The notes below the pieces were generated by a model, which saw only the letters and a list, made by a program, of their open reading frames with translations, was not told where the DNA came from and made no database searches. The position numbers and the translations under genes were made by a program. A stretch of DNA of 64,000 nt, taken from NCBI RefSeq assembly GCF_000003815.2, contig NC_049989.1:23245626-23309625 (forward strand). Reading direction: 5' to 3'. The DNA is from Branchiostoma floridae. Lineage: Eukaryota > Chordata > Leptocardii > Amphioxiformes > Branchiostomatidae. The stretch's first letter is position 1. Every line of letters begins with the position of its first letter. This document shows positions 1 to 64,000 of the stretch, piece after piece.

Positions 1-251
1 TGCATGGGTGATGTAACAGCCCCCGGTACCCGCTTGTATATGCAGTCGCTGACGTCCTTGCCCCAATACAATACAAAGTCTTTGTTCCTTCGTACCTGCA
101 CGTCGTTGCTGCTGACCTCGTATGGAACCCACGAAGCGCCGTCCATACTGAAGGCCAGGGTGAATGACGTCACCCAACTGCCCAGGTCCCAGTTCGCGCC
201 GCCTCCACTGATGACGACACCGGTGACGTCAGTCGTCTTGCCAAAGTAAAC
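1..251 (-). CDS. Exon 7: second part of F5/8 type C domain, cut by window edge
   Basis: Continues QWIQ with [18 protein letters not shown], then a W-V-T-S-F-x-L-x-F-S-x-D-G block typical of F5/8C strands. Acceptor GGACTGCAG, phase 0. Open to base 1, so the exon or gene continues outside the window. Confidence 0.8.
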
Positions 252-3200
252 CTGCAGTCCGACATACACAACAACCAGGTAAGCTCCATTGTCGTGTCAT
301 TCCACCTGCTGGTGCATCAAAATAGAACATATAATCTTCATAACTATGATCTAGATTCAACAAGATGCTAGGGGACCCAAACCTACATCGCTTCCTCCTC
401 ACATATCACAAGCTCTCTGCCACAAAAAAAGACCATTGCATGTCCAGGTCAAAGACACAAAAATTGGTTCTGCTGTTCTGCTGCCGTACTAAGGTCACAC
501 GCAAGGGGGCCTAAAGCTGGCTTTGATATTCGTCTTCCCAGTCTCTACCCACATACCGAATACCATCACAATCCATCAAGACAAGAGGTTCTAAAGTCAT
601 GCTGACCACAAATATTCGGAAACACAAACACAAACACACAGACACAGACGCACCGAACACAATACCTCCATTTTTTCATGGAGGTAACAAAGAAACAATG
701 AGCATCAGGTACCTGAATCCATTGGTCCAGCACAGACCGTGGTACCCAGCAGTACCCCAGTGTAGTCGGAGGCGTGTGCCGAGCCTGGGAGGCGGCGAAC
801 TCAGGCTTGTACTCGGAACTGGCAGTGACGTAAACATCGGGAATGTACCGACTCGCCAACCCAAGCGCGAACCCAGGAGGTGGGACATCTGTGGGGAACA
901 TGTCATCAGAGAGACCTTTCATATGCACAATTCTTATGGATGTGGGAAGCGTTCCCTGTAGCAATTGATACAGATGAACTTCTCAATTCTTAACCTCTGC
1001 GCATCCTCTTACGCACGGTCCCGAACGGCTAGCTAACTGCCTACTGGGGCCCTGCTATCTCATGGCCTACCAGCGGTTACTATGGTTGTCGCCACAAACC
1101 AGATGTCAGCCAATCAGAGAATAGGCATTTCTTGGGCTTTCTGTTTACGAAAGCCATCTTGCAAAGGCCGCTGGGAAGCTATCAGCCAATAATGTTACGT
1201 CTTACATAGCACCATCCTCCTACGCCCGATCCCCAACGGCTGACTGCCCATATAAGGGTAAGCTCATTAATATATATAAGCAAGGCGGCTGGTAACTGGT
1301 CTGAGTGCGTTCAGATAGCAGAGGTGACCCCAAGGAGTTTCGACACGACTGTGGTCCCTCTTCTGCGAAGACTGCTGTATTACAATAAGGTTCGTGATGT
1401 GTCTTTTGTAAAGCGATGAAAGTTGCTCTAACTACCTCCACAGTCGTCCTCGTCCTCCCCTCCACTGCAGTCCGTCAGGTTGTCACACAGCTGAGACTCC
1501 AGCAGGCAGGTACCGTCCGCGCAGGGGAACTGGTCAGTGCCACAACCTGGGTGGGAGTAGTTTATCAAAATTGCATTCTCGTCTTACAACAAATGCTTCT
1601 ACAATAACATCATTTATTCTATCTGCCCGGGGTTCTCTATTACATAGAACATCTCCTTACCCTATAAGAGTTTTGTATGATGAAGACTAGTTTATTGATT
1701 CACACCTCCGACTGTACAGTTGATCTCGTCCTGCCCGTTCGAACAGTCCCCCAGCCCGTCACAGGCGCGGTATTTCGGCAGGCATCCACCGTCACACTCC
1801 AACTGGAGACCATTGCAGGGGGCTGTAAGTAACAGAGTGTACGTGCATGTATCAATCGTTTGTATCAACGGCGACAGCAACAACATTGACAAAATCAGAG
1901 ATTCAAATCGTACGTTCTGCTTCAGTACTGCGAAATGTCGCCAGGTGGACCGAAATCGTCATTGACCTCTAGATCTATCTTTCCAAAACCTACTTACATT
2001 CAAACATTATCATAATTTATCCAGCCTTTTAAAAGTTATGCTGACAATAGATCTATGGACGGAAATATAAACAAACCGACACACAGACAGGCAGAAAGCA
2101 ATAACTCAATTATTCATGGTGTTGGTCCAATCATTCATGGTGTGGGTCACATACTATGTGTGCAAAGAAGAAAAGATAAAAAGCACTTTGCAAAATTGAA
2201 ATCACTCGCTTGGACGTATTATTCCATTGGCTTTAATCATGGAAAGAGATCCTGGGCACATAGAAATGTATATAGGACTGGTTTATACGAGAACCCACCG
2301 TACCCTGGGAGCCAGCCAGGACCGGGTAGCTCGCGAGTTTTGTTCGGGGAGCAAAGGCAGTCAGTCCGCCGATCTCACATGAGCGCTCCGGGGAGTTTGA
2401 GCCTGAAGGAGTTATCGCAAACCTTGTCCCTTGGATAAGGCAGGTGGACCTCATCGGGCTTAAACTCCCCGGGGCGCTAATAGGAGATCGGGCGGGCCTG
2501 ACTGTCTTGGGCCACCGAATAAACTGTCCTAGCTGCCCGATCCTGGCTGGCTCCCAGGGTAACCCACCGCTGCAGTTCTTTTCGTCCTCCCCAGAAGAGC
2601 AGTCCCTGTCCCCGTCACACACCGAGGCGGCAGTGATGCACTCACCGCTGTCACACTGCCACTGGCCCCTTTCCGCACAGGACTCTGAAAAAAATGCACA
2701 CATTGGAATGAAACAATGACGATTCGAATCAATCACGACTTGTTCATATTATTTCAAAAGAACTTTAAATTGTGCAACAACTGTATAGGGTACAAAGCAT
2801 GGCATCTACTGATACATAACTACAGTTCTGTAAGGCTAATCTAATTAATACAAAGGTACATAGTGAAAGGTAATACACTTCAATAAGCAGATCTAAAATA
2901 CCATTCTAAGACCTGAGCATTGCGTCAAGAAAACAATAAATGCAACTGAAAATGTCATTATGGAGGCTCCTTACATCTTTGGGCCTTGTTACGCACTGCT
3001 TTCGATGATATTGCATGCTTAGTAACCCAAGTGAGGTTGAAAGATATCTTTATCCAAAAAGATTTAATTCAGAACTTCGAGCAATGGGACGAAAAGAAAA
3101 CCAAGGAAACAAATTGAGGACATGCAAAACATTTAAAAAAATATATGAGAGAGAAATATCTTAACACTTCGAACTTTGAACACCCTGATAATATGTGTAA

Positions 3201-6200
3201 AACTCACGACACAGCAGCTCGTCCGACGCGTCGTCACAGTCGGGGACTCCATCGCACACTCCGGACGGTGCCACACATGTGCTGCTACCTTCACATCGGA
3301 ACTCCACACTGCTGCATTCTGTACAACATATAGCGTGAGAAGCTCTTTCATGTGATAGGCAAGTGTGAAGAGTACTAAGTGGGCACGCTTTGGTACTTTT
3401 CTGATACCAAGAATGTTCAAACAGTAAGAAAAAAACTATATTATTGATAAAAATGCATCAGTGGTCGGCTACTTGTACATGTTGAAACATATAGGTGCAC
3501 TCTCACTGCACTTGCGTCATGCTGGCGTCACTGCGGGGTTCGTTCACTGCGTCATTGTTTTCAAATTGTTATTTTCTCCAATTTTTTATAATTTAGGTAT
3601 TGCGTTATACGTAAAAGTATGACTTAGAAGACGACAATATACACAAAAAGTTAGAGAATTCGTTCTATATCTCTGAAATTCGTTGAGTATCTTTCGAACT
3701 CCGCAGTGACGCAAGCTTGACGCAAGTGCAGTGAGAGTACACCTTAAGAATGCAGACACAGGATTATAAAGCTATGTTGTGCTGGGTTAAAAACAATTTT
3801 CCTAGTTTTTACGGAACAGAATATCCTTTTTTTTCAGAACAGGAAGCAACAAAAATATCACTAGGTATTAGTGTAATTCTCTGGGGAAATATCAAGACAA
3901 TATTATGTCCAGGTCGAAATGTTTAAAAAAAAGTTCTGCTGCCGTATCAAAACCACACACCAAGGTCTCAAAGTTTACCTTACCCTCCCCTTCCCAACAC
4001 ATACACACACGCATATAATTTTTCATGGAGATATGGAGGTAATAAAGCAACCAGAAAATACATATTAGACAACAAGAGACCAACATGTCACAACACTGTC
4101 TTCTACTTCAATCTATCGTTTCCACGGAAATGTAAGCTGCAAAAGTTTGAAACAATCTTTATGTGTGCATTTACCATCTGATTCCCAAAAAGCGTGGGTT
4201 CTTCATGTGAACAGATGAGGTATTGTAGGGTTGAATTATTTAGACAGGCATGTAAACAACATTTTATTCATACAGCAGAGTGGTATGTGGCAGGCACGAT
4301 GGGACACTTTAACAAGGGTCAGAATCCTGTTATGCCCGTGTCTTTGGCAGGTGCACTTTCCTTCCTCCGCATAGGTGTGCAAGGAGTACCTGACTTCTGT
4401 TGGGAAGGTAAAGGGCGTTCGCATTATTCTCTAGAAGCCCATGGGATGATAACAGAAGAACATCGTGCCATAACCCAGGTTAAGCTAATGGCACAACCGT
4501 GCAATTTGTCCTTAGGTTTTTTTAGAGGCCACGTCAACCTCGTATTTCTGAAAACTTTCATGCTGTACAGGGCAGGTCCCGTACTGGCGCTTCCGGGGTT
4601 GGGGGGGGGGGGGGGGGGCGAATCCGCAGCCCGATGGTACACAAAGTTTTGTATGCACGGTATATTGCTTACCCGGATGTCTAACCTTCATAAGCGTTTG
4701 CAAGGTAAGTTCCACGGCGTGTCTGCGCGCTACAAAATCCGTCGGATTCCCTACGAGTTCGTACGGAGGCGGTACTTACCACTTACCGATCCCTAAAGAT
4801 TGCTCACGTAGACAGCACGTATTTGCACGTACGTCGGGTTGCGCCCTTGGCTTTATAGCCCGATCCCGAACGCCCGTCACCGAACCAAACAGTTTACAAT
4901 GTATCCCACCGCCACCCAAGGAATAATACGCTTATCACAAATTCGTAGCCGAGGGATACTTGCTAGACCAAAAACAGGCAAACAGACAAGGATGAAATAA
5001 CTGTAGTAAGCTACTACTGTGGACTAAACGCTAAGTCTAGAATGTAGCTCATTGGGTTTGACTTCTTTTTCCGAGACAGTGGAAGACAAAGGATCTCACT
5101 TGTTTCTGTAATGTGTGGTAGTTTTCTTTTTCGCCATAAACGTAGAGAGGTCAGGATAGAATTTGGAGGCCTCATTAAATGCTGAAATGGCTCTTTTCTT
5201 TCTTGATCGTAGAAGGGACAGTTTGACATAAAATGTGTTTCGCCCTCTGCCAAATCTAACGTACAACTTCTTTCGCACACATGAATTCGAAACTTCTTAT
5301 CTCTCTTTTTATCCATTTTATGAAGTGTGCAATAATTTTCTAATTTTGCTAATTGCACCAGCACAGTAGATCAATGAGAAGATGAGCTTACCGCAGCCAC
5401 CCTCATCGGACCCGTCGCGACAGTCCTGGACGCCATCACAGCGCTTTGAGTCCGGTATGCAGGGACCCTCGGGTTCACAGAAGAACTTGGGCAGGGGGCA
5501 GTCATCCGCTGTGCAATTTTTCTCATCTGAATCGTCGTGACAATCATTGAAACCGTCACATTGCCAGTCTGGAATGACGTGACTTAGATAGTCTGGTGTT
5601 GTGCACTCCTCCCGGCAATATTCTTCATCCGAACCGTCTTCACAATTATAGACACCATTACACTGCCGGTCCGGAAGGATACAAAATCCATTACTTTTAC
5701 ACTTGAAATTTTCCCTGTTGTAACACTCTCTGCTTGTGCAATCTTCAATCTCATCTGAATCTAACGCGTCCTCACAATTGTCATAACCGTCGCACTGCGC
5801 CTCAGGAGGGACACATACTCCGCTAATTTCGCACCTGAATGCGTCGGGATGCAAACACTCTTTGGTCAAGCAACCCTCCTCATCTGCGCCGTCTTCACAA
5901 TCATCCCTGCCGTCACATTGCGAGAATGGATGAACACATATGCCACTACTTTCACACTTCACATAGTTGCTGTTGAAACACTCTTTGCTTGTGCAATTCT
6001 TCTCATCTGAACCGTCGTCACAATCTTCATCACCGTCACATTGCCACCACGCACGGACACAGATGCCACTGGTTTCACATTTGAAATAATCGGTGTCGAA
6101 GCACTCTTTGGTTGTGCAATTCTTCTCATCTGAACCGTCTTCGCAGTTATCTTTACCGTCACATTGCCACCACGCACGGACACAGATGCCACTGGTTTCA

Positions 6201-8092
6201 CATTTGAAATCATCGGTGTCGACGCACTCTTTGGTTGTGCAATTCTTCTCATCAGAACCGTCGTCACAATCTTCATCACCGTCACATTGATAATCTGCAA
6301 GAACACATACTCCACTATTTTCACACTTGAAATAGTTTGCGTTGATGCACACTTTGCTTGTGCAGTTTTCCTCGTCTGATCCGTCTAAACAGTCATCGAC
6401 ACCGTCACATTGCTTCCTCAGAGATACACATAGACCGTCACCTTTACATTTCAGATAAGCAGAATAACACTCTTTGCTTGTGCAGTTTTCCTCGTCTGAT
6501 CCGTCTAAACAGTCATCGACACCGTTACATTGCTTTCTCAGAGATACACATAGACCGTCACCTTTACATTTCAGATGATCATGATAACACTCTTTACTCG
6601 TGCAATTTTCCTCATCTGAACCGTCTGCGCAATCCCTATCGCCGTCACATTGCTCCCATAGGGGGAAACATGCTGCGTTACCTTCACACTTGAAAGAGTT
6701 GGGGCTGTTACATTCTTGGCAATTCTCCTCATCTGAACCGTCTCCACAGTTATTAACACCGTCACATTGCCACAATGGAGGAACACATGCTCCAGTACCG
6801 TCACACCTGAAAGCTTCAGGCCTGTAACACTCTTTGCTTGTGCAATTGTCCTCATCTGAACCGTCTTCACAATCGTCAACACTGTCGCATTGCCTCCTTA
6901 AAAAGACACACTTGCTACCACTTTCACATTTGAAATGATTTGGCAAAGGGCATACTGTGCAATTTTTCTCATCTGAACCATCTTCACAATCATCAATCCC
7001 GTCACATTGCAACTCTAAAGGGACACATGCGTCATTTCGTTTGCACTGGAACTGTTCTTGGTGGTCACAGGGGCAGTTTTCTTCATCTGAACCGTCTTCA
7101 CAATCATTCCAATCGTTACATTGCCACTCTTGTTGGACACACTTGCTACCAGTTTCACATTTGAAATAATTCGGCAAGGGGCACACTGTACAATTGTCCT
7201 CGTCCAAACCATCTTCACAATCATCAATCCCGTCACATTTCAACACAAGAGGGAGACACATGTCACTTCTTTTGCACTGGAACTCTTCTGGGTGGTCACA
7301 GGCCTTGTTTGCGCAGTTTTCTTCATCTGAACCGTCTGCACAATTTTGAGAGCCGTCACATTGCCACTCTGAATTGACACATACGCCGCTACTTTCACAC
7401 TTGAAATAGTCGGCGTTGTAGCACTCTTTGCTGGTGCAATTGTCCTCATCTGAACCGTCATCACAATCATACAATCCATCACATTGCCACTCCGGAGGGA
7501 CACATGCTCCACTACTTTCACACTTGAAATAGTCGGCGTTGTAACACTCTTTGTTGGTACCGGTGCAATTTTCCTCATCCGACCTGTCTAGACAATTATC
7601 CCATCCGTTACATTGCTCCCATGGAGGGACACACTTGCTACCACTTTCACATTTGAAATAGTTGGGCAAAGGACACACTGTGCAATTTTCTTCATCCGAA
7701 CCGTCGTCACAATAATTCCAACCGTCACATTGCCACTCCGGTCGTACACAGATGCCAGCTGTTTCGCACTTGAGATAGTTGGGTAAGGGGCACTCTTTGG
7801 TCAGGCAATCCTCCTCGTCCGAGCCGTCAACACAGTGAGACATCCCGTCACATACCACAGCGAGAGAGTGGCAGCGCCCGTCACAGCTGAATACACCTGG
7901 CGACAGGCAACCTGGGGCTGTGCAATCTTCATCAGAGAAGTCGGGACACTCGGGAGAACCATCACACCTTTTTGCCAAACCGATGCAGTCATCGGTCGTC
8001 TTGCATGCGAAGGCAGAGGAGGGGCATACCTCGTCTGTGCGGACATGGCCGATGGACAGCAGGCACACAAACAGAAGCAAGCCGGTCGCCAT
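1..8092 (-). CDS. Secreted multi-LDLa / F5/8C (discoidin) protein gene, 7 exons in window, 3' end outside
   Basis: Spliced gene, exons in transcript order: 8092-5392, 3318-3208, 2684-2568, 1822-1706, 1546-1436, 888-713, 251-1. Each junction is GT-AG and the reading frame stays open over about 1194 codons; LDLa exons are all phase 1-1, as expected for shuffled modules. The product starts with a signal peptide, then 26 LDL-receptor class A modules (six Cys and a D-x-S-D-E calcium site in most), then an F5/8 type C domain still open at the window edge. LDLa modules bind ligands in a Ca2+-dependent way; F5/8C domains bind carbohydrate or phospholipid. So it is an extracellular binding or scaffold protein, or the ectodomain of a receptor whose membrane part lies outside. 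I know no orthologue by name. Starts head-to-head with the 9202-21696 receptor gene. Confidence 0.85.
340..690 (+). repeat. Unclassified interspersed repeat ending in ACCTCCA hairpin, copy 1
   Basis: Contains CTGCTGCCGTACTAAGGTCA, CTACCCACATACCGAATA, an ACAC-rich tract, and ends CCTCCATTTTTTCATGGAGG. Same family as 3890-4045, parts of 13405-14340, and 57500-58225. In the intron between F5/8C exons. Confidence 0.75.
713..888 (-). CDS. Exon 6: first part of F5/8 type C (discoidin) domain
   Basis: Encodes a linker and the start of an F5/8C domain: [17 protein letters not shown] followed by a W-x-P…DQWIQ block that matches the family pattern ending QW(L/I)QV. Acceptor TTCCCCACAG, donor ATTCAG/GTACCT; enters in phase 1 and leaves in phase 0, 176 nt. 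Confidence 0.85.
1003..1300 (+). repeat. 300-bp interspersed repeat with CCAATCAG boxes, copy 1
   Basis: Matches 13893-14190: GGGGCCCTGCTATC, TTGTCGCCACAAAC, CCAATCAGAGAATAGGC, GGGAAGCTATCAGCCAAT, CGATCCCCAACGGCTGACTG. No ORF; in an intron of the multi-LDLa gene. Confidence 0.8.
1436..1546 (-). CDS. Exon 5: single LDLa module
   Basis: One LDLa module ([13 protein letters not shown]… then GGEDEDDC), phase 1-1, 111 nt; acceptor CCACCCAG, donor GGAG/GTAGTT. Last LDLa module before the discoidin domain. Confidence 0.85.
1706..1822 (-). CDS. Exon 4: single LDLa module
   Basis: One LDLa module with six Cys and [14 protein letters not shown] at its calcium loop; S in D-x-S-D-E is replaced by Q. 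Phase 1-1, 117 nt; acceptor TTACTTACAG, donor GGAG/GTGTGA (non-canonical beyond GT, so the end is less certain). Confidence 0.8.
2301..2561. mobile_element. Inverted-repeat MITE, TACCCTGGGAGCC type, next to an exon donor
   Basis: Termini TACCCTGGGAGCCAGCCAGG and its inverse. The flanks share AACCCACCG / ACCCACCG (2292-2300 and 2561-2569), an 8-9-bp target-site duplication. The right duplication spans the exon 3 donor of the multi-LDLa gene. No coding capacity. Confidence 0.85.
2568..2684 (-). CDS. Exon 3: single LDLa module
   Basis: One complete LDLa module (…[16 protein letters not shown]…), phase 1-1, 117 nt, acceptor TTTTTTCAG, donor GCG/GTGGGT. The donor lies inside the target-site duplication of a 260-bp inverted-repeat element (2301-2561), so the element begins only a few bases into the intron. 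Confidence 0.85.
3090..3180 (+). mobile_element. LINE ORF fragment in intron 2 of the multi-LDLa gene
   Basis: Reads [20 protein letters not shown] then YLNTSNF, matching 58240-58330 ([19 protein letters not shown]). About 90 bp. Confidence 0.7.
3208..3318 (-). CDS. Exon 2: single LDLa module
   Basis: Encodes one LDLa module with all six Cys and the D-x-x-S-D-E motif. Acceptor TTGTACAG, donor C/GTGAGT, phase 1-1, 111 nt. A LINE fragment (3090-3180) lies just past the donor in the next intron. Confidence 0.85.
3493..3745. mobile_element. MITE, AGGTGCACTCTCACTGC ends, copy 1
   Basis: Inverted termini of more than 45 bp (AGGTGCACTCTCACTGCACT… and its inverse ending GAGAGTACACCT). Same family as 18338-18587 and 34000-34238. 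Target duplication not clear. In intron 1 of the multi-LDLa gene. Confidence 0.88.
3890..4045 (+). repeat. Unclassified interspersed repeat, copy 2 (short)
   Basis: Shares TTATGTCCAGGTCGAAAT-type start, CTGCTGCCGTATCAA and the end TTTTTCATGGAG…GGAGGTAA with 340-690. Confidence 0.65.
5014..5364 (-). mobile_element. LINE C-terminal ORF fragment
   Basis: Encodes [20 protein letters not shown] then [11 protein letters not shown], the Cys/His segment near the end of non-LTR retrotransposon polyproteins; similar to 17190-17480. It overlaps the read-through of exon 1 but lies in intron 1. Confidence 0.7.
5392..8092 (-). CDS. Exon 1: signal peptide plus 22 LDLa modules in one exon
   Basis: Start ATG at 8092-8090 is chosen because it opens a clear signal peptide ([15 protein letters not shown]..., cleavage near residue 19); an in-frame Met 24 codons upstream gives no leader. 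I count 22 modules, each about 36-40 residues, most with six Cys and a DGSDE calcium loop followed by an N-x-T/S sequon. Module 21 lacks two Cys; module 19 has an insertion in the calcium loop. Modules 13/14 and 16/17 are nearly identical, and 7-8 match 9-10, so the array grew by tandem duplication. The exon ends TGC-G before GTAAGC (phase 1), 2701 nt. Other frames of this exon are also open, but those are shadows. Confidence 0.9.
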
Positions 8093-8333
8093 GATCGACT
8101 TTTCTGGGCGAAATGTGGGTAGCCTTCCAAGTGTAGTGGGCCTACCTGCCACCGTAGCGTGCACGACAACAAAATAATTAAGCTCTGTTTTGGTAGACGT
8201 GCACAGTTCTGTGCATACCGTGTTTTACGGAAAGGCGGAGTTAAATCACTACGGGCAAATGGGTACCAACACCGCAGAGCACGTGACAATGGCAGAAACG
8301 TCATGAACATTCACTAGTCTTCTGCTGCTGTCA

Positions 8334-8341
8334 TTTATATA
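8334..8341 (-). promoter_or_regulatory. Candidate TATA box for the multi-LDLa gene
   Basis: TATATAAA on the minus strand, about 245 nt upstream of the chosen ATG at 8092. A start site about 30 nt downstream would leave a 5'UTR near 215 nt. Position only; no transcript evidence. Confidence 0.4.
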
Positions 8342-9034
8342 GTCGACCGTGGCACGAAATCCAGTTGCCATACCTTATCAGTTGATTCAGCTAGAGGTTT
8401 TTGTTTCATATGAAAGTGACCCGAGGAGTTGAAATTAATCAGTTTTCATCAGACTTAATAAAGCAGAGAAAACTATTGTTACATTGAATCCCATTTCTCG
8501 GCCATCTAAAGGGACCCTAGCCTTGCTACGGAGGTCGTACAATTCAACAAAATATCGGCAAATAATTGGCCAAGAGAGTCAATCCGCGCTTAGCTTGACA
8601 TTCTCTCTCCGGAGTTGCAGTTTAACCCACCTGCTACCAAAACCAGATTATTCTCCCTACTAGCCAGGGTAGTCAATCTTGGGGAGAGACTAGAGAGACC
8701 GGACGCAGGAAAAGAACTGCGTATTGGCAAATTTTAAATGAAATGAAATGAAAAGCCAATCTTATCTTTCCGAGATAGAAAAACAAATACAACAAATATT
8801 TCATGACGTCTACACCAGGTGGCACGAGACACACATAAAGCTGCATATGAAAATACCAGACGTGACTTTCGCCTAGCCTCGGCTGAAACAGCCGGCGAAG
8901 CTGCACAGAAAGGGATTGTTTGCAATACTCAAACGCTATTGAAGAGCCTGCTTCGGAGTCTTTTATTTCTTCATTTGTCGTGGCAGTTGATTGCATTCCG
9001 CTTTGCAAGTTAGTTAGATGCTCAGAGCAAAAAC
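8342..9034. other. Intergenic region between the divergent genes
   Basis: About 0.7 kb with no repeat or RNA gene that I can recognise. Open frames of up to 135 codons have no domain signal. Probably holds the shared upstream regulatory DNA. Confidence 0.4.
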
Positions 9035-9250
9035 TAAATTGTGACGGTGTAGTACGGTACATAGGACAGCTGTGCGACAAGGGTTAGCCGTCTGTCAGCA
9101 AACATACCCACCGGAACATCACCGGTGCTACTGTGGAGTAAGATATAAACTGCGACAGTGTATCACGGTACAACGACTAGTCGTCTCTGTCAGCACTAGC
9201 AATGGGGAACATGTCACTCACCACAACGTCACTAGTGCTACTGTGGGGTC
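9035..9250 (+). repeat. Imperfect duplication of about 95 bp around receptor exon 1
   Basis: GTGACGGTGTAGTACGGTAC…GTCTGTCAGCA…GTGCTACTGTGGAG is echoed by GCGACAGTGTATCACGGTAC…TCTGTCAGCAC…GTGCTACTGTGGGG. The second unit holds the start codon; the first has lost it. Confidence 0.6.
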
Positions 9251-9286
9251 TGTGCCACTGCCTGTCAGGTGCATTCGCGCTAACGG
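9202..9286 (+). CDS. Exon 1: signal peptide of mosaic receptor
   Basis: ATG GGG AAC ATG… encodes a hydrophobic leader ([17 protein letters not shown]), followed by donor CGG/GTACGT in phase 1, which joins exactly to the GT-GGC start of exon 2. A TATA-like TATAAA (about 9144-9149) lies 55 nt upstream. This short exon has no homology call of its own; it rests on the leader, splice phase and position. Confidence 0.65.
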
Positions 9287-12200
9287 GTACGTTATTCTTG
9301 TCACTTTGTACAATAGTGAAATCACATTGAGGATACTACTTCCCGTAATAGGGCCTTTATACGGAAACCCAATTAGCAGGAATCAAGCAGAACCAGCCGG
9401 AATGAAGTATTTGCAAAATTCGTGCCTCATTCGGGTGCGAATTCCAAATGGACGTTATATCCACTTCACACGAGAAGGAATGGGCTGGAATGCCGTCAGA
9501 ATGAAAACTCTTGTCTATTCCTGGGAATTCGTAGTGTATTCTAGACATTCTCATTGCATTCCAGATATTCTTTAGGCCACATTCTGGCATCATTCGAAGT
9601 GGCTCGCCGTCTCAGTTCTCCTTCGAATGAGATAAGAATGTTTCGAATAATGTTTCGAATGCTGTCATACTGCAGTTAGAATGCACTTAGAAACCACTTT
9701 GAATGCCATTCGATATTTTCCACTTCGAATGCACCTCGACAGTTTTCAACATGTCAAAAACGTTCGGGCCAGCCAAAAAGAAAACGGACACAAATAGCTG
9801 GAATCCAGTAAGAATGTCTGGAACACACTACGAATTGCCAGGAAAGAAAATAATTTTCATTTCGACGACATTCCTGCTTATTATTGCTCTCGTGTGAAGG
9901 GGGCTAAGCAGACTTTTTCTAATCCCCTGTCACATCATGTACGATCTTCGGACGTACTTTGCGATCGCTGGAAGGTCGGCCAATTTAAGATCTTCAGAGA
10001 GTCTTGCGAATTTTTCGCCCAAAAACATATGAGCGAGGCTCGTGCGATCGCCAGTGAATAAATCTATGATAATGAACCTCCCATGACCTCTTGCACGCGA
10101 ACAAGGTAACACATAACGTTCCTCACAAAAGGCAAGAGATCAATATTTTTTTTTCTTTTGTTGCGGGTATTATGCCTACTATAATGCAGGACTAGTTCCA
10201 GTCCGGCCTTCCCTGCTAGCATAGAAACGTGCTGTTATATTCGGACTGTAATGTTGGACTGATCCAGACCGTCCTTGTCTACTATCATAAACACGTCCTG
10301 CATTTGGGCTCCGTACCCTAATGAAGGCGTGGCTTCAGCCTGACTAGCATAGAAACACACTGCCTTCTAGTTCCGAAATATAATGTACTGGTTTCATACC
10401 GTCCTTTTTTGCTAGAATATTATTTAGACACATGCTGCTGTGTAGTCCCAGACTGTTATATAGGACTAGCCCAGCGTCGTCCTTTTTCCTGCTAGCATAG
10501 AAACATACTGCTATGTCCGGACTATATTGCTAAGGACAGGCCCCCATGCCTTCCTTTTCCTACTAGCATGGGCACAAGCTGCAATTTTGTACCAGAATAT
10601 ACTGTAGGACTGGCCTAAGGCCGTCGTTTTCTTACCAGCATAGACACATGCTGCTTTGTGGTTTCAGACTCTTACGCAGTAGGATTGTCTCCTGCTAGCC
10701 ATCCTTTTTCTGTCATTATAGACACACGCTGCAATGTGGCCCCATACTAAACTGTAGGATTGTTCCCATGCCTTCCTTTTCCTGCTACCATAGACGCATG
10801 CTGCAATTTGGTCCTAGACTCTACTGCAGGACTGACCCCTGATACTGTTGGCCCAGACCTTCCTCTTCTCTTGCTAACATAGACACGTGATGCTGCGTAT
10901 ACATGTAGTCCCAGACTGTACTAGGGCTAGGCGTAGGTCAACAATTTCCTATCATATTAGCATAGGCACAAGTGAATGATGAGGGTGTTGTTCTGGCATT
11001 TACTGTAACCACCGGGCGCCCTCTTCCTGCTTGATGTCAGTTTAGATATATATAATAGTATATATAATGGTTTACTTCTTCTCACACAACACGGTACAGA
11101 TACTCGTAGCAGTATCATTAGTAAGACCATGAATTGCACTGCCGCGTTACATTTGATAAAAAACAGAAGACAGAAGACAATTATTAAAAATCCGCATTTG
11201 CGAATATTGCACATAGTATTTGCAGATATTGCACACGATTACTAATTGCAATAACAAATTGAGATAAAAAATACATTACTACTGAGTTTGACTTGGAAGG
11301 TAATGAATAGTCCTCTTACAACAGAGCAGTTTTTTTTAGTGAGACTCAACAACAGTACAGGATTCAATATGAAGCATATTGTGTTCCAACAAGAGTAACC
11401 ATTTTTAGAACCCATCCCAATATAAAGGGAATACATATCTGCATAAAATAACGAAAGGCTGTTCCTGGCAGGTGGCTGGGTGGAGACCGACCCGACATGG
11501 GTGACACCGGACGACTGGGAGGGCGGCGACGGGGTCCGACACGTCTCCGGCTATGTCCTGGACAACAACTTAAGAACCGGCTGGCAGCGGGCAGCTGAAG
11601 AGGACAGTTGGGGTCTCACCTTTGACCTGCAGGCCCCCATGACCCTCTCCCGAGTCCACATGTGGTTCTACCACACCCGAGATGTCACAATCTACCGGTC
11701 AGCGTCGCCAGGAGGACGGTTTGAGACTGTGAAAGTGTTTCCTGCTGCAAACCTGCTTCCTGGTGCAGACCCGGAAAATGAAAAAGGAGCCCGCCTGAAT
11801 GAAGTTGATCTGAGCGGGTTCATCTCTACAGGACAGATGTGGCGCCTGCAGTTCGCAGGGTCTACCCCTATCGAGATTATAGAAGTGAAGTTTTTCCAAG
11901 GTAAGTTCTAATTACGTAAATGTGGAATACGAACGTCTTGCCAAGGATTTTCCATGGATCCCTCAGCTTTCAAACCAGCCTCCTTTTCACACTCCAACAT
12001 TTCAAACTCCAACATTTCACAGTTCAATCAAGGAGTTTTTTTTAACCTCCTTGGTTCAATGTAACTAATGGAGATTCCTAATAAACAAACAAACAAACAA
12101 ACAAACTCCCACTGGTTGTTTGCCGTTATGATATCTTTTTTTTTCAATAGATAGTAAAAAAAATGTAGTAAGAAACCAGATGAATAACCAACATTTGGCA

Positions 12201-13355
12201 GGCAACATCTGACACTTTGTCTGTGACACCGTAGCTGCTAATACTACGCCTGTATTACCTTATCTTGTATCCGTCCAGCCTGCTCTGGACTGGAGAGGAC
12301 GGTCTGTACCGACGGAGACTGTGACGTTCACGAGGTGATCTGTGACGGGTTAGTGGACTGTGACGACGGGAGCGATGAGGAGAACTGTGGTAAGGCACTA
12401 TAACAGAACGGATTTCATACCCTGGCAACAAGCAAGCAAGCAACTGGTGTGGCCTGTCCATTGCATTAAGGAATGCAGTTTGGATTTGTTGAAGTAAAAG
12501 AGTAGTGCGTGCATCATTTCAACCCATGTATTATACCCAACGCGCGATGTGTACGTGTAGATTACAATGCAATGGCATTGAGCATTCGCGCCTTGCATTC
12601 GGTAGGTCGTGAGTTCGAGCCGATTCCTACCTAAGACTATAAAAATGATACATGCTGTTTTCTCTGTTTAGCAGTAAGAGTATGGAAGTTGAACACACAC
12701 CACTACCAGTGGACTAGCCCCCTGCTGTACATAGTGATTGCAGAAAGTTGTATGGCCCAAGGGCTACTGAAACGGAGATGGGCGCCGCGCTATGTACCAT
12801 CTGGTGTGGGGATGACTTTGACTTTTTACGTTGACAGCATGTAGATTTTATTCTATCTCGATGAATATAGATGCTGAGATCTGTCCTAACGGGGCCGCCA
12901 TCAACATGACACAGGTGTGTGACGGCAGAGACGACTGTGGAGACGGCACAGACGAGAAGAACTGCTGTGAGTATGGATTCAGAGAACAGACATGGCCCTG
13001 TGTTTTTTCTTTATTGTTATTTCTGTCTTTCCTTGAAATGTGATTTAGCTGCTAATGATTTTTTTACTTGACACAGGCGAGCGACAAGGCAAGATGGTCT
13101 GCGACAATGGACAATGCGTGGATGTGCTGAAAAGATGCAATGATAGTTCCATCCACCTTCCCTGTGGGGAAAACGGGCAGCGCTACTCCAGATGTGACTG
13201 GGTAGAAGATTGTAGTGACGGCAGCGATGAGGCCTGTCGTGAGTACTCTGATAACGTTGTTTGTGTCACAAAACTTATTAAGTACTTGGTCGGCTGTTTC
13301 CGGAGTTATTACAAGTTGTGTAAGGCAGCATAGGTACATTTTTATTTATTGATCT

Positions 13356-13404
<49 letters not shown>

Positions 13405-16400
13405 AAAGCTATCTGCATGCCTAAAATTATGTCAATCCGTCGATCCTTTCTGCAGTTATCCTCTGTGGGATGTCTTGACAAAAACGCCCCTGCAGTTCTA
13501 AAATCAAATGTCAGGGGGCTGAAACTTGCCCCACTTTGTCATGACACTAAAAGCTATCTACCACCCAAATATCAAAACCATATCATGTCCGGGACAAGAG
13601 AAAAATAGAAAAAACTGCCATAGAATGCTTTCATTAATTATGCAAATGCACTCCAATTTTGCATAATCAGTTCATTTTGTACAGCAAGGTCTAAGGTGCC
13701 TACATACCAAAAACCATGCAAATCCGGTGTTCCCTTCCTGAGTTATCGTCTTCAAAAGTTTTTGACAAAAATGCCCCTGCTATTCCAAAACTAGCCGGTA
13801 GGAGGCCCATACTTATGCCATACAGCTTTCATCACACCCTACCAACACACCAAGTATGAAACCAATCCACCCAACCGTTCTTGAGTTATCCATCCTCCTA
13901 ACGCCCGGTCTCCAACGGCATTACCTTATGGGGCCCTGCTATCCCATGCCCTATTAGTGGCTATTATGATTGTCGCCACAAACAAGCTGTCGACCAATCA
14001 GAGAATAGGCCTTTCTTGGGCTTGTTGTTGTCGCAAGCTGTCTCGCAAAGACCCCTGGGAAGCTATCAGCCAATCATGTTACGTATTACCATGGCTTTGT
14101 TTGCTCACCATGCCAACGCCCGATCCCCAACGGCTGACTGCCCATATAAGGGCAAGCTCATTAATATTCATAAGCAAGGCACCCCTAATAACCGAATACT
14201 GTGGCTGAGTTGTCAGGGGTGATATCATAGGCTTTGCCGTGATTGTCAACCCTGAGTGTGAGGGTGGAGTTATCTTGTTGACAGACAAACGCAGGGTAAA
14301 ATATAAGTTAAACTCCATGACATTTCATGGAGGCAAATATGCTCAACAATGCTCATGTACCACCACCCCCCCCCCCCCGCCCCGCCCCAGCTGCTGCTGC
14401 CTGTGATAACGGAGCCCTGTTCCACCCGGCTACTCGCTGTAACGGCAGAGACGACTGTGGGGACAACAGTGATGAGACGAACTGTGGTGAGTTTTCCACA
14501 CACCGTAATTACTGACAACCCCATAAAAATGTGCACAACACTAAATCATTCATTAGGAAGTGTGTTGTGACCAGTACGTACATGTACAACAATGTCAATC
14601 AGAGAATACGATAGATCCACTTTTACGTGGATTAGGATAGAACAGTTTAGAGTACACCGAACGTATATTCTTAACTAGAATGTATATGCTAAGCTAACTA
14701 GAACCACGATACTTTTACAAGTTTTTATTCAATTTTTCGTGACCTATAATTTTCGTGACCTTAAAGGTCTTCATTTATTCATTTATTCATTCATTCATTC
14801 ATTCATTCATTTATTCATTCATTCATTCATTCATTCATTCATTCATTCATTCATTCATTCATTCATTCATTCATTCATTCACACATTCATTCATTCATTC
14901 ATTCATTCAGCGTCAGGACAAAGAACCCAACGTCTACGGTAGTCTAGACCTTCTGTGGCTACCACAAGTCGAACCCACTAACATACACATGTAACGACTA
15001 TAATTACAAAGCTCTGAACTGTCCTTTTTTGTGCATATCTTTCACAACGAACCGTTACATGTCCGCAGACTGCTACTATCTCCACGACAAAGGGACAAGC
15101 TACAGGGGCCCTGCAAATCGGGACGGAACCTGTCAGTTCTGGACATCTCAGTACCCCCACACACATAAACACACCCCAGAGAACTTCCCATCGGCAGGGC
15201 TGGAGCAGAACTACTGCCGGAACCCGGACGGGAAGGACAGGCCGTGGTGCTACACAAACAACCCGCTCATCAGGTGGATGTACTGCGATGATGTCTTCGC
15301 CTGTGACGGTAACTTTTGGTTATCCTCTTCAACGTCAACGAAATTGTACTTGTATTGCTCAATTAAAAAGAAAGCATAATATAAATTGAACGAATTCACG
15401 ACATTCATATAACGTGGTAGACACATTTGAACCTGCACTTAATGTTATTCCTAAAGCTGTCTTGTTGTACCAATGCTATTTTTAGTAATGGGCGCGTACA
15501 TATATCGCAGATAGATAAAGAAGACAGTGTTTCAATTAACATTATTATACAATGTTTGGAAACACGATGTATACGTTCCATTCAAGCGTACCTCTCCCAC
15601 CTGTTCTACATTTACAGCTGTACCTACACAATGCTTTTACACAATGGACAAGGGAAGGAGCTACGCGGGGCACGTGAATAGGTAAAATAAGAATCATTCC
15701 TTATGTCAGTTCAGGACAAGATAGACTGGTGCTATGTGAAGGACTGTCATTCTGATGTAATGATATAGTACTGTTTATCCGTAGCCGAAGCTGGGAGGTT
15801 AATGTTAATTATAGGTATTTTGCAATGGTCAATCTTGACCGCAAGAGAACCGAATTCTGTATGCTGCTATACTTTCCAAGCAGAGGTTAGGCTCCGGCTG
15901 TTGTTTTTTTTAAATATTTTTAGTCGTTTTTATCGGGCTTTGTATTTTGTATTGCAACTTTCTGTTAGTTTCTGACACAGCAAGACACAATACAAAATTA
16001 AAAGTCCGATCAAAACGACAAAAAAAGCCGGAGCCTAACCTCTGCTTGGAGAGTATGCTGCTATTCTACAGGGTAGGAGACCGGGTGTGTCCGAGATGGG
16101 ACTCCCAGTCCCCCCACAGCCATCCCCACACACCACAGGCTCTTTACACGTTTATATACCGTATATCTGTACAGGGTAGGAGACCGGGTGTGTCCGAGAT
16201 GGGACTCCCAGTCCCCCCACAGCCATCCCCACACACCACAGGCTCTTTACACGTTTATATACCGTATATCTGTACAGGGTAGGTGACCGGGTGTGTCCGA
16301 GATGTGACTCCCAGTCCCCCCACAGCCATCCCCACACACCACAGGCTCTTAACACGTTTATATACCGTATATCTGTACAGGGCAGGAGACCCGGTGTGTC

Positions 16401-19400
16401 AGAGATGGGACTCCCAGTCCCCCCACAGCCATCCCCACACACCACAGGCTCTTTACACGTTTATATACCATACCGTATATCTGTACAGGGCAGGAGACCG
16501 GGTGTGTCAGAGATGGGACTCCCAGTCCCCCCACAGCCATCCCCACACACCACAGGCTCTTTACACGTCTATATACCGTATATCTGTACAGGGCAGGAGA
16601 CCGGGTATGTCAGAGATGGGACTCCCAGTCCCCCCACAGCCATCCCCACACACCACAGGCTCTTTATACGTTTATATACCGTATATCTGTACAGGGCAGG
16701 AGACCGGGTGTGTCAGAGATGGGACTCCCAGTCCCCCCACAGCCATCCCCACACACCACAGGCTCTTTACACGTTTATATACCGTATATCTGTACAGGGC
16801 AGGAGACCGGGTGTGTCAGAGATGAGACTCCCAGTCCCCCCACAGCCATCCCCACACACCGCAGGCTCTTTACACGTTTATATACCGTATATCTGTACAG
16901 GGCAGGAGACCGGGCGTGTCAGAGATGGGACTCCCAGTCCCCCCACAGCCATCCCCACACACCACAGGCTCATCCTGATGCAGGCCTGGAGGAGAACTTC
17001 TGTCGTAACCCTGACAACAAGGAGCGGCCCTGGTGCTACACCACGGACCCGACATTGAGGTGGAACTACTGTGACGTCATGGAATGTGCCGGTAAGACTA
17101 CAATGTATTGCTTCATTACTTTGTGACTTGGCTTTCAATCTTATTCAGACGTGGGGAACTTTTGATGCCCGCGTGGTTTTCGATAGAAGCACAAACCGTT
17201 GTGACTTACCCAAAAATTTATTTCGCGACATTATTGTGTGAAAGAACGTGCAAACAATGCACGTCAAACATGGTGGAAGACAAAACACATTTAATGTCAA
17301 ACTGCTCTTTCTACGATCACGAAAGAAAAGAGCTGTTTGATGAGGCCACCAAATTCCGCCCAAACTTCTTTACATTCAATGACAAACAAATAACAATTCT
17401 ATCTATAACATCACAAAACTCACACATAATAGAAATGGCAGGATCTTTCGTCTTCCACTGTCTTCGAAAAAGGAGCCGAACCCAATAATATAATAGCCCA
17501 GGATTTAGAGTTAGCTTTTACTAGTTTTAGACTAGAGTAGACACTTGTGATATTGTTTTTACACAGTTTGAATCTCTCATTTTACCTGCAATTAGCCCGC
17601 GGGCAATAATTTGCAAAAAAATATCATGATTTACTAATTTGTTTAAACCATGTATTCGAGAGGGATAGAGAATGTATTAGAGAATATTTCCTGTGTGTTG
17701 ACCTTTCATCCGTTTTCTACCGTCTCGTACACATCATAGACCCTTTTTTTACTGTCACATTTACATTTACTGTTACACAATTGAGTGCAGCACAGCATCG
17801 ATCAGTAAACCCGATCAACCGACTAGGTTGTGATAAAAAGTACATGTGCCTCTTATCGCATGAATAAGAGTACATTTGACCAGCACAGGGAAGTTGAAAC
17901 AAGTATGTCTACAAAGTACAGCTATTGCACAGGTGGTGGTAAAAAGTACAATAGGTATTGCACAAGGAAAAAAATCTTCGCACATACAAGCCTTTCTCAT
18001 GGACATATACAGGCTATTATGTATAACTACTATACTCCACGATTTCCATTTTTGCCATGGAATATTTATGATACATGTAGATGGTTACAAAACACCAAGT
18101 TATTACCCACTATAGACCCTACATCCCTGGACTTCATCGGTCAGGAGTGCAAGGGAACTTATACCTGTGAAGACAGGCCGGCCAAGCTTTGTGATTGTGA
18201 CCATGACTGTCGCTTTTTCAGCGACTGCTGTGAAGGTTTTGAGTAAGTAATGATGCATGTCTGTCTGTCGAGTAATACTTTTGGGGTTGCCGGACGGTTC
18301 ACGGGCTATTTTTGGTCACTTTCGGGCGTGAGCCTTGAGGTGCACTCTCACTGCTCTTGTGTCAATCTTGTGTCACTGCGGGGTTCATTCACTGCGTCAC
18401 TGTTTTGTTATTTTCTCCGATTTTCTTATATAGATATTGCGTAATACGTAATAGTATGACTTATAAGACGACAAAATACACAAACAGTAAAGAAATTTGT
18501 TCGTTATCCCTGAAATTCGTTGAGTTAGAGTTCGTTCGAGCCCCGCAGTGACGCAAGCTTGACGCAAGTGCAGTGAGAGTGCACCTTTACGTACCCTGGG
18601 AAAACGCAGACTCCTAACGAGGCACGCAAAGTTTACCGATCCCTACAACACGCGCGCACGGGACACCCGCCGCCTAACACCCGCCGGCCCACGAACCAGC
18701 TGGCCCCAACTATCACTTGCGAGCGATAGTTGGGGACCGGCGTAAGTGGGGCCAGCTGGTAGTGGGACGGGTGCATAGAGGCGGGAGGGCGCGTTAGGCA
18801 GTGGATCGGTAACTCTTATTTGCGAAGCTTCTCGAGCTGGTTTCCCAGGGTAACCTTTACGTGGCCCAGTGGGTCACCCGGCGGCTACCGGACATTTTGG
18901 TGCACGACGGGGCCCAGGGTCAACTTTAACTCGGAGCTAAAATCATCCTGGGGCCCGGTAGCAAGTAGACACCAGCAGCGCATCGGGACAAATTTGTGGC
19001 TTCGGGGCCCAACCGGGGCTACACCCCTATGGCCACCGGTGAAAATGTATAGCATGAGTAAGGAATTGTCACTGATGATTCTTACTTCCGGCTGGACATT
19101 CTACTACACCTTCCTGTAGTCTTTTTTCATCAATAGTCATTTAATGCAGTTTCAGAAGACCTGCATTCTAGAAAATTGTTAACCTAATCTAGAATCATGT
19201 GATTCATTGTGACTTCATTACACCCTCCTCAGAGAAGGCGGCTTAGCCCCGCCAGTTCAGCCATCTCCTGACTACTACCATCGAAAGTGGAAGTGTGTGC
19301 CTGGCTTCACCGACTGGCCTTCCTATTGGCTGGTCGCTGACTGCCCTCACCAATGGACGGATGACGTCACAAGGGATCAATGTTTAAAACAAGCAGATAC

Positions 19401-21696
19401 GTTCAGTCCGAGCGACCTTGCTTACAGGATGCCTGTGGAAGAAGATACTAGTAGTCTGTACAAAATCTCTTACAGAAACTTATTCTGTGCTCTTTGCAAT
19501 AATGTAACAACGGCAGAAGTATCCATTTTGGCATCTGATGCTTTGTGTTCTGGACTGCTTAATTCATCTGCAGGCACACCTGTAGATGGACCAGAGTACA
19601 GCAATATTTTCAGTACCCTTGGTGTTAACGACAGCGTGGAGGGTTGCCTTGGTGCAAAAAAAGTTGAATTTCATCTTTCCGATGCGAGACCATGTCTTTC
19701 CCACGAGGCAGATCCTTCAAATGCAAACTGTGATATAACTGCCTGTATGTCTTACAGCTATCCTGTTTTCAGTAGGTATAAGACATACAGGAACTTACAT
19801 TGTGCTCTTTGTGAAGGGCTTTCCCCTGCGGCAACCACACATCTGAGGTGCGGGGCCACTGCTCGTGAGACGAGAAGTCTGCTTGATTGCATTAAATCTG
19901 GTACTTGTCTTTCTTTAATCTCGCTGACTCGTCTGTTCAACTTTGACGCAGACGAGAGTGATGAAAACGGCCGCAGGCAGTGTCCCTCCGACACTGTATA
20001 CGATCCCTTTGTACAGACTTGCCGAGATTTCTCATCAACTCCCAAAAGCCATGGCTCAAACACAACTATCCCCTTGCAAAATTGCAGCGAACCCGCTTTG
20101 ACGTTCACGGCGGAAGAGTTCCGAGTCCTTCCCAATGGTAGTGTCCACCTGTTGAGTTCTAACGTGTCCTGCCCAGCTGAGCAGGTGGCCATTCTGAACA
20201 CAACAGCATCGATCTGCGGGGAGTGCGTACTGCAGCACTTCTCGAACCACACGCAAACAACTGACCCCTGGGACGATGACCAAGGTCGGTTGACCCTGGG
20301 GCTTGTGACAGTGTCTGCCGTAGCCGTGGTCACCTTTTTTGTCCACAATGTCCAGTCTGGCCAGTGGAAAAAAGTCCCAGAAAAGCTGAAGGTTCAAATG
20401 ATGACATGCATGGTCCTTGCTGAAGTCATGTTTGTGTTTCGTTTGCTTGTACCACGTGGACCGGGCTGTGCAGCGTTTGCAATCATTGTGCACTATCTTC
20501 TTCTGACAGGATTCACATCCATGAACGCACTAGCCATGGATCTCTTTCTCACCTTTCGTGACGGTTTAGAAAGAGTGAAACTGTACCAATACCTCTTGTA
20601 TACCTGGCTAGTGCCAGTGCTTGTAGTAGTAGTGACCGTGATTGTGGAATTCGGCAGTTCTGTCAGGGTGGGTTACGGAGAGAACTGTTGGATCGGCGAT
20701 CCGACTGCCAGCCTGGTGGCTTTTGGAGTTCCTGTCCTCTGTGCCCTTTTGGTCAATGCCGTTTTGATCACCCTTGTCTTGCTGGCCATACGGAAATCGT
20801 TTCAGATAGCCAATGCCGCTTTGTCACGCTCAAACAGCAGCAAGGCCTGGGTCTACATCCGTATCTCCTTTATTACGGGGTTCACCTGGCTTCTTGGCTT
20901 CATCTATCCTTACGTCAACAGCCGAGCTTTAGAGTACATCTTCATTGTGCTGAACGCTTCTCAGGGCCTTCTGCTGGCCCTGATGCTGTCAATAACATCG
21001 AAGGTGGTGGAGAAATGGGAGTCTGCGATCAGGGCACGCCTTGGTCTGGCTGTACCTCAGCAGAACAATGGACAAACCACCACCACCACCACCACTACCA
21101 CTGCCGGCAACGGACAGACTGCTACAAGGCGAGTTGAAGCAACGGCAGGTGGAGCCGGCTCTGCTACTGACATACCCATGACAACTTTAGTCGATGTGGA
21201 GGGTAACAGGGCGAGCCATCAGCTGAATGACGTTCAACAGAGCAGTAAACGAGCCGGTACCGAAGGTGAAATCGGCTCAGATGTGGACAACAACTCAGCT
21301 AGAGACATAGCCATGGCAAATTTTGTTGATGTAGAGAAGCAGAGCGCACGCGTTCAGCTAGATGAGCCCCATCAGGACAGTGGAGCAACCGCCACTGCAG
21401 GCAACCGGCAGGCCACCGAAGGTGAAATCGGCTCAGATGTGGACGACAACTCAGCTACAGACGTAGCCATGGCAACTTTTGTTGATGTAGAGGAGAAGAG
21501 CGCACGCGTTCAGCTAGATGAGCCCCATCAGGACAGTGGGACAACCGCCACTAGCACTACAGACAAGCATCAGACCTCTACAGAGCGAACAGGAGAAGGA
21601 ACCGACTCTGCTGTGCCTACAGACATGCACACAAAAGCCGCCGCCGATGTGGAAGACAAGACCCCAGATGGAGATGACAATGAGACCTGTTTCTAG
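9202..21696 (+). CDS. Mosaic family-B 7TM receptor: galactose-binding-like, LDLa x4, kringle x2, somatomedin B, 7TM
   Basis: Eleven exons: 9202-9286, 11472-11900, 12279-12389, 12871-12966, 13077-13238, 14391-14486, 15069-15308, 15618-15681, 16901-17091, 18116-18242, 19233-21696. All junctions are GT-AG and phases match, giving 4065 nt and 1354 aa. Order: signal peptide (1-26), galactose-binding-like domain (29-171), four LDLa or LDLa-like modules (172-326), kringle 1 (327-406), kringle 2 (407-491), somatomedin B (492-553), Cys-rich N-glycosylated ectodomain (556-880), seven TM helices (about 886-1120), cytoplasmic tail to 1354. The TM region has family-B hallmarks (GFTWLLGF in TM6, [10 protein letters not shown] in TM7). 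I see no GPS cleavage motif, so it is methuselah-like rather than a typical cleaved adhesion GPCR. Ligand and coupling unknown. Confidence 0.85.
9463..9901. mobile_element. Foldback element in intron 1 of the receptor gene
   Basis: Arms of about 100 bp pair imperfectly: CTTCACACGAGA at both ends, then GGAATTCGTAGTGTATTC against AATTCGTAGTGTGTTC. A 167-codon open frame across the left arm is incidental. Confidence 0.75.
10170..10985 (+). repeat. Diverged tandem repeat of about 75 bp in intron 1 of the receptor gene
   Basis: About ten units with CTGCTAGCATAGA(A/C)ACA, GTCC(C)AGACTGTA and GGACTG…CC…CCTTCCTTTT. Units differ at many sites, so the array is old. Confidence 0.75.
11472..11900 (+). 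CDS. Exon 2: galactose-binding-like (F5/8C-type) domain
   Basis: 143-codon exon, phase 1-1 (acceptor CCTGGCAG, donor CAAG/GTAAGT). The product, with [21 protein letters not shown], then a beta-rich stretch and a closing [10 protein letters not shown], fits the jelly-roll of discoidin-like domains: 'FDL' after a solvent-exposed W, and an 'I-x-E-V' last strand. Family match is by pattern only. Confidence 0.75.
12279..12389 (+). CDS. Exon 3: LDLa module 1 of mosaic receptor
   Basis: Canonical LDLa ending [12 protein letters not shown]; phase 1-1, 111 nt; acceptor CCGTCCAG, donor GTG/GTAAGG. Confidence 0.85.
12570..12827 (+). mobile_element. tRNA-derived SINE, copy 1
   Basis: Head with a B-box (GAGTTCGAGCC at 12611-12621), then a body shared with 28299-28691 (GGAAGTTGAACACA, CCACTACCAGTGGACTAGCC, CTACTGAAACGGAGATGG). 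In intron 3 of the receptor gene, 43 nt before exon 4. Confidence 0.8.
12871..12966 (+). CDS. Exon 4: short LDLa-like module 2 (four Cys)
   Basis: Encodes [19 protein letters not shown] then [10 protein letters not shown]. The calcium loop is intact, but two of six Cys (the first and third) are missing. Phase 1-1, 96 nt; acceptor GAATATAG, donor T/GTGAGT. Confidence 0.8.
13077..13238 (+). CDS. Exon 5: extended LDLa module 3
   Basis: Encodes [15 protein letters not shown], an insertion of about 20 residues with two extra Cys, then [14 protein letters not shown]. Phase 1-1, 162 nt; acceptor GACACAG, donor C/GTGAGT. The insertion sits between the usual third and fourth Cys. Confidence 0.8.
13356..13404 (+). 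repeat. (TATC)n microsatellite
   Basis: About 11 perfect TATC units directly before the interspersed repeat at 13405. Confidence 0.95.
13405..13870 (+). repeat. Unclassified interspersed repeat, copy 3
   Basis: CTGCAGTTATCCTCTGTGGG, CTTGACAAAAACGCCCCTGC and ACTTGCCCCACTTTGTCATG match 57530-57930 over about 430 bp. In intron 5 of the receptor gene. Confidence 0.8.
13893..14190 (+). repeat. 300-bp interspersed repeat with CCAATCAG boxes, copy 2
   Basis: Second copy, same order of boxes as 1003-1300, in intron 5 of the receptor gene. Confidence 0.8.
14391..14486 (+). CDS. Exon 6: short LDLa-like module 4 (four Cys)
   Basis: Encodes [19 protein letters not shown] then GDNSDETNC, the same four-Cys pattern as exon 4. 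Phase 1-1, 96 nt. The acceptor follows a C-rich tract (14365-14390); donor GTG/GTGAGT. Confidence 0.8.
14768..14910 (+). repeat. (ATTC)n microsatellite
   Basis: Over 30 ATTC units with a few ATTT interruptions, between exons 6 and 7 of the receptor gene. Confidence 0.95.
15069..15308 (+). CDS. Exon 7: complete kringle domain 1
   Basis: A whole kringle in one exon: [33 protein letters not shown] and WMYCDD cover the conserved Cys, YRG, CQ-W and NPD-x4-PWC blocks. Phase 1-1, 240 nt; acceptor GTCCGCAG, donor G/GTAACT. Kringles bind lysine or protein partners in clotting and morphogen proteins. Confidence 0.92.
15618..15681 (+). CDS. Exon 8: N-terminal part of kringle 2
   Basis: A 64-nt exon encoding [18 protein letters not shown], the C-Y-x4-G-x2-Y-x-G start of a kringle. 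Enters in phase 1 and leaves in phase 2 (AATAG/GTAAAA), which fits the single leading G of exon 9. Found by kringle pattern and phase. Confidence 0.8.
15871..16054. mobile_element. MITE, CTCCAAGCAGAGGTTAGGCT ends, copy 1
   Basis: Inverted termini CCAAGCAGAGGTTAGGCTCC and inverse; flanks share TGCTGCTA. It sits directly upstream of the first unit of the 103-bp splice-site array, in intron 8 of the receptor gene. Confidence 0.85.
16071..16970 (+). repeat. 103-bp tandem array duplicating the 3' splice site and start of the kringle-2 exon (9 copies)
   Basis: The acceptor G falls at 16071, 16174, 16277, 16380, 16488, 16591, 16694, 16797 and 16900: period 103, with one 108 (a 5-bp insertion near 16468). 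Each unit holds the 3' end of an intron (TATACCGTATATCTGTACAG) and about 66 nt of kringle coding. Copies 1-3 read CPRW or CPRC, copies 4-9 CQR(W), except copy 8, which has TGA in place of the W codon. 103 is not a multiple of 3, so the frame rotates between copies. Confidence 0.95.
16901..17091 (+). CDS. Exon 9: rest of kringle 2, starting in the last copy of a 103-bp tandem array
   Basis: Begins after GTATATCTGTACAG with [16 protein letters not shown], then [16 protein letters not shown] and WNYCDVMEC, completing kringle 2. Phase 2 to 1, 191 nt, donor G/GTAAGA. The acceptor and the first 66 nt are repeated eight more times upstream (16071-16900); only this last copy continues into the rest of the kringle. 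Confidence 0.88.
17190..17490 (+). mobile_element. LINE C-terminal ORF fragment
   Basis: Encodes [20 protein letters not shown] then [14 protein letters not shown], same family region as 5014-5364. Ends in a stop; not a host exon. In intron 9 of the receptor gene. Confidence 0.72.
18116..18242 (+). CDS. Exon 10: somatomedin B module
   Basis: Encodes [20 protein letters not shown] then [13 protein letters not shown], the Cys-dense somatomedin B pattern; the eighth Cys is supplied by exon 11 (KWKC). Acceptor CCACTATAG, donor GA/GTAAGT; phase 1 to 2, 127 nt. Confidence 0.85.
18338..18587. mobile_element. MITE, AGGTGCACTCTCACTGC ends, copy 2
   Basis: Second copy, 250 bp, in intron 10 of the receptor gene, abutting the MITE at 18592. 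Confidence 0.88.
18592..18852. mobile_element. Inverted-repeat MITE, TACCCTGGG type
   Basis: Ends TACCCTGGGAAA / TTTCCCAGGGTA, 9-bp duplication ACCTTTACG (18583-18591, 18853-18861). The interior holds a GC-rich foldback. It inserted at the right edge of another MITE (18338-18587), in intron 10 of the receptor gene. Confidence 0.82.
19100..19232. other. End of intron 10, no feature
   Basis: Short single-copy-looking stretch before exon 11. Upstream (18862-19100) is GC-rich and may be part of a repeat, but I see no defined ends. Confidence 0.3.
19233..21696 (+). CDS. Exon 11: Cys-rich ectodomain, 7TM domain and cytoplasmic tail
   Basis: An 821-codon terminal exon, acceptor ACCCTCCTCAG, stop TAG. 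Ectodomain: two YRN(L)xCALC motifs and many N-x-S/T sequons. Seven hydrophobic helices follow from about 20307 to 20998, with family-B signatures ([18 protein letters not shown]) and a TM3-ECL2 Cys pair (PGCAAF and ENCWIG). The tail has a run of nine Thr (near 21076), then an internal repeat of about 55 residues ([10 protein letters not shown]…DEPHQDSG) with about 2.5 copies, and ends E-T-C-F, which fits a class I PDZ-ligand pattern. No GPS motif seen before TM1. Confidence 0.92.
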
Positions 21697-22634
21697 TCGC
21701 TCTACTAAACGACGACACAAACAACACAAACAAACAAACAAACAAACAATACGCTGTTCCATTATTGGACACCTCGACACGTACATGAGGATCCAAAGAC
21801 CACAACAATTCTTAACCCTGTCAAAAATAGCTTTACTGATCTCTAAAGTTGGTACTTGTCCTTCTAAAGGGACGTTTGTTCTTGACTGGAAAGTAATGAT
21901 GTTGTTGTCAATACAAACTTAGATATTTACATTTAGCTGCGCCCACTGGGCACTTTGCATGATATCTCTTTCAAATAAGGCTCGTCAAAAAAATCAACCC
22001 TCCTAAAATCTGCAGCAGCGTCTTTTGCGTCCTGTCGGACGCTCCGTTCATCGCCGATGAACACGACCGACTCGACTCTTGCAATGCTTACTACAAATCT
22101 CTGAATAATACAGTATGCAATGTGCAGCAATCACCAACCCTTGATATCACTGTTTATGGGCCATATGGTGCCAGGAAACTCCTAATGCTGCAATTAAGAT
22201 CAGAGCTGTGTGGCCTGCAATAGCAGTCAATACTTAAATTATATTTTCTGAAAGATCATGTTTGTATAGCAAACAAACATATGTGTTAACATGTAGGAGT
22301 GAAAAGTGCCTAGGGGCTTAATATGGCCTAGGGGCTTGCAGGGTTCAATATAATGTACAGGAATCAAGTAAGACCCCTTGATGACTTGCTATGAAGAAAA
22401 AAATAGCACTGTTTATGGGCCATTTGGTGCCAGGAAACCCTAAACAATGCTGCAATGAAGAACAAAACTATGTGACCTGCAACAGTGTTCAATACTTTGA
22501 TAAAAGTATCTAATCATGCATCCCAACCAAAAATGTACATTTCTAAAACTTATATTTTCTAAAAGGTCGTGTTTTGTATAGCAAACAAACATTTGTGTTA
22601 ACATTTAGGTGTAAAATGTTCACATGGGCTTAAT

Positions 22635-22905
22635 ATAAAATGAGATCTTTATTTGCATGTCCCTGCCCACATGGGCTAAATGCAATGATTCAATAGTATT
22701 GCATAGGATGCTAAAGACGAGATACTATTACAGGTAGTGCTACAATCAAACAATTGGGTAAAAAATATCTAGCTAGAGCTATGCTATTACTTAAACTATT
22801 GTTTGCATGCCTCTTCCTTCTTTTGTTCTACAATGTTGTCTCTGGCTGTCATTATATATACAAATAGTTCGTCTTTGGTTAACTGTTTACATCGGGGGTC
22901 TACAA
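22635..22905 (-). mobile_element. LINE 3' end
   Basis: Minus strand reads CKQLTKDELFVYIMTARDNI, then a 3' tail with AGCCCATGTGGGC and AAATAAAGATCTC. Closely matches the end of 58225-58855. Confidence 0.75.
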
Positions 22906-23084
22906 TGAGAACACTGTTAAAAGAATTGCGTATATCAGTGTATATAACCCAGTGGCTTTTAGGACTTTAGGAAAGCTCTGAATAATATAACATGTGCAGC
23001 TCTCTCTCTCAATGTACAATCAAGTAAAACCCCTTAATGTCATGCTATGAACAAACAGCATTGTTTATGGGCCATATACTAGTA

Positions 23085-23511
23085 TAGGGCTGGGTACCGG
23101 TACAGAAAATCCAGGTCCAGGTTCGGTTCAGGTCCAAAGGATCAGGTCCGGACCTGAACCTGGACCTAATTCAGTATGACTCATACCAATGGTCCATTTC
23201 ACTACAAAGAAATCTGTTTGGTGGAGTATTAGACGTACACTGGCGTTTTAAAATCCTACAACGCTAACTGCACATGTACGATTGGCTGTAAAACTTGGTA
23301 GAAATTACTGTAAACTCTACTCTACTTCACTCTTGTTGTTTTCTTCCACCTGCAAGCGCCAAAACGTGTGAATGCCTGATAAAATAATCTGTTAATTTTC
23401 TAATCGGTCCAACATCCGGTCCACCTAATTTTTTCAGGTCCGGTTTTTCTGGACCGGTCCAATAAGAAAAACCGGTTTTGTACCGGTACGCTGTACCGGT
23501 ACCCAGCCCTA
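23085..23511. mobile_element. hAT-type MITE, TAGGGCTGGGTACCGG ends, copy 1
   Basis: Terminal TAGGGCTGGGTACCGGTAC and its inverse, flanked by the 8-bp duplication TACTAGTA (23077-23084, 23512-23519), the hAT target length. Interior rich in GGTCC/ACCTGA repeats; no transposase. Homologous to 43312-43744 in reverse orientation. Confidence 0.9.
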
Positions 23512-24889
23512 TACTAGTACCACATGACAGGAAACTCATGTGTCAAACAATGCTTCAATGAAGAACTGAGAACTTTGTGGCATGAAAAAGTAGCCAATAC
23601 CTGGACAAAAGTATCTAATCATCACAACCTATGAGTAGTCACGTTTCTATGGTGTTCTCGGAAGAGGATTACATACATAAACCCCGCAAGGAATACAGTC
23701 AGTTGTTCTGTCATTATATACCTATTTGTATAAAGCAGTTGTTGGTCTTTCCAATGCTTTTTGAGATGTGTGAGAATAGAAATAGGCGTGAGAAACGGGA
23801 TGGAATACGTGGTGATTGAGGCCTTCTCGTATCGTATCGTACCTTCTAATATCGTGAACAACTGGACATCTGAATTGACATGTAGATGATATCTGAAACC
23901 ATGGAATGTAAATTAATCAAGTGGAAACCCTTGACGGCCAGCTGTGAAGCAAACACTATTGACGAGCCACCAGGAGGCACGGGACTCCAGATAAAGCTTC
24001 ACGTAGAGCAGAACTGTATGACATGCAACACGTAGCAAATACCTGGGCACACGTCACGGACACAGGGAGACACACATCTCTAAACAAAGCTTCGCGTCAA
24101 CAAGAGGCTTGTATGACTTGCAGCAGTAGCCAATAAATTGGTGCAAGTATCTAATCATCCATCACAATGCAAAATATACTTTCTAAAACGTTTTCTATAC
24201 TCCTGGTGACTCAAAATAATACTACAAAATAATACAATGATACTTCTTGTGACTTAAAATAAGCATACGAACCTTCTAACAACCACATATGTTAAAGCTA
24301 TGGAAAGCAAACCTCCGTGAAGAAATGTCATGTCAAGTTATGACAGTCAAGTAGAAACCTCTGCATGACTCGCCACGACAAATGCTTCTTACGAGTCACG
24401 TGGCCACACGAAACTCTAGACAAAGCTTCGCGTAAATAACAGACCTGTGTAGCATGCGACTCGACTATAGCCAATACCTGGGCATACGTCCCGGACATTG
24501 GGTCTATAGTACTCTATACCATACGTTGTGTTCAGAAAGCTCCGAATCAGTCATCACAAATGCTAACGTACATGTGTTCTATATCTAGAAATTTTCTAAG
24601 ACCGTTAGGATATGCAAGTTTATCAATGTGTACGTTCTGTAAAGCATATCCTATTTATGATAGACGATTTACTTCATACAACAACTGTACCTAAATTATT
24701 TTATCAAAACTATTTTCATGGTGTATAAACTTAGACCCGCCCGTGTCTAGTAGAACATTGCGTGGTTCAGTTCAGTTCAGTTCATCCTCATATGAGGTGC
24801 CATTAACAATGATCCCACTGAAGTCGGAGGCACCATTGTTAGTATGCATCAAGATTTCTTTTCATGATGTAAAGACGCAGGTATGTTAT

Positions 24890-25215
24890 GTACTTAGAAT
24901 AGAAGATAATAGTATCCACTTTATTTACTTTTTACGAAGAAATGTTGATATCTTGAAGTTTTGGTGTACGTGTATGGATAAGAATCTGTATTCAGACCAG
25001 TGTGAACACGACATATCTACATTAAATGATGCTATTTAACGTATGCATGTTGAGTACTTAGCATATAAGCTACTCCAGAGGATATTCAATTGATGACAGT
25101 TTTTGCCAAGAGATGTTGATATTTTAAGGTCTTGGTGTATGGAAAAGAGTCTGTATCGATACTGACCAATGCGAACACTACAAATCTTCGTTAGATGATG
25201 GTGATGATTTTTGAA
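24890..25215 (+). repeat. Tandem duplication of about 180 bp
   Basis: GTTGATATCTTGAAGTTTTGG…GAATCTGTATTC and GTTGATATTTTAAGGTCTTGG-type segments repeat once; both noncoding. Confidence 0.6.
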
Positions 25216-25994
25216 GGCAATTTGGCTGTAAATTTTGCAGATTTATTTCCCAACATCCACCACACTTCTTCGGTCTACTAGTACACATGCCTGGAAAAAC
25301 CGGTTGAACACGTCAAAGTCAGTTTGTTTGTTTATTTTCAAAGGCCTTGGTAGCCTATTCAGTTTAGAGAAACTGGTTTTCAATAGTATTTACATACAAG
25401 GAAATAAAAGCATGTTACAAAGAAAATAAATGAGTAAGTCGCAATGATGTGCTAGTATGAATTGTTCTGCCAGTTTATTTGTTTAATTTATTAAGGAAAC
25501 GATATAGCATATAAACGATAAACATGATATCTGACAAGTATGATAAGTTTGACGTTACGATGACGTTAATATGACGTCATCGATTTGATTGTATTGGCCG
25601 GACCCATGAAAAAAGGATATTCTCAGAAAACTTCAGGTTTTGCTCCAAAAATGTAACAGAATATAGAAGACTGAAGGATGATACTGGAAACGTCTGGAAG
25701 CCAGTCTTGGAATTCTATTTCAGTTTGGTAGACTAAATGGTATTGTTTACAACTAGATGTCTAACCCGAATAATCGGATGATGATGATTGTTTGTGTAAT
25801 AAGTAGCTGTTTGTTATAAACTGTTGTGATAGGGAATGAACCACGTAACCATAATTCAATGCTGGTTAGATGCCATAGATGACCTGCTGTCAATCAAGAA
25901 GTTTTACAAAATCTATTCATGATTGATGATTGATTGAGTCTTTCATTTCATTTGTGGCATTTGACGGGATATTCTTTCCAAAAAGCTCTCACCA

Positions 25995-26312
25995 GAATGT
26001 AATGGTTCTTATACCAAATGTAATGGTTCTTGCAGAATGCTAGGGTTCGTATAGTGAATGCAATGGTTCATATACAAAATGCCATGGTTTATATAAAAAA
26101 AATGCCATGGTTTCTTTTATACAAAATGCCATATTTCCTGTAGTATACCATGGTTCGATTGAAGAACGTTATTGTTCTTGCGGAATGCCACGGTTCTCTT
26201 ACGGAATTCCATGGTTCGTTCGGAATACCATGGTCTCTTACAGAATTCCATGGTTCATACGGAATACCATGGCTCTCTTATAGAATACTATGGTTCTTAC
26301 AAAATGTCATGG
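25995..26312 (+). repeat. CCATGG-rich minisatellite
   Basis: About 12 units of 24-28 bp with consensus near CCATGGTTCTTACAGAAT; many contain the palindrome CCATGG. Short open frames across it are shadows. Confidence 0.8.
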
Positions 26313-26907
26313 CTCTATGTAGGAGAAACAAAAAGAGGGAACAAAAACCAGACGACATAACCAGACATGGCTTCTTATTGTACGACTTGTATTGCAGTAT
26401 TCAGTGCAGCTTTAGCTTGTTTCTGCACATTTTTGCAGAGGATACATTGTCGAGTTGTTCTTGCACTGAATGATTTGCAGACGCGTCGAATGAAAGAAAA
26501 ACACAGAAAGAAATGCACCACATGAAAGACATGTATATGCAAACAAAAAGACGTATGGAAACAGGCAATAGCCTCTAAGACCTTGGAGATCGAACAACTC
26601 CAAAACTACACTCAAGTCTTTCTCTCACATGCTTGTGAGAACGTTACTCCAATCTCGCATGGCCATGATCGTACACTATATCCACAGTATATCATGTGAT
26701 ACAAAAAAGTAGATTCTATTTGATAAAGCTATGGGCTTGCCTGAGAGCAACTTTGAAGCTTCTCTTCAAACAGAATTTATACAGAATAAATCATCTTATA
26801 TCAAATTTACGTACTGAAAACCTTTCCTAAAATTTCACGTCTTTTTTGGTAACGCCTCCAGAGCGAGCCTCATGATGGCTGCAAAATCAGTTCACACACA
26901 GTTTCCA

Positions 26908-27858
26908 TCAGGAGGAGCTCTTGACCGGCTCCATCTTATCTTTCCGACCTTTCTCCAGTGACCTCTGTACGCTCTGTCTGGCCAAGGTCACGGCCAGGTG
27001 CACCTGGTGGAGCCACGGCTTCTCCTTGAAGGTGTTAGCGATGGCCATACAGCCGACTGCCTTCTCGTGCGCCGTCTGCCCGCGGTAAAGCTCAAACAGC
27101 GCCAGCGTGCTCTTCCTCATCTCCTGAGTCTTGGAGCGGCGTCGGATGAAGGACTTCTCCAGCGCGGGAAGGGGAAGCGCCTCCTCCGTTTTTGACCTCT
27201 GCTTGACCCCGAGGTCGTCTTCGACCTGACCCGAGTTTGTCAGTTTGGGCAGCAGGAGGGGCAGTTTGTCCTTCCCGGTTTCGATAAAGTTCCCGGTCGC
27301 CCCTCCCGTCCCCTCGTCTGGACTCGCCTCCGTCGTTTGACCCCCTTTTAGTTTACCAAGGAAGGATTTCAGTTTGGAGCGCCCCCCAGCGGGAGCGGGG
27401 GGAGGTGCAGTGTCTACCGGCGCGTCCTGCGTACCTGACGCGTCTTGAAGTTTTCCTAGAAGCCTTCCCCCGAGACTTGGAGAAGATTTGCTTTCTTCAG
27501 GCTTTTCCGCAGGCTTCCTTAGCGCGGCAAGTTTGCCCATTAGACCTCCTTGAGGTTTAGGCGTTGCTGCATCTTCCACAGGTGACTCTGATACCGTTTT
27601 CGCGGCGCCGAATTTCATCGCCAATTTTTTATTAGGTCCCGCGGAAGCGCCTTGCTCCTGAGACAACTCGTCTATTCCGACTGGCGATTCCTTCTTGCCT
27701 AGCAGGGCCCTCAGCTTGAGCTTCTTTGCGCCACCTGGCGGGATGTTGGGGAGCTGCAGCTCGGTGCTGGAATCGGTCTGGGCGAAGCTGCGTTTGGGAG
27801 TGACGGATTCCGCGTCCTGTTCTCGGTGTAGCTTCTCTTTGTGCGTCGTCAACAGCGT
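26908..27858 (-). CDS. ANKUB1: ANKUB1 exon 8: variable region and conserved C-terminus
   Basis: Acceptor CTCTTTTCAG, phase 0, 316 codons plus stop. The first 200 residues are low-complexity, with spaced G-K-L motifs (GGLMGKLAALRK; GGRLLGKL; KSFLGKLKGG) not expected in vertebrate proteins. The end (FKEKPWLHQVHLAVTLAR) is the ANKUB1 C-terminal helix pair. Reading starts at Thr after the splice, not at the ATG five codons upstream, which is intronic. Confidence 0.9.
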   Translation of the reverse strand, partial: TLLTTHKEKLHREQDAESVTPKRSFAQTDSSTELQLPNIPPGGAKKLKLRALLGKKESPVGIDELSQEQGASAGPNKKLAMKFGAAKTVSESPVEDAATPKPQGGLMGKLAALRKPAEKPEESKSSPSLGGRLLGKLQDASGTQDAPVDTAPPPAPAGGRSKLKSFLGKLKGGQTTEASPDEGTGGATGNFIETGKDKLPLLLPKLTNSGQVEDDLGVKQRSKTEEALPLPALEKSFIRRRSKTQEMRKSTLALFELYRGQTAHEKAVGCMAIANTFKEKPWLHQVHLAVTLARQSVQRSLEKGRKDKMEPVKSSS

Positions 27859-29009
27859 CTGAAAAGAGGACATAATAAAACATCGCAGTCAGAAAAAGGG
27901 TTGCTAAAACAAGAAACCTTTGAAAACATCAAGCAACCATTATATTTGTTACGATTCGCTCAGCATATTCAACACATTTGTTTGCATAGGCTTATAAAGT
28001 GATAACATATGATAGTCATAAAAAACACACGTACAGCGTACGCTTCAAACATAGTGAAAGAAAACATTGTTGGAGCAGGCATCTCAGCAGATTTCAGATG
28101 TACATAGCCTGGTTAAATCTCGCTTATAGCAGCCGGCCAAACAATTTGCCTGCATTCTAAAAGTGGGAGGGGAGGGGCCCAGTTACAGCCATGGACAGCG
28201 GACTTTGCGTTACACGTGTACAGACTAAGATATGCATAGCACATTGGATACCAAACAACCATTCGTCGTAAAAGTTTCTTCGTCTTGCCGTGTCTGTGCA
28301 ATGGTCGAGTGAGTAGAGTGTTTGCCTTGCATTCGGTAGGTCGTGAGTTCGATGAAATATCCCGGTCGAGTCATGCCAATTTAGACTTTTAAATGGTACA
28401 TGCTGCTTTCTCTGCTCAGGACTCAACATTCGGGAAAGAGTGTGGAAGTTGAACACAAACCACTACCAGTGGACTAGCCCCCTGCTATAGTGATTGCACA
28501 AAGTTCTGTGACCCAGGGCTACTGAAATGGAGATGGGTGCCGCCCTACGCTAACCTGGAGTCCAGCCTTGTTCCGCTCCCAAAGGTCACCAACGGTGAGA
28601 AGCAACCTTCTGGAGCGGAACAAAGCTAACAAAGCTGGACTCCAGACTACCCTATGCGCCATCAGGTGCGGGAAGGGCTTTGACTTTTTGACTTCTGGTT
28701 GCCGTGCCTACCTTGCTGAACCTACTGGTGAGCGCAGGCATCGGCGGGAGTTTGTTGGCTCCAGCCATCGCCCTCAGGGTCTGCTGACGCATCTCCGCTT
28801 TCGTCTTGGACGTCATCTGACTGGACGTGAAGCCGTCGACGTTGACGCCCTGTCCGACCAGCGCGCCCTTGTGGGGGGACCTCTTCAGGGAGGTGGCCAC
28901 GGAACCCTTCTTCAGGAACACCTGAGGGGGGAGGGGGGGGGGGGTATATTAGTGTATGTTTATAGTATAGTGAGTACAGTGCTGAACTGAACTGAACTAA
29001 GTACAGTGC

Positions 29010-29051
<42 letters not shown>

Positions 29052-29555
29052 GTACTAGCTCTCTCTCTCTCTCTCGCTTACTCCCTCTTTCTCTCTCTCC
29101 TCCTCTTCCTCCCTCTTTCTCTTTCTCTCTCACTCCCTCTTTCTTTGTCTTCCCCTCTCTCTTCCTTGTCCGTTTGTGTGTGTGTATGTTGCTGTTATTA
29201 CCTATCAGACATTACTCAGTGCTATGCTGATACCTAGCCTACGTTTCGTGACCCTCGCCATGCCAATACTGACAGGTTCTACTTCGCACTGCAGCTAGGT
29301 GTCGTTGCTGCAATATGAAGAATGCGGTCCCAAACACGACTGTGTTTACATCTCCTCTCATGATGGTTTATGACTGGAGCATACGGCCTCCTTACTCTAG
29401 CGAGTGTCTCAGTCTTTTACACAATAACAGAACAATGTAAAAAGGACTCACCCTCTCCCTGGACCCCTCCGCCCATCGCCGCACCTTGGCGTACATGTTG
29501 ATGGTGATGTACGTGTGTGTCTGTGTGTGTCTGTGTGTGTCTGTGTGTGTCTGTC

Positions 29556-29597
<42 letters not shown>

Positions 29598-32160
29598 TGC
29601 CTGTCTGTATGCCTGTACGTGTGACGGTTCGTGACTGGAGCATACAGCCTCCTTACTCTACCGAATGCGTCTAATTCCCCAGTCTAATACACAATTACAG
29701 AACAATGTAAGAAAAGACCTACCCTCTCCCTGGACCCCTCCGCCCATCGCCGCACCTTGGCGTACATGTTGATGGACAGGGAGATGTTGTTGATGGTGAC
29801 CGGGCTCCAGTACTTGCTGATGAGGTAGATGGCGGCCTCTCGTTTTCCCGCCAAAAGTGCCACGGACAGCGCGTTCTTGCCCTGGAACTTACAGGCGAGA
29901 CAGCTGGGGTTGTACTGGATCATCACACGTAGGACGGACACCTGAGGATACAAAGGTATGGTTCGGTACTTTTGAAACCTGAAGATACACAGGTATACAA
30001 TAGGTACCTGAGGATGCACGGTTATGGTTAGGTACGTTTGAGAGTGAGTTCTTCCACAAGAACTTACAGGCCAGGCAGCTGGGGTTGTACTCGATCATCA
30101 CACGTACATGTAGAACTGACAGCTGAGGTCATGGGTGGGAACGGGTGGTTAGAGTTAGAGTTAGAGTTAGAGCTAGAGTTAGAGTTAGAGTTAGAGTTAG
30201 AGTTAGAGTTAGAGTTAAAGTTAGAGTTAGAGTTAGAGTTAGAGTTAGAGTTAGAGTTAGAGTTAGAGTTAGAGTTAAGGGTACCACACCTGTCCCGTCT
30301 CTGCCGTGTGATGTATAGACGTCTGGGTAGCGAGCGGATGGGAGTCCTGGTCGCACCACTCCCGGAACGGGTGGTTAGAGTTAGAGTTAGAGTTAGAGAG
30401 AGTTGAGGTACCGTACCTGTCCCGTCTCTGCCGTGTGGTGTATAGACGTCTGGGTAGCGAGCGGATGGGAGTCCTGGTCGCACCACTCCCGGAACGGGTG
30501 GTTAGAGTTAGAGTTAGAGTTAGAGAGAGTTGAGGTACCGTACCTGTCCCGTCTCTGCCGTGTGGTGTATAGACGTCTGGGTAGCGAGCGGATGGGAGTC
30601 CTGGTCGCACCACTCACGGAACGGGTGGTTAGAGTTAGAGTTAGAGTTAGAGTTAGAGTTAGAGTTAGAGTTAGAGTTAGAGTTAGAGTTAGAGTTAGAG
30701 TTAAGGGTACCGTACCTGTCCCGTCTCGGCTGTGTGGTGTATGGACGTCTGGGTAGCGAGCGGATGGGAGTCTTGGTCGCACCACTCCCGGAACGGGTGG
30801 TTAGAGTTAGAGTTAGAGCTAGAGCTAGAGTTAGAGTTAGAGTTAGAGTTAGAGTTAGAGTTAAGGGTATCGTACCTGCCCCGTCTCTGCCGTCTGGTGT
30901 ATAGAGGTCTGAGTAGCGAGTGGGTCGGAGTCCTGGTCACACCACTCACGGAACGAGTGGTCAGAGTTAGAGTTAGAGTTAGAGTTAGAGTTAAGGGTAT
31001 CGTACCTGTCCCGTCTCTGCCGTGTGGTGTATAGAGGTCTGGGTAGCGAGCGGGTGTGAGTCCTGGTCGCACCACTCCCGGAACGGGTGCATCCCGATCG
31101 GCTCGTCGGGCTTGGCGCCGTACTTCAGCACCGAAGTGGCCAGGTCGGCGTGCCCGTAGTGCCCCGCGATGTACAGCGCTACCTTGTACTGGTACCTATG
31201 GGAAATAAACACATGGAAAAATGAATGCAGGAATGAGTGACGAAATAGATAAATGATGATGAAGGAGGGAAGAAAAGAGGGAAGAAAGGAAGTGACCGTA
31301 GTGCCCGCGATGCACAGCGCCACCTTGTACTGGTACCTGTGGTGAGCGTAGGAACGAACGGAAGATTTGAACAAATGGGGGATCAAGCAAATACGTACAT
31401 TTCTTCAATGGTTTTATTCAGTAAGGACATTACGGTCATGAGAAGGTGTCTTCTGCATGTTCTGACATGTACACAGGATTGTATCCATTCCCAGGCTTAA
31501 TATTGTAAATTTGACTAGTAAAAGAGTAGAAAAAAAAAAACAGGATGTACTATCAAAGCCCACCTCTGGACCATGTCGTTCTCGGCCACCTGCAGAAGAA
31601 CCCTCCCCGCTTGACCCGTGGTGGCGGCCTGCAGAAACTCCGTCCAGCCGTCCCAGGTCTCCAGGCGTAATGTCGCGCCGAGCTCAACCTGAAACATCAA
31701 CATCAACACTAACTCTATCAGCATCAACACCATCAGCATCAACACCATCAACATCAACAGCCCGAATCCTCAGGAACTCTGCCCAGCCGTCCCAGGTCTC
31801 CAGTCGTAACGTAGTGCCGATCTCAACCTAAACCATCAACATCAGCAACAATCAACATCAACACCATCAACATCATTAACATCAGCCCAAAATTCAGGAA
31901 CTCCGTCCGGCAGTCCAAAGTCCCAAACCGCAAGGCCGCACCGAATCAACATCAGTATCAGCATGAACATCGGGATCAGCATCAACCCCCAGGAACTCCT
32001 TATTACAACCGTTCTTGGTCTCCATTCCGGCGTAGGAGTTACTGTCAAACATCTCTCTCTCTCCGGGCGACGTCATACCGATAGACAGGCTTGTATCCTA
32101 CATCTGCACACAAGAGTGTGCACACATACAGACACTCCCCACATATACATCCTCCACCCC

Positions 32161-32197
<37 letters not shown>

Positions 32198-35100
32198 CCC
32201 CCCCCCTCACCTTATAAAAGTCCAGAGAGTTACAGTCGAACATCTCCCGACCTCCGGGCGCCAGCTGCAGCCTGTAGATGCCTATAGGCAGCCCCCCCCC
32301 CCCAGACACACACAGAGACCCCCCTCTCCACACAGCCCCCCCTGACCTTATAGAAGTCCAGACTGTTACAGTCGAACATCTCCCTGCCCCCTGGCGCCAG
32401 CAGCCGATAGATCCCGATAGGCAGACCCGTCCCTCCCCCCACAGACCACCCCCCTTCCTCATCACCCCCCCTACACACAGCCCCCCCTTCTCACCTTATA
32501 AAAGTCCAGAGAGTTACAGTCGAACATCTCCTTGCCCCCTGGGGCCAGTAGCCGATAAATGCCGATGGGCAGGCCCGTCCGGCGGGTCACCAGACTCCGC
32601 ACGTCGCTCACCGTGCCAGACACAAAATTTATCTTGTCCAGGAAAGTCACCGTCTCACCGTTAAATGCTGTAAGGAATATTTAAGTGTTACCTCTCAGGT
32701 CTTACTTTGGTTTTCTCGGTGCGTTTCTGCGCCGATTTTATGTTTTGTACTGGAGTATTGTTTTGACGGCACACTTGATACACTGCGAAAATATTCCTTT
32801 TTTGCCGCTTAGGCCACAGCAAGTAAATTTTATGGATGACATCCTCTGCAGACTGCAAAAATAATGAGATAAGGCGAAAAAAAAGGCAAGATGGGTAACA
32901 AAAAACAAGATGGCAAATTTTCAAAATAGACGTTGTAACAATACTTGAAGAGACGAAATATGGCATCACAGCCAACAAGGCATGCATTCCTGTATTTAAG
33001 AAGTGCACCAGTGTAGTTAAAGTGACACTAGTGTGGTAGACTGGTATCATTATCCATGTTGGCAACTACACTCATAGCTTCCATAGTTGTGCCACTTTTA
33101 CAACTATCTATCAAGTTGCACCTCTGCAACTACAGTCAATGCTACAGAGTCTCTAGTGTCAATTCTACATTCAATGATTAGGTTACAACACAGCCTTTAC
33201 CCATTTTCGTCTATCCGACCTTCCCTGAAGAAGAAATAAAATCTTGTTTTTTTTCTGAAATCAGGCGAAAATTAATGAGCGCGCGGATGTCATCCATAAA
33301 ATTTACTTGCTGTGGCCTAAATGAAATCACACAGTCCTTATGTTGTGATCTACACAAAGAAGCTTTCATGAAAAAAAGAGCTGTGAGATCCAGTTCCTAG
33401 ATTAACCTGCGCATGCGCAGCGATGTGCATTGTAGGTAAGAATTGTCAGCGGTGAAGGTCCGTGACACAAACTAAACATAAACTGGACGCGTGTAAAGCA
33501 TGGTCTTTGACTTCGCGCGTCTGACTTATAAGCTAAGACGCACTACCTTACCTGTATACACGAACAGAGTGGGCCCGTCCACCTCCCTCAGGGCGCATTT
33601 AATGGTCGATCCCGGGAGGATGCCGATATCGGAGAACACCCACTCGTCCTGCAGGGTGGAACCTGGGGGGAAGGGGGGATGCAGTAATGATCACACGAGG
33701 TCACATAGTATTCTTTTTAATCGCAACGTCAGAAATATCATAGAAAGTTATGTCCGCATGTAGGTAATAGTCTGGAAAGGGCAGGTCGCAGCCCCGAAAG
33801 GATTTAGACATCAGTCGGTATTGCATGATTTTTAACGGGATTGTGACAGTAAGGTGATTCGACCACTTCAAGGCAATTAACTAAGAAGTTGGAAGTAATT
33901 ATACAAGAAAATTGCGATGAACATTTTATGGCAAGAATACCTCCCCTCGGTGTCGCAAGCCTGCCAACAAGTGACAAGACACAAGTGACAGGACACTTAA
34001 GGTGCACTCTCACTGCACTTGCGTCAAACTTGCGTCACTGCTGGGTTCGTGCACGGTGTCAGTGTTTTGTTATTTTATCCAATCTTTTTAATAATTTAGA
34101 TATTGCATCATACGTAAAAGTATGACTTAGAAGACGACAAAATACACAAAAGTAAGAAAATTCCTTCTTTATCCCTGAAATTCATTTCGAACCCCGCAGT
34201 GACGCAAGCTTGACGCAAGTGCAGTGAGAGTGCATCCTAAAACACATGCGACCTGGCACTTAGCTTTAACGTTGAAACCGATCCACATAGTGTAACCGTA
34301 GACATCACGCAGCGCACCGGCACAATACCTACGTGTTGATTTGCGTGTATAACAACAATAATTAGACAATAGACGGGGTTAACGACCTGTTGGTCAGATG
34401 TTCACGGCCTTGACCATGTAAGGAGTACGTTTAATGCGCTGTACGTTTAATCGTGTACTCTCCAAGCAGAGGTTAGGCTCCGGCTGATTTTTCACCTTTT
34501 TTTAGTCGCTTTATCGGGCATTCTATTTTGTACTCTTTCTTGATGTCATATAAAACAACGTAAAAAAAAACAACAGCCGGGGTCTAAACTCTGCTTCGAG
34601 AGTACTACTCGTATACATATCTATGCACATGCTTGATTGGGTTCATGAATACAACAGACCCCGGGGCCCAAACTGTATGCCAATTTGAAAGTAATAGAAA
34701 CTTTCTGAAAGTATACCAGTTTGAGATAAAACTAGAACAGAGGTCGCCCGAGGTGATGGAGCAAGATTCTATCTACGTGGAATGAGGAAAGTAATCGCAA
34801 CCCAACTGAAGATGAGAGTTCTCACACCTATTGGATTTGAGATATTTATGGACATTCTAGAGGGAGGAAGACCTGGTTTCCAGAGTCACTCCTCCAACGT
34901 CAAGAGAAGAAGAAGATGAAGAAGGTAAAACATTCAATGCCGTAGAACTCTGATTTTCGTCAGTTCTTTGGGTCTTTTTCTTTCAAAAGTTGTGACACAT
35001 TATCTATATATCCTACAGAAACTATCCATACAGGACCCCAAAACAGATGCAACCTCGAATCTAGCCTTGCTGGCTTGGCGTGCTTCCAAAAACTGTAGTT

Positions 35101-35771
35101 TCTAGCCAGCCAACTCCTCCGGTGTGTTATCTGTCTATTGGGCCATCATCATCATCGTGTCTATTTAGTAAATTTCTTTCTTCAAGCGACATGTGGAGTC
35201 TGGTAGAGGGTAGGCCAAAAGGTAGTTAGGCTGGATTCCAAGCAACAGTGGGTGTACTGAATGAGAACTCATTAATCGAGTTTTTTTCACCTTTATCTTC
35301 ATGAATACTCGATACCAGAAGTAGATTTGACTATATGTTTAGATCCGACAGCCCTCATAATGCTATGATAGGTAAATACATAAAATATTGCTTTGTGATT
35401 ATAAAAGATAGTGACACTGACACCCATTCTTAGCCCCATGAGCCTATACTGTTTAGTTAATAGAGTTTGAAGATTTATTTTGTATCCGCTTTGTTTTTGT
35501 AGTTTATAATTAACCTTACACAAGTCACTTTACTTTGTGTCGTGTCAATAAAGCTTTGTCACAAAGCGACAGGTGTAATGTGTGACAGGTGTGTGATTCT
35601 TAAGACGTTCTCACCTGCGAATGTCAAAACGAGGAACTTCTTCTCGTGCGTGCCGTCGTTCCCCACCAGCGAGAACTTGTCGCGTATCTCCCGCTTCATC
35701 TGCCCCACCGTCACGCCCGTCTCCACGTCAACCGTCAGCCGCTCACGCCGGAACGTCACGAAGATGCGCAT
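26908..35771 (-). CDS. ANKUB1: ANKUB1 orthologue (ankyrin repeat and ubiquitin domain containing 1), 8 exons
   Basis: Exons in transcript order: 35771-35615, 33662-33552, 32667-32495, 31688-31564, 31195-31006, 29941-29723, 28921-28712, 27858-26908; all GT-AG, phases consistent, 2136 nt, 711 aa. Residues 1-89 form the ubiquitin-like region; 90-190 carry the ANKUB1 blocks TGLPIGIYRL, EMFDCNSLDFY and LRLETWDGWTEFL; 189-325 are ankyrin-type repeats (VALYIAGHYGHADL; HPFREWCDQ); 326-395 hold VDGFTSSQMTSK; the C-terminus has the conserved FKEKPWLHQVHLAVTLAR. These match my memory of vertebrate ANKUB1 block by block. The protein is longer than the vertebrate form because of a Gly/Lys/Leu-rich insert in exon 8. 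Molecular role is not established; X-boxes upstream suggest a ciliary link (inference). Confidence 0.9.
28299..28691 (+). mobile_element. tRNA-derived SINE, copy 2, interrupted by a MITE
   Basis: A-box-like TGGTCGAGTGAGTAGAG and a decayed B-box (GAGTTCGATGA), then the same body as 12570-12827. The MITE at 28551-28649 interrupts it. In the last intron of ANKUB1, close to exon 7. Confidence 0.8.
28551..28649. mobile_element. Short MITE nested inside a SINE
   Basis: Ends TAACCTGGAGTCCAGC / GCTGGACTCCAGACTA; target duplication CCCTACGC / CCCTATGC (28543-28550, 28650-28657). It splits the SINE at 28299-28691. Confidence 0.8.
28712..28921 (-). CDS. ANKUB1: ANKUB1 exon 7
   Basis: Encodes VFLKKGSVATSLKRSP then VNVDGFTSSQMTSKTKAEMR; VDGFT-x2-x-MTSK is conserved in vertebrate ANKUB1. 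Acceptor CCCCTCAG, donor AGCAAG/GTAGGC; phase 0-0, 210 nt. Confidence 0.9.
29009..29160 (+). repeat. (CT)n and C/T-rich tract
   Basis: Pure CT to 29048, then irregular CT/CTTT; intron 6 of ANKUB1. Confidence 0.9.
29452..29508 (-). pseudogene. Ghost copy of ANKUB1 exon 6 (3' end) with a strong donor
   Basis: Encodes INMYAKVRRWAEGSRER and then GTGAGT, a stronger donor than the real exon 6 donor (GTAGGT). The flanking intron (29380-29451) also matches 29647-29722, so a block of about 130 bp was duplicated. A (GT)n tract separates the copies. Confidence 0.82.
29512..29600 (+). repeat. (GT)n microsatellite
   Basis: GT with CTGT interruptions, between the duplicated ends of ANKUB1 exon 6. Confidence 0.93.
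29723..29941 (-). CDS. ANKUB1: ANKUB1 exon 6: ankyrin repeats and linker
   Basis: Encodes VMIQYNPSCLACKFQGKNAL, YLISKYWSPVTI and MYAKVRRWAEGSRER; the first part is an ankyrin repeat. Acceptor TATCCTCAG, donor GAGAGG/GTAGGT; phase 0-0, 219 nt. Its 5' and 3' ends are each duplicated nearby. Confidence 0.9.
30050..30122 (-). pseudogene. Ghost copy of ANKUB1 exon 6 (5' end)
   Basis: After CCTCAG it encodes RVMIEYNPSCLACKF, like exon 6, with a small insertion near its start, then diverges (LWKNSLS). Confidence 0.8.
30142..30280 (+). repeat. (TTAGAG)n hexanucleotide tract
   Basis: About 22 units with single changes; further tracts of the same hexamer lie at 30373-30400, 30500-30528, 30628-30702, 30800-30862 and 30962-30993. 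Confidence 0.93.
30290..30958 (-). repeat. Five extra copies of the ANKUB1 exon 5 tail and donor, separated by (TTAGAG)n
   Basis: Copies of the last 83 nt of exon 5 (HPFREWCDQD… to TAETGQ) with the following GT end at 30876, 30716, 30544, 30417 and 30290 on the minus strand. Most carry GGGACAG/GTACGG or similar. The gaps are filled with GTTAGA hexamers. Spacing is 127-172 bp. Frames through the hexamers stay open (NSNSN, TLTLT), so read-through does not stop. Confidence 0.92.
31006..31195 (-). CDS. ANKUB1: ANKUB1 exon 5: ankyrin repeat
   Basis: Encodes YQYKVALYIAGHYGHADLAT, KYGAKPDEPIG and MHPFREWCDQDSHPLATQTS, matching the vertebrate ankyrin region. Acceptor TTTCCCATAG, donor GGGACAG/GTACGA; phase 2 to 0, 190 nt. 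The last 83 nt with donor are copied five more times downstream. Confidence 0.92.
31292..31336 (-). pseudogene. Ghost copy of ANKUB1 exon 5 (5' end)
   Basis: After CTCACCACAG it encodes YQYKVALCIAG, then breaks into a T/C-rich tract. A copy of the first 45 nt of exon 5 with its own acceptor, 140 nt upstream of the real one. Use of this acceptor would shift or break the ankyrin repeat. Confidence 0.8.
31564..31688 (-). CDS. ANKUB1: ANKUB1 exon 4
   Basis: Encodes VELGATLRLETWDGWTEFLQ and a short helix up to the ankyrin repeats. Acceptor ATGTTTCAG, donor CAGAG/GTGGGC; phase 0 to 2, 125 nt. Partial copies of its 5' half lie upstream at 31771-31828 and 31894-31944. Confidence 0.9.
31771..31828 (-). 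pseudogene. Ghost copy of ANKUB1 exon 4 (5' half)
   Basis: Encodes VEIGTTLRLETWDGWAEFL after an acceptor-like GGTTTAG, then diverges with no donor. Nearly identical to the start of exon 4, 140 nt upstream of it. Confidence 0.8.
31894..31944 (-). pseudogene. Decayed ghost copy of ANKUB1 exon 4
   Basis: Reads like the LRLETWDGWTEFL block with several substitutions (LRTETWDG becomes RPCGLGLWTAG in one frame). Embedded in GTTGAT/GCTGAT trinucleotide-type repeats. Confidence 0.55.
32037..32092 (-). pseudogene. Decayed ghost copy of ANKUB1 exon 3
   Basis: A weaker match (…REMFDSNSY…) to the end of exon 3, with small indels and no donor. It borders a possible exon 4 remnant at about 31987-32030. 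Confidence 0.55.
32211..32292 (-). pseudogene. Ghost copy of ANKUB1 exon 3 (3' half), second
   Basis: Encodes LPIGIYRLQLAPGGREMFDC then NSLDFYK and a good donor GTGAGG; a one-codon insertion (Q) separates it from exon 3. Preceded by a G run, no clear acceptor. Confidence 0.85.
32347..32430 (-). pseudogene. Ghost copy of ANKUB1 exon 3 (3' half), nearest
   Basis: Encodes TGLPIGIYRLLAPGGREMFD and CNSLDFYK, then GTCAGG. Almost the same as exon 3, but it lacks the 5' half and has only a C/G-rich run before it. No good acceptor seen; donor is weak. Confidence 0.85.
32495..32667 (-). CDS. ANKUB1: ANKUB1 exon 3
   Basis: Encodes TVSDVRSLVTRRTGLPIGIY then EMFDCNSLDFYK, a block conserved in vertebrate ANKUB1. 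Acceptor TTCCTTACAG, donor TATAAG/GTGAGA; phase 1 to 0, 173 nt. Its 3' half has three partial copies further along the intron. Confidence 0.92.
32809..33320. mobile_element. Inverted-repeat element in intron 2 of ANKUB1
   Basis: TTAGGCCACAGCAAGTAAAT…GATGACATC at 32809 and its exact inverse ending at 33320, about 512 bp. No coding capacity. Confidence 0.85.
33552..33662 (-). CDS. ANKUB1: ANKUB1 exon 2: end of ubiquitin-like region
   Basis: Encodes STLQDEWVFSDIGILPGSTI followed by KCALRE; a G-I-x-P-G-S-T-I-K beta-turn is typical of ubiquitin-like folds. Acceptor CCCCCCAG, donor ACAG/GTAAGG; phase 1-1, 111 nt. Confidence 0.88.
34000..34238. mobile_element. MITE, AGGTGCACTCTCACTGC ends, copy 3
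   Basis: Third copy, in intron 1 of ANKUB1. The three copies share interior tracts such as GTAAAAGTATGACTTAGAAG, so they come from one source. Confidence 0.88.
34456..34606. mobile_element. MITE, CTCCAAGCAGAGGTTAGGCT ends, copy 2
   Basis: Same termini (TACTCTCCAAGCAGAGG… / …CTCTGCTTCGAGAGTA), about 150 bp, intron 1 of ANKUB1. Confidence 0.85.
35615..35771 (-). CDS. ANKUB1: ANKUB1 exon 1: start of ubiquitin-like region
   Basis: ATG at 35771 encodes MRIFVTFRRERLTVDVETG; MRIF at the start is shared with vertebrate ANKUB1, which decides this ATG over the in-frame GTG three codons upstream. Donor GCAG/GTGAGA, phase 1, 157 nt. Confidence 0.9.
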
Positions 35772-36134
35772 CCTCACTTTCACTTATTTTTCACTCTCAC
35801 TTTATAAATACTTTTACTTTCACTGTTGTCACTTTCACTGTTATTACTTTCTCCGTTGGGTTGAAAAAAATTTGAACTGACTTTTTTTAAACTTTCACTT
35901 TTTAAGTCACTTTCACTTTCAGAGCCAAGGACAATATTCAATTTCACCTGTTTTACTTTCTATGTCACTTTCAGTTTCTCTTCACGCTAGCTTTCAGAGC
36001 GTCGCGTCAATGGGAGAAGAGAGTCCGAATTTTCGCAGACTCAGTTCTGCAGCGTCCGGCCATTGTATGACCTGCGTGCACCGCGACAGGCTCGCTATTC
36101 CTGTTCTGGTTACTCCGCTAGAGATGTTATTCCG

Positions 36135-36148
36135 GTCGTCATAGCAAC
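36135..36148 (+). promoter_or_regulatory. X-box (RFX site) upstream of ANKUB1
   Basis: GTCGTCATAGCAAC fits the ciliary X-box consensus GTHNYYATRRNAAC at every position. It lies 364 nt upstream of the ANKUB1 start codon. Confidence 0.6.
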
Positions 36149-36331
36149 GCTGGAACGGACGTGCTTGGTTGCTAGGTGCGGTTTGCTGGGTGATTGTCCT
36201 CAGATTAACGGTGGATATGGGTGACGTAAGTTTGCCCTTGAGGTTCGCACGCGAGGACGGCTGACCTTGTCGTCACATCAGCTGGTCTCTCCTGGCCGCC
36301 ATTTTGTTTTCCTCAGGATCGGTCGTCTGCT

Positions 36332-36345
36332 GTCGCCATGGTAAC
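36332..36345 (+). promoter_or_regulatory. Second X-box (RFX site) upstream of ANKUB1
   Basis: GTCGCCATGGTAAC is a second full match to GTHNYYATRRNAAC, 561 nt upstream of the ANKUB1 ATG. The ATG of a short plus-strand frame lies inside it; I read it as a binding site, not a start codon. Confidence 0.6.
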
Positions 36346-36349
36346 GGAC

Positions 36350-37960
36350 ACTGTGGAGAAACACGAGAGATGTCAAGTTCGGAGATACAGTAAATGTTCA
36401 AACTTTCGCATTTCGCGTTTTCAGGAAGTTCCTGATACCGCAAATTTACATTTACAATATAATACCACTGTGCTTCTGATTTCCGTCGACCGCAGAAAAC
36501 ACAATTTACCCTTTCTTAGATAAAACAAAATGACTTTACAATACGTATTTTTCACGAATTTGCGGCTAGGATTTGCGACGTGTGATATTCTGATATACGA
36601 AATTCTCTGTACACAAGGCTGTCATCTTATACACAAGGATTTATCTCAATGGACCTGAAGTGCAAATTCAAATACATCATGACATGTGACAATCCCTGCA
36701 TGACAGATATAGGAAAATATATCAAAGAAGGTTTAGACATTAGAAATTCCTCCAATGATTGTAAAAGCCTCCAATAACTGTAAGAAACTTATCCCATACT
36801 ACAACTTCTGTATTAGTTAGATAGGCGTTAAGTTATAGAACTGTAGTTATGTAGATGCCATACTTTGTACCCCGTACAATTGTTGTGCAATACAACTATC
36901 TCATTTTTTTAATCAACCCAACATCTGCTTGGAGATCACCCCACAAGTGTTAGCCACTTGTCTGCCCAAGGCATGCGAAGGAAAGTACTCCTGAGGTTGA
37001 GCCGACTGAGCTGTGTTTACTTAAACACTTACACCCCTGTTGACTCAATACGTCCTCTGGAACACGGTAAGATTGTTCTGCGGCTGTTTAGTGATCCATA
37101 CTTGACCCGTGTTGGCAAAAGTAAGTAGAGTGAGAAAGGGGCTTTCTCTGTGCGCTATAAGTGAGTTACCGGCTGGTGAAGTATGTACGGAGTTTGTTTG
37201 AACACATTTTTTCACGCGTTTGTGATCTTTTTGTGGCCTCTTTCCCACTTCACGACGGTTGCTGAACGACAGTACAGTGACCAAAATTGGATTTTTGTTA
37301 CACTTGATTTTATAATTTGACTGATTTGATGAAAAAGTTTTAAGTATGACTGAAAAGGAAACAAAACGAAGAAAACGTGAAAAGATTCGAGTTTTATATT
37401 TTGGAAAAAGATCAAGATGGCGCCAATTGTCAAGAATCCGATTTCTTAGCTGTGACCATTTAGTCAATGTTTTGACTTTTATTTCGTTCCGAGGTTTCTC
37501 CGGGTCCACTTTTTTTACTTCTAGCTGCTATTAAAATAATTGTGATCAGTATTAGCGTATTTTTTTGCATACAAATGTATTCATCTTTGAAATTCGTGGA
37601 GCAATCTGTGAAATCTTTGATCACCGAAGCTACGATGGAAAGTGGATGTAAAACACGCGTTGGCTCTGCTGAATCAATCTTGTTGACGCGTCTGTGATTT
37701 TCAAAAAGCACCGAGTCAAGTGTTTTCGACTATAACAACCATCATGCAACAAAACGTGGACTTGCATTACCTACAACCCAATGATTAATCATTTTTGGTA
37801 GCGTTTGTGTGGGGACATTCTCGGCTGGTAAAATATGTAGCCACGGACTTTGTTGAAACAATCTTCTTCACACGTTTGTCATCTTAATCAAGTACCGAGT
37901 CAAGTGCTCTTTCCGCCTATTATTCGTCAGTGTAATCTCGAAACTTGACAGATTTTACCG
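36350..37960. other. Intergenic, no gene supported
   Basis: Open frames up to 154 codons on the minus strand have no domain signal. Two related segments (37165-37230 and 37800-37885, GGCTGGT…AATATGTA…TTTGTT…CACACGTTTGT) point to an undefined repeat. Confidence 0.4.
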
Positions 37961-37961
37961 A

Positions 37962-38583
37962 ATTGGTAGCTTATCATCCAGCTATTTTTATCGACACTGT
38001 TAAGCCCGTATTGTCTAGGATGTTAACATTGTGGAGAAGATCTGTCAATTTGTTTTCACAAGTTTTAAAAAGAGAGAAGAGACTCTGAAGACTCTGTAGA
38101 TGATATGATATGAAATGTAATCACTTTATTCTCATACTTTAGCTATACAACACAATGCATTTACCCCATGTTGGGCAAGAACATGCAATAAAGATCATTG
38201 TCATTGTATTTTGTGTGTTTTTTGTCTTTAAAATCATACGTTTACATCATAGTCCAATCTATTCTGGAAAGCAGCCTTTTAGCCAGCAAGCTGATGGTCA
38301 AGCTGATATCAAGATTGCGCTTAGATTTTTATAAACACCTTCCAAATGTTAAGTACCCTGTGTTCATGCCAAACCCTGCACGTAGGAGAAAACGATTGGC
38401 GCGCTTGACGTCACCTATGTGTTTGATATGACTACTTGTCACATGGATTGTATCCACTCTGCCGCGTAAACTTTATCCGCCGTACTGGTGTCGGGTTTCA
38501 CGCATATCGCCACAATGTAAACATCCTGGACAATACGGGCTTAACAAGGTCGATAAAAGGAATTTTCAAAGTAAGCTATTAGT
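37962..38583. mobile_element. Inverted-repeat element containing a LINE 3' tail
   Basis: Arms share TTATCGAC, GTTAAGCCCGTATTGTC and AGGATGTT, about 75 bp each. At 38125-38210 a LINE-type tail (…GCAATAAAGATCATTGTC) lies inside. Confidence 0.75.
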
Positions 38584-39000
38584 TTAATGTTAGAGATTCC
38601 ATCACTACGTGTTTTATACAGTGTTTAAAGCATCGGATATCGAATAAAGATCTTTTTGGCACATCGTCCTAAGTACTGATCGCAACAAAACAGTTCAAAA
38701 GTCGAAACTACACGAGTTAACATTAAATTATTTCATTTTCTCTTCGCTTTTAGTGATATTAGAAATGATAAATGAATGTAGACCTTATTGTACATATATA
38801 CACATTACGTACTGGTCGAATGAAAAAAAATGCATGTACATGCCTACCAACATAAGAATCATATTCTACTAAGCTGAATTAGACATCTCGCTTCTCAATA
38901 GAATGTTACAATCAAAGGTTTGTCTAAACTCATTAGGAATATGAATTTGTCTCTATTACTGAGGCGTATGGAGTGGGGAAACATACTAGTAGGTTCTATC

Positions 39001-39002
<2 letters not shown>

Positions 39003-39099
<97 letters not shown>

Positions 39100-39105
39100 C
39101 CCCTC
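39003..39105 (+). repeat. (CT)n microsatellite
   Basis: Nearly pure CT over about 90 bp; open frames of Ser/Leu or Arg/Glu are shadows. Confidence 0.95.
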
Positions 39106-39467
39106 TCTTTCTCTTGCATAATGTACATTATACTTCAAAATGCAGTTCTTCTATAGTATATCTAGATCACAATATCGACATATTCGCTGTTACACATACA
39201 ATGCTTATGTGCCCTGTTGATGCTTTTCTACCTTCCCGGGGGTAGGCATTAGTTCACCTTATATATAAAGTTATATATAAGGAGCAGGAAAGTTTAGTGA
39301 TGACACGAAAGAAGAAGAATATATTAGGTATGTTTGAACGCACTTCGGATACCGCGCAACTGAAATATGCAACATCAGACCATTGATATATGAACCGCCA
39401 TGTACTGTAGCTGTGGCCGTTCTTCGCCTAATGACATTACAACAGCTGTCGTAACAAGCTGACTTAA

Positions 39468-39773
39468 GGTGGGGTCACACCTGCGTATATATTTAAGTCC
39501 GTATGAGGCGCGCATGGGAGTATTTGCCTCCACCAGGCTCCACAGGTCGTTGTAAAAATAATAGAAATTGGACAAACGCAAACAGGTTACATGTCAGACG
39601 AGTTAGCTGGGTCTCTAACCATACTTCTCGGTCAGCTAACTCATCTGCCATGTTTAATAATATGTATCTATATTTGTACTATTTTTGCCGCGCCCTGTGG
39701 AGCCTGGTAGAGACTAAGAGCGTCATACGCACCTCAAACGGACTTGAATATATACGCATGTGTGACCCCACCT
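39468..39773. mobile_element. Inverted-repeat element flanked by TTAA
   Basis: Arms of about 100 bp (GGTGGGGTCACAC…GCGTATATATT… CCACCAGGCTCCACAGG). TTAA at 39464-39467 and 39774-39777 would fit a piggyBac-type target. Two short open frames here are incidental. Confidence 0.75.
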
Positions 39774-40899
39774 TTAAGCCCCAACAACCACATCGCTTTC
39801 TGGACGTCTTTGCGAAGACCAGACGCTAACACGTATCCACTGCCTTGTAGACCACTTGTGTCTTTCTTCAACAATTTCCATGCTGAAGTAGGCAAATACA
39901 TATGGTCCCTACTTGCTAGTAATACCTTCGACCTGTTTAGAACGTTTATTGCCTGCTGAACATGGAACATAACAGCTTTTCTACGTGCAGCGTTGGCATT
40001 CCCACACTTTGACTATACACACTACCTCAAGTACACGGCGGACTAATACTTAGATACTACATTCTGTCGCATGTACATACTTTCAGTCCTCTCTCTTTCT
40101 CCCTCCCTACCTCATAGTACCATATCCAAGTTGTCAGGCACAACATTAACGTTTTGCGTGACTCCCAACTGCTTTGATACGAAATGCCCGTGTCATCCAA
40201 TGCCCATTTACCGTCTCTCGTCCTGCCTAATATTACCACGAACGTCCGTCGCCTGCTAAGACTCATAGGTGGTACCTTTGCTGGATAGATAGTAAAAGTG
40301 GCCAAATTAACTGAATAATAAACTTAAAGAAGTTATAACCGGTCATAGGGATACAGTTTTCAGTCAATGGGGTCAGGCGTGGACTAGCTACTAATGTTTC
40401 CGAATCGACACAGGCAGATTTTCTACTAGCAGCTGATATTTCCTGCCTAAAATAATACATATGTCGTTCTGCACACATTCTTTGTAGCACAAGACAGTTT
40501 TGAGGCGATGCTTCGTTCTTATTCTGATATCGTTTCTCACCTCTACACACCTTCTCTTTCCCTCCTTCCCTCCCGTGGCCCGGCTGTGACCGCTCCCTGT
40601 CCGTAACTACCGCAAACACAGCAGGCACCACCCGCGCAACCCGCGAACCCAACACCGCATAAAACACCTCCCCCCTCCCCCTGCTATTGTACGCAAACAA
40701 CTCTCGGGACGGCTCACGTTTCACCCGGGAGTCTTTCACCCAACGTAAACATCACAATCACCTGGCGTAGGTTTACCTGCGCGCTCTCACCTGCCCAGAT
40801 CAGGTGTGCTACCTGAGGGATCACCTGTTCATCCCTCTGTCATTGTTTCCTTTCTACTGGTTACAAAGAACTAAGGTCGGGAGTTGGATCGACACATCA

Positions 40900-41275
40900 G
40901 TGGGTTTAAGAGATATGAAGATCTTTTATGGCACAATGATCCATGCTGTAGTCAAATGTCTGTACTGTATGCAATGCTTCAACGGGTTTAAGAGATACAG
41001 ATATAAAGATTTTTATGTCTTTGTCTCTCGAGGAAGTTGGATAAAAACAACAACCATATTTTAAGTAGGATAAAAACAACAACCAAGCAATATGCCACAA
41101 TGATCCATATGTAGTCATATATCTGCGTTGTATGCAATTAATCAATGGGTTTAAGCGATATGAAGATTTTTTTATGTCTTCGTCTCTCGAGACAGAAGGA
41201 TACCTACAACAACTATGCCTCAATAAACAATATTAGAGTCATATGTCTGTGGTTTATGCAATGCCTTTATCCCAC
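40900..41275 (+). repeat. Three-copy tandem repeat
   Basis: GGGTTTAAGAGATATGAAGA, ACAATGATCCAT, GTCTTTGTCTCTCGAG and ATGCAAT recur three times over about 375 bp. Confidence 0.6.
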
Positions 41276-41525
41276 TCATATCTCGCCGGGAATTCGTTCC
41301 ATCCGGTCTCAGTCTGAACATGATGTACTATAGATGTGGGAGCTGTTTGGGAATGTCTTTCAGTGCAAACACATGGGAAACGATACTGTGCAATAGGTTA
41401 AAGTTACGAAATGGTTAGAACACTTTACAAGAGGATCTGTGATGGAAGGTTTCGCTCCCATACCCCCCTTACAGAAGTAAATAACATGTACGGCAACGCC
41501 GTATTGTGTATATTTAAAATTGCAA

Positions 41526-41696
41526 AAGCACACATTCACATACACACACAAACGCAGACAGACACACATATGCGCGCGCGCGCGCACACACACACACATA
41601 CACAGAGACACACACACGCACGCACACACACACACACACACACACACATTACGCACACAAACACACACACACACACATTACACACACACACACACA

Positions 41697-41727
<31 letters not shown>

Positions 41728-41812
41728 ACACACACGTAAACACAAACACAGAAACACAAACACACACACATTACACACACATTACACACACAGACACAGA
41801 CACAAACACACT
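41526..41812 (+). repeat. (AC)n tract with ACACATTAC higher-order units
   Basis: AC repeats broken by ATTAC and AAAC; a (CG)5 stretch at 41575-41585 could favour Z-DNA. Confidence 0.9.
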
Positions 41813-41925
41813 CCATTGATGTGGTGTAATAGAAGGCAAACATAAAGTGACGGAGTGTCTTGGGTATAGTACAGAGGGTCTTCTTCAATAATGACGAACC
41901 TTAAGTAACAATACCGGTAACACAC

Positions 41926-42025
41926 TAGCCTGGGTACCATCCGTATTCTACCGGGGCTCCTTACACTCGCTACCTAAAATAGTGAGTGTAAGGAGCCCGG
42001 TAGAATACGGATGGTACCCAGGCTA
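41926..42025. mobile_element. 100-bp near-perfect hairpin MITE, TAGCCTGGG type
   Basis: TAGCCTGGGTACCATCCG… pairs with its inverse over about 45 bp per arm with a short loop; flanks share the 9-bp GTAACACAC (41917-41925, 42026-42034). Confidence 0.9.
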
Positions 42026-42094
42026 GTAACACACACCAGTGTACGTACCTGTATACACACGAGTATTTCCACGCTGGTATCACATCACATTCTA

Positions 42095-42771
42095 CACTAA
42101 CAAAAGCGCCCGTAAATGCTTTTACAAATGATGCAGTTTGGAGCTGTCTAAATCCACAACAAAACCTTTTTGATTGCTTTTGCTAATTTTCCGGTATAAA
42201 CGTCCCGATCCCTACAAACACTACTTAAATGTCTTCCTAATGTACACAATTACTTGGTTCCGTCCTATATAAACACATGAAAATCCTGTCCTCTTCAGGA
42301 GCTAATCCAGCAAAAAGAGAATAAGTGGTTGAAAAATCTTACGAGAACATCGCTCCCTTACCCAGACTGTTTTGCTAGCCCCCCTCCCCCCGTCAGATAT
42401 ATGAACAGGACATGATGATATCAAATTGAATATCTCTGTCTTAGCATGTGGCAGTACAATATCGGACTTACATACAATATATTGAAATAACTTTTGACAG
42501 TCTTCTTTGTAGGTCCGACACTCCATTATGAAGTGGAATTCGTCCTCTGTCATTATGGCATGTGGGACAAAGTCTCTCATTGGCTGGTATGTTATAGTGT
42601 CGTCCCTTTTCAGTTTGAAGCTGTCTTAATCCACAACGAAACTTCTTTAATTGCTTTTCTTAATTTTCAAATCCCTGCAAACAGAAACTTCACTTCTTTT
42701 CAATCCTTGCAATTACTTGCTGGCCTCTTATATAAACAAGAAAACCTCGTCCTTTTCAGGCGCTAATTCTG
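42095..42771 (-). mobile_element. Two tandem LINE ORF fragments
   Basis: Minus strand encodes FVPHAIMTEDEFHFIMECRT and a preceding RHYNIPANERLCPTCHN block in another frame (frameshift), i.e. the Cys-rich LINE C-terminus. 42095-42300 repeats the part at 42607-42771, so two copies lie head-to-tail. Confidence 0.7.
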
Positions 42772-43074
42772 CTGACTTACGTGAGAGAAATCTGTCCAAA
42801 CAACTAACGACTGTTTTGAAAAGTTTATGAAAGGAGTTGGAGAAGTTGTTCCCCGTTGCCATAACAAACCGTGTGTGCGTGTGTGAACAACATCTGACAC
42901 CGCGTGTAAATAAAGTTCGCTTCCGAGTCTAAACAAGAGCCTGGCCTAAAGAAGCGTAGACTGAAAAGAAGACGGAATGTCAGAAGATTTCAGACTCAGG
43001 GCCAATATTTTCAAAGCTTCAACAAATGGACCAATACGTGTGTTCACGTATGCAATCGTGAAGATCCTGTTGGA

Positions 43075-43210
43075 AAGAAAGAAAAAAAGAAAGAAAGAAA
43101 GAATGAAAATAAATACAAAGAAAGAAAGTAGGAAAGAAAGAAAATAAATACAAAGAAAGAAAGAAAATAAATAGAAAGAAAAATAAAGAGAGAAATAAAT
43201 AAAAGGAAAG
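43075..43210 (+). repeat. (GAAA)n-rich purine tract
   Basis: A/G-only for more than 100 bp, with AAATAAATA blocks. Confidence 0.9.
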
Positions 43211-43311
43211 AATGAATAAAGGAATGTCAAAGTTGTATTTTGAGGGCTTCTGCTATGCCATAAAGTGGGGTGTGCTATAGCTACTACTTATCACCGGCAA
43301 TTGTATGTTGC

Positions 43312-43744
43312 TAGGGCTGGGTATCGGTACAGCGTACCGGTACAAAACCGGTTTTTCTTATTGGACTGGTCCAGAAAAACCGGACCTGAAAAAATTAGGT
43401 GAACCGGATGTTGGACCGATTAGAAAATTAACATATTATTTGATCAGGCATTCACACGTTTTGGTGCTTGCAGGTGGGAGAAAATAACAAAAGTGAAGTA
43501 GAGTAGAGTTTATAGTCATTTCTACCAAGTTTTACAGTCAATCGTACAGGTGAAGTTAGCGTTGTAGGATTTTAAGACGCCAGTGTAAGTCTAATACTCC
43601 ACCAAACTGATTTCTTTGTAGTGAAATGGACCATTGGTATGAGTCATACTGAATCAGGTCCAGGTTCAGGTCCGGACCTAGACCTGATCCTTTGGACCTG
43701 AACCGGACCTGGACCTGAATTTTCTGTACCGGTACCCACCCCTA
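43312..43744. mobile_element. hAT-type MITE, TAGGGCTGGGTACCGG ends, copy 2
   Basis: Same element as 23085-23511, inverted; 8-bp duplication TATGTTGC (43304-43311, 43745-43752). Short open frames in it are not genes. Confidence 0.9.
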
Positions 43745-43759
43745 TATGTTGCCATGGCT

Positions 43760-46700
43760 GACATCATAACGTTTGCAAAGTTGTTCTAAAGCAACGGCAC
43801 GAAGATTGCCTTTGATTTTGTTTATGATAGTTTGATCGTCTCTTTAAGTTGCACGAAACAAAATGACAATAAATATTTGAGAGATCAAATGTCCTCCATT
43901 ATACGTTTATGCCCAAAACGGGAGTTACGCCCTTCGTTTCTAAGTGACGCTGAAAACAGAATGAAGTTATGTTAAACTTAAATACCATTCCCGACTCCCC
44001 CGGCAATGCTGGAACTTGTAACATAGCGCTGTGTACCATGTTCTCGTTGACCCCGATATCGTGTACTTTGATCACCAAGCAGATGTCCTGTGGATCGTAA
44101 AAAGTTTTCAGACATGTTGATTTCTCTGCAAGGAGTGCACTCCAAAACGGCCTGACTGTCAGAAAACCTTACAAACACCCATTCTGCTTAGCCTCCATAG
44201 CAAGGCTCTCTATGGCCTTTTTTTCTACTGGAGATATAATAATAGTGTACCCGCTTTGTACACTGTTCCCTCAGTCAGAGATATTGAAAACGTATCAGTA
44301 TGCCTTCGTTGTGTTGCGAGAACGTCTTGAGATATGAAGATAACTATGATGATAATGTTTTGTTGCAAATCCATGCCCATGGGGCTACTTGTAAGTGTAC
44401 AAAACTCAAAAACATGAAATTATTGAATGTGGTCTAAATGTTTAGGTTGAAATATGATCACTTCCCTGGCTACAGACAGCGAGAGGCCTGCGAGTCACTT
44501 ACTTTAGCTTTAATTTATCAACTCTAAAATTAGGAAATCAGTTTCAAATATCAGTCTAAATGGAGATTTTATGAGTGCAGAATATTCATAGTTTTGTCAC
44601 GAAAATTATACAGTACGCCCGTACAACCCACATAACTCCTCTAACAAAGTTAGTCCAATTTCCTGAGTTCCCAGCCGTCCCGACTTCTGACGCACGATGT
44701 AATTATTCCCGAGAAACACCGAAGTAAAAAAAACACGCGCCCTTCCTGACCCCATCACGGGTACTTAACTCAGTTTGCCTTCTACTTACGTGTTGCAATT
44801 AACTTTCTCCTTTCATCGATTTTCGTAATCCACTTTACAGTGCCTATAAATAAACTAACGCCCCCTCCCCACCGTGACCCAATATAATCGAATGAAGATC
44901 TTTATTGTACAGTTTTACCCAACCGAGCTAAGTGCAGGTCACAACAAGACAAAGCATGTATATTTATACATGTAAAAGTCTAACACAGAAGTTCGGCTTC
45001 TTCTTGCTTCTTGGTAATGGTGAAAATGTAGGACTGTATTGGTTTCGCTATTGTCGGTTTGTCAAAACGCATGAGGAATATAAACTTGTCAGTGCTACTC
45101 ATGTGTCTAAAGTGAGGGAATCGACTTTCTATATAACTAAATAGCGCATTTAGTTATAATCACACCTATTCAAGATGGCGCCTACAAAATGGCGAACTGT
45201 TTGTTTTTGTTTTCCTGATGACACCTTTCCTCTGTATAGGTGTGACACAAAGCGGACAGGTAAAGTCACCTGCCCGCCGGCACACCTGTCCTGTCACCTA
45301 TTGTCTCCTGTCAGGTCCTATTGTTCCCTGTCTCTCCTGCGTTTTACCCACTGTAGCCCAAGGGCGGTTCGCAAAGTGGTTACAACATTTTTAAAAAGCC
45401 AAGCAGGACACGGGTCAGAGAACAACAGTAAACCATAACACTACATACATGTACTACGTACAAACTTTTGTAAAAGAGTTGCATGCCAACATTAAAGAAA
45501 ACGGTTACCGCTTCTAACACTACCTCTTAAAAAGAGTCTTATACTGTACCTAACATTGTGTTCACAGCTCAGTGACAGCATACAAAGTTGATAATAGTTT
45601 TTTTAAGACAGCCACATATCAGTTTTTTTTGTGTTAAAACCTGTCCTACATAGTGCCAACAATTGTCCCTTGTCAATCCTTATACATGAAGATGGATATG
45701 TAAAGTAAACAATCATGTACAAAAAAAGTCACCAAGATTATTGCTATCACATTTAAGTTCTTGCAAACTTGCATTCACTCCCTCAGATCTAACCTTACCA
45801 CTACTACTGTGAAAATATACAAAGTGGCTACAACAGATTCAAAAGCCTAACACCGATCAGGGACCTTTCTTATTAAAACATGTCAGTACAACCTTAAGAT
45901 GTGACACGTCTTAACACGAACCGTACAAAGAGAAAATGGCTATAAAAGACTAAGAAGATTATGCAAACTGTATAGTCTAGATTGTGTAAAATGCACCCAT
46001 GCCTATACAGGGGTAGACTTTGTACCTACACAACGTGGTGACAATGTATCCACTGTGCAGCGCGTATATTGCATTCCGAACGACTCCTGTACGTTTGTCG
46101 TGTCAATAACGTTATCTCTACTCATAAACATTCAATGTTCTCGTCAGAAACGCGTCATTCAAGATGACCGCCGTATTTCTTTTGAAACGAAGCGTTTATC
46201 CAGTTCAAGCGGCGACCAAAGATTTGACAAATAGCTCAACGATATCTAATAGATGAAAAACATTTTTTACGTTTAGTGTGTTTTGTTGTCCGTTACATCA
46301 GCTGTCAACATCTTGCACCATATTGCATAATATTTTTGTATGAAATGAATATCAAGGGTCCCAGAAATACAACCTGGTCGATGTACAGTCGCTCGCTGTT
46401 CAGTGGAAAGAGACTGTGAGTGTATGGTAGAACTCAGACGAAATGGCGCGAATAGGTTGCGAGAGGATTTAACCGACCGGTAAAAGTTTCGTTTGCCCAA
46501 CGGGTAAATTCCTCACTCTTATTTTGCTCAATTTGTTCCATCCATGCCTTTCAGTCAAGGCAGACTACTGACTAGGTTTAAGAGGAGAGCGGTCACATAG
46601 GTCGTGCGATCGTCGTACGATTTTGATGCCATAGAATTTTCAAGCAGGCCGTGACAGAACCAACCACTGACATGGATCCAAAGCAGTATTTTGTGTATGC

Positions 46701-46870
46701 TGAACTTTGCAGGAGACGTACATTTTCGTCCTCCAAAATGCAACAAGTTAGCGATCCTAGGACGATCGCACGACCTGTGTGACCGCGCCTTAAAGAAAGT
46801 GCTGAAGAAAGGAATCGTGCGACGCTACCGTCAGATTTACAGATCGTGCAGCGAGAAATATTTGCTCCGA
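43760..46870. other. Intergenic, no gene supported
   Basis: A LINE-like tail on the minus strand (44889-44945) is the only element seen. Frames up to 87 codons lack signal. Confidence 0.4.
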
Positions 46871-46873
46871 CCC

Positions 46874-47123
46874 TAGCCTGGGAACCATACCATCGAGGCG
46901 CTCGGCGGTGTAGAGGTGACCGCCCGTACAGTTGATTGGTACAGGCCGGGGGAGTTCTTACGGGGTTAGATTACTTTAGTCGCGGGAGGGGTAAACTCAA
47001 AAGGCCGGCTACAAGCTCTATAGGCGAAATCTCAAAGGGCAGCTAATCAGACAGGCTGACAGAAGCAGGCCGGTGCCGGGTAAAGCTCCCCAAAGCCGAC
47101 CGCGGAGAATGGTACCCAGGCTA
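46874..47123. mobile_element. Inverted-repeat MITE, TAGCCTGGG type
   Basis: Ends TAGCCTGGGAACCAT / ATGGTACCCAGGCTA, 9-bp duplication CTCCGACCC (46865-46873, 47124-47132). A right-arm remnant of the same family is at about 61553-61572. Confidence 0.85.
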
Positions 47124-47604
47124 CTCCGACCCTGGCGGGAATAGTGTAATCTGTACAGGTGTCAGGGGGCAGATAAAAACGTCGTAAATCACGGTTATAT
47201 CGATTAGTGACAGATCTATGCAAGACGGCATGGGGAGGGGGTATGTAGTTGAAAACAAATAAACAATACGAAGATGACGGAAAGAAGTGAAAATAGTCAG
47301 GGACCCTACCCCCCCAAAAAGTTTTTTTTCTCTTTTAATAGCTAAAAATTCAATTCTATAATTTTAACAGACAATGCCATACTGCGAGAGAATATGAAAA
47401 TAAAACGACGTCAGGTGATATGCTTTCACCCTGGTTGAATAAAGAATAAACAAACAAACAAACAACAGATATATCAAAATGAATTTCTGTTCTGAAAGGG
47501 AATCTTAACCCGCTAGGGCGAAAATTATCAATGAAAATATGATATCATGAAGACAGCTCGAATATCCACGTGTTCGTACCTAAAACATCATGACTGACTT
47601 CTTC

Positions 47605-47660
47605 ACACTGTTACATTCCATTTGGGGTGAATCGTCCGTATTGGGGGTCTTTACTCACTT
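47605..47660 (+). repeat. Terminal repeat, GTTACATTCCATTTGGGG type, forward
   Basis: CACACTGTTACATTCCATTT then GGGGTGAATCGTCCGTA…GGGGGTCTTTAC; inverse copy at about 55184-55250. Confidence 0.75.
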
Positions 47661-50395
47661 TTACCCCAAATGCTGGGGTAACTTGGAGTGAGAGGGCGGA
47701 CCCCATTGTTCTCTCCTGGGCTGATTATGCACGTTTGGGGTGAAACTTAGTGTGTTTACTTTGCAACAGAACACAATGGAAAAGTCACCCTTTCTAACCC
47801 CTGCAATTATGACACCTCTGCGACGAAGTGTGAAGCGTGTGAACGATTACGTGGCTCTAGTTACTAACGCCTCCTAGCGGCGACAGAGCAGGAAAAACAC
47901 CGTGCCCTCTGAACGGCAATGGGTTGTCAAACCACACTGTCGATGTCTTGCGTCACCAGGCCGGTCCAGATCCAGTCACAGCGCGGCCGGCCGTGTCTTG
48001 TATCCTAACGCCTCGCTACCATCACCGGGTTCACAATTTTCCTGCGCTTCATCAGCAAAATTAATCATCAACGATTTATAAAGAAAACATTGAGTAAATG
48101 GAACTTTACTAAAAAATTATGTGATTTGGTGCGAAATAATTGAATTCTTTTTTGTAATTGAATTTTTTCACGTGGCGATTTTTTCTCGTGACAGATCCTT
48201 TGTACATCGCTATTTCTGCGTAATCGGACTGGAAAACTATTTTGGCAGATTTTACAAACAGACGATCCATTCATGTATCTGAGTTCTTGAAATGTATGTA
48301 AGCAGGTCAAATTGTCGTATTCCGAAAGCAATCTACTCTTACTCTATTCTGAATCGTTTTTCGTATTCTTCCAGTATGGCGTCCGTAACAAGCAGGAAAA
48401 CAAGGTCACAAGGGGTCAGTGGACCACTCCACTTTTACTATCATGGTAAAATGTGGTGACGTGACTATTCTGATGTATAGTATAAAATACAGTGATTATG
48501 ATATAAAACGATAAAGATTAATCAAATGGAACTGTTTCATGCAAATACCAAGCTAAGTTGAATTTTTATGAAAGAAATGAGCCTAAGTAGACAAAGTTTT
48601 CTTTCGACGGGACCACCTCGGCATAATGGAACATGCTAACAAGTCAAGCCAAGCCAAGCCTTCGTGAACAAAGAAAAGTTTTTGCAAGGTTCCTTGGTTT
48701 GTGTGACGATTTGATGCTTAGAAATGAATATGAAGTTGTGATCAGCAGTAGTTGAACGTCTAATCCTTGTCAGCAACTAGCGACATTCACAACTTATCTA
48801 TTCGCTTGGCAAAGTTGCTGATGACTCGCGCTGTGACCCAAGCTGAGGAACGAGGGAAATATGGCGGCGCTAAAAAGCTTCGTGTCAGACATTATTCTCA
48901 CGAGAGAGAACCGAGTAAATGTCTGTCAGTTTTGGCTCAGACATACGATGGCGAAAATTACAAAATGTCAGAGACGAATTGACATCACTGAAGAGAATTT
49001 TGAGGTCATCCGACGTCCCGAGACCAAGAAGTCGACTGTCCCATGTTGTAATAAGAATCATCCGCGGCAATAGTTTTGAACGCTTTTTATGCCCATATGT
49101 TGTGAGTGGTGTAACGTTGATCATTCAGAATGTTCCTATGTAATGTAATTTTTTTTCTTTTTAAAGCCCACAATAGTAACGTTAGTATATAATGTAGTAA
49201 TATGTAATGTAGTCACTTCGGAAACAACATACACGCCGATCGACACAAAGGCGGGAAAAAGTGGAGATGGTTGCTATAGGACCGGCGGTTGCTAGGACGT
49301 GATTGGCAGCGGGCTTGAGTCTACCTCACGTGCGCTAGCGCCAGAAATATCAGTCATTCGATGTGATGAAAAAAACACACTGTATCTGTTCAAAAATTCT
49401 ATACGTAATTTAACGGTCGTTTCTGAAAAAAAATTTAACGTCTTATGTTTGATTAAAAGATTTAAAAAAATATATATTTCAAGGGCTAAGTCTAATCTCC
49501 CATCTCACGAACTAGTGACGTCCGTGCTAAGTTTTTCACATAGATATAACGTCCTTGGTTTTCTCAAAGCGTTTCTAGGGGACGAATTGGCCGACCGTGT
49601 GTCATGCAGAGGAAGACAAAAACAAAGCAACTTGTTTTGATAAGACCAAGGACTGCTTTGACCTTCTTTGTTGTGCAAATAGTTTTTGACATTCATCATT
49701 CATGAAAAAATAAGTTTTCTAGTACTTTGTTTAATACGCACTTTGATCGGTGGGCAAAATTTCCATATACGATGTACTTCTAAACACAGATTTTTATTCA
49801 TTTATTTTTCCAATGACGTAACGTCCTTGATTCTTCCTTCGAGCTTTCTTCACTGTACGCCGCGGTAGTAAACAATGTCATGGCCTGAATTGTCCTTTGT
49901 CTTCTACATGATGCGCGAACTATTTGCTATCGTAAATTTGTAAGAAAGCTGTTTGAAAACTAAGAAAACAATTCGTACATTTCTCCGAAACCTGTTCAGA
50001 AACCAAGAAAAGTGCCATCCATTTTTTTACCTGTTAACGTGAATTAAGATCGAACAAAAATTCGTATATTCGATCCATGATTTACGCATTCAAGTCAAAC
50101 TGACCTAAGGTCTGACCGGATTTCTTATTTTGGCTTGGGATCCAAAGAAAAAGAAAATCAACCGTCGTCGTATTTGCATCTTGGCGACAATGGGGCCCAC
50201 GGTTTTGCATGCATGACAATGACCAAGATGGATGTCAAAACAAGATAATTTCACAGAATTCCTACATTTCATACATGACTTTACTGATAATACGAAGATT
50301 TAGATATTATACCGACATTTTTAAACCAAACTTGGAAAACATCGCGTGCTTATTCTCATTCTCAAATATCCTAGGACAGGGCCAAGATTACAAGT

Positions 50396-50460
50396 ACAAT
50401 CAAGGAGGTTGAAAGGAGAAAGGGCGCCTTCCCCCTTTCAACCTCCTTGGTTCAATACAC
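50396..50460. repeat. Short AAGGAGGTT…AACCTCCTT foldback
   Basis: CAAGGAGGTTGAAAG pairs with CTTTCAACCTCCTTG. Similar hairpins at 12024-12060, 50568-50595 and 50727-50757, and a half at about 52590. Confidence 0.75.
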
Positions 50461-53400
50461 ATCTCTGTCTGTCTCTAGATTTGCGTCTAGAAATGAACAA
50501 AGCCAGTTTCAAGTGTGGAACAAACGCCGAATCCAGGTGCATTGCTTCACACCTTTCGAGTTTGAATAAGCAAGGAGTTTTTCAACCTCCCTGGAATTAG
50601 ACAGCATTTGAAGAAAGCTAGTATGTCTACAAAAAACGCCTGAAACAGGCAAATCTTTTATGGTCTTTACAGTATCACAAGTTGATTATTTTAGTCCAAA
50701 GGGTCCCAGATTGATAAATGGTATTAGCAAGGAGGTTAAAAAAAAACTCCTTGGTATTAGTTGCATCTGGTAACTCTTGCATGTTTCGTTTTGTTTTTCA
50801 GGTACGACGTTTGGAGAAAAGCTATTCATGCCGTTTGGTGTTATCCTTACGATTATCATTTTGTTTTGGTCAAGTTCTGTTTGTTCTGTTTGTTTTTTGT
50901 TTGTTCCGTTTGACCATGGAGGTTGTTTGACTTAACTTTTGCTAACAACTTACTAACAGATGTTACGTTCGTACGTACGTACTACAAGGCAGTACAATCC
51001 CAATACGTATTTGGGAACACGTTTTGATGTTTGAATAACAATACATCTCTGGTATATACACACACTAACAACTAGCATATATTATATGAATATTTAATCT
51101 GAAGAATATTTACAAAACACAACAAAATTTGCAACCCGAAGCTCACACCAACCAACGATAATTTTGATACTCTTCAACACACGTCTATAAGAACTAAGGT
51201 AAGTCCCCAACCGTCGGGATTGAGCTGCATCGGACATCGATTTTACTACAGGCCTACGGTAGGTTTGTGATGTACAGAAAAGCGAATTGGACAATTGCGG
51301 ATTTTGTCTGAAACTAAGGTATGGTTTGAAATAGGAACCCTTCGGAATCATCAGAATTTATGTGATTAGTTTAAAATAGTCCGTAGACCAGCCGTCAGCC
51401 TCCAGTCGTCGCCTACTTTTCACAGTTAAGGAATCTGTTTTGAATTTAAAACTAATCCATATCTGCATGATGTTATAATGCATAAGCATGAAGAACCAAA
51501 CAAATGATCCAGTTCACAGTTCCACGCCAATCATCACGGTGTTTACGTTGACGACATGAGGGTACCGGTCCAGCTGCGTGCACCGGCCCTCTCTTGACAG
51601 TGGCCCCTAGAGTAGAAAGTCGGAAACTTTGATATTTTCTATGTCATTAAAAAATTCGTTCAAAAGTAATATAGAATACGAAGTCGACTGACAAATATAT
51701 TACAAACACCATGTTCTTGAAATGCAATTCGACATAATGTTTCTGGACTAAATAACTCTATTAAAATGGAAAGCAAGATATTTGTAAATACCATGCCGCA
51801 ACATGGAACAAACGTCACCCTGATTTGCATTTAATTAATTTGGCTATTGCTAAAGGGCTAAACAAACATCCTGTACATTCATTCATTATGTCAATTGAAA
51901 GAAACAATTCGATGGACAGGGCGAACACTGTGTTAGTAAAAAAACAATGACCTTATTATAACATCCTTGGTAAAAACAAGATCATAATGTAGTGTTAGGA
52001 CTACCCCAACCATCAACTGGTAGAACCAAAAACGTTTATATATCACGTCCTTGGTAGAATTCAATGACGAAAACACTTTGGCAGAACTTGGGCAGGACTC
52101 TGCTGGCTGTTATTTGGGGGATAATTTGCCAGGCCGGGAGTTTTGCTACCAGAGGAGTTGGCCGGCCGCGCAGGCTCCGGAGGTGAATGCATTAACCTTA
52201 GCGGGGACTGACTCCCCTGGCCAATTTCCGATTTTTTTCTCCACGTCGGAAGGCCTGGCGGAGCTAGGCACGACAAGTCAGCTTGCAGCATTCTTTTCCT
52301 TGTGCACACTTCTATTCTACGCACCTGTATGTATAAAAGCGTACATAAAAAACTGTTAATATTCCGTCACACATGTATATTACGATACACTACAAAACAT
52401 AGAAGATGTAGTATTTTCAAATATGTTATTCAATGAGTGCTATCGATAACAAAAGAAAAAGTGATGCACAATAAAGTTATAAACTCGCTAAAACCGGACA
52501 CAGTGATAGAAATAGATAAAAGCAAAAGAAGAGCTGAAATCTAAGTTTGTTGTAAGGATAATTTCGTGTAGGGTGGCACGTTGCCGCTAAAACCAAGGAG
52601 GTTGAAAGCCTTGCTAAAACGGTATTTCTAACAACGTTCACTACACTCCGTTTTCCCACCGCTTTTTGATCTGAAGCGTAGCCTTTCGCGGGTAAATCAA
52701 TCAATTTTGACAGTGAGTGGTGCCACAATGTTGACGGAGGAATGTAGCATGATGGCTGGTTCTTTGCATAGAGTGGATTTAAAAGTTAGAATAATTACTC
52801 CATTGCTGAACTGATTGGACCTAATTTCATTAGAAACCCCTTTTACCTAAATAATTCCGATGTAATAATAATCAAGAGATGTTTGTCCAACGAATGATTG
52901 ACTTTATGCGCAAAATATGTCCGTTACCTTTCCTCCCCATAACATAAGCAAATATTCAGCTGCCTGCCAAAATTCCCCGGCCAACTTGTCTAATTTCTAC
53001 GCCAAAACTGAATGAGAAACGACGAAGTCAACAATGTGTCGGCGACTCAACAAAGGTCTGGTTGCCGCTTGTGTCATGTCATCAATTTTCCTAGGAAATA
53101 ATATTATAACTTTCGGGAAATTAACTTATTTAACTGAATAATGATGAAACAATATGGTGGTAGCTAGTCCGTATGACGAGAAACTAGGATGTCAAAAGTG
53201 AGCAATACAAATTCCTTTATCGACAAAATTTCATAGTACCAAAGGCAGAAAGTCTCGGAAGGATCGTAAGCCGACCGATAAACACAAAGGCGCGCTGTGG
53301 AGGCGGGGCACGTTTGGTTGATCTTGCCGCTTCCCACGGTCCTCCAGGAGAAGATGACGTCTACGCAATCCTCCGAGTTCCAAATATGGAAATTGTCGGA

Positions 53401-55183
53401 AATCTAAGTCAGATCCGTTCTTCCTCGGACTGCCGACGATTGGGTCGGGGAAAATCGGAGCCGATGACGTCAGGTCTAAGCTCATTTGCTCATTTGCATA
53501 GAAACCCCTCCTGCAAGCCGCTCTGGCTTGTAAATAATGCATAGATCGCAGCACTGTGTCCAAGCCCTGTTTTGTTCGCCTAGTGTTTTCTGTTGCTTTT
53601 TAATTTGCTAACATCAAAAGGCGGACGGAAGGTCTCGTTAGCCTGGTACACAATAAAATTCACATCAACAAAATCCACTCATATTTTCATAACGAAATTG
53701 TAATCACAGCACGCTTAACTGTTGCCATCACGGTACCGATTTTTTATGACTGAAGCAAGTGACAAACTACGTCTTAACCTTGTCCCACTGACGACCGAAG
53801 TTGGCCGAGGATTATTTTTACCATAAGTTACTGGACAGGTAAGAGTTTTTCCGCGGCATTAGCATAATTATGGTAACGCGATCTCTCGTAGTCGCAGTCG
53901 GGGAACGGGCAGTCTGGCGGGCCGCGCATTACGCATCACTGGGCGCTTGGGGGCAGGCACAAAGTAAGAAGTACTTGTCTTTCACAGGCAATTCTGAGGG
54001 CGGGGAGCAATTAATTATCGGAAAGACGCCAATAGCTTAATGAGTACTTATTGTTCTAAATAATAGATGGTCTCCGAGGGGAGTCCCTACCTTACGTGTG
54101 GAGAGAAGATAAGTTAAAAATATGTAGTTGAGTTTTTAAAATGTCTCCTTCGGGCCCTTCCGTTTTGGAATGTCTCTGCAGGGTTTTCTGTCCGATAGAC
54201 ATTATTTCGACATTATCGGCCCCACCAGTGAAACATGCTGGCCGTGTGCATGGGGAATCCCCGCGGCCCCGACTGCTGTCGGCAGCGCGGGCTGCATGGC
54301 TGAAGAATAAATTCGTTCATAGAAATGTTGGGCGTAAAAACAAGTTTTGCTTTGCTTTCCTTTTGTGAGTTTTGAGGCCGCAAAATCTCCAAAACGGCAC
54401 AAATTCAGAAAGTAAACAACACTGGAAATGATGGCGGAAACAAACTGTTTTAACCGAAATACGTTTACTGGCGGTAGGCGGGTAGGGACATCCTTCTTAG
54501 ATCGTAAGAAAAATCTAAGTATTTAGTACAAGTTTATGTAGGTTTTGACGTTGTCAAGATGTCAATCAAAGTTCGTAGAATGCACTATTCCATTTATTCT
54601 ATTCCGGGAGTTAGAAGGACTGAACTGAGACCTTGAAAAACGGGTTTTAATGAGATGCGAAAGGGCGCCGAGACACATCGTCAACATTCATAACAATAGC
54701 AAAACAAACAGTGTGTGGCTTTTACGGCCGTGGCCAGCGTCCTTGAAAAAGAAATACCGCACCGTGTAGTGCTGTACAAACGCATTTTCGCCCGGTCGGT
54801 GAAATGTACGTTGCTATGACATCCACTGTAAGCCGACAATTACTTTTTGCTATACTCAATTGATTTTGTTGGTGAAAAAAATATACTTGAATTATCATGA
54901 TTATGTATGAAATGGTTCGGCGATCGGAAGCGCAAACACCCTGCCTAATTAAACTACACCCCTAGCGGCCAGTGGAAGTACCAGCACCTTGGGGAGCCGA
55001 TATTCACACGCGCCCCGGGATTGTTTCACACTTATTTGTGAAACCCTTTTCACCCCGTTTTACTCTTCTATGACCCAGGTGTGAATTTTGTTTTCACCCC
55101 CTTTCACCCCTTCATCTGCATAGGAACAATGACGACCCTGGTTACTCCTTTTAACCCCTTTTTACTCCTTTGGGTTTGGGTAA

Positions 55184-55250
55184 AACGGGGTAAAGACCCC
55201 CATTACGGACGATTCACCCCAAATGGAATGTAACAGTGTCACAACATCCA
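55184..55250 (-). repeat. Terminal repeat, GTTACATTCCATTTGGGG type, inverted
   Basis: Inverse of 47605-47660, nearly identical over about 45 bp. Next to it (55010-55180) are short TTTACCCC / CACCCC repeats. Confidence 0.75.
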
Positions 55251-56334
55251 CACAAGTTCGCATTTAATTAAAGACGCCGTCTGCAATTTGCTGTACAGCA
55301 CCTTGAAGTGTTGTAAGACGCTTGTTATGACGCGGGCGTCGTAGCGGAAGACTGCCCGGACCAGTCAAGAACACTTACCGCCCGAGAAAACACTGAGACA
55401 CCGGCGCACCCGTAAGGCGCTGCAGCTGGTGGCGGCCTTCTTAAAATCGTACAGGCCCCGAACACCTGTCTTATAGTTTCCCAGATTATGTAAAGAGTAA
55501 GAAATGTGTCACCTTTAAGAAGGTTCCTTCCAGTAGTACTTCCTCACCTGCTCTTGTCCCCGTGGACTGTCTGCCCTTCCCTCAGCACACCGCTGGCTGT
55601 GCCTGCCTGCCACCCGTGTCCAAATGTCGTCTGCGTTGCTAGGCGACCGGGAAGCCTGGTAAGACCCTCGTCAGCGGAGGGAAACAAACTTCAATAGCCG
55701 CCGGGCGACCCTAACCTGGTCGCCAGTCTCTCCCCGGGCTGCTAGGCGGGGGCTCCTCGGTACTGTAAGCTTCTTTCCCCGCCTGCACAACTTAGACCAC
55801 CCGGTGATTTTCCGTGGTGCCTTCCCGTGCAGCCTCTACCATCTTCCAACGGGGATATGGATCGTAGAGTTCGGCAAAAATTTGGTGAAGAGTTGATAGG
55901 GAGAATCAGCAGTCCGCGGGAAGTCACATTTCTTCCTGCGCAGGAAAATTACCCAACCGTTGATTGGCAAAATCCATGCGTCTAGAGTTGGTGATTCTCT
56001 ACAAATCACCCGGACTCCAGGAAGAGTAGTGACATATCGGTCACTAATGGAGATCTGTATCAAACCAAACCAAACCAATGGCTAACTATTTCTCTATATA
56101 GCCAGCGTAGTAAGTCGGGCAGAGACTACTTACAGCGGAGGTGAGGTAAAATTTCCTCGGGGGCAAGTGCGACCTGGTGCCGAAGAGCCGACCTGTGTGG
56201 TCCCTGGCAGCAGTCTGGATCCCAGGTTAATCGTCTCCGGCTTTGTTTGGACGCACTAATTGTGTAAGTGATCGACCGGAGTGACAGGTCCAGGTAAACT
56301 CCGGAATTAGGGGGGAAATGGCGAGCTTTCATCT

Positions 56335-56806
56335 CCAAGCAGAGGTTCGGCTACGACGACTGTTTTCTGACGTGCTTTAGGCATTTTCTTTTTCATCTCT
56401 ATTTGCTTTTGGACAGACGAGGACAATGTGGCACTGCACTCAAGTTTTGTAACTTATATTAACAGTGCCACATACACGGTACAGACAGAAGGTAAAGGTA
56501 GTCTTTTACCTCCCCGACCGAAGTCAGGTACCCATTTTTACACCAAGGTGAAGTGAGGGAAGCCGTGTGAAGTGCCCATCCAAGGGCACAACGTTGGGGG
56601 CACGGCGGGGATCGAACTCAGGACCTCTAGATTCCGAGCCGAACACTCTACCAGTTACGCCACGCCCGACGCCATTTAGACGTTTTTGTATGGCTTTCTA
56701 TTTATTACTGTTGTCTTCTCGTAAGGTCATGTCCACCGGTAGAACAAAAAAGCCTAAAACACGTCAAAAACAGCTCGAGCCAAACCTCTGCTTGGAGACA
56801 AGTCGA
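56335..56806. mobile_element. MITE, CTCCAAGCAGAGGTT ends, copy 3, with nested SINE
   Basis: Left end ATCTCCAAGCAGAGGTTCGG at 56335, right end CCAAACCTCTGCTTGGAGAC near 56786-56806. A tRNA-derived SINE (56483-56675, minus) lies inside. Confidence 0.75.
56483..56675 (-). mobile_element. tRNA-derived SINE, second family
   Basis: Minus-strand head has A-box TGGCGTAACTGGTAGAG (56646-56662) and B-box GAGTTCGATCC (56607-56617). The same head recurs at 61860-61918. Not a functional tRNA: the fold is incomplete and it lies in a repeat. Confidence 0.75.
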
Positions 56807-56829
56807 GCATGGCAACCGCGACCTTTAGC

Positions 56830-57160
56830 GTGTGTGGTCCGGGGGTTATAATTTGCGGATCGAGGCTTACAGCAGGCTCTACTCTTATTATAGCAGGTTA
56901 ACTAGAGAAGTACCAACAAATAGTTTACAATATCAAGCACTCCTTGTACAACAAGATCTACACCGACGTAAGGTACCATGTTGGCTTTCAAATGTAAGTA
57001 AGATTCTCGAGGAGTCTGGTTATGGGTACCTACTGTTGAACCAAGACTATGATATACCATCAGCTCAGTCGCAAGTGAAACAAAGATTGAAAGACATATA
57101 TCTACAGACTTTCAATTCCGAACTCAACTCTAATGGAACTAGAGTTCGGCGACCTCATAC
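56830..57160 (+). mobile_element. LINE ORF fragment, upstream part of the C-terminal region
   Basis: Encodes WLSNVSKILEESGYGYLLLN then SQVKQRLKDIYLQTFNSELN, the segment that precedes NKLRTY in this LINE family. Stops at 57174. Confidence 0.65.
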
Positions 57161-57499
57161 CTCCATGAATATTTAGAGCTTTTGTAAATTTCATGCAAAT
57201 GACTTAACATTAACATGATTTATGCATGGTGTTGTTCATCATTGAATAACGTACAGTACACATGTCACCAGTAAAATTCCCAATTCAAATCATTAATCAT
57301 TAAGTTGTTTTGCAATTTTTGCATAAATTATGCAAATAAGTTCTGTATTTGCATATTTGATATCCTCATATGTTCCACCGATTATAATTAACAAGTTTTA
57401 CATTTATCGAAGTCCAGTTATTGCAAACAATGGAATTATACAATTTCCTCATTAATTATGCAAATTAAGTCCTTATTTGCATACAATGCATACCATTAT

Positions 57500-58225
57500 G
57501 AACATTTTGTCTAAGCTACCTGCATACCTAAAATGCAGGCAATCCGCCATTCCTTTCTGCAGTTATCCTCTTTGGAGTGTCTTGACAAAAACGCCCCTGC
57601 AGTTCTACAATTGAATGTTAGGGAACTGAAACTTGCCCCACTTTGTCATGACGCTAAAAGCTATCTACCACCCACATGTCACGACCATATTACGTACGGG
57701 ACAAGAGATACATTGAAAAAACTGCTATGATAGAATATTCTCATTAATTATGCAAATGTACTCCTATTTTGCATAATTAGTATTTTATCTTGCACAACAT
57801 TATCTAAGGTACCTACATACCAAAAATCATGAAAATCCGTTGTTCCATTCTAGAGTTATCCTCGTTAGAAGTTTTTGACAAAAATGCCCTTGCTATTCCA
57901 AAATTAGACGCTAGGGAGCCCAAACTTATGTCAATTTTTCCTGAGCACAAGAGCTATCTAATACTCAAAAATCGTGACCATAGGTTGTTCAGAACACTGA
58001 GATAGCAAAACCGGAAGTTGCGCTGCAGTACCAAGGTCACACACCAGGGGGCCCAAAATTGACCTTGACCTTCGTCTTCCCAACCCCTACCCACATACCA
58101 AATATCATCGTAGTCTATCAATAGGTTCTCAAGTTATGATGTTCACAAATATGCGGACACACAGACACACACACACACACACACACAGACACACACACAG
58201 ACACACCGAAAACTATACCTCCATT
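57500..58225 (+). repeat. Unclassified interspersed repeat, copy 4 (longest)
   Basis: Joins the 13405-type segment to the 340-690-type 3' end: (AC)n tract then CCTCCATTTTTTCATGGAGG at 58218-58239. It shows that the two segments belong to one element. Internally, its two halves are related (GACAAAAACGCCCCTGC / GACAAAAATGCCCTTGC). Confidence 0.8.
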
Positions 58226-58855
58226 TTTTCATGGAGGTAAAAAGGGAAAATCAAGGAAACAAACTAAGAACGTACAGGAAGTTCAAAGACACCTACGAAA
58301 GAGAACAGTACCTAAATATACATAATTTCAGCCATCGCCGAGCCATGGCTAAATTAAGAATTAGTGATCACCCTTTACAAATAGAAGTAGGAAGATACAA
58401 CCGGACTCCTCCGAGTGATAGAATCTGTACACTTTGTAACGCCAAAGATATTGAAAATTAAGTTCATTTTGTATTGGAGTGTGAGTTATATAGTGATATA
58501 CGTAATTCTTTTATTAATGCCCTGAATTTTGATACACGAGCTAAACAGTTAGTAAAAGATGAGCTTTTTGTATACATAATGAAATCATCTGACAACATTG
58601 TACTGCAAAAACTCTGTGAATTCATATACACTTGTTTCAAGAAGAGGAAAGAGACATGTAAATTGTAGAATAGTATAGCATTACATATTTGACTACTTTG
58701 TAAACGATAGATGTACTTATAGTGTAGCATAGCCTTAGTTGTTCTGTCTCTCCCACTGACACTGTAAAGATTCTTTACAGCAACGTTTTATGTAACTACT
58801 GCATTTAGCCCACATGGGCAAGGTCATGCAAATAAAGATCATTGTCATTGTCATT
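58225..58855 (+). mobile_element. LINE 3' end with ORF remnant and tail
   Basis: Best copy in the window: [32 protein letters not shown], one stop (TAA at 58459), then VHFVLECELYSDIRNSF and KQLVKDELFVYIMKSSDNIV; tail AGCCCACATGGGCAAGG and AATAAAGATCATTGTCATTG. Bare tails of this type also lie at 38160-38205, 44889-44945 (minus) and 59570-59625. Confidence 0.78.
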
Positions 58856-59641
58856 ATAATATCGTCAAGGGTTTGGCACCAGAAGGTCCAGAGTTCGAGT
58901 CCCGGTATATCCTGTCACTCACCTGGTTTTCATGCTACTCGTGAAAAAGGCTATAGTCGTTAGATACCTGTTGATAGAGCGTTGTTCACTATCCATTTCA
59001 TTGTAATTGAACAGGCGGCTTTTCAGAACCCGATACATTGTTTCCTGTCTAGTTATTTATCTACCAATCCGGAACAAAGATTATTTAATACAGTACAAGC
59101 CAGTTAATTGCACAACGGATTAACGCACACTTCTGTTAACTGCACGGAATCCCAAGATCCCAAACTGGTGCGGTCTAGCTGTATAACTTCGCATTATTGC
59201 ACCAGTCGGATAATTGCACGAGATTAAGTTGCAAATAGGCCGTGTAATTAAGCGGCTTCTACTGTAATTTAATTAGAACAGAGGACATGTACAAATGCCA
59301 TTTCATAACAGACTTTAGGTTGCATATAACGAAGAGAGAAATGAACTGTATAAGGTTTTGCAGAACCCATTTCCATATTTCATACAGTTAAGTTACTAGC
59401 TATAGGTAGAAAAAAGTCACGCAACTAGACAAACCATCGATCACAAAACATGCATATCTGCTATTTCATTTATCTCCACCATAACAGAAAAGCGAGGAGA
59501 AGTTGAACTTTAATTTTCTAATGATAATTTTATTTTGCATTTATCAATTATGTTTCTTCAATGTATTTTTGTAACCTGTACTTAGCCCCGTGTGGAAAAA
59601 TGTGCAATAAAGGTCTTTGTTCATAAAATAAGATATAGATA

Positions 59642-60475
59642 CTGGTGTGTTACGCCGAAGTGCGGTTATACCGGCTATATGGACACAGATACAGAAGCTG
59701 GTGTGTTACACCGAAGTGCGGTTATACCGGCTATATAGATACAGATACAGAAGCTGGTGTGTTACGCCGAAGGGCGGTTATACCGGCTATATAGATACAG
59801 ATACAGAAGCTGGTGTGTTACGCCGAAGGGCGGTTATACCGGCTATATAGATACAGATACAGAAGCTGATGTGTTATGCCGAAGTGCGGTTATACCGACT
59901 ATATAGATACAGATCTGATACAGAAGCTAGTGTGTTACACCGAAGTGCGGTTATACCGGCTATATGGACACAGATACAGAAGCTGGTGTGTTACGCCGAA
60001 GTGCGGTTATACCGGCTATATGGATACAGATACAGAAGCTGGTGTGTTACGCCGAAGTGCGGTTATACCGGCTATATAGATACAGATACAGAAGCTGATG
60101 TGTTACGCCGAAGTGCGGTTATATACAGATACAGAAGCTGCTGTGTTACACCAACGGGTGGTTATACTGGCTATACAGATGCAGATACAGAAGCTGGTGT
60201 GTTACGCCGAACGGCGGTTATACCGGCTATATAGATACAGATACAGAAGCTGGTGTGTTACACGGAAGGGCGGTTATACCGGCTATATAGATACAGATAC
60301 AGAAGCTGGTGTGTTACGCCGAAGTGCGGTTATACCGGCTATATAGATACAGATACTAAAACTGGTGTGTTACACCAACGGGTGGTTATACTGGCTATAT
60401 AGATACAGATACAGAAGCTGCTGTGTTACACCAACGGGTGGTTATACTGGCTATACAGATGCAGATACAGATTAA
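59642..60475 (+). repeat. 56-bp minisatellite (about 15 copies)
   Basis: Unit CTGGTGTGTTACGCCGAAGT… GGTTATACCGGCTATATAGA… CAGATACAGAAG, period 56. As 56 is not a multiple of 3, several long open frames run through; none is a gene. Confidence 0.92.
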
Positions 60476-60787
60476 CAGTTGTACTGAAGTGCCATTGGTA
60501 GCATAAGCACTTGAAACACGTGCATGTCAACCCACCCACCCACATGGGCACACCTGTACAAAGTACCTGTCCACAGCTCACTGATTGAGGACATTTTAAG
60601 TCCCGTGTTGAGACAGGAACTGTTGGACTTGTTGGCCTTCGATCGGCCAGAAGTAAACACGCCAACTAGCGGTAATTAGGACATTCCGCAGGATAGCTGT
60701 TCTACCTACCTGACATCCGTCTCCTTTGTGGTTCGGCCTACCGTAGTTAGTGTTGGCTCTCTACGGGGCCAGTGTAGTTCTCTCCCG

Positions 60788-61042
60788 NNNNNNNNNNNNN
60801 NNNNNNNNNNNNNNNNNNNNNNNNNNNNNNNNNNNNNNNNNNNNNNNNNNNNNNNNNNNNNNNNNNNNNNNNNNNNNNNNNNNNNNNNNNNNNNNNNNNN
60901 NNNNNNNNNNNNNNNNNNNNNNNNNNNNNNNNNNNNNNNNNNNNNNNNNNNNNNNNNNNNNNNNNNNNNNNNNNNNNNNNNNNNNNNNNNNNNNNNNNNN
61001 NNNNNNNNNNNNNNNNNNNNNNNNNNNNNNNNNNNNNNNNNN
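60788..61042. other. Assembly gap (N run)
   Basis: 255 unresolved bases next to the 56-bp minisatellite. Nothing can be said about its content. Confidence 1.
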
Positions 61043-61082
61043 TTACTTATACATTATATACAGTCGCTTCTCGCTCTGACAT

Positions 61083-61230
61083 TTGTCATACACTACTGTA
61101 AATGCAAAAATTTTCGCGGTGGTTAAAATTTCGCGGTATCGCGGGTGGCCGCTTTACCGCGAACTCAAAAACACCGCGAAAAGTCTTTTTTTTCCCGCTA
61201 CGGCGAAATCAAATCCCCGCGAACTTAGGT
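61083..61230 (+). repeat. Fragment of a CGCGAA-rich dispersed element
   Basis: CTGTAAATGCAAAAATTTTC and several TTTCGCGGT / ACCGCGAA boxes in inverted order. Such termini are common in marine invertebrate MITEs; edges not defined here. Confidence 0.55.
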
Positions 61231-61699
61231 ACAGAATATATATGACGGTCGCTTCTCTGTTGTTCTGTCTGAGATACTTGGCCACGTTAACGTCTGGAAT
61301 CGTCCAGATTTTGGACGCAGGCGCTGATTGGTTCATACACATCTGCGAATTAAGGAATGGTTCAAGCGCTCGTTCGAACAGGCCTACGTTCCAACATCCG
61401 AAAACCCTCCGTTCGCATGTGTTGGGCCTGTTGTCACCGAACGAGCAATCTAGAACCTATATTCGCTCATTTACTGACGTTAGCACCAAACGGTTTGAAT
61501 GTGCAAGTCTCCAGACGGATAGCAGAAGCGAACATAGTAGCGAACTACTATCCGGATGGTACCTAGGCTAACGGTTCTACTGGAGACAACGTCAACGAGC
61601 CAACATACGGACGACACCGAGTGATTTATTTGTAAAACATCGCAGGCTATAGCAGTCTCATAGAGATCAGAACGCAAGTGCGACGACGTGAATTATAGG

Positions 61700-61925
61700 G
61701 AATTTTTTTTTTATTTTCCCTTTGGACAGACGATGACAATGTTAATCTCCAAGCAGATCATACGGTGCCATAAGATAGTATCAAAGCTGGCCAATGTGGC
61801 ACTGCACTCAAGTTTTGTAACTTATATTAACAGTACCACATACACGGTACAGACAGAACTCATAACCTATAGTTTCCGAGCCGAACGCTCTACCAGTTAC
61901 GCCAGGCCCGATGCCAATTATAGGT
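61700..61925. mobile_element. Fragment of the CTCCAAGCAG MITE interior with nested insertions
   Basis: Shares GGACAGACGATGACAATG and the GGCACTGCACTCAAGTTTTG segment with 56410-56490, but has 51 bp of a second MITE's left end (61743-61793, as at 63830) inserted between them and a SINE head (61860-61918, minus) after them. Confidence 0.7.
61860..61918 (-). mobile_element. tRNA-derived SINE head, truncated
   Basis: A-box TGGCGTAACTGGTAGAG present; sequence ends before the B-box region. Same position within a MITE as at 56 kb. Confidence 0.65.
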
Positions 61926-62442
61926 ATTAGCTATAATTATATATAATTCCTGTCGCCGCACATGCGTTCTGATCTCTGTGAGATAGATCATACGCCCTTT
62001 TCAATGTTGCAAACAAAAACTTCCCATCATAATTAGTTCAATCAATGATAGCATGGCAATTTACAAATCGATCAATTAGAGAATAACTGCATGTCCGTCG
62101 AATATTTGCATCATTATGTTTCTATTTTGCATCTTACGCTACTCTACTCTAAATTCATTCATCATTTTGCTGAATCTTTTCTATGCATAACACTTCTTAC
62201 AACATTCATTATTTGATCTTATATTTAGAAACTTAGTGTAGTTTGTAGGACAAGAGACTGATTCTATACATAACTTTTGTTTGCCTCAATGACCTCGTTT
62301 CGTTGTATTATGTCCGCCGCGTGAAAAAAAGGTGTATTTGCAGGAGATAGCATAATTATAATGTCAAAGGTCACAGGTGTCGACAAGTGACAAGACAACT
62401 TGAATTGGTCATCGGGTAATCGTAGAAAGGTGTTTCTTCACG

Positions 62443-62721
62443 ATGTCTCAAGACGATAAACTAACCAAGGAGGAGAAGCTCCGTCTCATAGACCAAGAGA
62501 TCACCAACTTGCACGACTTCTGCGTGAAGTCGGGGTTTACCGAGGACCAGATCCGGAGTCTGTCGGCGCCGGTGGCGAGGATCGCCGAGCGCGGCAGGCG
62601 GAAGACCTGGCTCAGGAGACTCCTGAAGATTTCCCTGTTTGTGGGCGCGGTTGTCTTATGTTACAGCTGGGACCCTGCACGCCGAAAGGTGGCAATTTTC
62701 GGCAAACTGGCGCTCGTGAAG
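62443..62721 (+). CDS. First coding exon of a gene for a small single-pass membrane protein
   Basis: ATG in good context (cacgATGTC) opens 93 codons ending in AAG/GTATGT, phase 0. The product is a charged N-terminus (KLTKEEKLRLIDQEITNL; FCVKSGFTEDQIRSL), a basic patch, then one hydrophobic segment (ISLFVGAVVLCY, residues 63-74), so probably a type II or tail-in membrane protein. A faint resemblance in layout to C6orf89-type Golgi proteins is only a guess. A possible next exon starts after CTTTCCCGTAG at 62974 (phase 0, VSDQLHGRPEHL), but I cannot confirm it. Codon use and the donor make this a real exon. Confidence 0.6.
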
Positions 62722-63400
62722 GTATGTGTGTGTTTTGTTGCTGTTATTTATGTTCACACAACGTCAGCTACTATAATTGTATTTTGCGTTGTTGTGTTGT
62801 TGTAGCCATTAGTTCACACACCTGTTGTTTGAATCCCATGATGCCCAATAGACAACTCGGCCCGACTCAGGACAATTCAGCAGATAATTTGTGAACTTTG
62901 AACTCATAGGCCATACTTTTAGCGATCCAAGATCACATAAAAAGTTAGAAAGTAACCTCACTCTTTCCCGTAGGTGTCCGATCAATTACATGGCCGCCCT
63001 GAACATCTTGCGTGGCACGTCGGCGATGTCATTTTGTTTCTTAGATCGAAGCTATTTCATGAAGTCGCTATACTTACATTCGGCTATGCAAAACTGGACG
63101 TTTCCACATAAACATTTTGCATAAATAGACCTTCCAAACATCATGAAACTCCAAAATGGACGGCTTTTATCGAAATCCCCCCATACAAGAATGGGACTAG
63201 TCTTTCAAACAGCCTATGCAAAATGGACTGTTCAATGTTGCCCAATTTTCCATCCCGTGTGCGAAAGTTACCTCAGTCTATACTACTTAGTAAATTACAT
63301 GCCATTTGTGTTTCATATCATGAAACTGGTACCCACACTAAACATTTTTGATCAAAATGAAAAAAATACAACATTTAACAATTCTTAATTGGAGTAACAG
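62722..63400. other. Probable first intron of the small membrane protein gene
   Basis: Starts with a consensus donor. A pyrimidine-rich acceptor at 62962-62973 could start a second exon, but its frame closes after about 45 codons without a donor, so I leave it as intron. Confidence 0.4.
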
Positions 63401-63401
63401 T

Positions 63402-63606
63402 AGTTCACCTTTATCCACATGGTAACCTATATCCGTTGTTTTTAAAAACAACATATTTAGGGGGATCTAGTCGACGAACGTTGGTTTCAAATTGCAACAT
63501 TTTCATAGCATTCCAGTCTGAAACAGCCGTTAGTCGACTTGATATCCCTAAATACTCCGATTTCATATACAACGGATAAAGGTTACCCCGCGGATAAAGG
63601 TGAACT
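63402..63606. mobile_element. MITE, AGTTCACCTTTATCC ends
   Basis: Inverted arms AGTTCACCTTTATCC… with GGTAACCTATATCCGTTGT, 205 bp. No clear target duplication. Confidence 0.8.
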
Positions 63607-63829
63607 ATCGTTATAAACATGTCATGTAATTTGTTTTTAATATCTTGTATGTATACCTGGGCCACGATGAAAATCAGTTTGTCAAAACTGAATAGGGCTA
63701 CCCAGGAGTCTGAAAATATCAATAAACAATAGATAAACAATGTGGCAAGTGTCTAAGGACTACACCCCTTTCCAGAAATGTGCATGTCGGGTGAGCGACA
63801 CAGTGGCACCTATGTAATGCTATACAGAA

Positions 63830-63984
63830 TAATCTCCAAGCAGATCCTACGGTAGCATAAGATAGTATCAAAGGCTGGCAGAGGAGTGTAGCCGGCCTAG
63901 GAGTGTGTTTGGCTACATGGCAAATGGACACCTCTTGGACAGTTTGGTACTATCTTATGCCATTGTAGGTCTGCTTGGAGATTA
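63830..63984. mobile_element. Short hAT-type MITE, TAATCTCCAAGCAG ends
   Basis: 155 bp; termini TAATCTCCAAGCAGATCC / …CTGCTTGGAGATTA; 8-bp duplication ATACAGAA (63822-63829, 63985-63992). Confidence 0.88.
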
Positions 63985-64000
63985 ATACAGAAGAGAAGTC

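Follow-up and report, generated by a model that had tools for sequence, protein, structure and literature searches.

Lancelet receptors that combine kringle and somatomedin B modules with seven transmembrane (7TM) helices have been described before. Nordstrom, Fredriksson and Schioth (2008; PMC2246102) reported Kringle together with Somatomedin B in a ten-gene expansion of Adhesion G protein-coupled receptors (GPCRs) in amphioxus and, in the sections of that paper available to us, also named LDLa and discoidin among the further domains of amphioxus Adhesion receptors. In 2016, de Mendoza (PMC4768249) placed a Somatomedin_B-bearing 7TM protein of B. floridae in the Methuselah/Mthl clade; the accessible parts of that report find Somatomedin_B in Mth/Mthl-clade members of B. 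floridae, S. kowalevskii and N. vectensis, and Methuselah_N confined to the arthropod members. Kringle is also listed among adhesion-receptor domains in an excerpt of PMC12716839. A separate line of work, of which we likewise drew on portions, concerns the amphioxus "mirages" of the Adh3, globin, TnC and PGBD5 genes, which are minisatellite-like duplications of exon-intron boundaries with splice signals in the copies (PMC3087553, PMC3902484).

The gene discussed here lies in a 64,000-nucleotide stretch of the Branchiostoma floridae genome, which we call the window. Set beside the ten published genes by description, it is a member of the lancelet kringle/somatomedin B family already reported, as follows from the amphioxus expansion and from the Somatomedin_B homologue of the Methuselah/Mthl clade. 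The first-pass annotation knew of no named 7TM receptor with this order of modules, a statement that is wrong in substance given the Kringle and Somatomedin B expansion in PMC2246102, as far as the available text goes and with the comparison made by text, not by exact module order. Its gene model held: 9202-21696 on the forward strand resolves into 11 exons separated by 10 GT-AG introns of matched phase and encodes 1354 aa with a single terminal stop, so that both coordinates and length were correct (Table 1). In the predicted frame, exons 1-10 are free of stops and exon 11 holds only the terminal one, with 43 and 42 stops in the two alternative frames of that exon. With exon 11 and the neighbouring LDLa exon as training set, codon scoring placed the predicted frame on top in 9 of the 10 other exons, a different frame being ahead by 0.01 in exon 1. 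A scan for bacterial promoters and terminators, of a type that is not apt for such DNA, returned approximately chance levels.

Table 1. Features of the receptor gene, in coordinates of the window.
Feature	Position	Strand	Evidence or remark
Exon 1: ATG and putative signal peptide (by eye)	9202..9286	+	also in paralog L010/L039
Exon 2: F5/8C (galactose-binding-like) module, Pfam match under cut-off	11472..11900	+	23 genome matches, own included
Exon 3: LDLa 1, six Cys	12279..12389	+	splice model, Pfam
Exon 4: LDLa 2, four Cys	12871..12966	+	splice model, Pfam
Exon 5: LDLa 3 with insertion	13077..13238	+	splice model, Pfam
Exon 6: LDLa 4, four Cys	14391..14486	+	splice model, Pfam
Exon 7: kringle 1, single exon	15069..15308	+	splice model, Pfam
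Exon 8: kringle 2, first part	15618..15681	+	splice model
103-bp minisatellite ("mirage") repeating the kringle-2 3' splice site; 9 copies, true one counted	16067..16971	+	paralogs share array
Exon 9: kringle 2, remainder	16901..17091	+	splice model, Pfam
Exon 10: somatomedin B, seven Cys, slightly under Pfam cut-off	18116..18242	+	Pfam
Exon 11: Cys-rich membrane-proximal region, class-B 7TM, cytoplasmic tail, stop	19233..21696	+	splice model, Pfam, profile
156-bp tandem repeat in coding tail, 1.9 copies, 156 = 3 x 52	21259..21552	+	

Each module had been called clear by its Cys pattern, which is too strong. The Pfam run on the 1354-aa protein places two kringles (1.5e-45), 7tm_2 (4.3e-15) and Ldl_recept_a (1.9e-9, in 3 stretches) above the cut-off; neither somatomedin B, for which the whole-protein search gave no match, nor F5/8C reaches it. 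When the LDLa piece was scanned separately, 4 LDLa stretches were recovered, and, read from the sequence, LDLa 2 and LDLa 4 carry four Cys each instead of six. The somatomedin B exon, scanned by itself, has seven of the eight Cys and scores 20.8-21.4 bits against a Pfam cut-off of 23.1; the module call is supported by the paralogs, as 4 of the 5 paralogous somatomedin B exons scanned exceed that cut-off (26.9-38.2 bits). For exon 2, F5_F8_type_C (0.0043) is sub-threshold and ranks after an equally sub-threshold SPDY/DUF317 match (0.0021), and an F5/8C-like exon recurs upstream of paralogs. As regards the coding tail, tandem repeats 3' of the 7TM region also occur at loci L011, L017, L022, L024, L025 and L036, with periods of 66-165 of which several are multiples of 3.

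A search of 513,431,437 genomic bases with exon 11 gave 44 matches at E <= 1e-5, the gene itself included, and from this list 25 loci were chosen for the 7TM exon. The nearest paralog (L010) is a divergently oriented copy on the same contig, at a distance of approximately 76 kb.

The first-pass annotation was silent on the array that repeats the 3' splice site of the kringle-2 exon. Of the 103 bp in its unit, 71 nt are exonic and 32 nt intronic, so that the tandem copies run across an exon-intron boundary, as in a mirage. In the genome, each of the 111 unit matches precedes a family 7TM exon by no more than 9 kb and shares its strand; 20 of the 25 loci, on 8 contigs, contain one complete unit or more, and several arrays run past the ends of the stretches compared. 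What is new is that many copies of a family, across the genome, have one short splice-site repeat in common; among the titles and abstracts found in the mirage, kringle-receptor and Mth-receptor literature, there is none on a mirage common to paralogs. The window holds other arrays as well. Two on the reverse strand (30244-31089 and 32190-32572) are mirage-like, with periods of approximately 127 and 148 and with units in which an exon-like stretch ends in a GT resembling a donor, which together with the kringle array would make three in 64 kb, and a 56/112-bp tandem array at 59631-60471 has approximately 15 copies of the 56-bp unit.

An important question is what keeps this repeat alike at so many loci. 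We compared 55 array-internal units from 17 genes, leaving out the terminal copies because their upstream bases lie outside the array (74 units and 19 genes with them); five of the 22 kringle-2 genes (L013, L018, L020, L023 and L024) have no internal unit in the stretches compared. The intronic 32 nt are as similar between genes (0.925, 1398 pairs) as within them (0.926, 87 pairs), which suggests homogenisation between loci, and for the exonic part of the same units the values are 0.916 between and 0.926 within genes. When units of the present gene and L010 are set against those of the divergent L025, L028, L030 and L032, the intronic part stands at 0.950 and the exonic part at 0.896. We consider it probable, on balance, that exchange between loci has kept the mirage alike across paralogs.

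The strongest alternative, which we regard as possible but unlikely, is that no exchange between loci occurs: the intronic segment would be constrained as branch point and acceptor, and the decoy copies would be refreshed from the true copy of their own gene. Within-array turnover is indeed known for mirages, according to the part of PMC3087553 available, and several module exons are low in synonymous divergence while the adjoining intron ends differ, so that constraint may act on synonymous sites. Against this, the decoys are as alike between genes (0.928) as within them (0.922), 39 of 53 units (6 ties) find their closest counterpart in a different gene, and an identical 103-mer is found in L010, L025 and L028. 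The acceptor regions point the same way: over the 32 nt that lead into the 3' splice site of kringle 2, similarity has a mean of 0.83 and a median of 0.94 (19 of 20 rows), whereas the kringle-1 control stays at 0.66 for both (20 of 20 rows) and the somatomedin B control at 0.46 and 0.44 (10 of 18 rows), rows without a terminal AG being left out and exon 11, with 2 of 22 rows, unused. At L020, where the kringle-2 exon stands without an array, the upstream sequence is unrelated. Downstream of the exon, overall similarity in the initial 60 nt of the following intron barely exceeds that of shuffled sequence (0.64 versus 0.59, 17 genes), although by eye L011, L013, L014, L016 and L026 resemble one another in this stretch.

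We had also considered conversion centred on the mirage as an explanation for the low synonymous divergence of kringle 2, and dropped it since kringle 1 and other module exons are low as well. Over all pairs, synonymous divergence is 0.103 in the mirage part of the kringle-2 exon and 0.213 in the rest of that exon, 0.320 in the first half of kringle 1 and 0.149 in its second half, where there is no array, 0.671 in somatomedin B and 0.458 in exon 11. Within kringle 2, codon heterozygosity just outside the repeat (0.052, codons 23-42) is no higher than inside it (0.068, codons 1-22). Relative to L010, pS is 0.03-0.11 for exons 3, 5, 6, 7 and 9 (LDLa 3, 0.03; LDLa 4, 0.05; LDLa 1, 0.09) and 0.23-0.47 for exons 1, 2, 4, 8, 10 and 11, the short exons of either set offering few sites, and the intron ends flanking the low-divergence exons differ between the two genes. 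For this gene pair, dN/dS comes to 0.43 over the whole gene and 0.11-0.58 for individual exons; these are point estimates, and the short exons offer few synonymous sites. Because the low values extend to other module exons, only the intronic part of the unit argues for exchange; the low synonymous divergence of the module exons may reflect either conversion limited to exons or constraint on synonymous sites.

The exon whose 3' splice site the mirage repeats encodes the remainder of kringle 2, and the kringle homology is strong (2.7e-110 to a plasminogen chain). In the alignment rows read, a Lys occupies the anionic site of kringle 2 in all 22 genes and of kringle 1 in all 20, with the first Asp also lost from kringle 1 of L032, so that in both kringles the acidic pair of a lysine-binding site is broken by Lys at its second position. 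In plasminogen, kringle 3 does not bind lysine since a lysine replaces an acidic residue of the anionic centre (PMC10110952, in the part available). By analogy, the lysine-binding pocket should be disabled in both kringles of the receptor, and protein surfaces rather than lysines would be the expected targets. The wider kringle repertoire of the genome is very large: 528 candidates were seen at first look, and all 150 that were scored pass the Pfam cut-off.

Variation in kringle 2 is concentrated. Of its 62 columns, the top three in variability are 50, 51 and 52, with entropies of 2.03-2.38 against a mean of 0.31, and 33 are invariant, while kringle 1 has a higher overall variability (mean 0.43) with its variable columns dispersed. 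We take columns 50-52 to directly precede the arginine of the lysine-binding region in plasminogen numbering, and their place beside this arginine leads us to infer that a contact loop has diversified while the scaffold stayed fixed; judging from the alignment, the family has probably diversified what kringle 2 recognises. Tentatively, and with rather less than even confidence, we propose that the kringle-2 mirage constitutes one sequence pool over at least 17 receptor genes on several contigs, in which copies exchanged between paralogs carry part of the kringle-2 exon while the ligand-side loop outside the repeat varies most. If this were true, the pooled mirage would be a repeat-assisted way to keep a recognition scaffold constant while the contact loop diversifies.

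As regards the class of the receptor, anatomy gives good support to a large binding ectodomain on a class-B receptor. A profile built from 20 exon-11 proteins and compared with the PDB is led by the 7TM domains of adhesion receptors (ADGRL2/L3, 1.3e-19 and 1.4e-19), CRF and CGRP receptors being weakly matched. An adhesion-type class-B 7TM domain and a long multi-domain N-terminus are thus both present, and Kringle, Somatomedin B and class-B 7TM stand together in one lancelet gene, its own somatomedin B being just sub-threshold. The designation of adhesion GPCR would nevertheless fail, by sequence, for want of a GAIN domain with GPS, and a Methuselah_N ectodomain, as in arthropod Mth members, is likewise absent.

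It could be argued that the protein is a true adhesion GPCR whose GAIN/GPS region has diverged beyond recognition, as would suit its 7TM sequence, nearest to those of adhesion receptors, and the filing of the amphioxus expansion under Adhesion in the accessible text of PMC2246102. We consider this rather improbable, because none of the 20 exon-11 proteins matches GPS, GAIN, hormone-receptor or Methuselah_N models (L026 and L027 being partial), and the exon-11 profile found no GAIN/GPS region in the PDB, its matches beginning at profile position 326 or later except for one zinc finger (E 1.9). Adhesion-type receptors carry a cleavage motif of the form HL(S/T), and none of this type was seen by eye before TM1 in the exon-11 alignment. 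A single-sequence AlphaFold2 model of exon 11 had a mean pLDDT of 41, too poor to weigh for or against GAIN. The reading that we prefer is a class-B receptor with an adhesion-like 7TM domain and a Cys-rich membrane-proximal region in which no GPS/GAIN is recognisable by sequence.

Another question is whether the upstream decoy acceptors of the array are used to produce alternative or soluble ectodomains, which seems very unlikely to us. All 9 copies preserve the TACAG acceptor context, and one of the seven upstream acceptors tested (all but that of the first copy), at 16592, keeps the frame to the end and would yield 1457 aa. Nevertheless, the other six lead to truncation, the period of 103 is not a multiple of 3, and splicing is reported to proceed undisturbed at other mirages in the portions of PMC3087553 and PMC3902484 available.

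Judged from sequence comparison, 9202-21696 is probably a single gene. The nearest paralog has 11 of 11 exons in the same order. An AG acceptor is seen for each of exons 2-11 and a GT donor for each of exons 1-9 (the exon-10 alignment stops before the exon end), and dN/dS between the two genes is below 1; this is also the one paralog with which the LDLa exons were compared. Furthermore, at least 19 of the 25 loci show F5/8C, kringle 1, kringle 2 and 7TM colinear on one strand within 25 kb, with the kringle search scoring 150 of 606 candidates and with a partial F5/8C match at two of the 19 (L017 and L026); the six loci that are not colinear may be incomplete, or their kringles may lie among the candidates beyond those 150. 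That a secreted LDLa/kringle protein and an adjacent somatomedin B 7TM receptor were misjoined is hardly credible, since, even if introns 9 and 10, at approximately 1 kb each, leave room to conceal gene ends, both the exon order of the nearest paralog and the colinearity at these loci, on several contigs, disfavour a false join, and no signal peptide is evident by eye in the frame upstream of exon 10. The first-pass reading of one receptor gene thus gains support for its module order from the paralogs, while the kind of receptor had already been described.

Next to the receptor, on the reverse strand, a divergent neighbour at 5318-8224 has an open frame in which 22 LDLa stretches accompany a putative signal peptide, and an open frame at 2233-2748 (reverse strand) contains another LDLa match. 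LDLa matches at L039:8108-8470 adjoin exon 1 of the L010 receptor on the opposite strand, which suggests that the receptor was duplicated together with an LDLa gene, the two forming a divergent pair.

Taken as a whole, we hold with considerable confidence that this is a single lancelet gene for a class-B 7TM receptor of the amphioxus kringle/somatomedin B expansion, working as follows. The LDLa modules, in which calcium-site residues can be recognised by eye, would form a protein-binding ectodomain together with the kringles, whose lysine pocket, disabled by the anionic-site Lys, would leave them to bind protein surfaces. As the variation of kringle 2 lies mainly in the three-residue loop beside the pocket, the family would probably diversify recognition around one fixed scaffold. 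Binding at the ectodomain would then be conveyed through the Cys-rich stalk to the 7TM domain and to G proteins, presumably without adhesion-type self-cleavage, and the splice-site mirage would be dispensable for the protein. The existence of a lancelet family that places protease-type modules (kringles) on a signalling receptor is in this way confirmed, and the family enlarged. If the mirage result holds, minisatellites at exon boundaries can evolve in concert between paralogs that are far apart, which would bear on the persistence of mirages, on intron gain and on the likeness of module exons across a receptor family. The receptor is of a known kind with unusual biology, and the shared mirage and the hypervariable kringle-2 loop are the parts that most deserve attention.

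Compared with plasminogen, the kringles are strongly homologous to kringles 1-5 and match the non-binding kringle 3 in the Lys of the anionic site, whereas the whole protein gives no Pfam match to a protease domain. With the amphioxus expansion of PMC2246102, as described in the text available, the gene shares Kringle and somatomedin B N-terminal to a class-B 7TM domain, and LDLa and discoidin are found among amphioxus Adhesion receptors; in contrast to the ten genes given there, we count 25 loci with the 7TM exon, at least 19 of them with colinear modules. The Methuselah/Mthl clade is similar in its class-B 7TM domain and, in some members, in Somatomedin_B, but the present family has no Methuselah_N match, and the accessible parts of PMC4768249 do not mention kringles in that clade. 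Finally, our array resembles the mirages of Adh3, globins, TnC and PGBD5 in being a boundary-spanning tandem duplication with splice signals, and differs from them in that its intronic part shows no excess of similarity within genes (17 genes) and in that, while those mirages are described gene by gene in the portions of the literature available, here one and the same unit recurs on 8 contigs, at 20 of the 25 loci of the family.
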